Shown: positions 1 through 41,474 of the stretch, in pieces
Layout: every line of letters starts with the position of its first letter
How positions within the stretch are numbered: the first letter of the stretch is position 1
NCBI GenBank assembly: GCA_002762985.1
Contig: PCXZ01000028.1
Coordinates: 10,278-51,751, forward strand
Length of the DNA: 41,474 bases
Source: Candidatus Woesearchaeota archaeon CG10_big_fil_rev_8_21_14_0_10_44_13
GTDB lineage: Archaea; Nanobdellota; Nanobdellia; Woesearchaeales; UBA12501
Direction: 5' to 3'
Program-made: the position numbers and the translations under genes
Notes under the pieces: model-generated
What the model was told of the DNA's origin: nothing
The model's input: the letters and a program-made list of their open reading frames with translations, nothing else
Database searches by the model: none

Positions 1-396
1 ATTCCCGTCCCTGTAATCGACCCACGCAATGCCATATCCTGAGCCTGTCCAGACAAGAGAGGGCGAGATTGACTCGACTGCGCCCGGGATTGTCGCTGAT
101 GTCACCTTCACATCATTTCCTATCTTGTTTCCGCTTGCATCGGTTTTTGCAAAGTAAATATCCGATGACGAGCCTGACCCCCCATACTGCAACCAGACAA
201 AACCATATTCAGATCCTGTGCATGCGAATGATGCTGCAGCGCTATGTGAGATAAGAACCTCTTTCCCTATTGCATGGCAAGTGCAATGCCCGTCCCCGCA
301 GACATCATAGCCGCTTATGCATCCTGCCAGGAAGAATGCTGCTGACAGGACTAGCAAGAACACCATGCATTTCCTGTTGTTCGTGATGTTTTTCAT
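1..396 (-). CDS. Partial lipoprotein with beta-propeller-type repeats (3' end off the left edge)
   Basis: This reading frame is open across the window edge: 132 codons are visible and the C-terminus is missing. From the ATG at 394-396 the product begins MKNITNNRKCMVF, followed by a hydrophobic stretch ending in the lipobox LAGC (codons at 319-330), so export and lipid anchoring at the Cys are likely. The mature part has an early CGDGHCTC Cys cluster. It then shows two copies of the aromatic motif seen in the propellers downstream in this locus (EYGFVW, then GYGIAW), each followed or preceded by an IYFAKTD-like strand. An in-frame ATG at 436-438 would add 14 residues; I prefer 396 because lipoprotein n-regions are short. 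It is the last visible member of the minus-strand surface-protein block. The ligand is unknown. Confidence 0.75.
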   Translation of the reverse strand, partial: MKNITNNRKCMVFLLVLSAAFFLAGCISGYDVCGDGHCTCHAIGKEVLISHSAAASFACTGSEYGFVWLQYGGSGSSSDIYFAKTDASGNKIGNDVKVTSATIPGAVESISPSLVWTGSGYGIAWVDYRDGN

Positions 397-487
397 GTTG
401 GTTGGATCCCCATATACTTTGTCTGGGTTTTTGGTCATTTTCGGATGTTTTTGATTTTGTTTGGTTAACTTAATTTTTCATGGTTTT

Positions 488-874
488 TCATTTGCAGCAT
501 AAATTCGCAGCACACCACCACCAATTGCTGCCAAAAAATAATACGGGGGTAAAACCAAAGTTAGCCTGGCATTGAGCATATTCTGACAAAAAGGATATAT
601 ACCCCCCTGATAACCATCCTGATGGGCAAGTTTGGCTTAAGATGCATTGTTTATTTGGAGCATCGAATTCTTTTGTTGAATCAACTACATCAACAATATT
701 ATTACCTGCAATGCCTCCCTTACTGCCGTCATCAAGATGGCCGTCGCCCACCTCACTCCATAGATGGCTCTGCACTCCGCCAGTCGCAGAGACGATCACC
801 ATCGCGCCTATGATCACCGCAAGCGCTGCAAGTATGTAAAAATGCTTTTTCTCGATGTTTATTTTCAGTTCCAT
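488..874 (-). CDS. Small N-terminally anchored Cys-rich protein
   Basis: 128 aa. A short charged start (MELKINIEKKHFY) is followed by one hydrophobic segment (residues 13-33), consistent with a membrane anchor or uncleaved signal, and then a soluble domain. The last 45 residues carry six cysteines and end ANLCCK, resembling the Cys-cluster C-termini of the 1359-aa and 525-aa proteins in this window. A good ribosome-binding site (AGGAGAGTG) lies just upstream of the ATG. The gene starts 42 nt downstream of the end of the 1359-aa surface protein and is probably co-transcribed with it. I do not recognise a named family. The N-terminus is pilin-like in layout but lacks a clear class III cleavage motif. 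Its role in the cell surface is inferred from context only. Confidence 0.65.
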   Translation of the reverse strand: MELKINIEKKHFYILAALAVIIGAMVIVSATGGVQSHLWSEVGDGHLDDGSKGGIAGNNIVDVVDSTKEFDAPNKQCILSQTCPSGWLSGGYISFLSEYAQCQANFGFTPVLFFGSNWWWCAANLCCK

Positions 875-916
875 TTTCTCACTCTCCTATTTTTTGTTAA
901 AGATCATTTTTATTTA

Positions 917-3900
917 TCATGGCTTTGTGCAGCAGCAGCCATATATTGCGCCGAGCCAGCCTTCGGGGACAAAACAGTCTCCTGTAGGCCCTACGTTCAG
1001 CTCATCATTGCCATTGCATATTGTGCCAACACCAACGGCCCACTGCCTGCATGTGCCTGAAGTGCTGTAAACATCCGAGCAAACGTCTGCGCATGCTCCT
1101 TCATAAGTGCATGAGCTGCTGCATCCATCTCCATTGATATCATTCCCGTCATCGCAAAACTCACCTGCATCAATTGCACCATCACCGCAAGCCGCAGCCT
1201 GAGCAGTATACTCGCAGCATATTGTCTTCGTATACGGCGAAGGCGTTCCTGCGCAGCCAGCAACATGTGAATCATCAGTGTTCCCGTCTCCATCAAAGAC
1301 AGTTGTAATACATGTTCCAGTGTCGCATATTCCTGTGCCGTCGTAAATGTGACATGTTATTATGCCTGAATCGACACTCAGGCAAACATCATCATCATAG
1401 TAAGCAGGCGTCAGGCTCACATGGCTGTCATCTGCCCTGAATTTGCTGAAGATTACTGCTTTGCCTGCTGCACTGCAGTCTGCCCCGAGCGTCCTGCCCT
1501 CAATCCTGCAGCATACATCATTCAGGTAATAATCCATTGTTCCTACATGCGAATTATAGGGCCTGTACAACGAGAACAATCCTATCTCGCCTGCTGCTGC
1601 ATCGCAGGAGGATTTTATTGCACATATAAGGTCAGGCGTCACGGGCGGAGGCGTGCAAGTTCCTGCAGTGCAACTCTCCCCTGCTGCGCAGACGTTTCCA
1701 CAGGAGCCGCAGTTATTCGGGTCTGACTGCAGATAAACCTCACAGCCATCATCATACAGCCCGTTGCAGTCAGCATATCCTGTATCACATATAAGAGTGC
1801 ATGTTCCTGTTGAACACTGCTCTGCAGCATTAGCGGCATCCCAGCAGGCATGACCACAGCTGCCGCAGTTGTTCAAATCGCTCTCCAAGATTATAGGCAG
1901 TCCTCCACAGCAATCATCAGCCGCGCAGTCCTCTCCAACACCACACACCAAATCACCGCAATATTCATCCCTGCAGAAGGCTGAGCATCCGTCTCCAGTC
2001 ACCATATTCCCATCATCACAATACTCTCCTGACTCGACAAGGCCATTTCCGCAGAAAGGCTTCGCTTCCTGCACAGACACATTGACCCTGTAATGCCTGC
2101 TGTCAGGCACTGATGAAGTATCCCAGTAATAGTTAGTATATTCGATATCTATGCTTGTGATTGCAATCATTCCTGAATCTGTAGATATCTTAACAGGTAT
2201 CCTGCATACTCCGTTAAGAGGTTCTGGGCATGATTCGATCAAGCTTTTTAGTGTATCCTTGAAATCGCTTTTTTCAGTGAAGAAAACAGTGCTGGATTTT
2301 GTGTAATCTGAAGTTCCATCATCATTTATATCAAATACAAAGTTCTGCACATCCTCTCCAATAAAACCAATATTTGCTTTATAGATGTTTGCAATTTTAG
2401 GGATATTCAGATAGATTGTTTTTGGCTCGACTGTACATTCTGCAGAGCAGCCGTCTCCGTCCATATTGTTCCCGTCATCGCATCTCTCGATAGGATGGCC
2501 TGTCCATGCTGCCTTCTGCACTATGCCATCGCCACATGTTTCTATCAAACATGATGCAGAGCAGCCGTCATTGTCTGCAGTATTGCTGTCGTCACACACT
2601 TCGCCGCATTCAAGCATTCCATCGCCGCATGCATTATCGGGCCTTGAACAATCATTTATGCAGCCGTCGCAATCGATGTTATTGCTGTCATCACATTGCT
2701 CACCCATATCAACGACTCCATTCCCGCATACAATGTTAGTGCATAATGATGCATCAAACCCAGTGCAGTCGAGCAAGCATGATAGTGTTCCGCCAGTTGC
2801 GCCGAAATCAGTGCATTGCTTTCCATCTAAAACATTCCTATCGCAGGCTTCTGCATCTTCTTTGAGATTATTACCGCAGACAGCAATAGTCTGGCCGCAT
2901 TTATCAAATGCTGCAGACCTCGCATTTTGGAATTCGGCCACTGCGAGGGTGCCATAATAAAACACCACATAGTTTGAAGCGCCTGCAAAAATCTTCGGCT
3001 CCCATGAGATCTGCTGTGTCTCTGTGATCTGCATATCAGCATAATTGGCCGTTTCACTTCCTGGCTTTACCCTTGTGAAATATATGGGCCTTATGCCGCT
3101 GCCTTCAGCAGACTCCCTGAAATAAGTTATGCCATAATCCTGAGCAATATCATTCCAGGCTATAGTCGGGTACTGGCAGATCAGGTTATCCGTAGTGACC
3201 CTTATATCATCATTTGAATCTATGTTGGTGTCGCCGTTCAGATCCTTCTTATTCCCATCAGAATCAAGCCTCGTGAAGTATATCTCTTCCTTGTGGTATT
3301 CAGACCAGCTGATTTTCCTTTCTTCCTCCCAAACGACAGCATATTCATTGAGATCATTGTTCAATATTATTGATGGATTTTGCGACCTGCCGATCTCATT
3401 TGTCACTCTCTTCTCAACGACATTTCCTCCATGGATATCAAACAATGAAATGAATATATCATAATTGTCGGCACCGAGGTTTTTATCCCATGCAGAAATG
3501 TATCTGCTGTCAGCAGGATTCCATACAGGATTTGAAAATGATTGCGCTCCATCTGAAGTTATGCTCTTCTTTCCTGTGTTTAGTACATTGCCGTTGCTGT
3601 CAATTTCTAAAAAGAAAAGATTTTGCGATGGTAGATCCAACCATAAAACGCCGTAAGAGCTTCCTGACCATACTATCTTCGGAAGGAAAGATCCTAATCC
3701 TCCGATCTGCTTGGGCGCTGTCACTGTGCCTGAAGAGTCGACAGTCGCAAAATAGACCTCATAAGTATTTGCATTCAGATCGTGCTGTTCCCATACTATT
3801 CCGAATCTTGAACCATCCCATGCGACTGATGGCTGCCATGCCTGCATGGGCGCTACTGAAGTTGAGATTTTGATAGGGGCTGACAGGTTAACTCCATTAT

Positions 3901-4996
3901 TATCAGTCTCGACAAAATAGACCTGCCATTGGCTCATTGATATAGAAGGGTTATATTCAGACTGCTGCCACACAACACCATACCCTGTCGGCGTCTGGAT
4001 TGCATTGGTTGATTGGGAGTAGATGTCTGTCAGAGGTATGCCTTGTGAAGGAGGGGTAGGGGGAATATCATCGATTATGCCATTGCAGTTGTTGTCAACA
4101 CTGTCGCAGATTTCTGCTGCGCCAGGGTATACCAGGATATTATTGTTATCGCAATCTGTTCCGCCGCATGCAAGGGAAGGGTATGAATCAAGGTCGCTGT
4201 CTATGCATGGGCAGGGCAGGTCTGCTCCGCTGCAATCTTCATCTATTCCATTGCCGCAGATCTCTTCTACAGAAGAATGTATAGAAGGATTGTTATCATC
4301 GCAGTCAGGCAAAATTGTTGAACCTGTACATCCTGACAGGTCTGTTCCAAATTCGCCATATCCATCATTGTCAATATCACCGCACTGTGTACAAACTATC
4401 AGGTAAGGGTTTTTTAGAGGATCCCCTACTCCTCCTTCATCTATAGTATAAAAGCCGTACCAATCATGCTTCCCATCATTGTCTGTCTCTATCTCTGATC
4501 TTATCCTGAAGGAAGTATCCCTATTATTACTTATATCTTGTGAGACATAGCTTATGACACTTAAGGATTTCCAACCAAATTCATCTGAAGAAGTGACCAG
4601 GGTGCCTATATTGCTGTTATAAGCAGTTACGCTATATGGGTTCCCGACAGCAGTATAATCAGGTATATGATCAACAATCACATTCCCTACGCCCACAGGC
4701 GGCGATCCTTCCACATCATCCCCTCTTAAAAAACCCAAGTAGAGATTTAACTTCGCTAATTTGATTTCCCCTACGACAGAAGGTTTTGGAAATTTCACAA
4801 AACCCCTGTATTTGTCGTTTAGCTGATTATCTCCTGTAAGGATGTTGGAGCCTGCAAATACTGCTCCTCCGACTGAATAACCATCTGAATCCTCTTTGTT
4901 TATATTAATGCAAGTCGGACTTACAAAACTGCTGCACAGTATTCCTGAGATTATCAGAACAACTGCCCACATCCCTAATCTCTTTGATTTTTTCAT
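917..4996 (-). CDS. Giant secreted multidomain protein: MopE motifs, seven-bladed propeller, disulfide repeats
   Basis: 1359 aa with an N-terminal signal (hydrophobic residues 8-24). Residues about 35-200 form a beta-rich domain of the kind found in DNRLRE-type surface proteins. Residues 206-310 hold three MopE-like Asp/Cys motifs (for example EICGNGIDEDCSG, EICDSVDNNCNG). Residues about 318-697 contain seven aromatic blade motifs: GYGVVW, RFGIVW, SYGVLW, RYISAW, EYAVVW, DYGITY and NYVVFY. Residues 707-860 and 982-1010 carry myxococcal-type Cys repeats (CGNG...ExCDDxN...GDGCS), and residues 1041-1112 two NNCGSCG repeats. Residues 1125-1265 hold three repeats built around (D/N)SHV. The C-terminus ends YGCCCTKP. 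The start lies 6 nt after the preceding gene, so they are co-transcribed. Extracellular adhesion or carbohydrate/metal binding is inferred. Calcium binding is suggested by the Asp spacing but unproven. Confidence 0.8.
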   Translation of the reverse strand: MKKSKRLGMWAVVLIISGILCSSFVSPTCININKEDSDGYSVGGAVFAGSNILTGDNQLNDKYRGFVKFPKPSVVGEIKLAKLNLYLGFLRGDDVEGSPPVGVGNVIVDHIPDYTAVGNPYSVTAYNSNIGTLVTSSDEFGWKSLSVISYVSQDISNNRDTSFRIRSEIETDNDGKHDWYGFYTIDEGGVGDPLKNPYLIVCTQCGDIDNDGYGEFGTDLSGCTGSTILPDCDDNNPSIHSSVEEICGNGIDEDCSGADLPCPCIDSDLDSYPSLACGGTDCDNNNILVYPGAAEICDSVDNNCNGIIDDIPPTPPSQGIPLTDIYSQSTNAIQTPTGYGVVWQQSEYNPSISMSQWQVYFVETDNNGVNLSAPIKISTSVAPMQAWQPSVAWDGSRFGIVWEQHDLNANTYEVYFATVDSSGTVTAPKQIGGLGSFLPKIVWSGSSYGVLWLDLPSQNLFFLEIDSNGNVLNTGKKSITSDGAQSFSNPVWNPADSRYISAWDKNLGADNYDIFISLFDIHGGNVVEKRVTNEIGRSQNPSIILNNDLNEYAVVWEEERKISWSEYHKEEIYFTRLDSDGNKKDLNGDTNIDSNDDIRVTTDNLICQYPTIAWNDIAQDYGITYFRESAEGSGIRPIYFTRVKPGSETANYADMQITETQQISWEPKIFAGASNYVVFYYGTLAVAEFQNARSAAFDKCGQTIAVCGNNLKEDAEACDRNVLDGKQCTDFGATGGTLSCLLDCTGFDASLCTNIVCGNGVVDMGEQCDDSNNIDCDGCINDCSRPDNACGDGMLECGEVCDDSNTADNDGCSASCLIETCGDGIVQKAAWTGHPIERCDDGNNMDGDGCSAECTVEPKTIYLNIPKIANIYKANIGFIGEDVQNFVFDINDDGTSDYTKSSTVFFTEKSDFKDTLKSLIESCPEPLNGVCRIPVKISTDSGMIAITSIDIEYTNYYWDTSSVPDSRHYRVNVSVQEAKPFCGNGLVESGEYCDDGNMVTGDGCSAFCRDEYCGDLVCGVGEDCAADDCCGGLPIILESDLNNCGSCGHACWDAANAAEQCSTGTCTLICDTGYADCNGLYDDGCEVYLQSDPNNCGSCGNVCAAGESCTAGTCTPPPVTPDLICAIKSSCDAAAGEIGLFSLYRPYNSHVGTMDYYLNDVCCRIEGRTLGADCSAAGKAVIFSKFRADDSHVSLTPAYYDDDVCLSVDSGIITCHIYDGTGICDTGTCITTVFDGDGNTDDSHVAGCAGTPSPYTKTICCEYTAQAAACGDGAIDAGEFCDDGNDINGDGCSSSCTYEGACADVCSDVYSTSGTCRQWAVGVGTICNGNDELNVGPTGDCFVPEGWLGAIYGCCCTKP

Positions 4997-5002
4997 GTTC
5001 TT

Positions 5003-7303
5003 TTACCCGAAATCAAAAACCAAAATTTCCTGTTCGCTGCCGCCGTATTCAGCAGTCTTCTTGTAGCCATAATTCTGGGTTATCGGCTGGGAGCTCCATA
5101 ATATGTCCCCTGACTCCGTGCTAATGCCATATTCAAGCTTGTACTCCAAGGCATCATCGTCAGGATCAGATGCAGGTTCCCATTTGACCACTGCTGACTT
5201 ATCATAGACTTCCCCTCCGTTAGGCTCTATAAGGAATGGTTCTGGTGCCTGAGGGGGAAGATTTCCTGTGACTATGAGGAGATTGCTTGATGGGACCACA
5301 GTGTTCGCTGATGCCGCTATGAAAAAATATTCCGGCTGGCCTATCTCTGTAGGTGAATATGAAGCATCATGGGTGACATATCTTGCGGGCCATTGGACTG
5401 ATGCTACATTATTGCTGTCAAATGATGCAGTCAATCCTATGTCCTCAACCACATCATCATTGACAAGATCGCCGAACCAGTCCATGAGCAGGGTATTGTC
5501 ATCTTCCCATATGTCGAAGGTTACGCTCTCGCCTTCACAATACCCCTTTCCGAATGCCATTAGGGCCACAGGCGTGCCGTCTGAAACTATAGTATCTGAC
5601 CATAGTGCAGTTGATATCTCACATCTGCAGTCCGGATCCTGAGAATCGATATAGCCGTCGCAGTCATTGTCAAATGTATCGCTGCAGCTTGTTTCTGAAG
5701 ATTCAGGAGGAGAGGGGGGAGTGCAGGTCTGGGGTACGCCGCTGATGCAATTATCCATCGTTACTTGGCAGAAACCCAGGCCGCATGTTGTCGAGCCTAA
5801 GTCTTCATCTGTCTGGCCGTCGCAGTCGTCATCAAGATTGTTGCAGGTCTCGGCCTGGGGATTTGCTTCACCGACGCATCCGCCCCACTGCCCGGTGTAA
5901 CCATAAGCAAGGCATACTGTCGTGCATTCGAATGGCACACCTCCGCATTCTATTGTTGAGCTAGTGCATACAGATGTCTGTTCGCATGTCTGTGTTCCTG
6001 CATTGCATTCGCCCACGCCTTCTGTCCCTGGCGCACCAGTATAACAGGATTGAGTAAGAGTATAATCTGTTGCTGAACCTGGTGTGTTGTCTGTATAGCC
6101 GTCGCAGTCATTGTCCAAGCCGTCGCAGATCTCTGGTGAGGAGGGTTTTGGCGTGCATGTCCCTGACCATTGGCCGCCGACACAGGTCTGGTCGGCAGTA
6201 TTCGCGCATTCTGTCAATCCGCAGCTTATTGTCCTAGTCTGGCCATCGATGCATTCGCAGCCTTCATCTATCTCAGTGTCGCAGTCATTATCGATGCCGT
6301 CGCATATTTCCATGGCAGAAGCGCAGCTTCCTGCGCTGCATGATGTTCCAGCAGAGCATGTTCCTGAACATGCTAATGTTGTGTAAGTGCAGCTCCCTGC
6401 ACCATTGCAATGATAATCATTTAATGTCCCTGTTCTTGCGCAAGTCCCGCTGCAGCCAGTATAAGTGCAGGCTGTGTCTGTTCCGCATTGTGTTGTCGAT
6501 GGCATGTTCGTAGAAGCGCATCCTACTCCCTCATTGCAGTAATAATCCTTGCATTGCATATCTGTGCCGCATGAAGTTAAGTCTAAGTCACCAATAGTTG
6601 AGAGGTAATCGGTTTTTCCGTCGCAGTTATTGTCTTTCCCATCGCATATCTCTGCAGCTCCTGGCTTTATTGCTGGATCATTGTCATTGCAGTCCTTGTT
6701 TGCTCCTGCAACAGCCCCGCAATAGCCGTCCCTGTCATTGTCAAAGCAATAGCATCCACTGCCGGATGGTCCAATGTTGCATCCTGTGCCAGTAGGGCAA
6801 CTACCGCTAGGTTGTGAACTATAACAGATACCAAAAGACTCAACCAAGCATTCAGAAGATCCCATGATCATTCCAGAATTGGCAGACAATTGGCCAAGTT
6901 GTCTTGTATAACTCCCGCTGCAACCGCACTGGCTACCGCATGACTTGACTAACACCAGGGCATGGTCGCACTGGCTGTCCCCATTGCTATCATCACAATA
7001 ACATTTGCCTGATGCACACTCGCTCCCGGAAGGGCAACTATCAGCGGGAATTTGACTTGTACAGGAACTAAAAGAGTAGACCGGGCAGGCCCAGTTTCCC
7101 TGGCAGCCGCAGAAAGATGGACAATCCTTTTTCATTATCACTGCTGCATCAACAGGCTGCAATGTTCCTGCAAAAACAGCAAGAGCAAGCAGCATGGCAA
7201 TGAATATAGCAAGGAATGATTTCAATTTTTTTGTTTTTGTTCCGGGAATTACCATTCTGTTATCCTTATCCATTCCCGTCCAAACCTTCCTTTTCCATGC
7301 CAT
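5003..7303 (-). CDS. Secreted Cys-rich protein with MopE-like motifs and C-terminal Ig/FN3-like domain
   Basis: 766 aa. A hydrophobic signal segment spans residues 29-45 (core KSFLAIFIAMLLALAVFAG). An internal start at Met11 or Met17 would give a more usual signal peptide. The first ATG directly abuts the TAG of the upstream pilin-like gene. Residues 60-190 contain two related Cys-rich repeats (FCGCQG and QCGCSG). Five MopE-like motifs follow, at about 186-233, 332-349, 391-406, 485-500 and 539-560 (for example EICDGIDNDCD). Residues 570-680 are an uncharacterised beta-rich segment. Residues 684-766 resemble a single FN3/Ig-like domain (LIEPNGGEVYDKSAVVKW). The protein is predicted extracellular. 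The Asp-rich motifs suggest divalent-metal-stabilised folds, but the ligand is unknown. Neighbours place it in the pilus/adhesin block. Confidence 0.75.
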   Translation of the reverse strand: MAWKRKVWTGMDKDNRMVIPGTKTKKLKSFLAIFIAMLLALAVFAGTLQPVDAAVIMKKDCPSFCGCQGNWACPVYSFSSCTSQIPADSCPSGSECASGKCYCDDSNGDSQCDHALVLVKSCGSQCGCSGSYTRQLGQLSANSGMIMGSSECLVESFGICYSSQPSGSCPTGTGCNIGPSGSGCYCFDNDRDGYCGAVAGANKDCNDNDPAIKPGAAEICDGKDNNCDGKTDYLSTIGDLDLTSCGTDMQCKDYYCNEGVGCASTNMPSTTQCGTDTACTYTGCSGTCARTGTLNDYHCNGAGSCTYTTLACSGTCSAGTSCSAGSCASAMEICDGIDNDCDTEIDEGCECIDGQTRTISCGLTECANTADQTCVGGQWSGTCTPKPSSPEICDGLDNDCDGYTDNTPGSATDYTLTQSCYTGAPGTEGVGECNAGTQTCEQTSVCTSSTIECGGVPFECTTVCLAYGYTGQWGGCVGEANPQAETCNNLDDDCDGQTDEDLGSTTCGLGFCQVTMDNCISGVPQTCTPPSPPESSETSCSDTFDNDCDGYIDSQDPDCRCEISTALWSDTIVSDGTPVALMAFGKGYCEGESVTFDIWEDDNTLLMDWFGDLVNDDVVEDIGLTASFDSNNVASVQWPARYVTHDASYSPTEIGQPEYFFIAASANTVVPSSNLLIVTGNLPPQAPEPFLIEPNGGEVYDKSAVVKWEPASDPDDDALEYKLEYGISTESGDILWSSQPITQNYGYKKTAEYGGSEQEILVFDFG

Positions 7304-7756
7304 CTACTTCTTCACCCCGCATGGCACAGTATTCACGCTGGCATCCTTGTTGCCCAGCGCATTGTATTCCACAATTATAGGGTCCCCATTCAGGTCCAGT
7401 ATAGGGCTGCCGTACTCATCTACCTGGTATCCCTTGATAGGTATGAGATTCCCGTTCTCATCCTCAAAGTATACGCAGAACTTTTCATAATTGAACTCTG
7501 TCTTAAGCGCGTCATAATTGCCGACTATCTGCTTCAGCTTTGAGTCATCCACCTTGTTCCCTTTTATGAAAGAGACAGGGCTCTCTGTGCTCAGCAGCTT
7601 TGTTATCTTCTCCCCTTTCTCAGAAAGCATCCTGTTGTCCTGGGATTTTGACATCGATACCATTATCCCCGTGAACATTATGAAGACAGCGACGAATATG
7701 AAGACTGCAACTAGAATGTCTATTGACCATGTCTGCGCTTTATTGATAAGACACAC
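7304..7756 (-). CDS. Minor pilin-like protein (GTG start)
   Basis: 150 aa. The N-terminus MCLINKAQTWSIDIL leads into a 20-residue hydrophobic helix (ILVAVFIFVAVFIMF). This fits a prepilin cut after Ala7, giving Q at +1 and Asp at +6 rather than the usual Glu at +5. The remainder is a small mixed domain containing FCVYFEDENGNLIPI and a C-terminal PCGVKK. The start codon is GTG: an in-frame TAG lies four codons upstream and no ATG occurs nearby. The stop directly precedes the next gene's ATG, so the two are translationally linked. A TATA box sits at 7805-7816. It is probably a minor subunit or initiator of the pilus-like structure. Confidence 0.7.
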   Translation of the reverse strand: MCLINKAQTWSIDILVAVFIFVAVFIMFTGIMVSMSKSQDNRMLSEKGEKITKLLSTESPVSFIKGNKVDDSKLKQIVGNYDALKTEFNYEKFCVYFEDENGNLIPIKGYQVDEYGSPILDLNGDPIIVEYNALGNKDASVNTVPCGVKK

Positions 7757-7804
7757 CTCTTTTCCCTATTTGAACCCGTTTTTAGGCTTATTACTGAAAA
7801 ATGA

Positions 7805-7816
7805 TATATAAATATT
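7805..7816 (-). promoter_or_regulatory. TATA box for the minor pilin and downstream surface genes
   Basis: TATATAAATATT; predicts a start site near 7783 and a leader of about 27 nt. It may drive the run of genes from 7756 down to 488. Confidence 0.6.
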
Positions 7817-7872
7817 GTGCTTTTGATGCTTAAAAACAGCATGATAAATGATGATTATGCCAAGATAGAAAT

Positions 7873-9930
7873 TCACTGGCCGACTGCCTTGTAGTTCACC
7901 TCAAATGTCCCTGTGCCAGGATATTGGCCAGGCAGGATGTTCAGGCGGCTGTGTTTGTCAGGGATCGCATCATCCTGCACGCTGAGATAGATATCATAAT
8001 TATTTATGGTCTCATAATCAGCTGTAAGGTAATAGTTCGATTTTGCCTGGTCAAGTATCCTGAACTGATCGATTATGGATTGTGCATTGTCCACACCAAT
8101 CTCTGTAGGAGGGTATGAGCCCACATAAAAAGCGTCTCCTGCGATGAGATTGATATTCACATCTTCCTCAGAATCTGCCGCCTGGTTCCCGTCTATGAAC
8201 ATCCTCATCTTCGCATCGCTCTTGCCTGAATTCAGGTTCTCCCATGTCAGAGCGACGAAATGCCATCTATCCCCTAATGCCAATGAAGTCGAGTCCACTG
8301 CGAATGTGCCTGAAGGGGATTTTATAAGGAAAGTCAGGGAGTTGCCGAGCCTTGAGAGGGATAAACTTCCAGAGCTCCCCTGCAGATAGAAAAGGTATTG
8401 TATGCTGCCTGTATTAAGGACGGGCTTGAACCAGAACTCGACAGTGCCATTGCCAGTATCAAGTATGCCGGCCGCATCATAAGCAAGCTTGTCTGCGGCG
8501 TCAAGCTTCACTCCGCTGCCATACCTCGCATCGGCTATCTCGGCCCCTCCTGAAAGCGGAAGGGGCATGCCTCCTTTTTCGGCAGCAGTGCTTGAATCAT
8601 AGCTCGCATAGAACAATGTATTCTTGTCTGCCGCATAAGAGCTGTACTTTGCAAAATCCTTGTCTATATCAAAACATGTGATGTAGATATTGTCGTAAGG
8701 TGAGCTGTCTGGATCGCATGATGAGTCATAATCCCTGAACTCGACATCCTTCATTGTCTCATAACCGTTGTCTTTCTGCTTTATCGTCGCCTTCACAAAA
8801 TTCACGCCGGAATCGTCAATAACATTGGCAGATATCCTTGCCTTGTCCATATAATTGAACTCGTTGAGCGGGAGCTCGTCGAAATATATGAAAACATCAA
8901 CACTCTTTATTTCAGGAGGTGAGATATCGGCCACTGTCGCGAATGTGTTTTTCTTCTCATTGTTGATATAGACTGGGATATCATCTTCATCCGAATACCT
9001 CTGAGATGCCCCTTTCTGGTCGCCTACATCTATCCTGAAGCAGTATGCTGTCTCGGCAATCAGGTCAGTGAGCCTTATCCTGAAATTTCTCATGAGGCTA
9101 TTCTCCTTGGCCTCCTGGACCATGTTTTCCCATTGAGGGCATACCTCATTGTTTAGGATCCCATATCTTACTGCTGCCTTCGCAGATTCGTTTGTCGTGA
9201 AGACAAGTGTTGCGGACTTGTCGGCGATATCAAGAACTCCGACTGCAGGTGAATAAGGCCTTGACTCATCAGGCTCTATCCCCGGAGGGGGATTGCACCA
9301 GTCGAAATTGACGCATCCTTTCATGCATTCGTCTACAGGCGGATTCAGTGCCGGCTCGAATGCAAGGTCAAAATCATTCTCTTTCGTGCATATGTTGTCA
9401 GGATTGCCCATGTACAGCTCGCCAAAGGCATAATTCCCTTGCTGGCAATAGCACCTTCCACCCAGGCAGTAGCTTTTCGGGCCCACTGTTGTCACCTTAT
9501 TGCATGGGTCATCCCCATTCAGCACAGTTATCTTGCCTTGCGTCTTTTTCACCTGGTTTATGCCCTTGTAGACTGCATTCGATGCGCCTTCAAGGGTTAC
9601 AGAGACCTGCTGGTTATACAGCTTATCCATATACATAAGGGTAAGGATATTCTTGCCTGGACCGATGTTGTTTATGTGGATCTCGTAAGGGTTCCCCTCG
9701 ACATATTCGGGCATTGTGAAATTCCTGGTATAGCCGTCCATAGACTGCTGCGCAAGCTCGAGCTCTGCAACCACTGTGTCCATGATGTCCTGCGCAACCT
9801 TGTCCCTCCTCGCATCGTTCATGTCTATTATATTCTCGCTTGTGATGGCGAAGAAGACTACGAAGATGCCCATCATCACAGAAGCGAGCACTATGAATTC
9901 GAATGCTGCCTGGGATTTCATGTTTCGCAT
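7873..9930 (-). CDS. Large pilin-like protein with FN3-like and LamG-like domains
   Basis: About 685 aa from the ATG at 9930. A TTG at 9945 would add 5 residues and an ATG at 9921 would remove 3; class III leaders are short, so either ATG is plausible. The N-terminus MKSQAAFEF plus a hydrophobic helix (IVLASVMMGIFVVFF) gives a cleavage site after Ser with Glu at +5. Numbering from the TTG, residues about 145-215 are Cys-rich, about 230-335 look like an FN3-type domain (VGVLDIADKSATLVFTT) and about 444-637 look like a LamG/concanavalin-type lectin domain (TVEFWFKPVLNTG ... WHFVALTW ... FIDGNQA). It lies 3-18 nt after the 455-aa pilin gene and is likely co-transcribed with it. The inferred role is a surface adhesin displayed through a pilin stalk, with glycan binding suggested by the LamG-like fold. 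Confidence 0.75.
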   Translation of the reverse strand: MRNMKSQAAFEFIVLASVMMGIFVVFFAITSENIIDMNDARRDKVAQDIMDTVVAELELAQQSMDGYTRNFTMPEYVEGNPYEIHINNIGPGKNILTLMYMDKLYNQQVSVTLEGASNAVYKGINQVKKTQGKITVLNGDDPCNKVTTVGPKSYCLGGRCYCQQGNYAFGELYMGNPDNICTKENDFDLAFEPALNPPVDECMKGCVNFDWCNPPPGIEPDESRPYSPAVGVLDIADKSATLVFTTNESAKAAVRYGILNNEVCPQWENMVQEAKENSLMRNFRIRLTDLIAETAYCFRIDVGDQKGASQRYSDEDDIPVYINNEKKNTFATVADISPPEIKSVDVFIYFDELPLNEFNYMDKARISANVIDDSGVNFVKATIKQKDNGYETMKDVEFRDYDSSCDPDSSPYDNIYITCFDIDKDFAKYSSYAADKNTLFYASYDSSTAAEKGGMPLPLSGGAEIADARYGSGVKLDAADKLAYDAAGILDTGNGTVEFWFKPVLNTGSIQYLFYLQGSSGSLSLSRLGNSLTFLIKSPSGTFAVDSTSLALGDRWHFVALTWENLNSGKSDAKMRMFIDGNQAADSEEDVNINLIAGDAFYVGSYPPTEIGVDNAQSIIDQFRILDQAKSNYYLTADYETINNYDIYLSVQDDAIPDKHSRLNILPGQYPGTGTFEVNYKAVGQ

Positions 9931-9948
9931 TTTCTTGCATCTCAAAGT

Positions 9949-11316
9949 TTATTGAGGCTTGTCATACACTTCCACATAAGAGCCTTTGTTCACGAACCTG
10001 TATTCAACAGTGCATGAGCTGGGATCGATAGGGCAATTATAAGGTATAGTGAATGTCTTTCCTGAAGGCACATTCACTGAGACAAAGGAATCGAATGTTA
10101 TCTCCTGCGGCATCTCCTCATCATCGATGTATGAGACTGTTATCGAGGTTCCTCCAAGAGAGATATCATCGATCAGCTTGATCCCGTCACGGTAAGGGAA
10201 TGTCAGCTGCCTGTCGAGATAAGCGCCTTCGCTATATATTGCATAAGGCCCTTCAATTTCAAGCTTCCCCCTAATGTAGCCTGTTGATCTTGATATGTCC
10301 CCGATTATCCAGTTTGTTCTGTCTCCAGCAAGGATGCTGTAAGGGATTATATGGGTTACTGTCTGCCCGCCTGCGATTATCTTTATGCCTATGCTGTTCC
10401 CATTCACTTCATTGATGTCGGCTGAGAGCGCAGATCCTGTATTAAGGCCGGTCATTAAAGGGGATTTTGAACTTGATTCTGACCCGGATGAATCATAATA
10501 ACTGAATGCAGGCTGTTGAGGCGATAGATCTTTCAGGTAGTACAAGTAAAGGTTGCCTGATTCTTCCAGCGTAATCCCTACCGAAGGCAAGGGGTTCAGC
10601 AAAGCCACATTATCGTTATCTATGCCTCTGCGAAGGTTGCTTGAGCCTATGAGGATGTTAAGATTCCCGTTAAGCTCTTCAAGGTCTATGCTCGCTGAAA
10701 GGCCCTTGTCAAAGCTCTCATAAGCATATGCTATGTCCTGAGGGTTCTCCTCTTTGAATACTCCTTCCTTTATCAGCTCCTGTTGTGAAGCCCTTGCATA
10801 ATCCATCAATATCCTCACAAAATCATTATAGATTGCGCTTAAGATGACGGCTTCCTCATACCTTCCTGAGTATAACACGACATCGCTCTCTCTTGCCTGG
10901 ACTGTTATGCTGTGCCTTCCGGGAGCATAGTCAATAGGTATCAGAAGGCTGTCCATCTTCACATTGGAGAAAGAGATGATCTCTTTTTGGGAATAATAAT
11001 CGCCTGTCCTGAACACCATCTCGTTCTTGTTTGGGGAAACCTCGATATCGATGACTCCTGCAGGCATATCGAACTTCACTGTCCTTTTCGAAGGCTCCCC
11101 GAGATAGAACACCTCCTCTGCTGCAGAAGTCAGGTCATCGCCTATCTTCACGAGCTTTGATTCTGTCACCCCTTCGCTGACCTCAGAGGAATAGCTGTAG
11201 AAGATATAGACTGCAGGCACCATTATCGCGAAAACAAGCCCCACTACCATGAGGTATTCTACAGAAGCCTGGGCTGAAGAGAATGCTGGAGCTTTTGCTA
11301 GACCTCTTTTTTTCAT
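9949..11316 (-). CDS. Large type IV pilin-like protein (class III signal peptide)
   Basis: 455 aa. The leader MKKRGLAKAPAFSSA is followed by QASVEYLMVVG and a hydrophobic helix. Predicted cleavage is after Ala15, giving Q at +1 and Glu at +5, the archaeal prepilin peptidase pattern. Residues 16-150 form a module also present in the 1752-aa protein and more weakly in the 525-aa protein (AAEEVFYLGEPSKRTVKFDMP). The remaining 300 residues are beta-rich with few cysteines and no recognised domain. A TATA box at 11339-11346 is centred 26-27 nt before the ATG, indicating a leaderless mRNA. The gene leads a likely operon with the LamG-containing pilin at 7873. It could be a major or accessory subunit of the fibre. 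Confidence 0.75.
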   Translation of the reverse strand: MKKRGLAKAPAFSSAQASVEYLMVVGLVFAIMVPAVYIFYSYSSEVSEGVTESKLVKIGDDLTSAAEEVFYLGEPSKRTVKFDMPAGVIDIEVSPNKNEMVFRTGDYYSQKEIISFSNVKMDSLLIPIDYAPGRHSITVQARESDVVLYSGRYEEAVILSAIYNDFVRILMDYARASQQELIKEGVFKEENPQDIAYAYESFDKGLSASIDLEELNGNLNILIGSSNLRRGIDNDNVALLNPLPSVGITLEESGNLYLYYLKDLSPQQPAFSYYDSSGSESSSKSPLMTGLNTGSALSADINEVNGNSIGIKIIAGGQTVTHIIPYSILAGDRTNWIIGDISRSTGYIRGKLEIEGPYAIYSEGAYLDRQLTFPYRDGIKLIDDISLGGTSITVSYIDDEEMPQEITFDSFVSVNVPSGKTFTIPYNCPIDPSSCTVEYRFVNKGSYVEVYDKPQ

Positions 11317-11338
11317 ATGGTAGAATTAGCATAATGCA

Positions 11339-11346
11339 TATATAAA
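11339..11346 (-). promoter_or_regulatory. TATA box, leaderless, 455-aa pilin
   Basis: TTTATATA on the minus strand, centred 26-27 nt before the ATG at 11316. Confidence 0.7.
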
Positions 11347-11406
11347 GTTTTGGCTCGGGATATCCTTTCTCTGCCTTCCCCTAGCCCTGGGCCCCAGCAA
11401 TATGCA

Positions 11407-14400
11407 TCAGCAGTTCTTGTAGTAGATATCCTGATAATAATGTGTCAAACCTATTATCGTGCTGCTGTCTATCGCCGGAGATCTTCCAGGCACTATGCTG
11501 ACTTCAGGGTCGCTTGTAGAGAGGTCTCTTCCATAGACAATATACGCTGCAGGAGAACAGATGCTGCAGGTATTATAGCTCCATACTGCCTTGCTGCCAT
11601 AGATCTTCGGATTAGTTGCACCATAATCCAATGTGGATATCTGCGTCACTGTGTCCGAAGCGATATCATAAAGGAATATGGGGTATTTTGTCGATGGGCT
11701 TGTGATCGTCCCTGCATAGGCTATCTTGCCGCCATATACAGAAGGGCGGTTATTTGAAGCGGATGTCGCGGGAATTTTTGTTTTTGCATCTGCTGCGAGG
11801 CATCCTCCTGGCTGGCCGTTTTTTGCGAGGTCGCAGAAATAGATGTCGCCTGATAGCGTCCATGCGATGATGTTCCCATTGGAGTCAGGGTCCGCCTTCC
11901 ATCCTATCATATCACTTATCTGGGTCTTGGTGTCTAATGCGAGGCATCCTCCTGGCTGGCCGTTTTTTGCGAGGTCGCACATGTAGACATCAAGGGCGCT
12001 TGAACCCCGTTTATGAGACCAAATTATGAGATTCCCGTCTATTGAGGGGTTGAAATCCAGATTACTGTCTTCTGTAACCCTTGTCTTCAGGTCATTCTCA
12101 AGGCATCCACCATCCTGGCCGTTTTTTGCGAGGTCGCACATGTATATCTCGCCTGAAGTCTCAGCCCCGGTCCCGTCGCTCCAGACAATCACGTTCCCTG
12201 AGATCCTTGTGACAACTGGATTGTTGTCAGTGACTGCTGCCACTCTTGTCTTCAGGTCATTCTCAAGGCATCCACCATCCTGGCCGTTTTTTGCGAGGTC
12301 GCACATATAGACTGCTGTAGCCGGATCAAGATGCCCTGCGAAATGATTCCATACGATGATGTTTCCGCTTATGTCAGGATTATAATTCTTTGAATCTGAT
12401 GTCAATTTTGTTGAAACGCCTATATCATTTATGCCATCGCAATTATAATCTCCCTGCACAAAGCATTTTGGCAGCTGCGGATAGGCTGCACCATCACAAT
12501 CCGGATTATCCCATCCCCCCAACACACATGTCCTTGTCCCTTTTGTGCACTGGCCTATGCCTGCATAGATTGAATAAAGAGGATCGTAGCAGCCTGCGGT
12601 CAATGGGGATGTTGTCGTCGGGATATTATCCATAATTGTGTCGCAATCATTGTCGAATCCATCGCATACTTCGGGTTTCCTGCTTGAGTATAATGAACCT
12701 GAAGAGCCAGTTGTTCCGGAATATATCCCGTAAAGCCTGCCGTTCCACTCTATTGAAGGGCCGTAATAATAATTCAAAGAGGGGTATATCTTCTCGTCCT
12801 GTCCTATCTTAAAACCGTCCTGATTGAGCCTTGCAAAGTAAAGATTGTAGGACACGCCTCCGACATCGTCCCGTTTGTCACCCCAGACGAGCGCATATTC
12901 CTTGAGGTCATTGTTCCATGCTAGCGAAACAGGAGCCCTTGGATCAGATAAGAATGAAGGTGTTATGTTGATATTAGACAGTTTCTTTTCGCCTGAGCTG
13001 CCGAATTTGGTGAAATATACCATGAATTTGTTCACTGAGCCCGTATTATAAGTGTCGTGCCATGCAAGGCCGTATTCTGATCCTGCCCACACAAGCGAGG
13101 GGGCAAAAGAGTTGAGGGAAGTTTCAGCTACCTTGATATAATCATTTGAATCGATTACGCTGTCGCCATTGACATCTGCCCTTGCGCCATACCCATCAAG
13201 TCTTGTGAAGAATATATCTGAATTTGATCCTGCCACCTCATCCCAGACAACACCATATCCCTGGCCGACCAATAAAAGATCGATTGCAGGGCCGCTCCAT
13301 CCTATGGCGAATGCGCTCTTAAGGGATATGTCAGATGTCACTTTCGTGCCGTAAGCATCGAGCCTTGCAAAGTAAAGATTGACTGTCAGGGAGGAAGTAG
13401 GGGCCTGCGTCCATAGCACGCCATATTCATTCCTGTTGGGATTCCAGACTATCGAGGCATCATAACAATATCCTCCTGTATTCGAAACTTTCTTGAAATC
13501 GCCTGTGTCTGCAAAATCAGGGCTTGTGCCATCGCCGTCAAGGTCAATCTCGTTTCCGTTCTCGTCTATCCTTGCAAAATAGACATTCCCGTCCCTGCTG
13601 TCGCACCATGCGAGGCCATACTCTTTCTGCGCAGGATTCAGCGCAAAAGATGTTGGTTTGCCGTTTGAATTGAAAACAGTACTTGAGACCAGGACCTTTA
13701 CGTCCTTGAAATCCAATTGTTTAGGCTTGCCGTCTGAATCTGCCAGGGAAAAATATAATTTCAGGTCTGACTGCCCCAGGAATGCAAATTCATTTTTTGC
13801 CGGGTTCCATATTGTATCTGACCACTTGCTTGTAGAGATAGGTATCGCTGCTCCTGTAATGCCTTTGCATGAAGGGTCTTCGCAATCCTTCAGTCCGTCG
13901 CAGTCATTGTCAAGGCTATCACCGCATATCTCTGTCTGCGGCTTGACTTCAGGCACGCATGTTCCCCATGCCCCTGAAGCGCAGAATCTCTTCGATGCAG
14001 AGCATATCCCTATATTCTCTGTGGATACCGATCCGGTGTAATATGAGCATTTATTCGAGAGGGTATCATCCCCTGATCCTGGATCATTGTCTATGCTTCC
14101 ATCACAGTTATTGTCTATGCCGTCGCATATCTCCGGGCCTATCATCCCCTCGAAATATGCCCCTGCAGAAGAATCGAAATTATCGTACCAAAATAAGCCA
14201 TAGCTTGGGCCGTTTGAGGCGATTGAAGGGGACCCTGCATCACCTGGATTTGCAGTTATCCTCTTCTCGCCCTTCACATAAGTTCCTGTAGAATCTACTC
14301 TTGCGAAGAATGTCTCGTAGCCCCCTGTCGAGACATATCTCCTGTCCAGCCACACAATGCCATACTCGCTGTTGAGGCCGTTCCATGCTATGGATGGGTT

Positions 14401-16665
14401 CTGTGCGCCATTAATTGTATCTAAGTTTGTCACTTTCATCTCCTTTAGCTTTATGCCTGAAGGGCTCATGCTTGAGAAGATTATGTCTTTTGTCAGGTCC
14501 CTCTTGTCGACCCATGCAAGGCCATATCCAGAACCGCTCCATGCGAGGCTCGGGCCGGCTTTGTAAGTCTGATCATTGTCGGATATCTTTGTCTCAGTCA
14601 GCTTAGTCCCGTCATTGTCAAGCCGCGAGAAATAGATCTTGTAGGTGTATGGCTGAGCTGAGGTCTGGGATTCCGACCATGAGATGCCATACTCTGAGCC
14701 TGTCCAGACAAAAGAAGGGCCGCTGTTCGCTCTCTGGGAGAATGACTCCCGGATTATAGTGCCTGCGTTCCATGTCACATCAGTTATTTTCGTGAAATAG
14801 ATGTCATAAGCCCATGAATTGACCCTGTCTTCTTTCCATGCGACACCATACTGGCTTCCTGACCATGCTATTGAAGGATTATAAGCGCCGTTATGCAGGG
14901 GCGTTATGAGCTCTACGCTGTCCATCAGCTTATTGCCGCTGCCGTCCATCCTTATGAAGAAGATCCTACTTCCAGTTGTTGTTTTCGGCCATACGACACC
15001 ATACTCTGAGCCTGTCCATGCTATGGCTGATCCTGGGTCAGATATGGTGCCTGTATCTATGACCACATCGCTGAGCAGGCTTCCGGAAGCATCGGCCCTT
15101 CCGAAATGCAGGGATTTGGCAGAGGATGCGCCTGTAAACCATAAGACGGCATATTCCCTAAGGTCAGCATTCCACATAGAATAGACGGATGTCCAATCAG
15201 GGGCGATTGCAAGATTCTTCCTTCCCACTCCCGTGCATTTCGGATCATCGCAGTCTGCAAGGCCATCGCAGTCATTGTCCATCCCATCATAGCAAACCTC
15301 AGGCTGCGCATAGGTCTCCTGGCTGCATAGGCCCCATTCAGGTATATCATTCTCGAACAGGCATTTCCTCTCTGACGCCTTGCATACAGATGTACCAGTA
15401 GGGGGAGCGCATGATTCTACAAGAGTGTAGTTCTGATTGGCATCAGGATTATTGTCAACATAGCTGTCGCAGTCATTGTCCAGGCCATCGCATAATTCAT
15501 CTGCTGCTTTTGTGAGATCAGGCTGGCTGCTGCATACCGATGAAAGCTTGTCTATGCTGCATATATTGCCGCCATCGACGGCGCAAAGCCCGTATCCTGC
15601 AAGGCATTTATCGCCTATTCCAAAACCTTCATCTTTCTGGGCATTGCAGTTGTTATCCAGCTCATCGCAATACTCGCTTGCATCAGGATGTGTGCATTTT
15701 GCGCATCCGCCATACAATGCATCATCGCAGGATATCTCGCTTAGGGGGAAGTTGCAGTCCGTTATTATGCTCGGGTCATCAAAGCAGTCATATTGGTTGT
15801 ATCTATCGTCGCCTGCCTCATCGCCGCATGCTGTGCTGTACAATACATTCCCATAGCCGTCCCCATCATTATCATGGCATATGGGCAACACTATGTCGAC
15901 AAATGTGCCCTTATAGATAAAATCGTATGTTTTTGTAATGTTCCTCACAATGCCTTTGGTGTTGGAATCCTCATCAATGAAACTATCCTGTGCTATCTTT
16001 GTGCCCATAGTATAAGTCGTGTCGGCGGGCTCTCCGTCAGAATACATCCGTAATGGGAAAGAATCGCTGGGAGAACCGAAAGATATCCCTATATCGACGA
16101 CAAGGCAGTCCGCAGGCACTATCAATCTCCTTGACCTGCTTATGTGATCCCTGAAGACCTCGCCCGCATATTCTTTTATCTGGCCTGAGATATAATACCC
16201 GCACCATTTGATCCTGGCTTCCTCATAATTCCCCCTATAAATGATAGAATAACCTGGTTTTGCTTCAACTATGAACTCTTTCTTGCCCTGCAGCAGGTCG
16301 CCAGGGATAAGATAGCTCCTTACTGGGACCTCTGAATAGCCGACTATCTCTTTTGAGTCGTTCTTATCTCCGTAAAGGAAGATGAGCTCCATCATGTTCT
16401 CAGAGACCTGGACATCATAAAGCCCGAAGGGCATCTCGAACGAGACAGTGGTCTTAGACGGCGCCCCTAAGTAATAGAATTCCTCTGCTGTCCTGACAAG
16501 CTCGTTGTTTATCCTCCCTAATTTCATGAAGGTGACTTCCTGGCCCATGTCAGTGGAATAGGTATAGAATATGTAGACCATGGGCAGGATTATGGCGAAA
16601 GCGATTCCGGCTACCATGAGGTACTCTACAGAAGCCTGTGCTGAACCATTGCCTCTTTTCACCAT
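11407..16665 (-). CDS. Giant 1752-aa pilin-adhesin with three predicted seven-bladed propellers
   Basis: The N-terminus MVKRGNGSA/QASVEYLMVAG with a hydrophobic helix is a class III prepilin leader (cut after Ala9, Glu at +5). Residues 10-150 match the pilin module of the 455-aa neighbour. MopE-like Asp/Cys motifs occur at about 263-345, 391-404, 457-477, 846-860, 913-933 and 1332-1347. Between them lie three blocks of seven blade motifs. Block 1, about 484-842: EYAVLW, EYGVVW, QYGVAW, EYGISW, GYGLAW, EYGIVW, SYGLFW. Block 2, about 938-1325: EFAFLG, EYGLAW, EYGVLW, GYGVVW, EYGLAW, EYALVW, LYGIYS. Block 3, about 1415-1752, is a different TolB-like type with repeated CDLAKNGQ(D/P)GGCL. The TATA box at 16688-16695 predicts a leaderless transcript. 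The inferred role is a pilus-tip or surface adhesin assembled by the machinery at 24623-28148; its ligand is unknown. Confidence 0.8.
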   Translation of the reverse strand: MVKRGNGSAQASVEYLMVAGIAFAIILPMVYIFYTYSTDMGQEVTFMKLGRINNELVRTAEEFYYLGAPSKTTVSFEMPFGLYDVQVSENMMELIFLYGDKNDSKEIVGYSEVPVRSYLIPGDLLQGKKEFIVEAKPGYSIIYRGNYEEARIKWCGYYISGQIKEYAGEVFRDHISRSRRLIVPADCLVVDIGISFGSPSDSFPLRMYSDGEPADTTYTMGTKIAQDSFIDEDSNTKGIVRNITKTYDFIYKGTFVDIVLPICHDNDGDGYGNVLYSTACGDEAGDDRYNQYDCFDDPSIITDCNFPLSEISCDDALYGGCAKCTHPDASEYCDELDNNCNAQKDEGFGIGDKCLAGYGLCAVDGGNICSIDKLSSVCSSQPDLTKAADELCDGLDNDCDSYVDNNPDANQNYTLVESCAPPTGTSVCKASERKCLFENDIPEWGLCSQETYAQPEVCYDGMDNDCDGLADCDDPKCTGVGRKNLAIAPDWTSVYSMWNADLREYAVLWFTGASSAKSLHFGRADASGSLLSDVVIDTGTISDPGSAIAWTGSEYGVVWPKTTTGSRIFFIRMDGSGNKLMDSVELITPLHNGAYNPSIAWSGSQYGVAWKEDRVNSWAYDIYFTKITDVTWNAGTIIRESFSQRANSGPSFVWTGSEYGISWSESQTSAQPYTYKIYFSRLDNDGTKLTETKISDNDQTYKAGPSLAWSGSGYGLAWVDKRDLTKDIIFSSMSPSGIKLKEMKVTNLDTINGAQNPSIAWNGLNSEYGIVWLDRRYVSTGGYETFFARVDSTGTYVKGEKRITANPGDAGSPSIASNGPSYGLFWYDNFDSSAGAYFEGMIGPEICDGIDNNCDGSIDNDPGSGDDTLSNKCSYYTGSVSTENIGICSASKRFCASGAWGTCVPEVKPQTEICGDSLDNDCDGLKDCEDPSCKGITGAAIPISTSKWSDTIWNPAKNEFAFLGQSDLKLYFSLADSDGKPKQLDFKDVKVLVSSTVFNSNGKPTSFALNPAQKEYGLAWCDSRDGNVYFARIDENGNEIDLDGDGTSPDFADTGDFKKVSNTGGYCYDASIVWNPNRNEYGVLWTQAPTSSLTVNLYFARLDAYGTKVTSDISLKSAFAIGWSGPAIDLLLVGQGYGVVWDEVAGSNSDIFFTRLDGYGARADVNGDSVIDSNDYIKVAETSLNSFAPSLVWAGSEYGLAWHDTYNTGSVNKFMVYFTKFGSSGEKKLSNINITPSFLSDPRAPVSLAWNNDLKEYALVWGDKRDDVGGVSYNLYFARLNQDGFKIGQDEKIYPSLNYYYGPSIEWNGRLYGIYSGTTGSSGSLYSSRKPEVCDGFDNDCDTIMDNIPTTTSPLTAGCYDPLYSIYAGIGQCTKGTRTCVLGGWDNPDCDGAAYPQLPKCFVQGDYNCDGINDIGVSTKLTSDSKNYNPDISGNIIVWNHFAGHLDPATAVYMCDLAKNGQDGGCLENDLKTRVAAVTDNNPVVTRISGNVIVWSDGTGAETSGEIYMCDLAKNGQDGGCLENDLKTRVTEDSNLDFNPSIDGNLIIWSHKRGSSALDVYMCDLAKNGQPGGCLALDTKTQISDMIGWKADPDSNGNIIAWTLSGDIYFCDLAKNGQPGGCLAADAKTKIPATSASNNRPSVYGGKIAYAGTITSPSTKYPIFLYDIASDTVTQISTLDYGATNPKIYGSKAVWSYNTCSICSPAAYIVYGRDLSTSDPEVSIVPGRSPAIDSSTIIGLTHYYQDIYYKNC
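12080..12141 (-). repeat. 62-bp perfect repeat within the 1752-aa gene, copy 1
   Basis: Identical to 12245-12306; the period is 165 bp, exactly 55 codons. It encodes the MCDLAKNGQDGGCLENDLKT segment of the third propeller. Two shorter, diverged relatives occur at about 11795-11835 and 11939-11981. Confidence 0.92.
12245..12306 (-). repeat. 62-bp perfect repeat within the 1752-aa gene, copy 2
   Basis: Identical to 12080-12141 and in the same reading frame; an adjacent blade of the third propeller. Confidence 0.92.
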
Positions 16666-16687
16666 AAAAGTTATTTATCGTTTGGGA

Positions 16688-16695
16688 TTTATAAA
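16688..16695 (-). promoter_or_regulatory. TATA box, leaderless, 1752-aa pilin-adhesin
   Basis: TTTATAAA, centred 26-27 nt before the ATG at 16665. Confidence 0.7.
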
Positions 16696-16721
16696 GGTTT
16701 TGAGGAGAAAATCATCTGCCT

Positions 16722-17363
16722 TCATCTTGTCTCGACTGCAATGCCCGAGACTTCACCGCCAGAAGCATGCGTGAATTGCGAGGCCCCTGCAAATGCATAA
16801 ACAAGATCGATCTGCTCTTTTAACCTGTCGCCTTTGTTTATGCCATCGCAGTTGGCTAATACGATGATTGCGGGTTTTCCTGCTGCCCAGACGCCTGTGC
16901 AGTCGACCGGCAGAAGATTACAGATGTTGTTTGTTGTAAGATCAGATGGTTTCAGGAATTTAAGCCTTGGATCGGTGACAGCATCCAATGTCCCATCAAG
17001 TACGCCCGCCATAACCTGCCCAGGAGTCAGGCCTTCTGCGACTGCGTTTGCAATGATGTTGCAGCTTGTTATATCACCGCTTATTGTTGTATCGATCTGA
17101 CCTATGGGCCTGTCGAGGTTATTGAGCAGCACGATCCAGACCATATCCTGGTTGGATCCAGCAGTGAATGACCTGTCAGAGATAACAAAATTATCGCACT
17201 TGCCGAAGGTGCCGAAATAGCATTTGTCCGGCAGAAGCTTTGCAGGATTCAATACCCCGAAATAAGCCAATGCCCCTATCACTACAAGGACTACAAGGAT
17301 TGCCCAGCCGTAAGTCAGGAGGAACTCCATCGCTGCCTGGGATCTTTTTGGTTTTGGGTGCAT
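16722..17363 (-). CDS. Type IV pilin, class III signal peptide
   Basis: 213 aa. The leader MHPKPKRS is followed by QAAMEFLLTYGWAILVVL, a textbook archaeal prepilin N-terminus with Glu at +5. Residues 9-48 are nearly identical to those of the 151-aa pilin at 18897-19352, both running to NPAKLLPDKC, after which the sequences diverge. The C-terminal domain contains five cysteines after the shared one, and a conserved-looking DLVYAFAGASQFTHASGGEVSG end. A TATA-like box at 17423-17430 overlaps the 3' end of the upstream small membrane gene and would give a leader of about 36 nt. No strong ribosome-binding site is seen. It is probably a structural subunit. The prepilin peptidase that would process it is not in this window. 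Confidence 0.85.
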   Translation of the reverse strand: MHPKPKRSQAAMEFLLTYGWAILVVLVVIGALAYFGVLNPAKLLPDKCYFGTFGKCDNFVISDRSFTAGSNQDMVWIVLLNNLDRPIGQIDTTISGDITSCNIIANAVAEGLTPGQVMAGVLDGTLDAVTDPRLKFLKPSDLTTNNICNLLPVDCTGVWAAGKPAIIVLANCDGINKGDRLKEQIDLVYAFAGASQFTHASGGEVSGIAVETR

Positions 17364-17420
17364 AGGGTTGCCTTGTTGGAGGGTGATTTGATATGGATAA
17401 GAGAATGTTTGTGATTTGGA

Positions 17421-17708
17421 TTATTTAAATATTATGATTAGAAAAACAGCCAGGGTGATGATTAAGGCATATAAAACTGCTTTTTTCATATCCATGCTCC
17501 TGCTTTCTTCATAAAAGTTATAGACAAAAAGAGGGGATGCTATAAGCAGCAGATAAACTCGTCTCAATAATAACAGATAAGGGATAATCCAGATGATCAG
17601 ACAGCAGAACAGGCATAAAAGGAGAAGGAGATTCTTCTCATTTTTTTGCTGATCTTCAAGTTTAGTCTCTTTGACCATCGTTTTTTCCTTATTTGGTCTT
17701 TTCCTCAT
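17421..17708 (-). CDS. Small hypothetical membrane protein
   Basis: 95 aa. A charged 24-residue N-terminus rich in Lys, Glu and Gln is followed by two or three hydrophobic helices: about 26-46 (Leu/Cys-rich), 49-63 and 75-94. No family is recognised. The ATG lies 3 nt beyond the stop of the GT-C-like gene, so the two form a tight two-gene unit. The pair is inserted between two pilin genes, which suggests but does not prove a role in pilin modification or assembly. Confidence 0.6.
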   Translation of the reverse strand: MRKRPNKEKTMVKETKLEDQQKNEKNLLLLLCLFCCLIIWIIPYLLLLRRVYLLLIASPLFVYNFYEESRSMDMKKAVLYALIITLAVFLIIIFK

Positions 17709-17711
17709 TTT

Positions 17712-18824
17712 TTATTTCCCCATGACGTATTCGACTGAATGGACATAAAACTGGAAATGCGCGGCTTTTATCACAAAGATTATGTTCCCTATGACGAGAA
17801 GGGCCATGATCAGCTTCATGACCCAGTGCTTATCCCTGAAATTAGTGAAGGTATAAGCTGCAACCAAGGCAAGGCTCGGAGCGCCATAGCTGGCCATGCG
17901 GACATAAAGATTTGAATCCATGAAGAGGGGAAGAAATGCAAGGATTTGAGGCACAAAGATCCATGAGTTAAGAATAGGTGAATCCTTGTTCTTCCTGCAA
18001 AAAATCAAAATGCCAAAAATCGCTAAGATAATGAGGCAACTGCCTGCCCCCTCAAGATAAAAACCAAGGCGTGGAAAGACTACCTGCCCGTTTATTTGCA
18101 AAAAACTTGATGAGATGATGGAATAATGGTTTGATATCCAATCAGGGTTTATCAAAAATATGCTGGATAATGGGATAAATAATATAAGGAAGAAACTCCA
18201 GTAATATTTTTTTAGTTCTGGCGGGATTATCCTCCGGTTTTTTATTGCCAAGTATAAAAAGACAAAGACAAAAAGAAAAACAAAGATGAAAACCGTCACT
18301 TCATGGGTGATTATCTGCGGCAACACCACTAACGGGGCGAGTATGTGATGGCCTTTCAACATCAAGAGTACATAAACTGAAAGGGCCAATATGCCAAACT
18401 CAGTTGAATACATGCCCCCAGCCAATATCCTTGCAATATCAAGCCCGCCAAAGACATAAAACAATGAAACAAGCTTTGGATCAATATGGACATGCTCAGC
18501 TACCATCCATAAGGGGATCAAAGTGAGTGCTGAGATGATGCAGCCTGTGATTATTGTCCCGAGCAGAGGGCTTAAACCGAACCATGTAAAAAAGACCATC
18601 ATCGGAGCCATGACGAAAGCTGAAAATCTTGTATGGGGAGATATTCTGCCTTCCAAAAAATCGTAATTCATCCTCAAATAATTATAATGGTCAGTAAGGG
18701 TGTTATTCATGGGTTCGTACATTGTTGCCAGAAAAACCCTCAATACAAGGGCAAGCAGGAAGAAGAAGATAAGCCATTTGACGTTCTCTTTTTTGATCCA
18801 CCTCTCTTTTTTCTGATTTTTCAT
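17712..18824 (-). CDS. Polytopic membrane protein, GT-C glycosyltransferase-like
   Basis: 370 aa with about nine hydrophobic helices. After the first helix (residues 16-34) comes an extracytoplasmic-type loop with acidic residues (TMYEPMNNTLTDHYNYLRMN), then RISPHTRFSAFVMAPM. This layout resembles the GT-C fold of STT3/PMT-type enzymes, where acidic residues in the first loop bind lipid-linked sugar. It is shorter than a typical oligosaccharyltransferase and shows no WWDYG-like motif, so it could equally be an unrelated polytopic protein. A TATA box at 18847-18854 centred 26-27 nt before the ATG predicts a leaderless start. Its position between two pilin genes makes pilin or surface glycosylation an attractive but unproven role. 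Confidence 0.55.
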   Translation of the reverse strand: MKNQKKERWIKKENVKWLIFFFLLALVLRVFLATMYEPMNNTLTDHYNYLRMNYDFLEGRISPHTRFSAFVMAPMMVFFTWFGLSPLLGTIITGCIISALTLIPLWMVAEHVHIDPKLVSLFYVFGGLDIARILAGGMYSTEFGILALSVYVLLMLKGHHILAPLVVLPQIITHEVTVFIFVFLFVFVFLYLAIKNRRIIPPELKKYYWSFFLILFIPLSSIFLINPDWISNHYSIISSSFLQINGQVVFPRLGFYLEGAGSCLIILAIFGILIFCRKNKDSPILNSWIFVPQILAFLPLFMDSNLYVRMASYGAPSLALVAAYTFTNFRDKHWVMKLIMALLVIGNIIFVIKAAHFQFYVHSVEYVMGK

Positions 18825-18846
18825 AGGGGCACAGAATCAAAAGGTG

Positions 18847-18854
18847 TTTAAAAA
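18847..18854 (-). promoter_or_regulatory. TATA box, leaderless, GT-C-like gene
   Basis: TTTTTAAA on the minus strand, centred 26-27 nt before the ATG at 18824. Confidence 0.6.
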
Positions 18855-18865
18855 GGTTATTGAAG

Positions 18866-18896
18866 AAAAAATAAAAGAAAAAGAATAAAAAAAGGT
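18866..18896 (-). terminator. Oligo-T terminator after the 151-aa pilin
   Basis: Directly after the stop codon the minus strand reads as several T runs (T7, then T5, T4 and T6) separated by short breaks, the usual archaeal termination signal. Confidence 0.65.
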
Positions 18897-19352
18897 TTAC
18901 TGGACTGTTCCTGAGATATCCACTGATAAGGTGTGTGAAAACGTTGAATCGCCGCCAGTGTAATATACAATGTCTAGCGTTCCCTTGCCCTTATCTCCTG
19001 GTGTGAAAGTAGCGCCACTTGCTACAAAGGTTATTGCTTCTCCAGATTTCCATACTGTACCGGAAGCAGGCGCAGTTAATGTTATTGCAGTCCCTGCTGA
19101 AGGTGTGAACGTTGTTGAACTTATCGTAACCGACTGCCCCATGCCGTTGATCAACTTAACAGTAGGCCCTCCTGCATTCATAACAAAATCACTGCATGTG
19201 AAACCTGCAGTCGCTGTGCATTTGTCTGGCAACAATTTTGCCGGATTCAATACACCGAAATATGCCAATGCTCCTATGACCACTAGGACAACCAGTATCG
19301 CCCAGCCATAAGTCATCAAGAATTCCATGGCAGCTTGTGCTTTCTTAGCCAT
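18897..19352 (-). CDS. Type IV pilin, probable major subunit
   Basis: 151 aa. The leader MAKKA is followed by QAAMEFLMTYGWAILVVL, with predicted cleavage after Ala5 and Glu at +5. The hydrophobic helix runs into the shared NPAKLLPDKC motif, then a compact beta-rich, Thr/Gly-rich domain with two further nearby features: a second Cys (FTCSDF) and an ending of SVDISGTVQ. It has the best expression signals of the block: a ribosome-binding site GAGGTGA (19357-19363) six bases from the ATG, a TATA box at 19408-19420, and an oligo-T terminator directly after the stop. Small size, strong signals and monocistronic layout suggest the main structural pilin. It diverges from the 525-aa pilin gene that starts the assembly operon. 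Confidence 0.88.
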   Translation of the reverse strand: MAKKAQAAMEFLMTYGWAILVVLVVIGALAYFGVLNPAKLLPDKCTATAGFTCSDFVMNAGGPTVKLINGMGQSVTISSTTFTPSAGTAITLTAPASGTVWKSGEAITFVASGATFTPGDKGKGTLDIVYYTGGDSTFSHTLSVDISGTVQ

Positions 19353-19407
19353 TTAATCACCTCATGTTTTTAATATATCTATGTATGGCAGTTTATTAGA
19401 GGATTAG

Positions 19408-19420
19408 TATATAAATATTT
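19408..19420 (-). promoter_or_regulatory. TATA box for the 151-aa pilin
   Basis: TATATAAATATTT on the plus strand; it predicts a start site near 19388 and a leader of about 35 nt carrying GAGGTGA. Confidence 0.7.
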
Positions 19421-19636
19421 CGGTATTCTGGCGATGCTGCTGTTACTGGTTTCACCTTATAACTCATATCCCCAGCACGACCACGCACATTTAAACTAAA
19501 GTGTTATAGATCGTACAATCGGGCACCTTGAGGTCGCAGGGCGGGACGTGAAATTGTTTATCCGATGGGGGCGGGCCGGTTTTTGAGGAAAAATGCTCCC
19601 TAAGTTATGACAATACACAAATTTCCTATCGCAACC

Positions 19637-19646
19637 TTTAAATAAA
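19637..19646 (+). promoter_or_regulatory. TATA box for the 525-aa pilin operon
   Basis: TTTAAATAAA, 34-43 nt before the ATG; a leader of about 11-15 nt contains GAGGTG. Confidence 0.7.
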
Positions 19647-19679
19647 CCTCTTCTTAAAAACATCAAAAAGAGGTGTTGA

Positions 19680-21257
19680 ATGGGCAGTAATTGCATTTCT
19701 AGAGATACAAGATCCCAGGTGAGCCTCGAATATCTAATGGTAGTAGGCATACTCCTTGTCATAATGGTCCCCATATTCTATTATGCTGTTACAGAATCAA
19801 CGTCCCAGATAAGGATCAACCAGGCAGAAGATACTGTCAATAGCCTAGCGAAGGCTGCAGACTCTGTCTATGCCTTGGGGCCCGGAAGCAGGGATTATGT
19901 GGTGGTAACAATACCTTCGGGTGTCACAGGATCCTATGTGAATGAGAGCGAGGTTCTACTTGCGATGGACATATCAGGCACGAGTATAGATATTATAGGG
20001 TATTCCCGTGCAAGGATGGTGGGGAAACTCCCTGCAGAAGCAGGATCATACCAGATACCTGTTGAGATGCTTGAATCTGGCATTGTGCAGATAGGAGAAG
20101 GCAATGACACTCTGCCCCCATCAATAATATACGCTTATCCAAGCGGCAGGATAACATTCAGTGACATAACCTTAAAGGTGAACACGAATGAGCCTGCATC
20201 ATGCAGATATGATGATATTGATATGGCATACGAGACAATGCAGCAGCATCTCCAGGGAAGCCTGATGAGCCATGAGAGCTATCTGGGGACATTGAGCGAA
20301 GGGAACCATGTATATTACGCAAGATGCAAGGACAGCGCGGGCAATCTGATGACTGGCTCATCAGTAATAAACTTCACTATCAACACGACAGTGATCTCCG
20401 GCCAGACCGGCAATGCCACGAATGACACTGTTGAACACAATCCGCCGATAATCACCCTTGTCTCGCCTGCAGACGGCTATATAGATAATGAGGGCATAGT
20501 GCTTTTCAGGTTCGACGTGAGCGATGAGTCTGTCGTCGCTTTCTGCGAGCTCATAATGAATGATGCCATCAAGACGACTGCGACAAGCATAAGCAAGATC
20601 CAGACGAACAACATAACGAAAAGCGGCCTGGATTACGGCAGTTACAACTGGAGCATAAACTGCACTGACCAGTACGGCAACAAAGGCACAAGCTCAAGAA
20701 GGGCCATAACCATAAACTACACGCAGGACCATGATGCACCTATAGTATTCCTTATGGCGCCTGCAGACAACACGATTAGGAATTACTGGCTGATAAGATT
20801 CTCTTACAACGCGAGTGATGCAACATCTGCCATAAGCTACTGCACACTGCACATGAACGGGACCCTTGACACAGGCGGGACGATCTCGTGGAATGTAGTC
20901 GATGATATCGTAGCTGAGAACAACGCAGAGAGCATAACCATCCCTCTTTTCAGGGCGAATTACACATGGATGATGAGCTGCACAGACAACAGCTACAATG
21001 CGAACGAGGGTTATTCTGAAACAAGGAGCCTGAGGGTGAATATCACTGCAGGGGAGGATGCTTTCGTGAACAGCTGCGCAGGATGGTGCGGGCTGCAGGG
21101 ACTGAGCACAGGCAGGTGTGATAACAGCGAGACTAGATGCGCAAATGACTGCGGATTGCCGTACAGCTCAAATCACAACTGCTATGCGGGCAGCTCTGTC
21201 TCAGCGCAATACTGCCTTGGCGGCTCAGAATCCGACACCTGCTGCTGCATACTCTAG
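19680..21257 (+). CDS. Pilin-like protein with Ig-like repeats and Cys-rich C-terminus
   Basis: 525 aa. The leader MGSNCISRDTRS is followed by QVSLEYLMVVGILLVIMV, with cleavage after Ser12 and Glu at +5. Residues 13-145 are a divergent copy of the pilin module in the 455- and 1752-aa proteins (AADSVYALGPGSRDYVVVTIP). Three Ig-like domains follow at about 145-235, 253-347 and 352-455; the latter two open with PPIITLVSPADG and APIVFLMAPADN. The last 60 residues are Cys-rich and end DTCCCIL. Many N-x-S/T sites occur (for example NATNDT). A TATA box (19637-19646) and a GAGGTG site at 19670-19675 precede the ATG. It is first in the operon that leads to the secretion ATPase. Confidence 0.8.
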   Translation: MGSNCISRDTRSQVSLEYLMVVGILLVIMVPIFYYAVTESTSQIRINQAEDTVNSLAKAADSVYALGPGSRDYVVVTIPSGVTGSYVNESEVLLAMDISGTSIDIIGYSRARMVGKLPAEAGSYQIPVEMLESGIVQIGEGNDTLPPSIIYAYPSGRITFSDITLKVNTNEPASCRYDDIDMAYETMQQHLQGSLMSHESYLGTLSEGNHVYYARCKDSAGNLMTGSSVINFTINTTVISGQTGNATNDTVEHNPPIITLVSPADGYIDNEGIVLFRFDVSDESVVAFCELIMNDAIKTTATSISKIQTNNITKSGLDYGSYNWSINCTDQYGNKGTSSRRAITINYTQDHDAPIVFLMAPADNTIRNYWLIRFSYNASDATSAISYCTLHMNGTLDTGGTISWNVVDDIVAENNAESITIPLFRANYTWMMSCTDNSYNANEGYSETRSLRVNITAGEDAFVNSCAGWCGLQGLSTGRCDNSETRCANDCGLPYSSNHNCYAGSSVSAQYCLGGSESDTCCCIL

Positions 21258-21309
21258 ACTATGCAAGCTTAGATGATGCAAGGATTATGATCCATATATG
21301 ATCAGATGA

Positions 21310-21729
21310 ATGGGCTTGAAGATGAAATATCCTAAAAGCGCGAAGAAATCCCAGGCGAGCATGGAGGTTGTGGCTGCCGTAGGCATAATCACGATAATAT
21401 TCATCTTCATGTCGTTCTTCGCCTATGACATAAACAGGGACAGGCAGTCTGCTGAAGAGAATTCCAACCTGCAGAGCCTCTGCCTGAAGATATCCGGCAT
21501 CGTCTCGCAATTGTACCTCTCAAGCCCCGGCACAGAGGTTGTCTTGAAGCTCGACAATGAGATGACAGTAAGTTCAGGGAGGACGATATCGATAATCTCC
21601 GAGAACATCGGATCCAGCTGCGTATCGAAGACAATACTGACGAATGGCACAAGCAACAGCTTCAGAATAGGGAAAGGGAATTCCATGTTCAGGAATGTCG
21701 ATGGGGCTGTTGTCGTGCAGGAGATCTAA
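21310..21729 (+). CDS. Minor pilin-like protein
   Basis: 139 aa. The basic leader MGLKMKYPKSAKKS is followed by QASMEVVAAVG and a hydrophobic helix (IITIIFIFMSFFAY), with Glu at +5. An internal ATG at Met5 (21322) would shorten the leader. The C-terminal domain is about 95 residues with two cysteines, similar in size to archaeal minor pilins. It starts 52 nt after the 525-aa pilin and precedes three further pilin-like genes in the same direction, so it is probably a minor subunit produced with the assembly machinery. Confidence 0.72.
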   Translation: MGLKMKYPKSAKKSQASMEVVAAVGIITIIFIFMSFFAYDINRDRQSAEENSNLQSLCLKISGIVSQLYLSSPGTEVVLKLDNEMTVSSGRTISIISENIGSSCVSKTILTNGTSNSFRIGKGNSMFRNVDGAVVVQEI

Positions 21730-21743
21730 GGCCAGGATGGGTC

Positions 21744-22262
21744 ATGAACCTAACAAAAATTGGTATGGACAAGATGAAAAAAAGATCCCAGATAAGCATA
21801 ACAGATTTCTTCCTCGCTGCGAGCATATTCGTGGTCCTTATAGGCGCACTGGTATTTGTCTACAGCAATTACACTGCGAAGTTCGCATCAAGGCAGGAAT
21901 CCAGCATGATGCAGCTCTCTGCGATACAAGCAGCAGATATCCTTGCAAAATCCCACGGAAAGCCCGACAGATGGGGGGTGAACTCAACCCTCGCCCAGGA
22001 GATCGGCCTTGCGCAGGATGACAGGAACATCTCAGCCCAGAAACTGGACAGCTTCCTGAACATAAGCTACAACACCTCAAAGGAACTGATGGGCATAACA
22101 GACGAATACCATTTCAAGATCTCTTACATAGATGGGAACACTATTGCAGAGAAGGGCATGAATTCGACAGGCAGGAAAGCGGTGGGTGTCGAGAGGAGGG
22201 TAATCTACGGCGGAGAGAATGCGATATTATCCCTTATCCTCTGGAAAAGAGATGATCAATGA
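21744..22262 (+). CDS. Minor pilin-like protein, Asp at +6
   Basis: 172 aa. The leader MNLTKIGMDKMKKRS is followed by QISITDFFLAASIFVVLIG. The expected Glu at +5 is replaced by Thr, with Asp at +6, as in the proteins at 7304 and 22296. Met8 (21765) or Met11 (21774) may be the true start because class III leaders are usually short. The soluble part is about 125 residues with no cysteine and includes RKAVGVERRVIYGGENAILSL. It lies 14 nt after the previous gene and 33 nt before the next. I infer a minor or priming pilin. Confidence 0.68.
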   Translation: MNLTKIGMDKMKKRSQISITDFFLAASIFVVLIGALVFVYSNYTAKFASRQESSMMQLSAIQAADILAKSHGKPDRWGVNSTLAQEIGLAQDDRNISAQKLDSFLNISYNTSKELMGITDEYHFKISYIDGNTIAEKGMNSTGRKAVGVERRVIYGGENAILSLILWKRDDQ

Positions 22263-22295
22263 CTGGAGGGTATGGCAGGATGCAATGCATGATGA

Positions 22296-22727
22296 ATGGC
22301 AAGAGGCGATGAGATGAAGGGCTTGATGAAGAAAGGATTTGTATTCTCGCTGGATATCGCGATAGCGGTGCTGGTGACCCTCCTGATAATGGCTGCTGCG
22401 CATAGGAATATAGTGAATGCCGAGAAGAACAGCCTACCCAATGCGCAGATGGCTGCTGTCGGCTCAGACATAGCCGCGCTGCTGGACCACAAAGGCGTCC
22501 TGCAGACCCTTGACGAAGAGAAGATCGAGTCAGGGATGAATGACCTCATGCCGCAGAATTACGACATGCTACTCAAGGTGGCTGTAGATGACGGCACTGT
22601 GCTGTATGCAGGGGATTCTGTCCCTGCAGAGCAGTTCGTCAGCAGCGGAAAGAGGTTTTTCACGATAAAAGACCAGGCCTCCATAGAGCATTATGGCTAT
22701 GCAAGCTATTGGATATGGGCAAGATGA
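22296..22727 (+). CDS. Minor pilin-like protein, Asp at +6
   Basis: 143 aa; a start at Met7 (22314), preceded by a purine-rich GAGGCGATGAG, would give a more usual short leader. The N-terminus KGLMKKG is followed by FVFSLDIAIAVLVTLLIMAAA. Cleavage after Gly14 would leave Phe at +1 and Asp at +6. The soluble domain is about 110 residues and ends HYGYASYWIWAR. The 3' end overlaps the next gene. It belongs with the proteins at 7304, 21744 and 22709 as a second pilin subclass. Function in pilus initiation or assembly is inferred from position. Confidence 0.65.
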   Translation: MARGDEMKGLMKKGFVFSLDIAIAVLVTLLIMAAAHRNIVNAEKNSLPNAQMAAVGSDIAALLDHKGVLQTLDEEKIESGMNDLMPQNYDMLLKVAVDDGTVLYAGDSVPAEQFVSSGKRFFTIKDQASIEHYGYASYWIWAR

Positions 22728-23605
22728 TCATGGTGATAAGGATGAAGCGAAGGATGATGGGGGAAAGGAAAGCAGGTATATGCTCTGGCAGGAAGGCGTT
22801 CATGTTCACACTGGGCTTTGTGCTTGTGGCATTGGCCATACTCTCTTTCACAAAGTTTGTCTTCAAGGAATCAGATGATGAAAAGACCCTATTCCAGCAA
22901 TATGTCGTAATGAACAGGCTTGATGACATCGACAGGTCACTGCAGGACAGCATAAGGGATACTTTCGGGGCATACTCTAACACGAAAGCATATTTTTCCA
23001 ATTCGACGGTTGTCTTCGAGGAATCCCTTCCTAATGATATGGATCTCTTTGAATCCAGGATGAACAGGCTGAAAAATTTCGCAGAGGCCAATGAGAGCAG
23101 CTTAAGGATCAACATAAACGAGACCATATCAGACATGCAGATGACCGTGTATCCTTCAGATCTTATCTACACCCATAATTTCACGAACAGGGAGATGATG
23201 ATAATCCCGAAAGATATCAATGATGTCATGAAATACAAGACGACTATAACTGTTTATGAGAACGTGACATGCGACTGGGCTTTCATGGCAGGGGATTTCG
23301 ATTATGAGCTCAATGTGATAAGCCCTGACAATGCAGGATGCGACCATGACAGACTGGTCGACATAGGGCAGAATGCGACAATAACAATACTCAGCAGGGA
23401 CGAGCCCGATAACAGGATAGTGATATACATAACCCCTGCGTGGCTCAGGATAGTGATGGACAGCAGCAGCGTCTTCTCTGCAACAGCAAAGAATGAGGTC
23501 TATCATAAGGATTATCCTGAGAGTATGTGGCTCGGAAACAGCCTCATCAGCATAAACTTCACATCATTCGGGCTCAGGAGGGAAGGCGGAGCCAGGATAA
23601 GATGA
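22709..23605 (+). CDS. Single-helix pilin-like protein, last in the pilin series
   Basis: 298 aa, overlapping the previous gene. The internal ATG at 22724 forms an ATGA overlap with that gene's TGA and is a likely real start. After a basic leader (GICSGRKA) comes FMFTLGFVLVALAILSF. This parallels the KG/FVFSLDIA junction of the preceding protein but with Gly in place of Asp at +6. The rest is a soluble domain of about 240 residues with several N-x-S/T sites (FTNREMM, NETISD, NATITI) and a CDW/GCD cysteine pair. It is longer than typical minor pilins. A 175-nt gap follows before the next transcription unit. Confidence 0.65.
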   Translation: MDMGKMIMVIRMKRRMMGERKAGICSGRKAFMFTLGFVLVALAILSFTKFVFKESDDEKTLFQQYVVMNRLDDIDRSLQDSIRDTFGAYSNTKAYFSNSTVVFEESLPNDMDLFESRMNRLKNFAEANESSLRININETISDMQMTVYPSDLIYTHNFTNREMMIIPKDINDVMKYKTTITVYENVTCDWAFMAGDFDYELNVISPDNAGCDHDRLVDIGQNATITILSRDEPDNRIVIYITPAWLRIVMDSSSVFSATAKNEVYHKDYPESMWLGNSLISINFTSFGLRREGGARIR

Positions 23606-23780
23606 GCTCAAACTGTGCAGTGAAGCGGATCTCACTGGCGTCTCAGGGAGATTTACTATTCAAAAATTAAAACACAGGTTTATTAATAAAGTTGCATAAA
23701 ATTGCGTAAGCAGACAGAAAACTGGCGGCAAGCATATTGAGAGGGATGCTGGAAGGGGCATCTGCATAAAGGGGTAAAAA

Positions 23781-24626
23781 ATGTTTGAAAGGATCATCGT
23801 AAACCTGCAGAAAAGGAATATACATAACAGGGCGAAAAAAGCGAGAGAGCTGATAAAGAATAACCATGTTGATCACGCAGAAAAGATATATAACAGGCTG
23901 ATAAATGAGTACAAGGTTTTCTGCAGAAGAGCGACATATTTTGAGAAGCTGAGCGCATACCACACACTTCTTCACCTTTATAACGAACTCTCGCGAAAAG
24001 GCGAGAGAGAGGAAAAGCCTGTTGAAGTCGGAAAGAGGGAGTCCGGCATGAAAGAAACAGGCAGGAAGGACGCAAAAAACATCTCTGCCAAGAATAAGGT
24101 GCTGCAAAGGAAAAAAGAAGAGAAAGGAAGACAGAAGCATGCTGAAGAAGCGGGGAAGCAGGAAAAGGCAGGTGAAATGGAAGGGGATGAGAAGGAAGCG
24201 GCGGCTCAAGAGGGGATCAGGCAGGAAGCAAGCGGGAAAGAAGAAGCAGGGACGCAGGGCATCAGCCAGGAAACTTCTCCTTCAGGACAGCCCCAGCAGA
24301 TGCGATCACAGATAACATCACCGCCTGCACCGATAAAAAAACCCTCGAAGATGCAGTTCACTACATTGATCGATGGATTATATTCATACACCCAGGAAAA
24401 AGGGAAAGTCAATCTCATGCAGGCATCGCTCAAATTCAAGGTGAGCAGGGACAAGATCGAGGAGTGGGCAAAGATACTTGAAGAGCACGGCCTGATAAGG
24501 ATGTATTACCCTGCGTTCACGAGCCCGCAGCTCATGAGCCTCGAATGGATGAGGAAGGAAGAGGAGAGGAAGAAGAAAGAAGCCGAGGAGAAGAGAAGGA
24601 AGAGGCAGGCGAAGAAGAAGCAATGA
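23781..24626 (+). CDS. Helical protein with C-terminal winged-helix domain, linked to the secretion ATPase
   Basis: 281 aa. Residues 1-72 are alpha-helical (RAKKARELIKNNHVDHAEKIYNRL resembles a TPR-like helical hairpin). Residues 75-190 are a low-complexity Lys/Glu/Gln/Ala-rich linker. Residues about 193-250 look like a winged helix-turn-helix (VNLMQASLKFKVSRDKIEEWAKILEEHGLI), and the tail is a charged coiled coil (RKEEERKKKEAEEKR). A TATA-like box at 23679-23690 and a GGGG-type site before the ATG suggest its own promoter. The TGA overlaps the ATPase start (ATGA), so translation is coupled. The winged helix could mediate protein contacts with the ATPase rather than bind DNA; either role is inference. 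Confidence 0.7.
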   Translation: MFERIIVNLQKRNIHNRAKKARELIKNNHVDHAEKIYNRLINEYKVFCRRATYFEKLSAYHTLLHLYNELSRKGEREEKPVEVGKRESGMKETGRKDAKNISAKNKVLQRKKEEKGRQKHAEEAGKQEKAGEMEGDEKEAAAQEGIRQEASGKEEAGTQGISQETSPSGQPQQMRSQITSPPAPIKKPSKMQFTTLIDGLYSYTQEKGKVNLMQASLKFKVSRDKIEEWAKILEEHGLIRMYYPAFTSPQLMSLEWMRKEEERKKKEAEEKRRKRQAKKKQ

Positions 24627-26221
24627 AGAGAGGATATGAGAATAACATGAAAACCAGAAAAAAGGTGATCAAGAACAGGAAGAATGAAGCCGTGAGAAAG
24701 GCAGAAGGCAGGAGCAAGGGCATGATCGACAGATATGAAGTGGAATCCGAAGGGATGAAGGCAGAAGTCAGGATACTGGAGCAGAAAGGCAGCATAAAGA
24801 GCTATGTTGTCGTGTCTCCTTCATTCACGATGCCAACTCTTGCGCTCATGGACGAGATAAAGAGGGAGCTTGTCACAGAGATATCAATAACGACGCAGGA
24901 GATACTTGATGTCAATGCGATAAGGGAGCTGAAGGAGAAGATAAGGCTCAAGGCCACAGACCTCCTCAAGAAGCATCTCCCCTATATTGATGAGACGACA
25001 AGGAGATATATCATAGGGACGATGATACATGAGATGCTGGGCCTCAAGAATGTGGAATTCCTGCTTTCAGACCCGAGGCTTGAGGAGATAAGGATCAATT
25101 CTGCATTAGAGAACATAAAGGTCTATCACAAGGCATATGGGTGGCTTGAATCCAACCAGAGAGTGCCTTCTGAAGCCGACATACAGAATTATGCAGATAT
25201 AATAGCGAGAAGGGTCGGCAAGCAGGTGAATGCCCTGAATCCATTGCTTGACGCGCACCTCATAACAGGAGACAGGGTCAATGTTGTGCTCTATCCCATA
25301 ACGACAAAAGGCAATACGATTACGATAAGGAAATTCGCAAGAGACCCATGGACAGTCACTGATTTCATAAAGGCAGAGACAGTGAGCGCTGAGCTCATAT
25401 CTTTGATATGGCTTGCGATGGAATATGAGATGAATGTGCTCATCTCAGGAGGCACAGGCTCTGGAAAGACAAGCTTCCTGAACATATGCATGCCTTTCAT
25501 CCCCCCTAACCATTCCATAATCTCCATCGAGGATACGAGGGAACTGCAGCTGCCTAAATATCTCTACTGGACGCCCATGGTGACAAGGCTTGCAAGCTCA
25601 GAAGGCAAAGGCGAGATAAGCATGCTCAATCTTCTAGTGAATGCGCTGAGGATGAGGCCAGACAGGATAGTAATGGGGGAGATAAGGCAGAAGAGGGATG
25701 CAGAAGTCCTTTTCGAAGCGATGCATACAGGCCACAGCGTCTATGCGACACTGCACGCGGACAGCCTTTCAGAGACGATATCAAGGCTTACAAATCCACC
25801 TATAGATATCCACCCCAATCTCTTAAGCTCTGTCGATCTCTGCGTAGTCATGTTCAGGGACAGGAAGAAAGGGATAAGGAGGGTCTATCAGGCAGGGGAA
25901 TTCGTCATAGAAGGCGGCGAGGATGAGATGAAAGTGAAGGCGAATATGCTCTATAGATGGAAGCCCTCTACAGACAAGATAGTCCCTCATGCAGAGAGCC
26001 TGAGATTCTTCGAGGACCTAAACCGGCACACAGGGCTTACGCAGAAAGAGATAAATGCTGATCTTGCTGACAAGAAGGCCATACTGGACTGGCTGGTAAA
26101 AAACAACATAAGGCAGGTCGATGATGTCGGCAAGGTGATGAATGAATATTACCTTGACAAGGAGTTCGTGATAAATGCTGTGAAGAAAAACCTGGACAAG
26201 GATGTCGTGCTTAAAAAATGA
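24623..26221 (+). CDS. Type II/IV secretion system ATPase, TadA/VirB11 (CpaF-like) family
   Basis: 532 aa from the ATG at 24623. This start forms an ATGA overlap with the previous stop; an upstream in-frame extension from 24545 only reads the acidic shadow of the neighbour's coiled coil. The Walker A motif GGTGSGKT is at residues 276-283, an IEDTREL Asp-box follows, the Walker B region is RIVMGEIR (348-355) and the His box is HTGHSVYATLHAD (368-380). The N-terminal 200 residues are the usual N-domain of this family. It powers pilus or secretion-fibre assembly as a cytoplasmic hexamer. It is followed, again with an ATGA overlap, by the first TadC-like platform protein. This is the strongest functional call in the assembly operon. 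Confidence 0.95.
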   Translation: MKRGYENNMKTRKKVIKNRKNEAVRKAEGRSKGMIDRYEVESEGMKAEVRILEQKGSIKSYVVVSPSFTMPTLALMDEIKRELVTEISITTQEILDVNAIRELKEKIRLKATDLLKKHLPYIDETTRRYIIGTMIHEMLGLKNVEFLLSDPRLEEIRINSALENIKVYHKAYGWLESNQRVPSEADIQNYADIIARRVGKQVNALNPLLDAHLITGDRVNVVLYPITTKGNTITIRKFARDPWTVTDFIKAETVSAELISLIWLAMEYEMNVLISGGTGSGKTSFLNICMPFIPPNHSIISIEDTRELQLPKYLYWTPMVTRLASSEGKGEISMLNLLVNALRMRPDRIVMGEIRQKRDAEVLFEAMHTGHSVYATLHADSLSETISRLTNPPIDIHPNLLSSVDLCVVMFRDRKKGIRRVYQAGEFVIEGGEDEMKVKANMLYRWKPSTDKIVPHAESLRFFEDLNRHTGLTQKEINADLADKKAILDWLVKNNIRQVDDVGKVMNEYYLDKEFVINAVKKNLDKDVVLKK

Positions 26222-27099
26222 ACATACCCTACTGCTTTTTTCCGGAAAATTTCGTCAAGAGAGGGTCTTCGCTTTTCTACTGGCTCTCTGATTTCATAAG
26301 GAAATCCAAGCCCGAGATAGAGCTTGACTTCAAGAGAGCGGAGATCAAAACCAGCGTAAGCGCGTATATCTCTGCTGCGCTCTTCTCTGACTTCGTGCTT
26401 TTCCTGTTCATGACGCTGTTCGTCAGCATGATCCTGCTGAGATACAGGTCCGGATATGCGCTGGCAATCGCTGTCCTCGTCTCATTTGTGATATCCCTTT
26501 TCATATTTTTCCAGCAGATGACCTATCCCAGGGTGATAGTCAATAAGAAAGTGAAGAGCATAGAGAGGTATCTCCTTCCTGCGCTCAGGACAATGCAGAT
26601 CCAGGTGAGCTCAGGCATACCCCTCTATGATATCATAACCTCAATATCGAATGAGGATTATGGCGGAGTCTCTGAGCAGTTCAAAAAAGCCATCAAGGAG
26701 ATAAATGCAGGCATGCACCAGATAAATGCCCTTGAGAATGTCGCTGCAGAGAATCCTTCCCTCTATTTCCAGAGGATAATATGGCAGATAATAACTGCCG
26801 TGAAGAGCGGTTCTGACCTGGGTGTCGTGCTCAATGAGATAGTGCAGTCGCTTGCAGAAGAGCAGATCGTCCAGGTGCAGGAATACGGCTCAAAGCTGAA
26901 CCCCCTGACGATGTTCTACATGCTGATCGTGGTCGTTGTCCCTGCCCTTGCCCTCACTTTTTTCGTAGTTATAGGATCATTCATATCGATAAACTCGTCC
27001 ACTCTCAAGGCACTTTTCTGGGGGATGTATGTCGTTGTGATGTTCTTCCAGCTGTTTTTCTTGAGCATGATATCATCAAAGAGGCCGAATCTGCTTTGA
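26218..27099 (+). CDS. TadC/GspF-like inner-membrane platform protein (first of two)
   Basis: 293 aa. Hydrophobic helix pairs lie at about 50-75 and 80-98, followed by a cytoplasmic helical domain (residues 100-235) typical of type II secretion F domains, with LPALRTMQIQVSSGIPL and AVKSGSDLGVVLNEIVQSL. Two C-terminal helices end the protein (LIVVVVPALALTFFVVIG and a further segment). The ATG overlaps the ATPase stop. It should anchor the ATPase and couple hydrolysis to subunit insertion. It is one of a tandem pair, the arrangement seen in Tad-type systems (TadB/TadC). Confidence 0.88.
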   Translation: MNIPYCFFPENFVKRGSSLFYWLSDFIRKSKPEIELDFKRAEIKTSVSAYISAALFSDFVLFLFMTLFVSMILLRYRSGYALAIAVLVSFVISLFIFFQQMTYPRVIVNKKVKSIERYLLPALRTMQIQVSSGIPLYDIITSISNEDYGGVSEQFKKAIKEINAGMHQINALENVAAENPSLYFQRIIWQIITAVKSGSDLGVVLNEIVQSLAEEQIVQVQEYGSKLNPLTMFYMLIVVVVPALALTFFVVIGSFISINSSTLKALFWGMYVVVMFFQLFFLSMISSKRPNLL

Positions 27100-27173
27100 T
27101 TTGGTCAAGAAGGGCGGGAAAGCAAAAAAGACGAGGACATAAAAATATAGAAGGATATAAAGACAGGTGAAAA

Positions 27174-28148
27174 ATGTTTTCAATATATAGGCTGTTCGGG
27201 AAGTTCTTCCCGAAAAATGTAAAGAAGAGCATAGTCAAGCTCCTGGAATATTCCAACATAAGCGTAGAGGTTAACAGGCTCCTGGGATTCCAGCTGATAT
27301 CCTCCGTGCTTCTTTCTGCAGTGATCTCGGTCTATTCCCTGCTGTTTTTCGGATATAACCTTGTAATAGTCTTTCCTATCTCGTTCGTCTGCATGCAGGC
27401 TTTCGTATATATGTGGCTGCTGTTATCTGCTGACAAGAAAGGCAGGTTCACTGAGGCGATATTGCCTGATGTGCTCCAGCTGATGTCAAGCAATCTCAGG
27501 GCAGGTGTCACAATAGACAAGGCATTGTTCATGGCTGCAAGGCCGGAATTCGGGCCTTTCAAGAGAGAGCTTGACAGGGTCGGCAAAGAGATTGCTATAG
27601 GCAAGGATCTTGTCGGAGCCCTCAGGGATATGACATCAAGGATAAGATCAGACAAGCTGAAAAAGACAGTCTACCTTATAATAGGGGGTATAAGGTCCGG
27701 CGGTGAACTGGCGCCCCTGCTCGAGAGGTCGGCGAAAGACCTGAGGGACCAAGAGATAATGGACAAGAAGATAAGGGCCAGCATAGGGATGTACACTATA
27801 TTCATATTCATAGCCATAGGCCTTGCATCCCCTTTCCTTTTCGGGCTCTCGTCTGTCGTTGTTGAGATACTGACAAAGACATTCTCGACAGTCTCCATGC
27901 CGACAACAACCAATGCTGCATTCGCACTGAACAAGATAAGGATATCGATTGATTTCGTGAAGACATTCTCCCTTGTGTTCATATCGACAAGCTGTGTGCT
28001 GGGATCGTTTGTCCTCGGCCTTGTCAGCAAAGGCAAAGCGAAAGAAGGGGCAAAATACATTATCCCTCTGATGATACTGGCGATGGGCATATTCTTCCTT
28101 GTCAGAAAACTCCTTATATCTTCCTTGAGCGGGCTGTTCGGAGTCTGA
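27174..28148 (+). CDS. TadC/GspF-like inner-membrane platform protein (second of two)
   Basis: 324 aa. Helices at about 45-65 and 67-85 precede the F-domain core (ILPDVLQLMSSNLRAGVTIDKALFMAA; IGGIRSGGELAPLLERSAKDL). Helices at about 204-232, 265-290 and 293-318 follow. A ribosome-binding site CAGGTGA lies 4 nt from the ATG. The 74-nt gap from the first platform gene holds no obvious separate promoter, so I place it in the same operon. It is the last gene of the assembly operon; no prepilin peptidase follows. Confidence 0.88.
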   Translation: MFSIYRLFGKFFPKNVKKSIVKLLEYSNISVEVNRLLGFQLISSVLLSAVISVYSLLFFGYNLVIVFPISFVCMQAFVYMWLLLSADKKGRFTEAILPDVLQLMSSNLRAGVTIDKALFMAARPEFGPFKRELDRVGKEIAIGKDLVGALRDMTSRIRSDKLKKTVYLIIGGIRSGGELAPLLERSAKDLRDQEIMDKKIRASIGMYTIFIFIAIGLASPFLFGLSSVVVEILTKTFSTVSMPTTTNAAFALNKIRISIDFVKTFSLVFISTSCVLGSFVLGLVSKGKAKEGAKYIIPLMILAMGIFFLVRKLLISSLSGLFGV

Positions 28149-28212
28149 TATATCAGCATATCATAATTAATATTCTTTTCGAGATCTTAAAAGCCTTTTC
28201 GGACTGCCTGGA

Positions 28213-28632
28213 TCATCCTCTTCTTTTCATGGCCTCTTTTATCCTGCCTGCCTGCTTCTGGAAGCCGAACTCCCTTCCGAGATAATAGATCTTGTATGCT
28301 GCTGCGACGAAAACAAGATAAGCTGATGTTATGAAGAAATAACCCAGATATTTCCATGCCCCCCCTATCTTAAGCAGCCCTACAATGCCATTCCATACTG
28401 AAGAGACCAATATCAATATAAGGCATGCGAGGAAATAACCAGTGTAGCTCCTCAATGATGAGCCAGGAGAGAGGGAGCTATAAGCCATTATCGTCCATAT
28501 TATGGCCATGACTCCGAATGTCAATGACATGAATGTGATTATGACTTCTGCATTGCCCAGGATGATGATTATTGCAGCTATTCCTGCAAGGACAGCCGCC
28601 AAAGCAAAAATAATCTTAAGTTTCTCTTTCAT
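28213..28632 (-). CDS. Hypothetical four-helix membrane protein
   Basis: 139 aa with four predicted membrane helices (about 6-28, 30-54, 63-85 and 98-122) and a basic C-terminal tail. A clear ribosome-binding site, AGAGGTG, lies just before the ATG. It is convergent with the platform protein gene and shares the short spacer 28149-28212. No family is recognised. Its proximity to the pilus operon is not evidence of a shared role. Confidence 0.6.
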   Translation of the reverse strand: MKEKLKIIFALAAVLAGIAAIIIILGNAEVIITFMSLTFGVMAIIWTIMAYSSLSPGSSLRSYTGYFLACLILILVSSVWNGIVGLLKIGGAWKYLGYFFITSAYLVFVAAAYKIYYLGREFGFQKQAGRIKEAMKRRG

Positions 28633-28753
28633 TTTGCACCTCTTTTAGGGATATCTTGACCCATCGTTCCTTTTTTGATTATCTTTTGAGGAGTTCATTT
28701 TTGATGATCTCATCGGGGAGTTCATTATTCGTTCATAATAAGTTTTCCTAATC

Positions 28754-29317
28754 TTAAAATTCCAGCTTAAGGTCGCAGTACTGGTTGAGCTCGTCTATTA
28801 GCTCCTTATGGGCCTTCTTCTCGAGGCTTATGATGATGCCTTTTACGGCCCATAACCTCATCTTGCCTGCGAGAAAATGCACGAACCTCGCGACTGTCGA
28901 CAATGAATTGAACAATAACAGGGTGTTGAGGGAATCGAAAAATACGAATTTCTCTTTCGACAGCAATGCCATGACTGCCTGATCCATGGCGACGGATATG
29001 TCGCTGAGATTCTCAGGATTCCCTATGAAAAGGCATTTGTCTGTCTTCTCTATGTCCCCTCCGGATGTCTTTGTGACCGCATCTATGAATATCATCATTC
29101 CCGTGTCTATGCCTGATCTCTTGAAGAGGCTGTCCATTGTCTTGTAAGGCTTGTTCAGGGTGACATATACTCCAGGTATGTTCTCTTCCTCAGTCAGGTG
29201 CTTGACCAATGCCAGATTAGTCTCCTGATAATTCTTTGCGTCAACAGTCGCAAGAACAACGTATTCCTTGAGGTCCTTAAGCTTATTTTTGTATTCAACC
29301 TTTATCTTGATTGCCAT
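28754..29317 (-). CDS. Degenerate KaiC/RecA-like domain protein
   Basis: 187 aa from the ATG at 29315-29317. I choose this start because a TATA box (29340-29352) is centred about 27 nt upstream, which fits a leaderless mRNA; a 19-residue basic extension is otherwise open. The alternating beta/alpha pattern (EYVVLATVDAKNYQETNLAL, then GVYVTLNKPYKTM, then KFVFFDSLNTLLLF) resembles the RecA/KaiC fold. A Walker B-like Asp is in FFDSLN, but no GxxxxGKT P-loop is present, so ATP hydrolysis is doubtful. Such degenerate KaiC-like proteins occur in archaea near signalling and surface genes. It is divergent from the 491-aa membrane protein. Confidence 0.6.
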   Translation of the reverse strand: MAIKIKVEYKNKLKDLKEYVVLATVDAKNYQETNLALVKHLTEEENIPGVYVTLNKPYKTMDSLFKRSGIDTGMMIFIDAVTKTSGGDIEKTDKCLFIGNPENLSDISVAMDQAVMALLSKEKFVFFDSLNTLLLFNSLSTVARFVHFLAGKMRLWAVKGIIISLEKKAHKELIDELNQYCDLKLEF

Positions 29318-29339
29318 ATCAGATTTGCGCCTTCTCATG

Positions 29340-29352
29340 TTTATAAATATTT
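29340..29352 (-). promoter_or_regulatory. TATA box, leaderless, KaiC-like gene
   Basis: TTTATAAATATTT on the plus strand; centred about 27 nt before the ATG at 29317 and used to choose that start. Confidence 0.65.
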
Positions 29353-29438
29353 TGGTGGATAGTTTAGTGAGCATACCTTATCATGAAGCGAGGTTGAGGC
29401 GCACGATAGGCAGATGGACAATGTGCCTGAGAAAACTA

Positions 29439-29446
29439 TTTAAATA
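29439..29446 (+). promoter_or_regulatory. TATA box, leaderless, 491-aa membrane protein
   Basis: TTTAAATA, centred about 28 nt before the ATG at 29471. Confidence 0.65.
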
Positions 29447-29470
29447 ACGCTCCCTGCAGAACAGCCAAGA

Positions 29471-30946
29471 ATGGATGATGGGCTAAAAAAGAGGCTGAAT
29501 ATAGGGGCAGATGAACTCCTGCTTTTCTTACTCATCATTTCAGAGATATTTGAGTTCGCCGGGCTTCTTCCAGGGGACTTTGATTATGTCAAGAAGATAC
29601 TGTCATGGGTCTGCCTTGCATATCTGCTCTACAAGATAAACCTCACTGAGATAATATTCGGCTATGATGACAGGAAGATAGACATTGCCTTGATAGCGGC
29701 ATACTTCATGCTTGTCGCAAAAGACTTCATCCTCTATTCAAAGGAGGCCATGGAGACGATAGGCCAATCATCCCATAATTACCTCACGCCGTTCTATGCA
29801 TTCATACTCGACCATGCGTTCTTTTTCCAGTATGTCACATTCTATATCGGCGGGGGGATCATAATCCTGCTTGCGCTGCTCAACATATTCCTGAACGCAG
29901 AGGTGAAAGAGCCCAGCATAATGGCCATCTTCCACAAGGGGGGTCCGGCCGGGACGATATCAGAGAGGCTGCTGAGAGGCGCTACATCATTCATAATCTA
30001 CTCTGCTTTTTTTGTGATCATATTCAATCTTGCCATAGAATGGCTCGGCTGGGCAGTGGATTCAACATTGGCCGTGCTTGCAGTATTCTTTTACCTATTC
30101 TTCTTCATAAAGCATTACAAAAGGCTTGACCCTGGATCGTTCCTCTACAAAGTTGGGGATGCGGGCGAGGGTTTTTATGGGGAGTTCATAAACCTGTTCA
30201 GGTCCAAAGGAACCATACTGCTCGGCATCAGCGGGCTTCTGGTCCTGCACCTCCTCACAGATGTCGGTAATTTCATACTCCCTTACATATTAGGGAGAAA
30301 GATAGAATATTTCGTCGCATTAGGGGCCGGGCACACAGGGATACCTTCCCTCATGGCGATAGACCTTGAAGTCGCGGCAACGCTCATCCCGAAGATTTCG
30401 GTCTTCATGGCATATATACTTAACATATCCGCCATACTTTTCATGCTCATAGGCCCTGCCCTGATATGGTATGAGATATACAAGAAAAGGAGGATAGAGA
30501 TATCCAATACCATCCTGGGACTTTTTGGCGCCTCAATATTCACTTACTTATCTTCGCCCATCTTTAAGGTGGGACGGATAAGCGTGGAGGGCCTTTATGG
30601 GGTGGATATACTGACAAAAACCATCAATGTGTTGAATGCGCCGGTCATAATATTCACGGCAGCCATGTTATTCATATTATTCACTCTCATAGCTTATAGC
30701 CGCATAGTGAACATGTTTTTGAGGTACATAATGGTGTTTGCAATCGAGCTTTTCTTTGCCAATTACATCTACATGTTCTTCTTTGACGTCGCAAGCTTCT
30801 ATTCGAGATCGCTGATTTTCATAGGCAATTATTTCATACTATTCTACCTGTTCATATTCCTTTCGATAACCATAATGTTCTACATAGGGGGCATCATATA
30901 TTTCATCTATGACTCTGCTGTGGACATGACCAAAAAATTTATATAA
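29471..30946 (+). CDS. Large polytopic membrane protein of unknown function
   Basis: 491 aa with about eleven or twelve hydrophobic helices and short loops. Notable features are a loop with SSHNYLTPFYAF, an amphipathic cytoplasmic-looking stretch (FIKHYKRLDPGSFLYKVGDAGEGFYGEFINLF) and a GHTGIPSLMAI loop. I recognise no transporter family. A TATA box at 29439-29446, centred about 28 nt before the ATG, predicts a leaderless transcript. The promoter is back-to-back with that of the KaiC-like gene. The next gene encodes a small two-helix protein, possibly from the same transcript. Confidence 0.65.
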   Translation: MDDGLKKRLNIGADELLLFLLIISEIFEFAGLLPGDFDYVKKILSWVCLAYLLYKINLTEIIFGYDDRKIDIALIAAYFMLVAKDFILYSKEAMETIGQSSHNYLTPFYAFILDHAFFFQYVTFYIGGGIIILLALLNIFLNAEVKEPSIMAIFHKGGPAGTISERLLRGATSFIIYSAFFVIIFNLAIEWLGWAVDSTLAVLAVFFYLFFFIKHYKRLDPGSFLYKVGDAGEGFYGEFINLFRSKGTILLGISGLLVLHLLTDVGNFILPYILGRKIEYFVALGAGHTGIPSLMAIDLEVAATLIPKISVFMAYILNISAILFMLIGPALIWYEIYKKRRIEISNTILGLFGASIFTYLSSPIFKVGRISVEGLYGVDILTKTINVLNAPVIIFTAAMLFILFTLIAYSRIVNMFLRYIMVFAIELFFANYIYMFFFDVASFYSRSLIFIGNYFILFYLFIFLSITIMFYIGGIIYFIYDSAVDMTKKFI

Positions 30947-31035
30947 GCTGTTCGTAAAGGCATTAGGGACAGAAGGGCGCAGGAGAAGGGCCACAGCATA
31001 GTGGCGTATGATAAAAAAGAAAAAAAGAAGGTGAG

Positions 31036-31377
31036 ATGATGTTCAGATTTGTCTGGGATAAGTTCAAGAAGACCACGATGTTTGAGAAGATGCTTCTTGT
31101 CGTGGGATTGGCCATAAGCGTTCTCGGCTTTTATTGGATAAACAATATGTATATGAGAGAGCCGAAAGTGACATGGCCGCTGCTCCAGGCAGCTTTCTCA
31201 TACCTGCTACTGATATTCATGGTGATCCTGACAGACAGCAATGAGAGCATAAAAGAGGAGCTGAAGATCGTGATAAAAGAGCAGGCGCAGGAGATAAGGT
31301 ACCTCAGGAACATCGCGAATGAGCAGCTCGATGAGATAAGGCTGCTGAGGCGTGACCTGACGATGAAGAAGAGATGA
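31036..31377 (+). CDS. Small two-helix membrane protein with C-terminal coiled coil
   Basis: 113 aa; two ATGs in tandem (31036 and 31039). The AAGGTGAG site directly before them fits the second better, by a few bases of spacing. Hydrophobic helices are at about 18-38 and 47-67. Residues 70-113 form a charged heptad-like helix (KEELKIVIKEQAQEIRYL) predicted to be a cytoplasmic coiled coil. No family is recognised. It lies 89 nt after the large membrane protein and is convergent with the Lrp-type regulator. Confidence 0.6.
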   Translation: MMFRFVWDKFKKTTMFEKMLLVVGLAISVLGFYWINNMYMREPKVTWPLLQAAFSYLLLIFMVILTDSNESIKEELKIVIKEQAQEIRYLRNIANEQLDEIRLLRRDLTMKKR

Positions 31378-31394
31378 ATGGGAGATGCTCTTCT

Positions 31395-31877
31395 TCAGGT
31401 CCTTGTATCCGGCAGCATTGATACGTTCTGCGGATCGCTCATGAAATCCTCCCTCTTTATCTCGTCAACTATGTAATAGATCTCCTTGGCCTCTATGCTG
31501 AACTTGCTGTCCATCCTGTCGAGAAAATCCTCGAACTCCTTTATGTTCAAGAATATCCCCTCCACAAGGAAATCATAGTTGTTGTTTATCTTGTAGACTG
31601 AGTTGACATTGTCCTGCTTTGCGAGATAATTCTTGAGGCTCTCCTTCTCATCTTTCTTTGACTTCAGCATCATGTTTATCCTTGTAGTATACCCTAGTCT
31701 TGAGAAGTCTATTATCGCCGTATGCTTCTTTATGATATCTTTTTCATGCAGCCTTATCCTGTCAAATATCGTTGATACTGGGATGCCTGTCTGCCTGCTC
31801 ATGGTAGTCAGATTCATCCTTGCGTCTTTCCTTAGGTAAGAGATTATCACCATATCCCTTTCTTTCATGTTTCTCAT
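31395..31877 (-). CDS. Lrp/AsnC-family transcriptional regulator
   Basis: 160 aa from the ATG at 31875-31877, which has a strong AAGGAGGTG site six bases upstream; a 24-residue Lys-rich upstream extension lies within a simple-sequence tract and is probably untranslated. Residues 5-55 form the DNA-binding helix-turn-helix (MVIISYLRKDARMNLTTMSR ... IPVSTIFDRIR). Residues 65-150 resemble the Lrp ligand/oligomerisation (RAM) domain, with FSRLGYTTRINMMLKS and NYDFLVEGIFLN. It probably regulates neighbouring genes, possibly the divergent AbrB/PhoU-like gene. The effector is unknown. The shared upstream region is extremely AT-rich with several TATA-like boxes. Confidence 0.85.
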   Translation of the reverse strand: MRNMKERDMVIISYLRKDARMNLTTMSRQTGIPVSTIFDRIRLHEKDIIKKHTAIIDFSRLGYTTRINMMLKSKKDEKESLKNYLAKQDNVNSVYKINNNYDFLVEGIFLNIKEFEDFLDRMDSKFSIEAKEIYYIVDEIKREDFMSDPQNVSMLPDTRT

Positions 31878-31984
31878 GCCTGACACCTCCTTTGTTTTTT
31901 TTTGGTTTTTTGGTTTTTTGGTTTTTTGTGATTTTTGCAGTTTTTGCATTTTTTCCGAATTTCCCGGAATACTTACTATTATGT

Positions 31985-32066
31985 CGAAAGATTTATATAT
32001 AACTTTCTTATATTTAATATATAACAGAATATAAATATATAACTTTTAATTTGATTTTATATATGA
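31985..32066. promoter_or_regulatory. Very AT-rich divergent promoter region with several TATA-like boxes
   Basis: Contains TTTATATATAAC, TATTTAATATATAAC, ATAAATATATAAC and TTTATATATG in close succession between the Lrp-type and AbrB/PhoU-type regulator genes. The last (32056-32063) is the likely box for the rightward gene; one of the others probably serves the leftward gene. The repeated TATATAAC unit could also be an operator for one of the two regulators. Confidence 0.5.
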
Positions 32067-32088
32067 AAAGGGGATTTATGGTATATTA

Positions 32089-33015
32089 ATGGATAAAGGT
32101 GCCAGGATGAGAAGAAAGCTTGTAAAACAGGGAAGGAATGCCCTTACTATGACATTGCCTTCTGAGTGGGTCGATAAGCAGAACCTGAAGCCGGGCGATG
32201 AGGTCTTTGTCGAGGAAAGGAAAGAGGGGTTGCTGGTCTCAGGGGATAAGATAAAGGAAGGGAACAGGAAAACCATAGATGTATCCGGCCTTGAACCAAT
32301 GATAAAGAGGGTCCTCGGAGCGATCTACAAGGCAGGCTATGATGAAGTCGAAGTAAGATTCGGCAATGCGAAGGAATTCGAGGATGCGCAGGAAGTGATA
32401 AGGGAGGAATTCATCGGCTTTGAGACAATCCACCACGGCAAGGACAGCCTTGTTTTCAAGAAGATATCTTCCATCGAGCCGAAGGAATTCAATACGATGA
32501 TGAGGCGCATGTTCCTGATAATAAAATCCATGGCAGATGACTCCCCCATAGCCATGAAAAAGAAGGATCCGGATCTGCTGAAGATGATAATCCTGAGGGA
32601 CAAGGATGTGAACAAGATAGCGGATTTCTGCAGGAGATCCCTGAACAGCTCAGGCCACATGATAGAAGGCAGGACTGCGCCGTTATATTTCATAACTGAA
32701 CAGCTTGAGAAGATAGGCGACATACTAAAGGAGATATGCGGGCATATGATCAGCAATCCGGGAAGCGCAAATGAAGGCATTCTCTCTTTTTTCAGCGATG
32801 TGAACGCATTCTTTGAGGATTTTTACGGCCTTTATTTCAGCCTCGACCTAAAGAAGATGGCTGAATTCGGCAGGAAAAGGAAAATCCTCATCGAGAAATC
32901 AGAGAATCTCCTTGAATCATCATCAAAAAAGGAAGTGCGGATCGTTTTTTATTTAAGGGAGATGCTTAACAGCACATTTGACATGAATGGCTCATTGATG
33001 GCTGCAAGATTGTAG
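32089..33015 (+). CDS. AbrB-type DNA-binding protein fused to PhoU-like domain
   Basis: 308 aa. Residues 7-55 form a swapped-hairpin AbrB/SpoVT-like domain (RRKLVKQGRNALTMTLPSEWV ... LKPGDEVFVEE). The rest is alpha-helical and resembles PhoU (EFNTMMRRMFLIIKSMADDS; YFITEQLEKIGDILKEICGHM). This fusion is the known archaeal phosphate-uptake-regulator-like type. Met7 (32107) has an AAAGGTG site at good spacing and begins the conserved part, so it is an alternative start. A TATA box at 32056-32063 lies about 29 nt before the first ATG. No phosphate transporter genes are in view, so the regulated target is not evident. Confidence 0.85.
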   Translation: MDKGARMRRKLVKQGRNALTMTLPSEWVDKQNLKPGDEVFVEERKEGLLVSGDKIKEGNRKTIDVSGLEPMIKRVLGAIYKAGYDEVEVRFGNAKEFEDAQEVIREEFIGFETIHHGKDSLVFKKISSIEPKEFNTMMRRMFLIIKSMADDSPIAMKKKDPDLLKMIILRDKDVNKIADFCRRSLNSSGHMIEGRTAPLYFITEQLEKIGDILKEICGHMISNPGSANEGILSFFSDVNAFFEDFYGLYFSLDLKKMAEFGRKRKILIEKSENLLESSSKKEVRIVFYLREMLNSTFDMNGSLMAARL

Positions 33016-33047
33016 GTAGAAAGATCATTTTAGCAGAGTTATCTCAA

Positions 33048-35231
33048 TCAGATCCTTGCAGAGATATCATCAACAGCCCCAACCATCTTTTCTATCGCAT
33101 TAAGGCCTGCCTTATGCGCATATAACTCATAATCCCCTGCATTGTCTATTATCCTTCTGCCGTACTCGGAGGCATTCTTAAGATGAAAGAGCCTTGCTTC
33201 GGTGCTCCATGAAGAGAACTGGCCCTCTTTGCCTTTTTTTCTCGCATTCGCAATGTCCCTGCTCCTGTATCCGGCCATCTCCATGTGCCTCTGCGCAGCG
33301 CCGAAAGGGAGGAACCTGTCAAAGATATCGAATTGGTCGCCCCAGTATGACTGTTTCAATGAATGCTTTGCGTCATCATCGAGATAATCCCCTCCGAACT
33401 CACACACATTGACGAAGAAATAGATCGGAGGCAATAATTCATCATTCTCGAAATCTATCTTCCTTATCTCGTGGTTCTTCATGAAATTCATGATATTGCT
33501 GTCAGTGTAGAATCTCCTCGGCAAAGCGTGCAGCGGCACAGCGATATTGCGGAAGCCTTCCATTATCCTCTTCTTCTCTTCGTCAGACAGGATAATCCCG
33601 CTCTCTTCCAGAGACCTTACTGCATTGGCTATCTTGTTCGGAAAATATTCTCTTGAGATGTCCAATGGGCTGCTGAGGGATATCTTGCTGTCCCTATATG
33701 CCAAAATCCCTATGTTCTCGATATCCCTCAGGAGCTCGACACACTCGCTAAGGTCTTCAAAAAGGCCTGCATATCTTTCTCTATGCCCGGGTAAATTGTC
33801 ATCTGCACGCCCGCCCTGCCTGTCTTTTGGCCCATAATGCCCTTCAAGCATGAGCTGATGCAGGTTTTTTCCGCAGATATACTTAAGGAAAAGATGATAA
33901 AAGCCCTTGTCTTCGAAATCGCATAAGAAGTCGGATATCTTCCCGCCAAAATAGGGCTTTAATGCGAGTATCTGCTGTTTCTCTGTCTTGAGCCTTGCAG
34001 GATCAGCATTCCTTTTGATTGCTATGAGGTTCTTTATGTACCTGTCAAACTTATGGATGAACAGTTCATTCCTGAAATCGCCTACACAGCTGAAATTCTG
34101 CATTATGTCCTCTGTGCGCAGGAGGATCCTTCCTGCTTCAAGATATTTCACCATTGCTTCTTCGGGCCTGCCTGCTGATTCAAGGATCTCTGCATGCAGG
34201 AATCTCGCCCTATAATCATCGCTGAATCTTGTTTCGGCCTCGTCCATCACTTTCAGGCTTTTCTCAGCATCAAACAGGGTGAGATGATGATAAGCGAGCC
34301 TCAGCAGGTATTTTATCTCGCCGGGATTCCTCCTTATCTCCCTCTCAAGCCTTAAGCCCCTGCTCACTGCTGACGCTTTTGCCAGGCCAGTGCCATAGCC
34401 TTCCCTCTCTTCTGCTGTCCTTGACCTTTCAGAAAGGACTTTCAGCGCCATGTCGATCGACCGGTCATCCCTCATGTATAATGCGGCAAGTCTTGTGCTG
34501 TAGCCCCCTCCGATCCTGTGCGCTTCAGTGTATGCATCGATCGCTTTTTCAGCATCATTGATGAGCTCTGCCTGCAATCCCCTGAAGACGTGTTTTGCCT
34601 GGCGGTAAAAAGCAGAATGCAGAAGGTCCCTTGCTGCTCTTGAAAAAATAGTGGCGAATCCGAAAAAGGCCAGTTCTGCGGGGATTAGTATCGCATAATT
34701 CTTCAGGACAATGTCATCGATATTCCCTGACCTGCACAGCTCGATGAACCTATTGGCTGCCGCCTGCATCCCCTGGTCATGCGGCAGAAGAGAATATATC
34801 TTCAAAGGCAATCCGGCTGCCTGGTAAGCGATCCTGTCATAGAATGCCGCGATAGTCAGCAATGCTGCGTTTGCCTTAGGATATTTCAGGAAAGCATCTT
34901 TCATCTTCACGAAGATGTTCCTTGATCCGCCTTCGTGTGATGCTTCGAATTCTTTTATCCTCCTTTCGATGCTGTCTCTCTGCTCATCCCCTGAAGGGAT
35001 ATTCCTGAAATCATCGCTCTTTTTGCGGGCCATCATCCCTGAAACTATGATGTCAGCTGCTGCGCCTGCAAGAAACCCTGAAGAGATGGAAATTCCCGGC
35101 TCGATACCGAGATGATTGAGAATCAAAGATGTTGCACAGGCAGCCATCGCGCCAGAAGTATGCTGAGGATATGCGTGACAAGCGTCAGCAAAGCTTTCCA
35201 GCACCATATTTGATCTATTCTTCCCCCCCAT
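33048..35231 (-). CDS. TPR protein with C-terminal APH/choline-kinase-like domain
   Basis: 727 aa. Two weakly hydrophobic segments lie in the first 65 residues (TSGAMAACATSLILNHLG, SGFLAGAAADIIVSGMMA), with more at about 165-215, so membrane association is possible. Residues about 215-400 are TPR-like helical hairpins (NDAEKAIDAYTEAHRIGG; RPEEAMVKYLEAGRILL). Residues about 434-600 resemble an APH-type kinase: FLKYICGKNL (hinge-like), then YTDSNIMN with Asp577 and Asn582 spaced as in the HGDxxxxN loop, then KIDFEND with Asp593 as the metal-binding Asp. The His-Gly of the loop is replaced by Tyr-Thr, so activity is uncertain. A TATA box at 35255-35262 predicts a leaderless start. Confidence 0.6.
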   Translation of the reverse strand: MGGKNRSNMVLESFADACHAYPQHTSGAMAACATSLILNHLGIEPGISISSGFLAGAAADIIVSGMMARKKSDDFRNIPSGDEQRDSIERRIKEFEASHEGGSRNIFVKMKDAFLKYPKANAALLTIAAFYDRIAYQAAGLPLKIYSLLPHDQGMQAAANRFIELCRSGNIDDIVLKNYAILIPAELAFFGFATIFSRAARDLLHSAFYRQAKHVFRGLQAELINDAEKAIDAYTEAHRIGGGYSTRLAALYMRDDRSIDMALKVLSERSRTAEEREGYGTGLAKASAVSRGLRLEREIRRNPGEIKYLLRLAYHHLTLFDAEKSLKVMDEAETRFSDDYRARFLHAEILESAGRPEEAMVKYLEAGRILLRTEDIMQNFSCVGDFRNELFIHKFDRYIKNLIAIKRNADPARLKTEKQQILALKPYFGGKISDFLCDFEDKGFYHLFLKYICGKNLHQLMLEGHYGPKDRQGGRADDNLPGHRERYAGLFEDLSECVELLRDIENIGILAYRDSKISLSSPLDISREYFPNKIANAVRSLEESGIILSDEEKKRIMEGFRNIAVPLHALPRRFYTDSNIMNFMKNHEIRKIDFENDELLPPIYFFVNVCEFGGDYLDDDAKHSLKQSYWGDQFDIFDRFLPFGAAQRHMEMAGYRSRDIANARKKGKEGQFSSWSTEARLFHLKNASEYGRRIIDNAGDYELYAHKAGLNAIEKMVGAVDDISARI

Positions 35232-35254
35232 GCACTGGAAAAAACAGATTATTA

Positions 35255-35262
35255 TTATAAAA
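35255..35262 (-). promoter_or_regulatory. TATA box, leaderless, TPR/kinase-like gene
   Basis: TTTTATAA on the minus strand, centred 27-28 nt before the ATG at 35231. Confidence 0.65.
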
Positions 35263-35346
35263 CTTTCCCGTGAAAAAAAAGAATCTGGGAATTTCGTCTC
35301 TGTATTATTGCGAAAAAACTGCCATTTCTGAACTCATGAAGAAAGT

Positions 35347-35354
35347 TTTATAAA
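35347..35354 (+). promoter_or_regulatory. TATA box that decides the 35377 start
   Basis: TTTATAAA, centred 26-27 nt before 35377. Confidence 0.65.
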
Positions 35355-35376
35355 TTATGGACCCATGCCTGAAGTT

Positions 35377-35826
35377 ATGGGAGAATTGAAACCCTTAGAG
35401 GAGATGGCAAATGATGTCAATATGGGTGATCTTGTCCGTGTCACGATAAACTATGGGCTAAGCAGTTATGTTGGCTACGTTTGGTGGACGCCGAAAGAGA
35501 ACGGGAAAACATCCCAATTAGATGCCAGTGATATACTCTCTTCTACAACAAACATACCCCCTATAGGGGCAGTCATCAGCGCAGTTAAAGATCCTAACTG
35601 GATTGAAGACAACAAGGAAAGATCCCTTGTGGCACACAAGAACCAGATATTGATCTATGCAGACAATGACATCCTTCTTGCAGGATTGGACCCCTACGGA
35701 AAAACATATGAGGACATCCTTAAGAAGAAAGTCCAGGTTGTAGGCATAAACCTAAAAAAAGGCACATTGGGAAAGGAAGTGGTAAAGGGATATGAGGTTC
35801 TGGAAAGAGCAAAAGATCAAGATTAG
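35377..35826 (+). CDS. Hypothetical small soluble protein
   Basis: 149 aa from the ATG at 35377. I prefer it to the ATG at 35365 because the TATA box at 35347-35354 is centred 26-27 nt upstream of 35377, matching the leaderless spacing seen across the window, and only about 14 nt from 35365. The sequence is beta-rich at the start (DLVRVTINYGLSSYVGYVWW) and mixed later, with no cysteine, signal peptide or membrane helix. No family is recognised. It is convergent with the DHH-family gene, with only 17 nt between the stops. Confidence 0.6.
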   Translation: MGELKPLEEMANDVNMGDLVRVTINYGLSSYVGYVWWTPKENGKTSQLDASDILSSTTNIPPIGAVISAVKDPNWIEDNKERSLVAHKNQILIYADNDILLAGLDPYGKTYEDILKKKVQVVGINLKKGTLGKEVVKGYEVLERAKDQD

Positions 35827-35843
35827 ATATTTAACCTGAGAAA

Positions 35844-37283
35844 TCAGACAATCTTCTCCTCAAGGCATCTTGCACTGAGAACGGCTTTCGCTGCATCTAT
35901 GAACTCATCCTCTTTTTCCGTAGGGATTATCGCGCCGGCAGCCTGGGGATGCCCGCCATGCTCCCCTCCGACCTTGTTCGTGATCTCTTTCACGATCTCC
36001 CTCAGGTCAATATCCTTTATGTTGTTCCTCGGGTTCGCTATCCTCAGGGAGACCTTTGTGGTATTGTCCATGGCCTGGGCCATGCTCATGACCAATGTGC
36101 CTTCCTGTATGCCATTGCCTTTTGTTATCATCGAGGCCACTGTGCCTATCATCGTGGAAGGTATGCTTTCGCCGGCATTTATGATCATGAACCTGTCTCC
36201 TTTTATTATGTTCCCGTTTGTCTGGTTGTCCCTGTACCAATTCATCGAAGTGACTATGTGCTTCTTGTATTCGTCCAATGCCCTCATGGCCCTCTGCTTG
36301 GACCTCTTGTCGCCCAAGCATGCGCCTATGCCCAATGATGCCTTGTTCAGCCTGCCGCATGCATTGAGCAATGTCGTGAACTCCTTGCCGTCCCTGAAAG
36401 GGGTGCCTTTCGTCTCATTCACAAGGGTATAACTGTAGCCGAGTACATCTTCAGGCTTCTCCTCACCTGAGCGCCTCATTATTATCTCTGCAACGAGCCT
36501 TTTCATCTCATTGTCGGTGATATCGCCCATCCTTTTCCAGTCATTCCCTTTTTTCGGGTTTATCCCTATCTCCTGAAGGAACTGGAGGGCCATGCTCTCA
36601 TTGCCTGAGACGCCCGGGATGTAAGGGTTGTTGCTGTATTCCAATATCTTGTGCAATGGCCTTGTCTGCGAGCCGAAGACCCTCAGCCCTTCCCTGACTT
36701 CGAGCTGCTCGAGCGCGACAGCATCGCCAAGTATCTCGTGATTGAGCTTCTTGAAGCCCTTGTCCTCCTGCACATCGCCTATCGCGCCCATGACTGCAAG
36801 GTAAGCGTATTCCTTGTTCCTCTCGTCGAGCTCTTTTGAGAAAAGATAGACCACTCCTGCGCCTGATATCTCTTTCCCGCCGTCAATCCCGAACAGGATC
36901 GGGTTCACAAAAACCACATTGTCCTTCCCTTTTATCTTTTCAGCCTTCTCCTGGCTGACTTCGTGATGATCAAGTATGAAGATGTCCTTCCCGCTGAGCT
37001 TTTCTGAGATCTCATCCACATATTCGGATGCGAGGTCAGTGAAGATGAAGCAGCTGTAATCCTCTTTTGACAACGATTCCAGGGTCTTGCTGTTCAGCTG
37101 CTGCACTATAGAGATGGAATAGCACCTGTTCTCCCTGTTCAATGCGTTTATGATGATAGAAGCTGCTGTTATGCCGTCTGCGTCAAGGTGGCTGACTATC
37201 CTTATGCACCTCTCCTTAGGCACGTCCCTGAACCTTTCTGCAGCCAGCTTTATGCTTTGCCTGAATTGCTCGTAATTATCCAA
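35844..37283 (-). CDS. DHH-family phosphoesterase (RecJ/GAN-like)
   Basis: 479 aa. Motif I HLDADG is at residues 32-37, followed by FTDLASEYVDEI and ILDHHEVS (motif III, DHH). The DHHA1-like C-terminus carries GGEHGGHPQAAGAI at 439-452. These are the metal-binding and substrate motifs of archaeal RecJ-like exonucleases and related phosphoesterases. It may act as a single-strand 5'-exonuclease or GINS-associated nuclease, or on short oligonucleotides. The start codon is TTG (37281-37283): an in-frame stop lies just upstream, and a GTGAT match to the anti-SD end precedes it. No ATG occurs before the conserved motifs. It sits 77 nt after the urea-transporter-like gene. Confidence 0.85.
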   Translation of the reverse strand: MDNYEQFRQSIKLAAERFRDVPKERCIRIVSHLDADGITAASIIINALNRENRCYSISIVQQLNSKTLESLSKEDYSCFIFTDLASEYVDEISEKLSGKDIFILDHHEVSQEKAEKIKGKDNVVFVNPILFGIDGGKEISGAGVVYLFSKELDERNKEYAYLAVMGAIGDVQEDKGFKKLNHEILGDAVALEQLEVREGLRVFGSQTRPLHKILEYSNNPYIPGVSGNESMALQFLQEIGINPKKGNDWKRMGDITDNEMKRLVAEIIMRRSGEEKPEDVLGYSYTLVNETKGTPFRDGKEFTTLLNACGRLNKASLGIGACLGDKRSKQRAMRALDEYKKHIVTSMNWYRDNQTNGNIIKGDRFMIINAGESIPSTMIGTVASMITKGNGIQEGTLVMSMAQAMDNTTKVSLRIANPRNNIKDIDLREIVKEITNKVGGEHGGHPQAAGAIIPTEKEDEFIDAAKAVLSARCLEEKIV

Positions 37284-37360
37284 GATATCACTGGATTTTT
37301 AGTGCATACCTTCTTTTTATTGTTTGTGGTTTTGGAATATCTATTGCAGAAGACACAAAA

Positions 37361-38200
37361 TCAGATATGTTTTTGCAATGCCAATACAATCCATGCCGCA
37401 AAGACAAACGGCGCTGTGAGAGAGATTATACTGAGGGAAATCATCCCATAAATGATAAAGACCGAAATTGCAGCTGAGATTAGGGCATAGATCAAAGAAG
37501 CATTTCTCTTGTCAGCAAATGCAATGGCACAAAGGACACCATTGAAGCCGAATATGCCCGTATTCACAAGATTTAGAGGGAATGACAGCAGGAAAGATAC
37601 AAGCACCCCCATAGATGAGCCTATCAATGCGTAAACTGCGGAAATTCTCGAGTTCACAAGTATTGCTATGAGGAATATTATCCCAGTTATGATGCTCGTC
37701 TGGAACATCACCTGCCCAAGGCCCATGCTCAATGAGGGTAGGACATTTAGGCCTGTTTCTTTGACCAGCTCAGATGTTTGTGTTGAAGCCAAATTAAAAA
37801 ATTTTGCAATGAGTATGGAGACCCATGTTATAAGCACAAAGGGGAGAGTGAAGGGATATAATCTTCTTTTGTGCATGAAATTCATGATTATTGATGAGAA
37901 TATAGAGCTTAAGATCACAAGACTGACAAGAAAGATATTAATCTTAAAGAAGAAAAATAAAGCTATCCCCGCCAATGTTCCATTGAATCCATAAAGGCCG
38001 TCACGGATATCCTGTTTTTTGTACTTTAATACAAACGCTGTGAAAGTGCTTACGAATACGCCTATCAATGCCCCTACACCCATCACCCATGAATTATAAA
38101 AAATACCTGCCAGGAACAATGCTCCTGTAAGGGCATTATTCTGCAGCATTACCTGGCTTATGCCCCTTAAAATAATCTTGAAAAATCCAAAAATTCCCAT
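37361..38200 (-). CDS. Urea transporter (UT/SLC14) family protein
   Basis: 279 aa, about ten membrane helices with a two-fold internal duplication. The first half has ISQVMLQNNALTGALFLAG and LYGFNGTLAGIALFF; the second has LGQVMFQTSIITGIIFLIA and IFGFNGVLCAIAFA. These are the signature segments of the UT family, whose trimeric channel-like members pass urea. It is shorter than many family members, with compact loops. A TATA box centred about 28 nt before the ATG (38225-38232) suggests a leaderless mRNA. No urease genes are in view, so the physiological substrate may be urea or another small amide; this is unknown. Confidence 0.82.
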   Translation of the reverse strand: MGIFGFFKIILRGISQVMLQNNALTGALFLAGIFYNSWVMGVGALIGVFVSTFTAFVLKYKKQDIRDGLYGFNGTLAGIALFFFFKINIFLVSLVILSSIFSSIIMNFMHKRRLYPFTLPFVLITWVSILIAKFFNLASTQTSELVKETGLNVLPSLSMGLGQVMFQTSIITGIIFLIAILVNSRISAVYALIGSSMGVLVSFLLSFPLNLVNTGIFGFNGVLCAIAFADKRNASLIYALISAAISVFIIYGMISLSIISLTAPFVFAAWIVLALQKHI

Positions 38201-38224
38201 AAACCTGCTGATTGCATATCATTA

Positions 38225-38232
38225 TTAATAAA
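38225..38232 (-). promoter_or_regulatory. TATA-like box, urea-transporter-like gene
   Basis: TTTATTAA on the minus strand, centred about 28 nt before the ATG at 38200. Confidence 0.55.
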
Positions 38233-38261
38233 TTTAATGTTTTGCAATGGCTAAAAGATTA

Positions 38262-38297
38262 TAATAAAAAAGAAAAAAGAAAACAATAAAAATAAAG
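38262..38297 (-). terminator. Oligo-T terminator after uS15
   Basis: The minus strand after the stop contains a series of T5-T6 runs within 36 nt. Confidence 0.65.
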
Positions 38298-38299
38298 GC

Positions 38300-38752
38300 C
38301 TATTCCACGTACATCCTTACGGATTTTGCGTCAAATTTCCAGTCGACTGGAAGGACTTTTGTCTTCTTGTAGTATTTGATCAGTCTCCTCATCTTGGATT
38401 CTGTCAGCTGAAGGCCCCTCAATGCGGCCATGTCCTTGTGATTCTCCTCAAGATGCTTCCTGACTGCGATGCTCTTCTTGATCAGGCTCAGAAGATCCTC
38501 TGGCAGCTGTTTTGCCAGGTTCTTCTCTTTCAGCATGATGGTTATCCTTTTGCCTGTTATCGATTTCACATTGGGTATGCCGTAGCTGTCCCTCAGGAAA
38601 AGGCCTATCTCTGAAGCTGATTTGCCCTCTTTTGCGAGCTTTGTTATCAGCATCTCGATCTCTTTTGGTTTGTACCTGACCCATATCGCTGTCTTCTTTA
38701 TCGGCTTGTTTGAGCCGGATTTTCCTTTCCTTCTCGAATACATCCTTGCCAT
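38300..38752 (-). CDS. rps15: Small ribosomal subunit protein uS15 (archaeal S15)
   Basis: 150 aa, the length of archaeal and eukaryotic uS15, which carries an N-terminal extension absent in bacteria. The start MARMYSRRKGKSGSNKP is typical of the archaeal family, and the C-terminal half has HLEENHKDMAALRGLQLTESKMRRLIKYYKK. It binds 16S rRNA in the central domain and is an early assembly protein. A GAGGT site at 38759-38763 precedes the ATG and a TATA box at 38791-38798 gives a leader of about 16 nt. An oligo-T terminator follows the stop. No other ribosomal genes are adjacent. Confidence 0.95.
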   Translation of the reverse strand: MARMYSRRKGKSGSNKPIKKTAIWVRYKPKEIEMLITKLAKEGKSASEIGLFLRDSYGIPNVKSITGKRITIMLKEKNLAKQLPEDLLSLIKKSIAVRKHLEENHKDMAALRGLQLTESKMRRLIKYYKKTKVLPVDWKFDAKSVRMYVE

Positions 38753-38790
38753 GTTTATACCTCGATCCCTGGCTGTTTCCAGCTGTTTTG

Positions 38791-38798
38791 TTTAAAAT
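38791..38798 (-). promoter_or_regulatory. TATA box for uS15
   Basis: ATTTTAAA on the minus strand; predicts a 16-nt leader with GAGGT. Confidence 0.6.
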
Positions 38799-38904
38799 CG
38801 GAAATAGAACGAATATGTCCCTATTCTATCTCCAGTTTAAGCAAGCCTTGGCATGAGCCAAAACCGGCTTATCTCTCGATAAGGATATATGGGTTTTGAT
38901 GTGG

Positions 38905-38912
38905 TTTATAAA
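38905..38912 (+). promoter_or_regulatory. Orphan TATA box before the structured element
   Basis: TTTATAAA with no gene start 27 nt downstream; the predicted start (about 38935) lies just before the inverted repeat at 38952. Confidence 0.4.
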
Positions 38913-38951
38913 GATTGCGGAATTAATCTGTTTGTTCTTTTTCATTCCATG

Positions 38952-39116
38952 GCGCACGCCACCATCATGGCGGCTCGACGGTCAAAACCTCGCAATGCTC
39001 GGTTTTGCCCTACTCGGGTTTCCCGTAGGGAGCAACGGAAAATTGCGATTTTCCTAGTTGCGCTCGCTTCGCTCGGCAACAACCCCTCCCTCGTCGAGCG
39101 CCATGGTGGCGTGCGC
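38952..39116 (+). repeat. Long imperfect inverted repeat enclosing four hairpins
   Basis: The arms are 38952-38979 and 39093-39116: an outer 14-bp perfect stem (GCGCACGCCACCAT with its complement), a 3-bp step, then a 7-bp perfect stem (GCTCGAC/GTCGAGC), with a 3-base and a 1-base bulge in the left arm. Four hairpins lie between the arms: 38983-39007 (7 bp, CAAAACC/GGTTTTG), 39008-39030 (CCCTA..CGGG/CCCGTAGGG, 9 bp with a 2-nt bulge), 39037-39054 (GGAAAAT/ATTTTCC with a TGCG loop) and 39057-39080 (GTTGC/GCAAC). A further stem, CGCGCC/GGCGCG, lies at 39116-39148. Confidence 0.85.
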
Positions 39117-39265
39117 GCGCCGGGGGTCGGCCCCTATGGGGTGGCGCGGAGGGCAAGCTTTTCGACTATTCAAAACAAAACAATCGGGGAGAAAAGTTGC
39201 CCGTCGCACCGCCACGAATGGCGCTATTATTCCCTTTTCTTAAAAATCCCTTTTCCCACAAAACC

Positions 39266-39273
39266 TTTAAATA
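39266..39273 (+). promoter_or_regulatory. TATA box, leaderless, DRG GTPase
   Basis: TTTAAATA, centred 27-28 nt before the ATG at 39297. Confidence 0.7.
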
Positions 39274-39296
39274 CCCTCGATTACAATTAAATCCCC

Positions 39297-40391
39297 ATGC
39301 CTGCATATGATGACAAGATAAAAGAGCTTGAAGAGCAGATCTCCAAGACGAAGTACAACAAGAAGACCCAGCATGCCATAGGCCTCTACAAGGCGCAGCT
39401 CGCAAGGCTGAAAGAGACACAGCTGAAAAGGAGCTCTGGCGGGAAAAAAGGGGAAGGTTATTCTGTAAAGAAGTCGGGCGATGCCACCGTGATATTGTGC
39501 GGCTTCCCTTCTGTGGGAAAATCTACTCTTCTCAATTCTCTTACAGGAACTGAATCAAGGGTCGGGGCATATGCTTTCACGACATTGACTGTCATCCCCG
39601 GCCTGCTTGAATACAAGCATGCGAAGATACAGGTCCTTGATGTCCCGGGCATCGTCCATGGCGCAGCTTCAGGCAGGGGCAGGGGGACAGAGGTCCTTGC
39701 AGTCATGAGGACTGCTGATCTTGCGATAGTCCTGATCGATGTGAACTATCCCGGCCACCTGAAAGTCCTTAAAAAAGAGATATATGAGGCTGGCTTAAGG
39801 CTGGATGAAAGGCTTCCTGATGTGAAGATAGTCAAGAAGTCTAGGGGCGGAGTGGACATCGCATCCACTGTCAAGCTGACTAAGACAGATTTCGATACTA
39901 TAAAGGATGTCCTGAGGGAATTCAGGATACATAATGCTGATGTTGTGATAAGGCAGGACATATCGATAGACCAGCTGATCGATGTCGTTGAGGCGAACAA
40001 GATCTACATCCCTTCGCTTGTTGTCCTGAACAAGATAGATATGGTGCCTGAGAAGAAGCTTGAGGAGCTGAAGAAGAACCTCAAGCCTGATGTCTGCGTC
40101 TCGGCAGAGGAGAAACTGAATATAGACGGGCTGAAAGATGCGATATTCTACAAGCTGAACTTCATAAGGGTATATACCAAAGAAGCAGGGAAGAAAGCCG
40201 ATATGGATGTCCCGATGATAATGAAAGGCGGCTCTACTATAAAGGATATGTGCGACAAGCTGCACCGCGACTTCGTTAACAAGTTCAGGTTCGCAAGGGT
40301 CTGGGGGAAATCAGCAAAGTTTCCTGGGCAGAAGTTCACCCTGAACCATAGGATCATGGATGGGGATGTTGTTGAGGTGCATTTGAGGTAG
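39297..40391 (+). CDS. DRG-family GTP-binding protein with TGS domain
   Basis: 364 aa, the standard size for archaeal DRG (developmentally regulated GTP-binding) proteins. An N-terminal helical region (residues 1-60) contains a KYNKKTQHAIGLYKAQLARL segment. The G1 motif is GFPSVGKST (69-77), the G3 motif is DVPG (115-118), the G4 motif is NKID (245-248) and the G5-like SA is at 269-270. A TGS domain spans about 287-364 and ends GDVVEVHLR. The family is ribosome-associated and helps translation under stress. A TATA box at 39266-39273, centred 27-28 nt before the ATG, predicts a leaderless transcript. Confidence 0.95.
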   Translation: MPAYDDKIKELEEQISKTKYNKKTQHAIGLYKAQLARLKETQLKRSSGGKKGEGYSVKKSGDATVILCGFPSVGKSTLLNSLTGTESRVGAYAFTTLTVIPGLLEYKHAKIQVLDVPGIVHGAASGRGRGTEVLAVMRTADLAIVLIDVNYPGHLKVLKKEIYEAGLRLDERLPDVKIVKKSRGGVDIASTVKLTKTDFDTIKDVLREFRIHNADVVIRQDISIDQLIDVVEANKIYIPSLVVLNKIDMVPEKKLEELKKNLKPDVCVSAEEKLNIDGLKDAIFYKLNFIRVYTKEAGKKADMDVPMIMKGGSTIKDMCDKLHRDFVNKFRFARVWGKSAKFPGQKFTLNHRIMDGDVVEVHLR

Positions 40392-40489
40392 ATTCTGGGT
40401 TATATGATGTTTTCGTGGTTTATAGGCTGTAATGATAGTGAATTCTTGGGTATTGCTTAACCACTAAATAGTAGTTAAGAAAGGAAAGA

Positions 40490-40497
40490 TTTATAAA
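40490..40497 (+). promoter_or_regulatory. TATA box that decides the 40522 start
   Basis: TTTATAAA, centred 28-29 nt before 40522 and only about 10 nt before 40504. Confidence 0.6.
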
Positions 40498-40521
40498 TGA
40501 AAAATGGGTTTGATAGATAAA

Positions 40522-41187
40522 ATGCGACCAAAATATAATCCAACAATAGAAGATTGTATTGAAGCAATCATTGCCCGAGACAGAGGAATGCCCTATCCTG
40601 AGGTTTTGAAAACGTTTGAGCTTACTCCAAATAAATTTGCAAGAACAATCTCTATGGAATTAGGGAGCTATATCGCCCTTACATCAGGAGAAAGAAGAAA
40701 AATATTAGAAGGAATAATATCTGATCCTGAAAGAAGAAGAGAACTGTTCAATATGGGGGAGGAGTTTGTAAAAGAGCAGTATGATCGTATCCAGGGAAGG
40801 ATTCACAGGGAAAAACAATCACACTTTTATCATGGGACTCATTTTCATCCAAAAAATGTAGATGCACTTGTTTATTATGCCCTTACTTCTAATAATCCCT
40901 CCCTATCATCAAATTGCAGGAATGTGGTTATTGAAGGTATAAAGAATTTACCTCTGGATCTTGCTAAATATTTTATGAAAATAGGATTAAGGGGTTTGAT
41001 GAGCAACGAAATTGCTTGCAGGGGCAAGGCTGATTCACCTTTAGCTATATTAAAAATTTTTGATAAAGTTTACCGCCAAAAAACAGGGGATGCAAGTCTG
41101 TTTGATTTAAGCCAGAAAGAGCATCTGCACAGATGGGGTGATAATTTTATGGCTCCCTCTCTTACTGGCACGATAAAACCAATATAA
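40522..41187 (+). CDS. Unrecognised tandem-repeat protein, first repeat (frame breaks at about 41155-41162)
   Basis: The reading frame is open from an ATG at 40504, but the TATA box at 40490-40497 is 28-29 nt before the ATG at 40522, so a leaderless start at MRPKYNPTIEDC is more likely. Residues 1-90 include a possible helix-turn-helix (YPEVLKTFELTPNKFARTI). The next ~105 residues form a repeat from HFHPKNVDALVYYALTSNN to HRWGDNFMA. The frame then ends in a non-homologous LTGTIKPI tail. The sequence just after continues as a second repeat in another frame (see next entry), so the short tail is probably an artefact of a frameshift. The gene is AT-rich: 16 G/C in bases 40501-40560 against 25 in 39901-39960 of the GTPase gene. 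No known family is recognised. Confidence 0.6.
   Translation: MRPKYNPTIEDCIEAIIARDRGMPYPEVLKTFELTPNKFARTISMELGSYIALTSGERRKILEGIISDPERRRELFNMGEEFVKEQYDRIQGRIHREKQSHFYHGTHFHPKNVDALVYYALTSNNPSLSSNCRNVVIEGIKNLPLDLAKYFMKIGLRGLMSNEIACRGKADSPLAILKIFDKVYRQKTGDASLFDLSQKEHLHRWGDNFMAPSLTGTIKPI
41068..41154 (+). repeat. 87-bp perfect direct repeat, copy 1
   Basis: Identical base for base to 41388-41474, with a period of 320 bp. It encodes VYRQKTGDASLFDLSQKEHL followed by HRWGDNFMA. Flanking parts of the two repeats have diverged strongly. Confidence 0.95.
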
Positions 41188-41474
41188 GAGAAGCAGTTTA
41201 TCATATCTTAACTGAGAATAATACTGGATTAAGTTCTAGTGACAGGACAAAGGTTATCCAAACAATTAATAATTTTCCAACAAACTTAGCTGACTATTTT
41301 CACGGCATTCACATGCGTGGGCTTATGGCAAACTTCGAAAAAGGAAGGCAGAATTCCCCCTTGGAGGTATTGGAAGTTTTTGACGAGGTTTACCGCCAAA
41401 AAACAGGGGATGCAAGTCTGTTTGATTTAAGCCAGAAAGAGCATCTGCACAGATGGGGTGATAATTTTATGGCT
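41163..41474 (+). pseudogene. Second repeat of the same protein in a shifted frame (runs off the right edge)
   Basis: From 41163 a different frame is open for 104 codons to the window edge and encodes YWHDKTNIREAVYHILTENN ... LADYFHGIHMRGLMANF ... DEVYRQKTG ... HRWGDNFMA. It aligns throughout with the repeat encoded at about 40849-41154. There is no plausible start codon near its beginning. One missing base, or two extra, in the CT-rich stretch CCCTCTCTT (41155-41163) would join the two frames. This may be a true disruption, a programmed or slippage-prone site, or an assembly error. The last 29 codons visible are identical in DNA to the end of the first repeat. Confidence 0.6.
41388..41474 (+). 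repeat. 87-bp perfect direct repeat, copy 2 (may extend past the edge)
   Basis: Identical to 41068-41154. The window ends inside or at the end of the match, so the full length of identity is unknown. Confidence 0.95.

Follow-up and report, generated by a model that had tools for sequence, protein, structure and literature searches.

A stretch of 41,474 nt on contig PCXZ01000028.1 of Candidatus Woesearchaeota archaeon CG10_big_fil_rev_8_21_14_0_10_44_13 (the window, analysed here as a whole) contains an intact open reading frame at positions 11407-16665 that encodes a protein of 1752 aa (P0001), more than ten times the usual size of a pilus subunit. The preliminary description of this DNA had reported the same frame, to which we add that it lies on the minus strand. 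Its product, a giant modular pilin, consists of a pilin module, Cys-rich MopE-type linkers and three blocks of seven blades, and its gene resides within a complete type IV filament locus. The re-derived borders of the blocks agree with those given earlier to within about 10 residues. There is no sign that the gene arose by misassembly or by a recent foreign insertion, as the frame is unbroken and the GC content throughout (0.47-0.49) equals that of the neighbouring sequence. A scan of genome contigs with the whole protein detected no relative, and comparison with the PDB by sequence returned chance matches only. The PQQ_2 family was matched solely on another contig of the genome.

The giant gene belongs to a minus-strand set of pilin genes (7304-19352), which runs on into contig C23, to the left of the window. 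The next gene downstream encodes a sister pilin of 455 aa (9949-11316) and is followed by that for a second modular pilin, of 690 aa (7873-9945), with a QAAFEF leader and a lectin-like Laminin_G_3 (LamG) domain (PF13385, E 9e-15). The 690-aa protein also contains a weak fibronectin-like stretch. Inspection of leaders further identified a minor pilin-like protein of 150 aa (7304-7756; QTWSIDIL, Asp at +6), a pilin of 213 aa (16722-17363; QAAMEFLLTYGWAI) and a pilin of 151 aa that might be the major subunit (18897-19352; QAAMEFLMTYGWAI), all on the same strand. Two Sec-type secreted proteins are encoded on this strand as well, one of 766 aa with MopE repeats (5003-7303) and one of 1359 aa (917-4996) that combines MopE repeats, a seven-bladed propeller of the giant's family and DUF4215 repeats, as judged from family and blade-profile matches. 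Behind its propeller, the 1359-aa protein carries five myxobacterial-type Cys-rich repeats (TIGR02232, DUF4215). The plus strand holds a divergent second set of pilins, recognised by their leaders (525, 139, 172, 143 and 298 aa; 19680-23605), and behind it the genes for an assembly ATPase (T2SSE; 24545-26221; PF00437, E 6e-35) and two platform proteins (T2SSF; 26218-27099 and 27174-28148; PF00482, E 1e-17 and 3e-19). Contig C13 of the same genome encodes a prepilin peptidase bearing the GxGD motif; an assembly ATPase, platform proteins and a prepilin peptidase are thus all present.

Both pilin sets present their leader types in the same order, namely Glu5, Glu5 (VEYLM; QAAFEF/QASMEV), Asp6, Asp6 and no acid, which may reflect the order of assembly of a priming complex. 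Because the bacterial pilins that start the tip are without Glu5 (PMC9934059), the two sets may each represent a tip or priming set. The pairing of leader types extends beyond this genome: the QAAFEF pilin module occurs in 187 of 288 genomes, and among the best matches listed, a biased sample, its gene directly follows that of a VEYLM-type pilin in 55 of 63 genomes. In a relative (G007), LamG is likewise present on a QAAFEF-type pilin (E 4e-18).

The first 155 residues of the giant protein (16201-16665, minus strand) constitute the pilin module, in which homology and modelling indicate a leader, a putative cleavage site between A9 and Q10, a hydrophobic alpha1 and six beta-strands. The N-terminus has a basic start and reads MVKRGNGSA up to the assumed cleavage site and QASVEYLMVAGIAFAIILP (beginning QASVEYLMV) beyond it, with a Glu at +5 and a hydrophobic window at residues 15-33 that is the only TM-like segment of the protein. 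In form, therefore, this sequence has the short positive n-region, the cut site preceding a hydrophobic alpha1 and the Glu5 of an archaeal pilin leader. The module is 50% identical to the N-terminus of the 455-aa neighbour, and a profile built from these two proteins detects homologs in 230 of the order's 353 genomes; almost all of these stand alone as proteins of 140-200 aa, and others occur in the wider class. AlphaFold models were computed for residues 1-852, using an alignment drawn from proteins of the window and of related loci, and for residues 932-1752. The model of the pilin module places a helix at residues 13-65 ahead of six strands, which is the lollipop form of pilins, at low to moderate confidence (pLDDT 46-77, mean 60). 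Confidence is low across residues 136-481, and is about 30 pLDDT for residues 156-310 (15736-16200, minus strand), a linker or domain that matches no family and bears a Dx[DN]xDG motif at residue 265. Leader form, homology to stand-alone pilins and the filament-locus context together support the N-terminal pilin proposed in the preliminary description. The class III nature of the leader is indicated by its motif, by homology and by context, whereas Pfam PF04021, a narrow model, has no match anywhere in the genome.

Blocks 1 and 2 correspond to propeller 1 (residues 485-847; 14125-15213) and propeller 2 (residues 936-1330; 12676-13860), both on the minus strand and each with seven blades, a count that agrees with the seven motifs per block noted earlier when degenerate copies are included. 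The strict motif [EGSQ]YG[VILF]x[WY] is found in 10 copies in the protein, compared with 0.04 expected in shuffled sequences and a maximum of two in 2000 shuffles. A blade profile derived from block 1 alone recovers all seven of its own blades and six of the seven in block 2; the reciprocal profile from block 2 recovers seven of seven in block 1, six of these at E 3e-5 to 2e-11, with a weak match to the remaining blade. Since the blades of each block are found by the profile of the other, the repeat lies far beyond chance, and no Pfam or NCBIfam model matches either block. AlphaFold models of propellers 1 and 2 (mean pLDDT 83 and 77, respectively) were compared with solved structures using Foldseek. 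Propeller 1 is matched best by CylK (E 6.7e-12), an enzyme that contains a propeller domain; next come TolB, aromatic amine dehydrogenase, neuraminidases and G-beta, among others, and the best solved propeller match to propeller 2 has E 3.6e-13. With seven repeats, about 28 strands and these fold matches, both blocks have the attributes of seven-bladed beta-propellers, and they are predicted to be closed rings, as judged from full-length fold matches rather than from coordinates.

Propeller 3 (residues 1417-1752; 11410-12417, minus strand) also comprises seven repeats, as had been counted in the preliminary description, although it belongs to a different family from blocks 1 and 2. Taken alone, block 3 matches the NCBIfam propeller repeat TIGR04275 with 97.3 bits against a cut-off of 85, and is thus a member of the Methanosarcina-type surface propellers, in this case attached behind a pilin and two other propellers. 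Its own alignment is devoid of relatives, and its model is poor (mean pLDDT 54). Of the three seven-bladed propellers originally proposed, the first two are consequently supported by model and fold match, and the third solely by its membership of TIGR04275. Blades 1-4 of propeller 3 have in common a near-identical segment with two Cys (CDLAKNGQDGGCL), which would be consistent with a recent internal duplication; the two Cys could perhaps form one disulphide per blade. Neither propeller 3 nor the blade profile detected a relative among viral contigs, and a viral source is therefore not supported.

Six stretches of MopE motif (PF11617, E 4e-19) lie before and between the propeller blocks, all encoded on the minus strand. 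They fall into a Cys-rich region 1 with several PF11617 stretches (residues 311-484; 15214-15735), linker 2 (residues 848-935; 13861-14124; PF11617 and NF033662) and linker 3 (residues 1331-1416; 12418-12675; PF11617). The strict calcium-type motif Dx[DN]xDG occurs six times in the protein, against 0.22 expected, with five copies in the MopE-type regions and adjoining linkers and one in a blade loop of propeller 2. The MopE motifs are therefore spacers by position, as had been suggested, but their several strict Dx[DN]xDG motifs indicate that they are probably more than this. A rod shape, which had also been suggested, is without support, and the MopE stretch preceding propeller 1 is modelled as a low-confidence linker. 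The copy in propeller 2 is the loop DLDGDG of blade 2 (residues 1041-1046; 13528-13545, minus strand), a sequence that conforms to the calcium blade, in which Dx[DN]xDG sits at the blade tip; such blades are known calcium loops of propellers, PilY1 included (PMC3123361). Blade 4 of the same propeller contains a Dockerin/EF-hand-like loop with the relaxed motif, DVNGDSVI (residues 1164-1171; 13153-13176, minus strand), at sub-threshold scores for PF00404 and PF00036. From these motifs, we infer that the propellers probably bind Ca2+.

The giant protein does not stand alone, since its pilin family includes other extended members with MopE repeats, TIG domains or a Kelch propeller. Among them is a pilin of 2792 aa (G303; L075:3895-12273) that contains 13 TIG domains together with a Kelch propeller and DUF1554, preceded in its genome by the gene for a 1060-aa TIG pilin, and several further long members carry MopE. 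A search for the original architecture in related genomes accordingly recovered other ectodomains on sister pilins, but the exact combination of pilin and three propellers in no other genome searched; it is represented by a single fragmented draft assembly of 36 contigs. The propeller family with the YGxxW motif is itself rare in the order (10 of 353 genomes at E 1e-10), and among the genomes of the order searched it is joined to a pilin only in the source genome. Where the data allowed the other propeller proteins of the order to be traced to their N-termini, taken for long frames as the first Met inside the retrieved DNA, none had a pilin leader. Within the source genome, the family recurs in a membrane-anchored protein encoded on contig C36 and in two Sec-type proteins from the giant's own gene cluster. 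Outside the order, the same seven-bladed family, which no Pfam model covers, occurs in deltaproteobacterial MAGs (L093-L097), where two of the proteins (L094, L095) likewise pair it with MopE-type repeats; unlike the giant, however, these are lipoproteins or Sec-type proteins of about 400-700 aa without a pilin.

In a tree of the pilin family with rows chosen partly for length, the extension label requires at least eight changes on supported branches. The giant's module pairs with that of its 455-aa neighbour with weak support (94/44), and this pairing would fit a scenario of tandem duplication in which modules were later captured from co-encoded secreted proteins. Two secreted proteins from separate genomes (G000:C23, L033:6261-10715; G001, L035:1698-6398) have a common C-terminal region and differ in their N-terminal part, where one has the YGxxW propeller and the other has RCC1-like repeats, an apparent module swap. 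Two other proteins (L034:3439-5664, and L103 of G223, 881 aa) combine a helical domain at the N-terminus with a single TM segment and, on the outside, one or two propellers of the giant's family, and are possibly surface sensors.

Pilins with grafted binding modules are already established in bacteria, and the architecture varies this kind rather than introducing a new principle: a 2021 survey of bacterial modular pilins covered more than 1200 proteins, with a most extreme multi-domain case of 860 residues (PMC8179133). The giant protein fits this definition, with domains that are not pilus-specific (the MopE repeats and three propellers) C-terminal of a pilin module, and what is new relative to the bacterial proteins is the archaeal host, the three propellers and the size. 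The modular pilins PilB (vWA) and PilC (lectin) of Streptococcus sanguinis, modelled at the filament tip (PMC8179133, PMC9934059), similarly unite a small N-terminal pilin module with a bulky C-terminal binding module and are encoded with minor pilins, but they are bacterial, have one module each and lack both the propeller triplet and the MopE linkers. PilC/PilY1 proteins (PF05567), exemplified by PilY1 with its calcium-binding propeller at the tip (PMC8833165, PMC3123361), also place a seven-bladed propeller with a calcium loop at a type IV pilus and work with minor pilins, and the function of PilY1 requires calcium binding (PMC8833165). PilY1 is nonetheless not a pilin and enters by a type I signal peptide, whereas the giant, which has no match to PF05567 and hence no place in that family, carries its propellers on a pilin with a pilin leader. 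By analogy, the giant may join in one chain the role that is divided in bacteria between PilC/PilY1 and minor pilins. Known archaeal type IV pilus loci, like the present one, group an ATPase, platform proteins, several minor pilins and large surface proteins, but their adhesins are PilY-like proteins with DUF2341 (PMC4858521), a domain absent here. A word search of that paper, which predates most Woesearchaeota genomes, found no pilin-propeller fusion, and the literature searched, which lies largely outside subscription journals, yielded no description of archaeal modular pilins with propellers.

We favour, as the somewhat more probable reading, that the giant protein belongs to an archaeal type IV filament as a modular minor pilin, probably located at the tip, where it acts as an adhesin or receptor. 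The lectin-like LamG domain on the next modular pilin and the other binding-type ectodomains of family members speak for this reading. The chain would be taken across the membrane by Sec, with alpha1 as its anchor, and would be cut between A9 and Q10 by the prepilin peptidase encoded elsewhere in the genome. Along with the LamG pilin and the minor pilins encoded nearby, its pilin module could then be built into the filament or its priming complex, leaving the protein at the filament tip with the propellers on the outer end as a binding head. This head would be stiffened by Ca2+ held in the Dx[DN]xDG loops and by disulphides within the MopE linkers, and its propellers would bind a ligand presented by a partner cell or a surface. 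The tip is the most likely position because the body of the filament could not accommodate about 1600 extracellular residues without clashes. As Glu5 is present, the giant is not obviously the first tip subunit, which in HIJK and PilA is without Glu5.

Archaea also have sugar-binding proteins with class III signal peptides, which in Sulfolobales form the bindosome. An assembly of this kind, named in the account of archaeal pili cited above (PMC4858521), provides a precedent for regarding the giant as a surface receptor or binding protein that stays tethered to the membrane, with or without processing, and captures ligands or nutrients without any filament, and the single N-terminal hydrophobic segment and very large ectodomain would suit such a role. 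We consider this unlikely, as hundreds of genomes encode stand-alone 140-aa pilins homologous to the pilin module, the gene lies within a minor-pilin cluster with an assembly ATPase and platform proteins, and no transporter genes are seen beside it. A minor pilin that decorates the filament along its length or at its base, rather than occupying the tip, appears quite improbable: Glu5 is kept, the head could loop out on the flexible MopE linker, which spans about 170 residues (pLDDT about 30), and archaeal minor pilins have been placed near the base, with decorations such as hooks allowed (PMC4858521), but the steric load of some 1600 residues weighs against this, and comparable bulky bacterial pilins model only at the tip (PMC9934059). 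That the propellers are enzymatic, for instance a glycan lyase or hydrolase for which the pilin is merely a carrier, is very improbable, since the enzymes among the fold matches (CylK, neuraminidases, GH43, lyases) are part of a spectrum spanning all propeller kinds at 8-14% identity, which carries no functional signal, and no enzyme family is matched by sequence.

With this locus, the principle of modular pilins, hitherto surveyed in bacteria, extends to archaea and to proteins of 1750-2800 residues, and the comparison with PilY1 suggests that propeller adhesins of the pilin-borne and PilY1 types solve the same task in two ways. Few candidate proteins have been named for partner recognition by host-dependent small archaea, and this locus offers one; a role in host contact has been proposed on other grounds for the type IV pilus loci of DPANN archaea, Woesearchaeota included (PMC11291902). 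Long VEYLM-type pilins encoded next to a QAAFEF-type pilin provide a rule by which further candidates may be found. We tentatively raise the possibility, itself doubtful at present, that a conserved minor-pilin operon of Woesearchaeota includes one pilin slot that serves as a platform for lineage-specific giant binding heads (propellers, TIG/Kelch, MopE), which would be exchanged with co-encoded secreted proteins and would furnish these presumed symbionts with a device for partner recognition, much like a swappable tail fibre.

Follow-up and report, generated by a model that had tools for sequence, protein, structure and literature searches.

A dispersed, probably mobile palindromic DNA repeat with covarying stems in Woesearchaeales archaea

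The window analyzed here, a stretch of 41,474 nucleotides from Candidatus Woesearchaeota archaeon CG10_big_fil_rev_8_21_14_0_10_44_13 (contig PCXZ01000028.1), contains a cluster of hairpins that is probably one copy of a non-autonomous, non-coding mobile palindromic DNA repeat, REPIN/MITE-like and mobilized in trans. This reading draws on a predicted structure, dispersal of the repeat, the plus-then-minus order of its units, covariation in its stems, presence or absence at two sites, and one 12-bp direct repeat. The family is an order-wide palindromic repeat in DPANN archaea; its general kind (REPIN/MITE-like) is known, and its unit and covariation are unusual. No description of the family was found in the open-licence literature, including the accessible parts of PMC3733652, PMC3116915, PMC9668308, PMC6006769 and PMC10969869.

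The element in the window is an inverted doublet (38953-39230), in which two three-way-junction units of about 110 nucleotides have one 23-nt arm in common (Table 1). The first-pass annotation, made from the sequence alone, had placed it at 38947-39149 and described a 24-bp enclosing stem around four hairpins, followed by a fifth GC-rich stem. The enclosing stem and the four hairpins are present: the inverted-repeat search finds perfect 14-nt outer-stem arms, and the minimum-energy fold continues this stem inward with bulges to about 26 pairs, places four hairpins inside it and adds another GC-rich stem. That fifth stem also exists, but the right edge had been drawn too early, since the stem opens a second unit reaching 39230. 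The fold is better than that of dinucleotide shuffles (z = -3.3 as RNA and -5.0 as DNA; none of 200 shuffles equalled it in either case). The second half, when reversed, aligns with the first half and with the single copies L027 and L028, and is therefore a reverse-complement unit. The structure predicted for each unit is a bulged stem leading to a three-way junction with two hairpins.

Table 1. Parts of the element in the window, with positions in the window
Feature	Position	Strand	Evidence
Unit A: outer stem, bulged second stem, variable H1, S3 hairpin, nested insert	38953..39116	+	covariance model 87.1 bits, E 1.3e-15; fold
Unit B: reverse-complement unit of the same family, H1 longer	39094..39230	-	covariance model 72.3 bits, E 1.6e-12; alignment with unit A, L027 and L028
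Central arm, 23 nt, common to units A and B	39094..39116	.	overlap of both matches; same overlap in 26/33 doublets
Unit A outer stem S1, 5' arm	38952..38965	+	partner 39103-39116; inverted repeat, 100%
Unit A H1: stem CAAAACC/GGTTTTG, cap TC-GC-AAT-GC-TC	38983..39007	+	folds; stem covaries in 103 units
Unit A S3, first part: CTCGGG...CCC-GTA-GGG hairpin	39013..39033	+	fold; columns 125-132 covary with 197-213
Unit A nested insert: hairpins 39037-39054 and 39057-39080 (cap CTCGCTTCGCTCG)	39034..39080	+	missing at the same place in L012, L016, L018, L019, L027, L028
Unit B H1: stem GGCAAGCTTTTC/GAGAAAAGTTGCC	39152..39202	-	fold

The copies read in the genome of the window (G000) share one skeleton, with modules of two kinds, the outer unit and an inner two-hairpin module, which is the nested insert of unit A. 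The outer unit is found without the inner module at the six loci given in Table 1, and a similar inner module is found without any unit at L014 and L017. The inner module lies inside the S3 hairpin loop of the unit in the window, L009, L010, L011 and L013, in S3 of the second, reversed unit in L015, and beside the unit in L026. The simplest reading is that the inner module would be a separate element nested in the outer unit. Two other palindromic families of this genome, F2 and F3, have the CTCRCTNCGYTCG hairpin cap in common with the unit and give no match to the unit model. A second dispersed palindromic family in G000 (L184, L188, L189, L190, L192 and L194) starts with TTTGCGGGGAAACCAAGGTTTCC, has the cap CTCACTTCGTTCG and consists of inverted halves, with three of the remaining five copies sharing 96-98.5% identity with L194 over 106-203 nt. 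At L185, L193 and L195 there is a third palindromic family (GGCTCTGTCCTAAAT...CTCGCTTCGCTCGGGTTAG).

The repeat is dispersed. BLAST yields 26 matches to 38900-39180 in the 1.5-Mb genome, in which the window lies on contig 23, and a covariance model of the unit, built from 18 units, identifies at least 25 units at at least 15 places, which is a lower bound because the sources were picked by earlier matches. Run over 73 sources, the model gives 109 matches, corresponding to 103 distinct units. When duplicates (L203, L204, L210 and L038) are excluded from the doublet, flanking-repeat, TATA-octamer and gene-context counts, there are 70 groups, comprising 33 doublets and 37 single units. All 33 doublets are oriented plus then minus, and the overlap is exactly the 23 nt of the common arm in 26. 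Copies within one genome diverge all along their stems. Among 287 genomes sampled from the order, 75 match the unit model and 212 do not at the threshold used, with per-genome unit counts being minimum values (at most 10-13 candidates were scored per genome). Matches were also obtained in 51 of 371 phylum-drawn genomes, a sample for which the number outside the order could not be told; all 51 are labelled as the same order or the same family. The exact pattern CCCTACTCGGCANCCCGNAGGG has no match in viral contigs, which, as one exact pattern, is a narrow test of a virus reservoir.

The first-pass annotation had expected many copies to support a mobile repeat and a single syntenic copy with compensatory changes to support an RNA; many copies and compensatory changes are found together. 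Among the 103 distinct units, which include related and therefore non-independent copies, 95.6% of 2,692 cells are paired, compared with 72.7% for shuffles and 35.5-42.6% for slid partners, and two-sided changes occur in 27 of the 28 pairs. The absolute pairing level leans toward the model because the alignment was fitted to that model; mutual information of column pairs, calculated from the same alignment with the structure unused, puts mostly the same pairs on top. In the S3 core, covariation links column 201 both to column 130 and to column 210. The commonest types at 201/210 are G-C (53), A-T (19) and C-A (11), and thus the second partner pairs in most sequences, and not in the C-A group. 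On the evidence of the alignment, the pattern at columns 130, 201 and 210 fits alternative hairpins in the S3 core.

An RNA under selection retains G·U on its own strand and avoids A·C. Over all pairs, the units have 65 G·T and 42 A·C in 2,692 cells. With three pairs left out for conflicting A/B register between doublet members, a choice made after the per-pair table was seen, the numbers are 24 G·T and 20 A·C in 2,391 cells. A control of 13 tRNA genes, some from unit-free genomes, has 25 G·T and 0 A·C among 273 pairs (P = 2e-5 for the G·T:A·C split, Fisher's exact test, cells not independent). The scarce and even-handed wobble is therefore more in keeping with a DNA palindrome than with an RNA. 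Contrary to full symmetry, it is the minus strand that has the more stable fold in 95 of the 103 units, by a mean of 5.3 kcal/mol, a strand bias that may lie in the loops. It is known that d(GCGAAGC)-type mini-hairpins and GNA loops are unusually stable in DNA. Many H1 caps read C-GA-GC-GNA-GC-GA-G on the minus strand, 21 of 36 such caps in the model-based set being TNC on the plus strand, and these cap loops may cause the better folding of the minus strand; the loop statistics are partly biased because the loci of G000 were retrieved with a pattern in which the first and last base of the loop are set. With stems that covary strongly and wobble that is rare and strand-balanced, the family offers a ready set of sequences on which to ask if stems can covary with no RNA involved, and covariation searches for RNA discovery could take such elements for RNAs.

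Evidence for movement comes from G061 and G119, two genomes of one genus that are about 90% identical where compared. The orthologous site L233/L241 is filled in both, and its element is as well conserved as its flanks, so that some copies may have a host role. When six more G119 loci were queried in G061, L238 and L236 were empty, L234 and L239 had other sequence between the flanks, and L232 had no match. The sixth, the orthologous site L235 (G119)/L253 (G061), carries different units: one genome has a doublet, and the other has what seems to be a single unit whose arms differ. At L236, the 12-bp GCTTTCGGTTTT is found on both sides of the insert and as a single copy in the empty G061 site; the insert of L238 likewise has a repeat of 11-12 bp on either side (AATAAATTAAA / AATAAAATTAAA), less clear than that of L236, and a single copy of it is present in the corresponding empty site. 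Precise loss of the element is in principle another way to explain the two empty sites, which would then not show the state before insertion. Flanking repeats scoring at least 12 are found in 3 of 69 elements (0.18 expected from mismatched flanks), and those scoring at least 10 in 5 of 69 (1.05 expected); repeats of 12-15 bp flank L236, L071 and L250. The other 64 elements, the window copy among them, have no flanking repeat scoring at least 10, and so it is a few young copies that speak for target duplication. The window copy is presumably old. In L250, a 16-bp terminal inverted repeat (AGGGTGGGCAGTATTT / AGTGTGGGCAGTATTT) lies just inside the 15-bp direct repeat; this locus looks like another kind of transposon, or it could be that a unit has inserted into a different element there. 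In G252, collinear matching of the L250 query was limited to its left part and gave no empty site to back the direct repeat, and two more repeats of about 50 nt (L250:1463-1517 and L250:2971-3022) account for most of its 46 matches in that genome.

The window element lies in a divergent gap between a ribosomal protein S13/S15 gene upstream, on the other strand, and a GTPase gene downstream. The GTPase has MMR_HSR1, MMR_HSR1_Xtn and TGS domains, and its best matches in named genomes are in Candidatus Woesearchaeota MAGs. The TATA box that the first-pass annotation had seen upstream of the element was found (TTTATAAAG at 38905-38913), but its assignment to the element is refuted: TATA-like octamers aimed at the element occur in just 12 of 68 left flanks and 19 of 68 right flanks of the copies, and the box is thus a flanking feature. 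The TTTAAATA at 39266-39273, 24-31 nt upstream of the GTPase ATG, would be the promoter element of the GTPase gene itself. No unit adjoins the GTPase gene in any of the 53 related loci fetched by it, and one weak match lies elsewhere within L129. There was no S15 hit in these 53 loci, so there is no S15 synteny leading to orthologous intergenic regions. A single syntenic RNA gene is ruled out, as the repeat is dispersed and is absent upstream of the GTPase gene in the related loci read. With genes taken as open reading frames of at least 90 codons, 60 of the 70 copies could be classified (the other 10 are at an edge): 35 are between tandem, 21 between divergent and 4 between convergent genes, compared with 97, 48 and 28 background gaps in the same loci (P = 0.08 for convergent). 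Overlaps with frames (26 of 70 elements) are, in our judgement, mostly due to spurious frames. One copy, consisting of a unit and an inner module, is in frame in a U32 peptidase gene (G000:C6:14082-15500; L090:1583-3001) and adds about 55 residues inside the domain; the Pfam match takes 285 protein residues for 229 profile positions, and the element corresponds to residues ~212-264.

According to PMC3116915, REPINs lie dispersed between genes as inverted doublets made of imperfect palindromes, for which folding in single-stranded DNA is predicted. The family here resembles REPINs and BIMEs in being dispersed, intergenic and arranged as inverted doublets of imperfect, bulged palindromes (all two-unit groups). 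It differs in that the unit, built around a three-way junction and sharing an arm, measures about 110 nt instead of 20-40 (21-65) nt; in having neither GTAG nor CGTC at either foot in the consensus of 103 units; and in that the Y1 search found no RAYT gene flanked by units. Despite the resemblance, it is unlikely that the element is moved as single-stranded hairpin DNA by a Y1 (HUH) transposase, whether this is the IS200-type TnpA present in the genome or a RAYT-like relative that has been lost. Y1 hits are more common in genomes with units (42/75) than in those without (59/212; odds ratio 3.3, P = 2e-5, uncorrected for kinship, size and completeness), but 33 of the 75 unit-bearing genomes, and 9 of the 23 with at least 10 matches, have no Y1 hit. 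The single Y1 gene found in G000 by the PF01797 search (L061:3-449, interrupted by the contig edge) is of the IS200 type, with HVH and YIRDQ motifs recognized by eye, and the closest unit found lies at a distance of about 4.1 kb; for the Y1 gene of G014 this distance is about 22 kb. To our knowledge, IS200/IS605 insertion leaves no target duplication, so the duplication at L236, which also sets the family apart from REPINs, speaks against an IS200 mechanism. At three other contig ends in G000, L176, L180 and L186 have near-identical stretches resembling the 3' flank of the related G014 gene, which we took as the IS200 right end on account of this likeness; the assembly thus seems to break at an IS200-type insertion sequence. 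This right end was rejected as a cousin of the unit, with no match to the unit model at the IS200 loci and one weak extra match (17 nt in L195). Subclass 1.1, IS200 transposases included, is the only TnpA-Y1 subclass observed in Archaea according to the accessible part of PMC6006769. A MITE of a DDE transposase or of a casposon-like Cas1 integrase that reads terminal inverted repeats is a little easier to accept, and still rather doubtful. Casposon target duplications are about 12-15 bp, close to the flanking repeats of L236, L071 and L250, and the last has terminal inverted repeats as well. As far as the accessible text of PMC10969869 goes, prokaryotic MITEs are short, non-coding, multi-copy elements with inverted-repeat ends and flanking direct repeats in young copies. 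The family is likewise multi-copy, short and non-coding with inverted-repeat ends. The signs of a target-site duplication are clear at L236, for which there is an empty site, and strong in L250 and L071; most copies have none. Unlike in MITEs, the terminal sequences vary between copies, so that no single recognized end was found, and the PF01797 search, the only transposase search made, found no parent transposon with matching ends.

A host chromosomal element, such as a protein-binding, BIME-like cruciform that spreads mainly via template switching and recombination, would agree with arms that are well paired yet fast-changing, with the alternative partners in the S3 core and with the different subfamilies at L235/L253. 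We consider it decidedly unlikely in view of the many genomes of the order without a match and of the empty sites, one of which has a single copy of the flanking repeat. Least likely of all is a structured non-coding RNA family with many paralogues, although the strong covariation, the three-way junction with a bulged G and the excess of divergent over convergent positions would suit it. Wobble is nearly absent, with G·T not clearly above A·C; presence and absence vary between close genomes; within-genome copies differ throughout their stems; and TATA-like sites are inconsistent upstream of copies. Rfam has no match in the window at the gathering threshold or in 38850-39300 at E<=1, in agreement with the first-pass annotation, which had recognized no known RNA family. 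It had left the choice between a non-coding RNA and a mobile repeat; copy number, the empty sites and the 12-bp repeat back the latter, whereas the wobble leaves the RNA option weak.

If the family is a mobile DNA repeat, as we favor, an enzyme supplied in trans would make a staggered cut and insert copies, and it may read the folded shape of the DNA more than its sequence. One arm of a quasi-palindrome can be corrected against the other during replication. The arms may stay Watson-Crick perfect through such arm-against-arm correction, or because the DNA palindrome is selected. We tentatively suggest, as a possibility well short of probable, a class of archaeal mobile DNA recognized by folded shape and not by end sequence, with three-way-junction doublets, arms free in sequence yet Watson-Crick paired, alternative pairing in the S3 core and a non-RAYT enzyme that leaves duplications of about 12-15 bp.

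Two other systems have features in common with the family. Integron attC sites are imperfect palindromes with extrahelical bases, as are the units described here, but the latter form doublets, and a cassette array was not noticed around the copies in the stretches read. Integrons have been reported from archaea, Nanoarchaeota included (accessible text of PMC9668308). Rickettsia palindromic elements are palindromes of about 150 bp that enter genes in frame (accessible text of PMC10969869), which is comparable to the unit in the U32 peptidase gene, but most copies here look intergenic, and sequence and host are different. In addition, the window has a 122-nt direct repeat, 90% identical (41033-41154 and 41353-41474), where the contig ends, partly within and partly beyond the frame 40504-41187; it may stem from partial duplication of a gene or from an end effect of the assembly.
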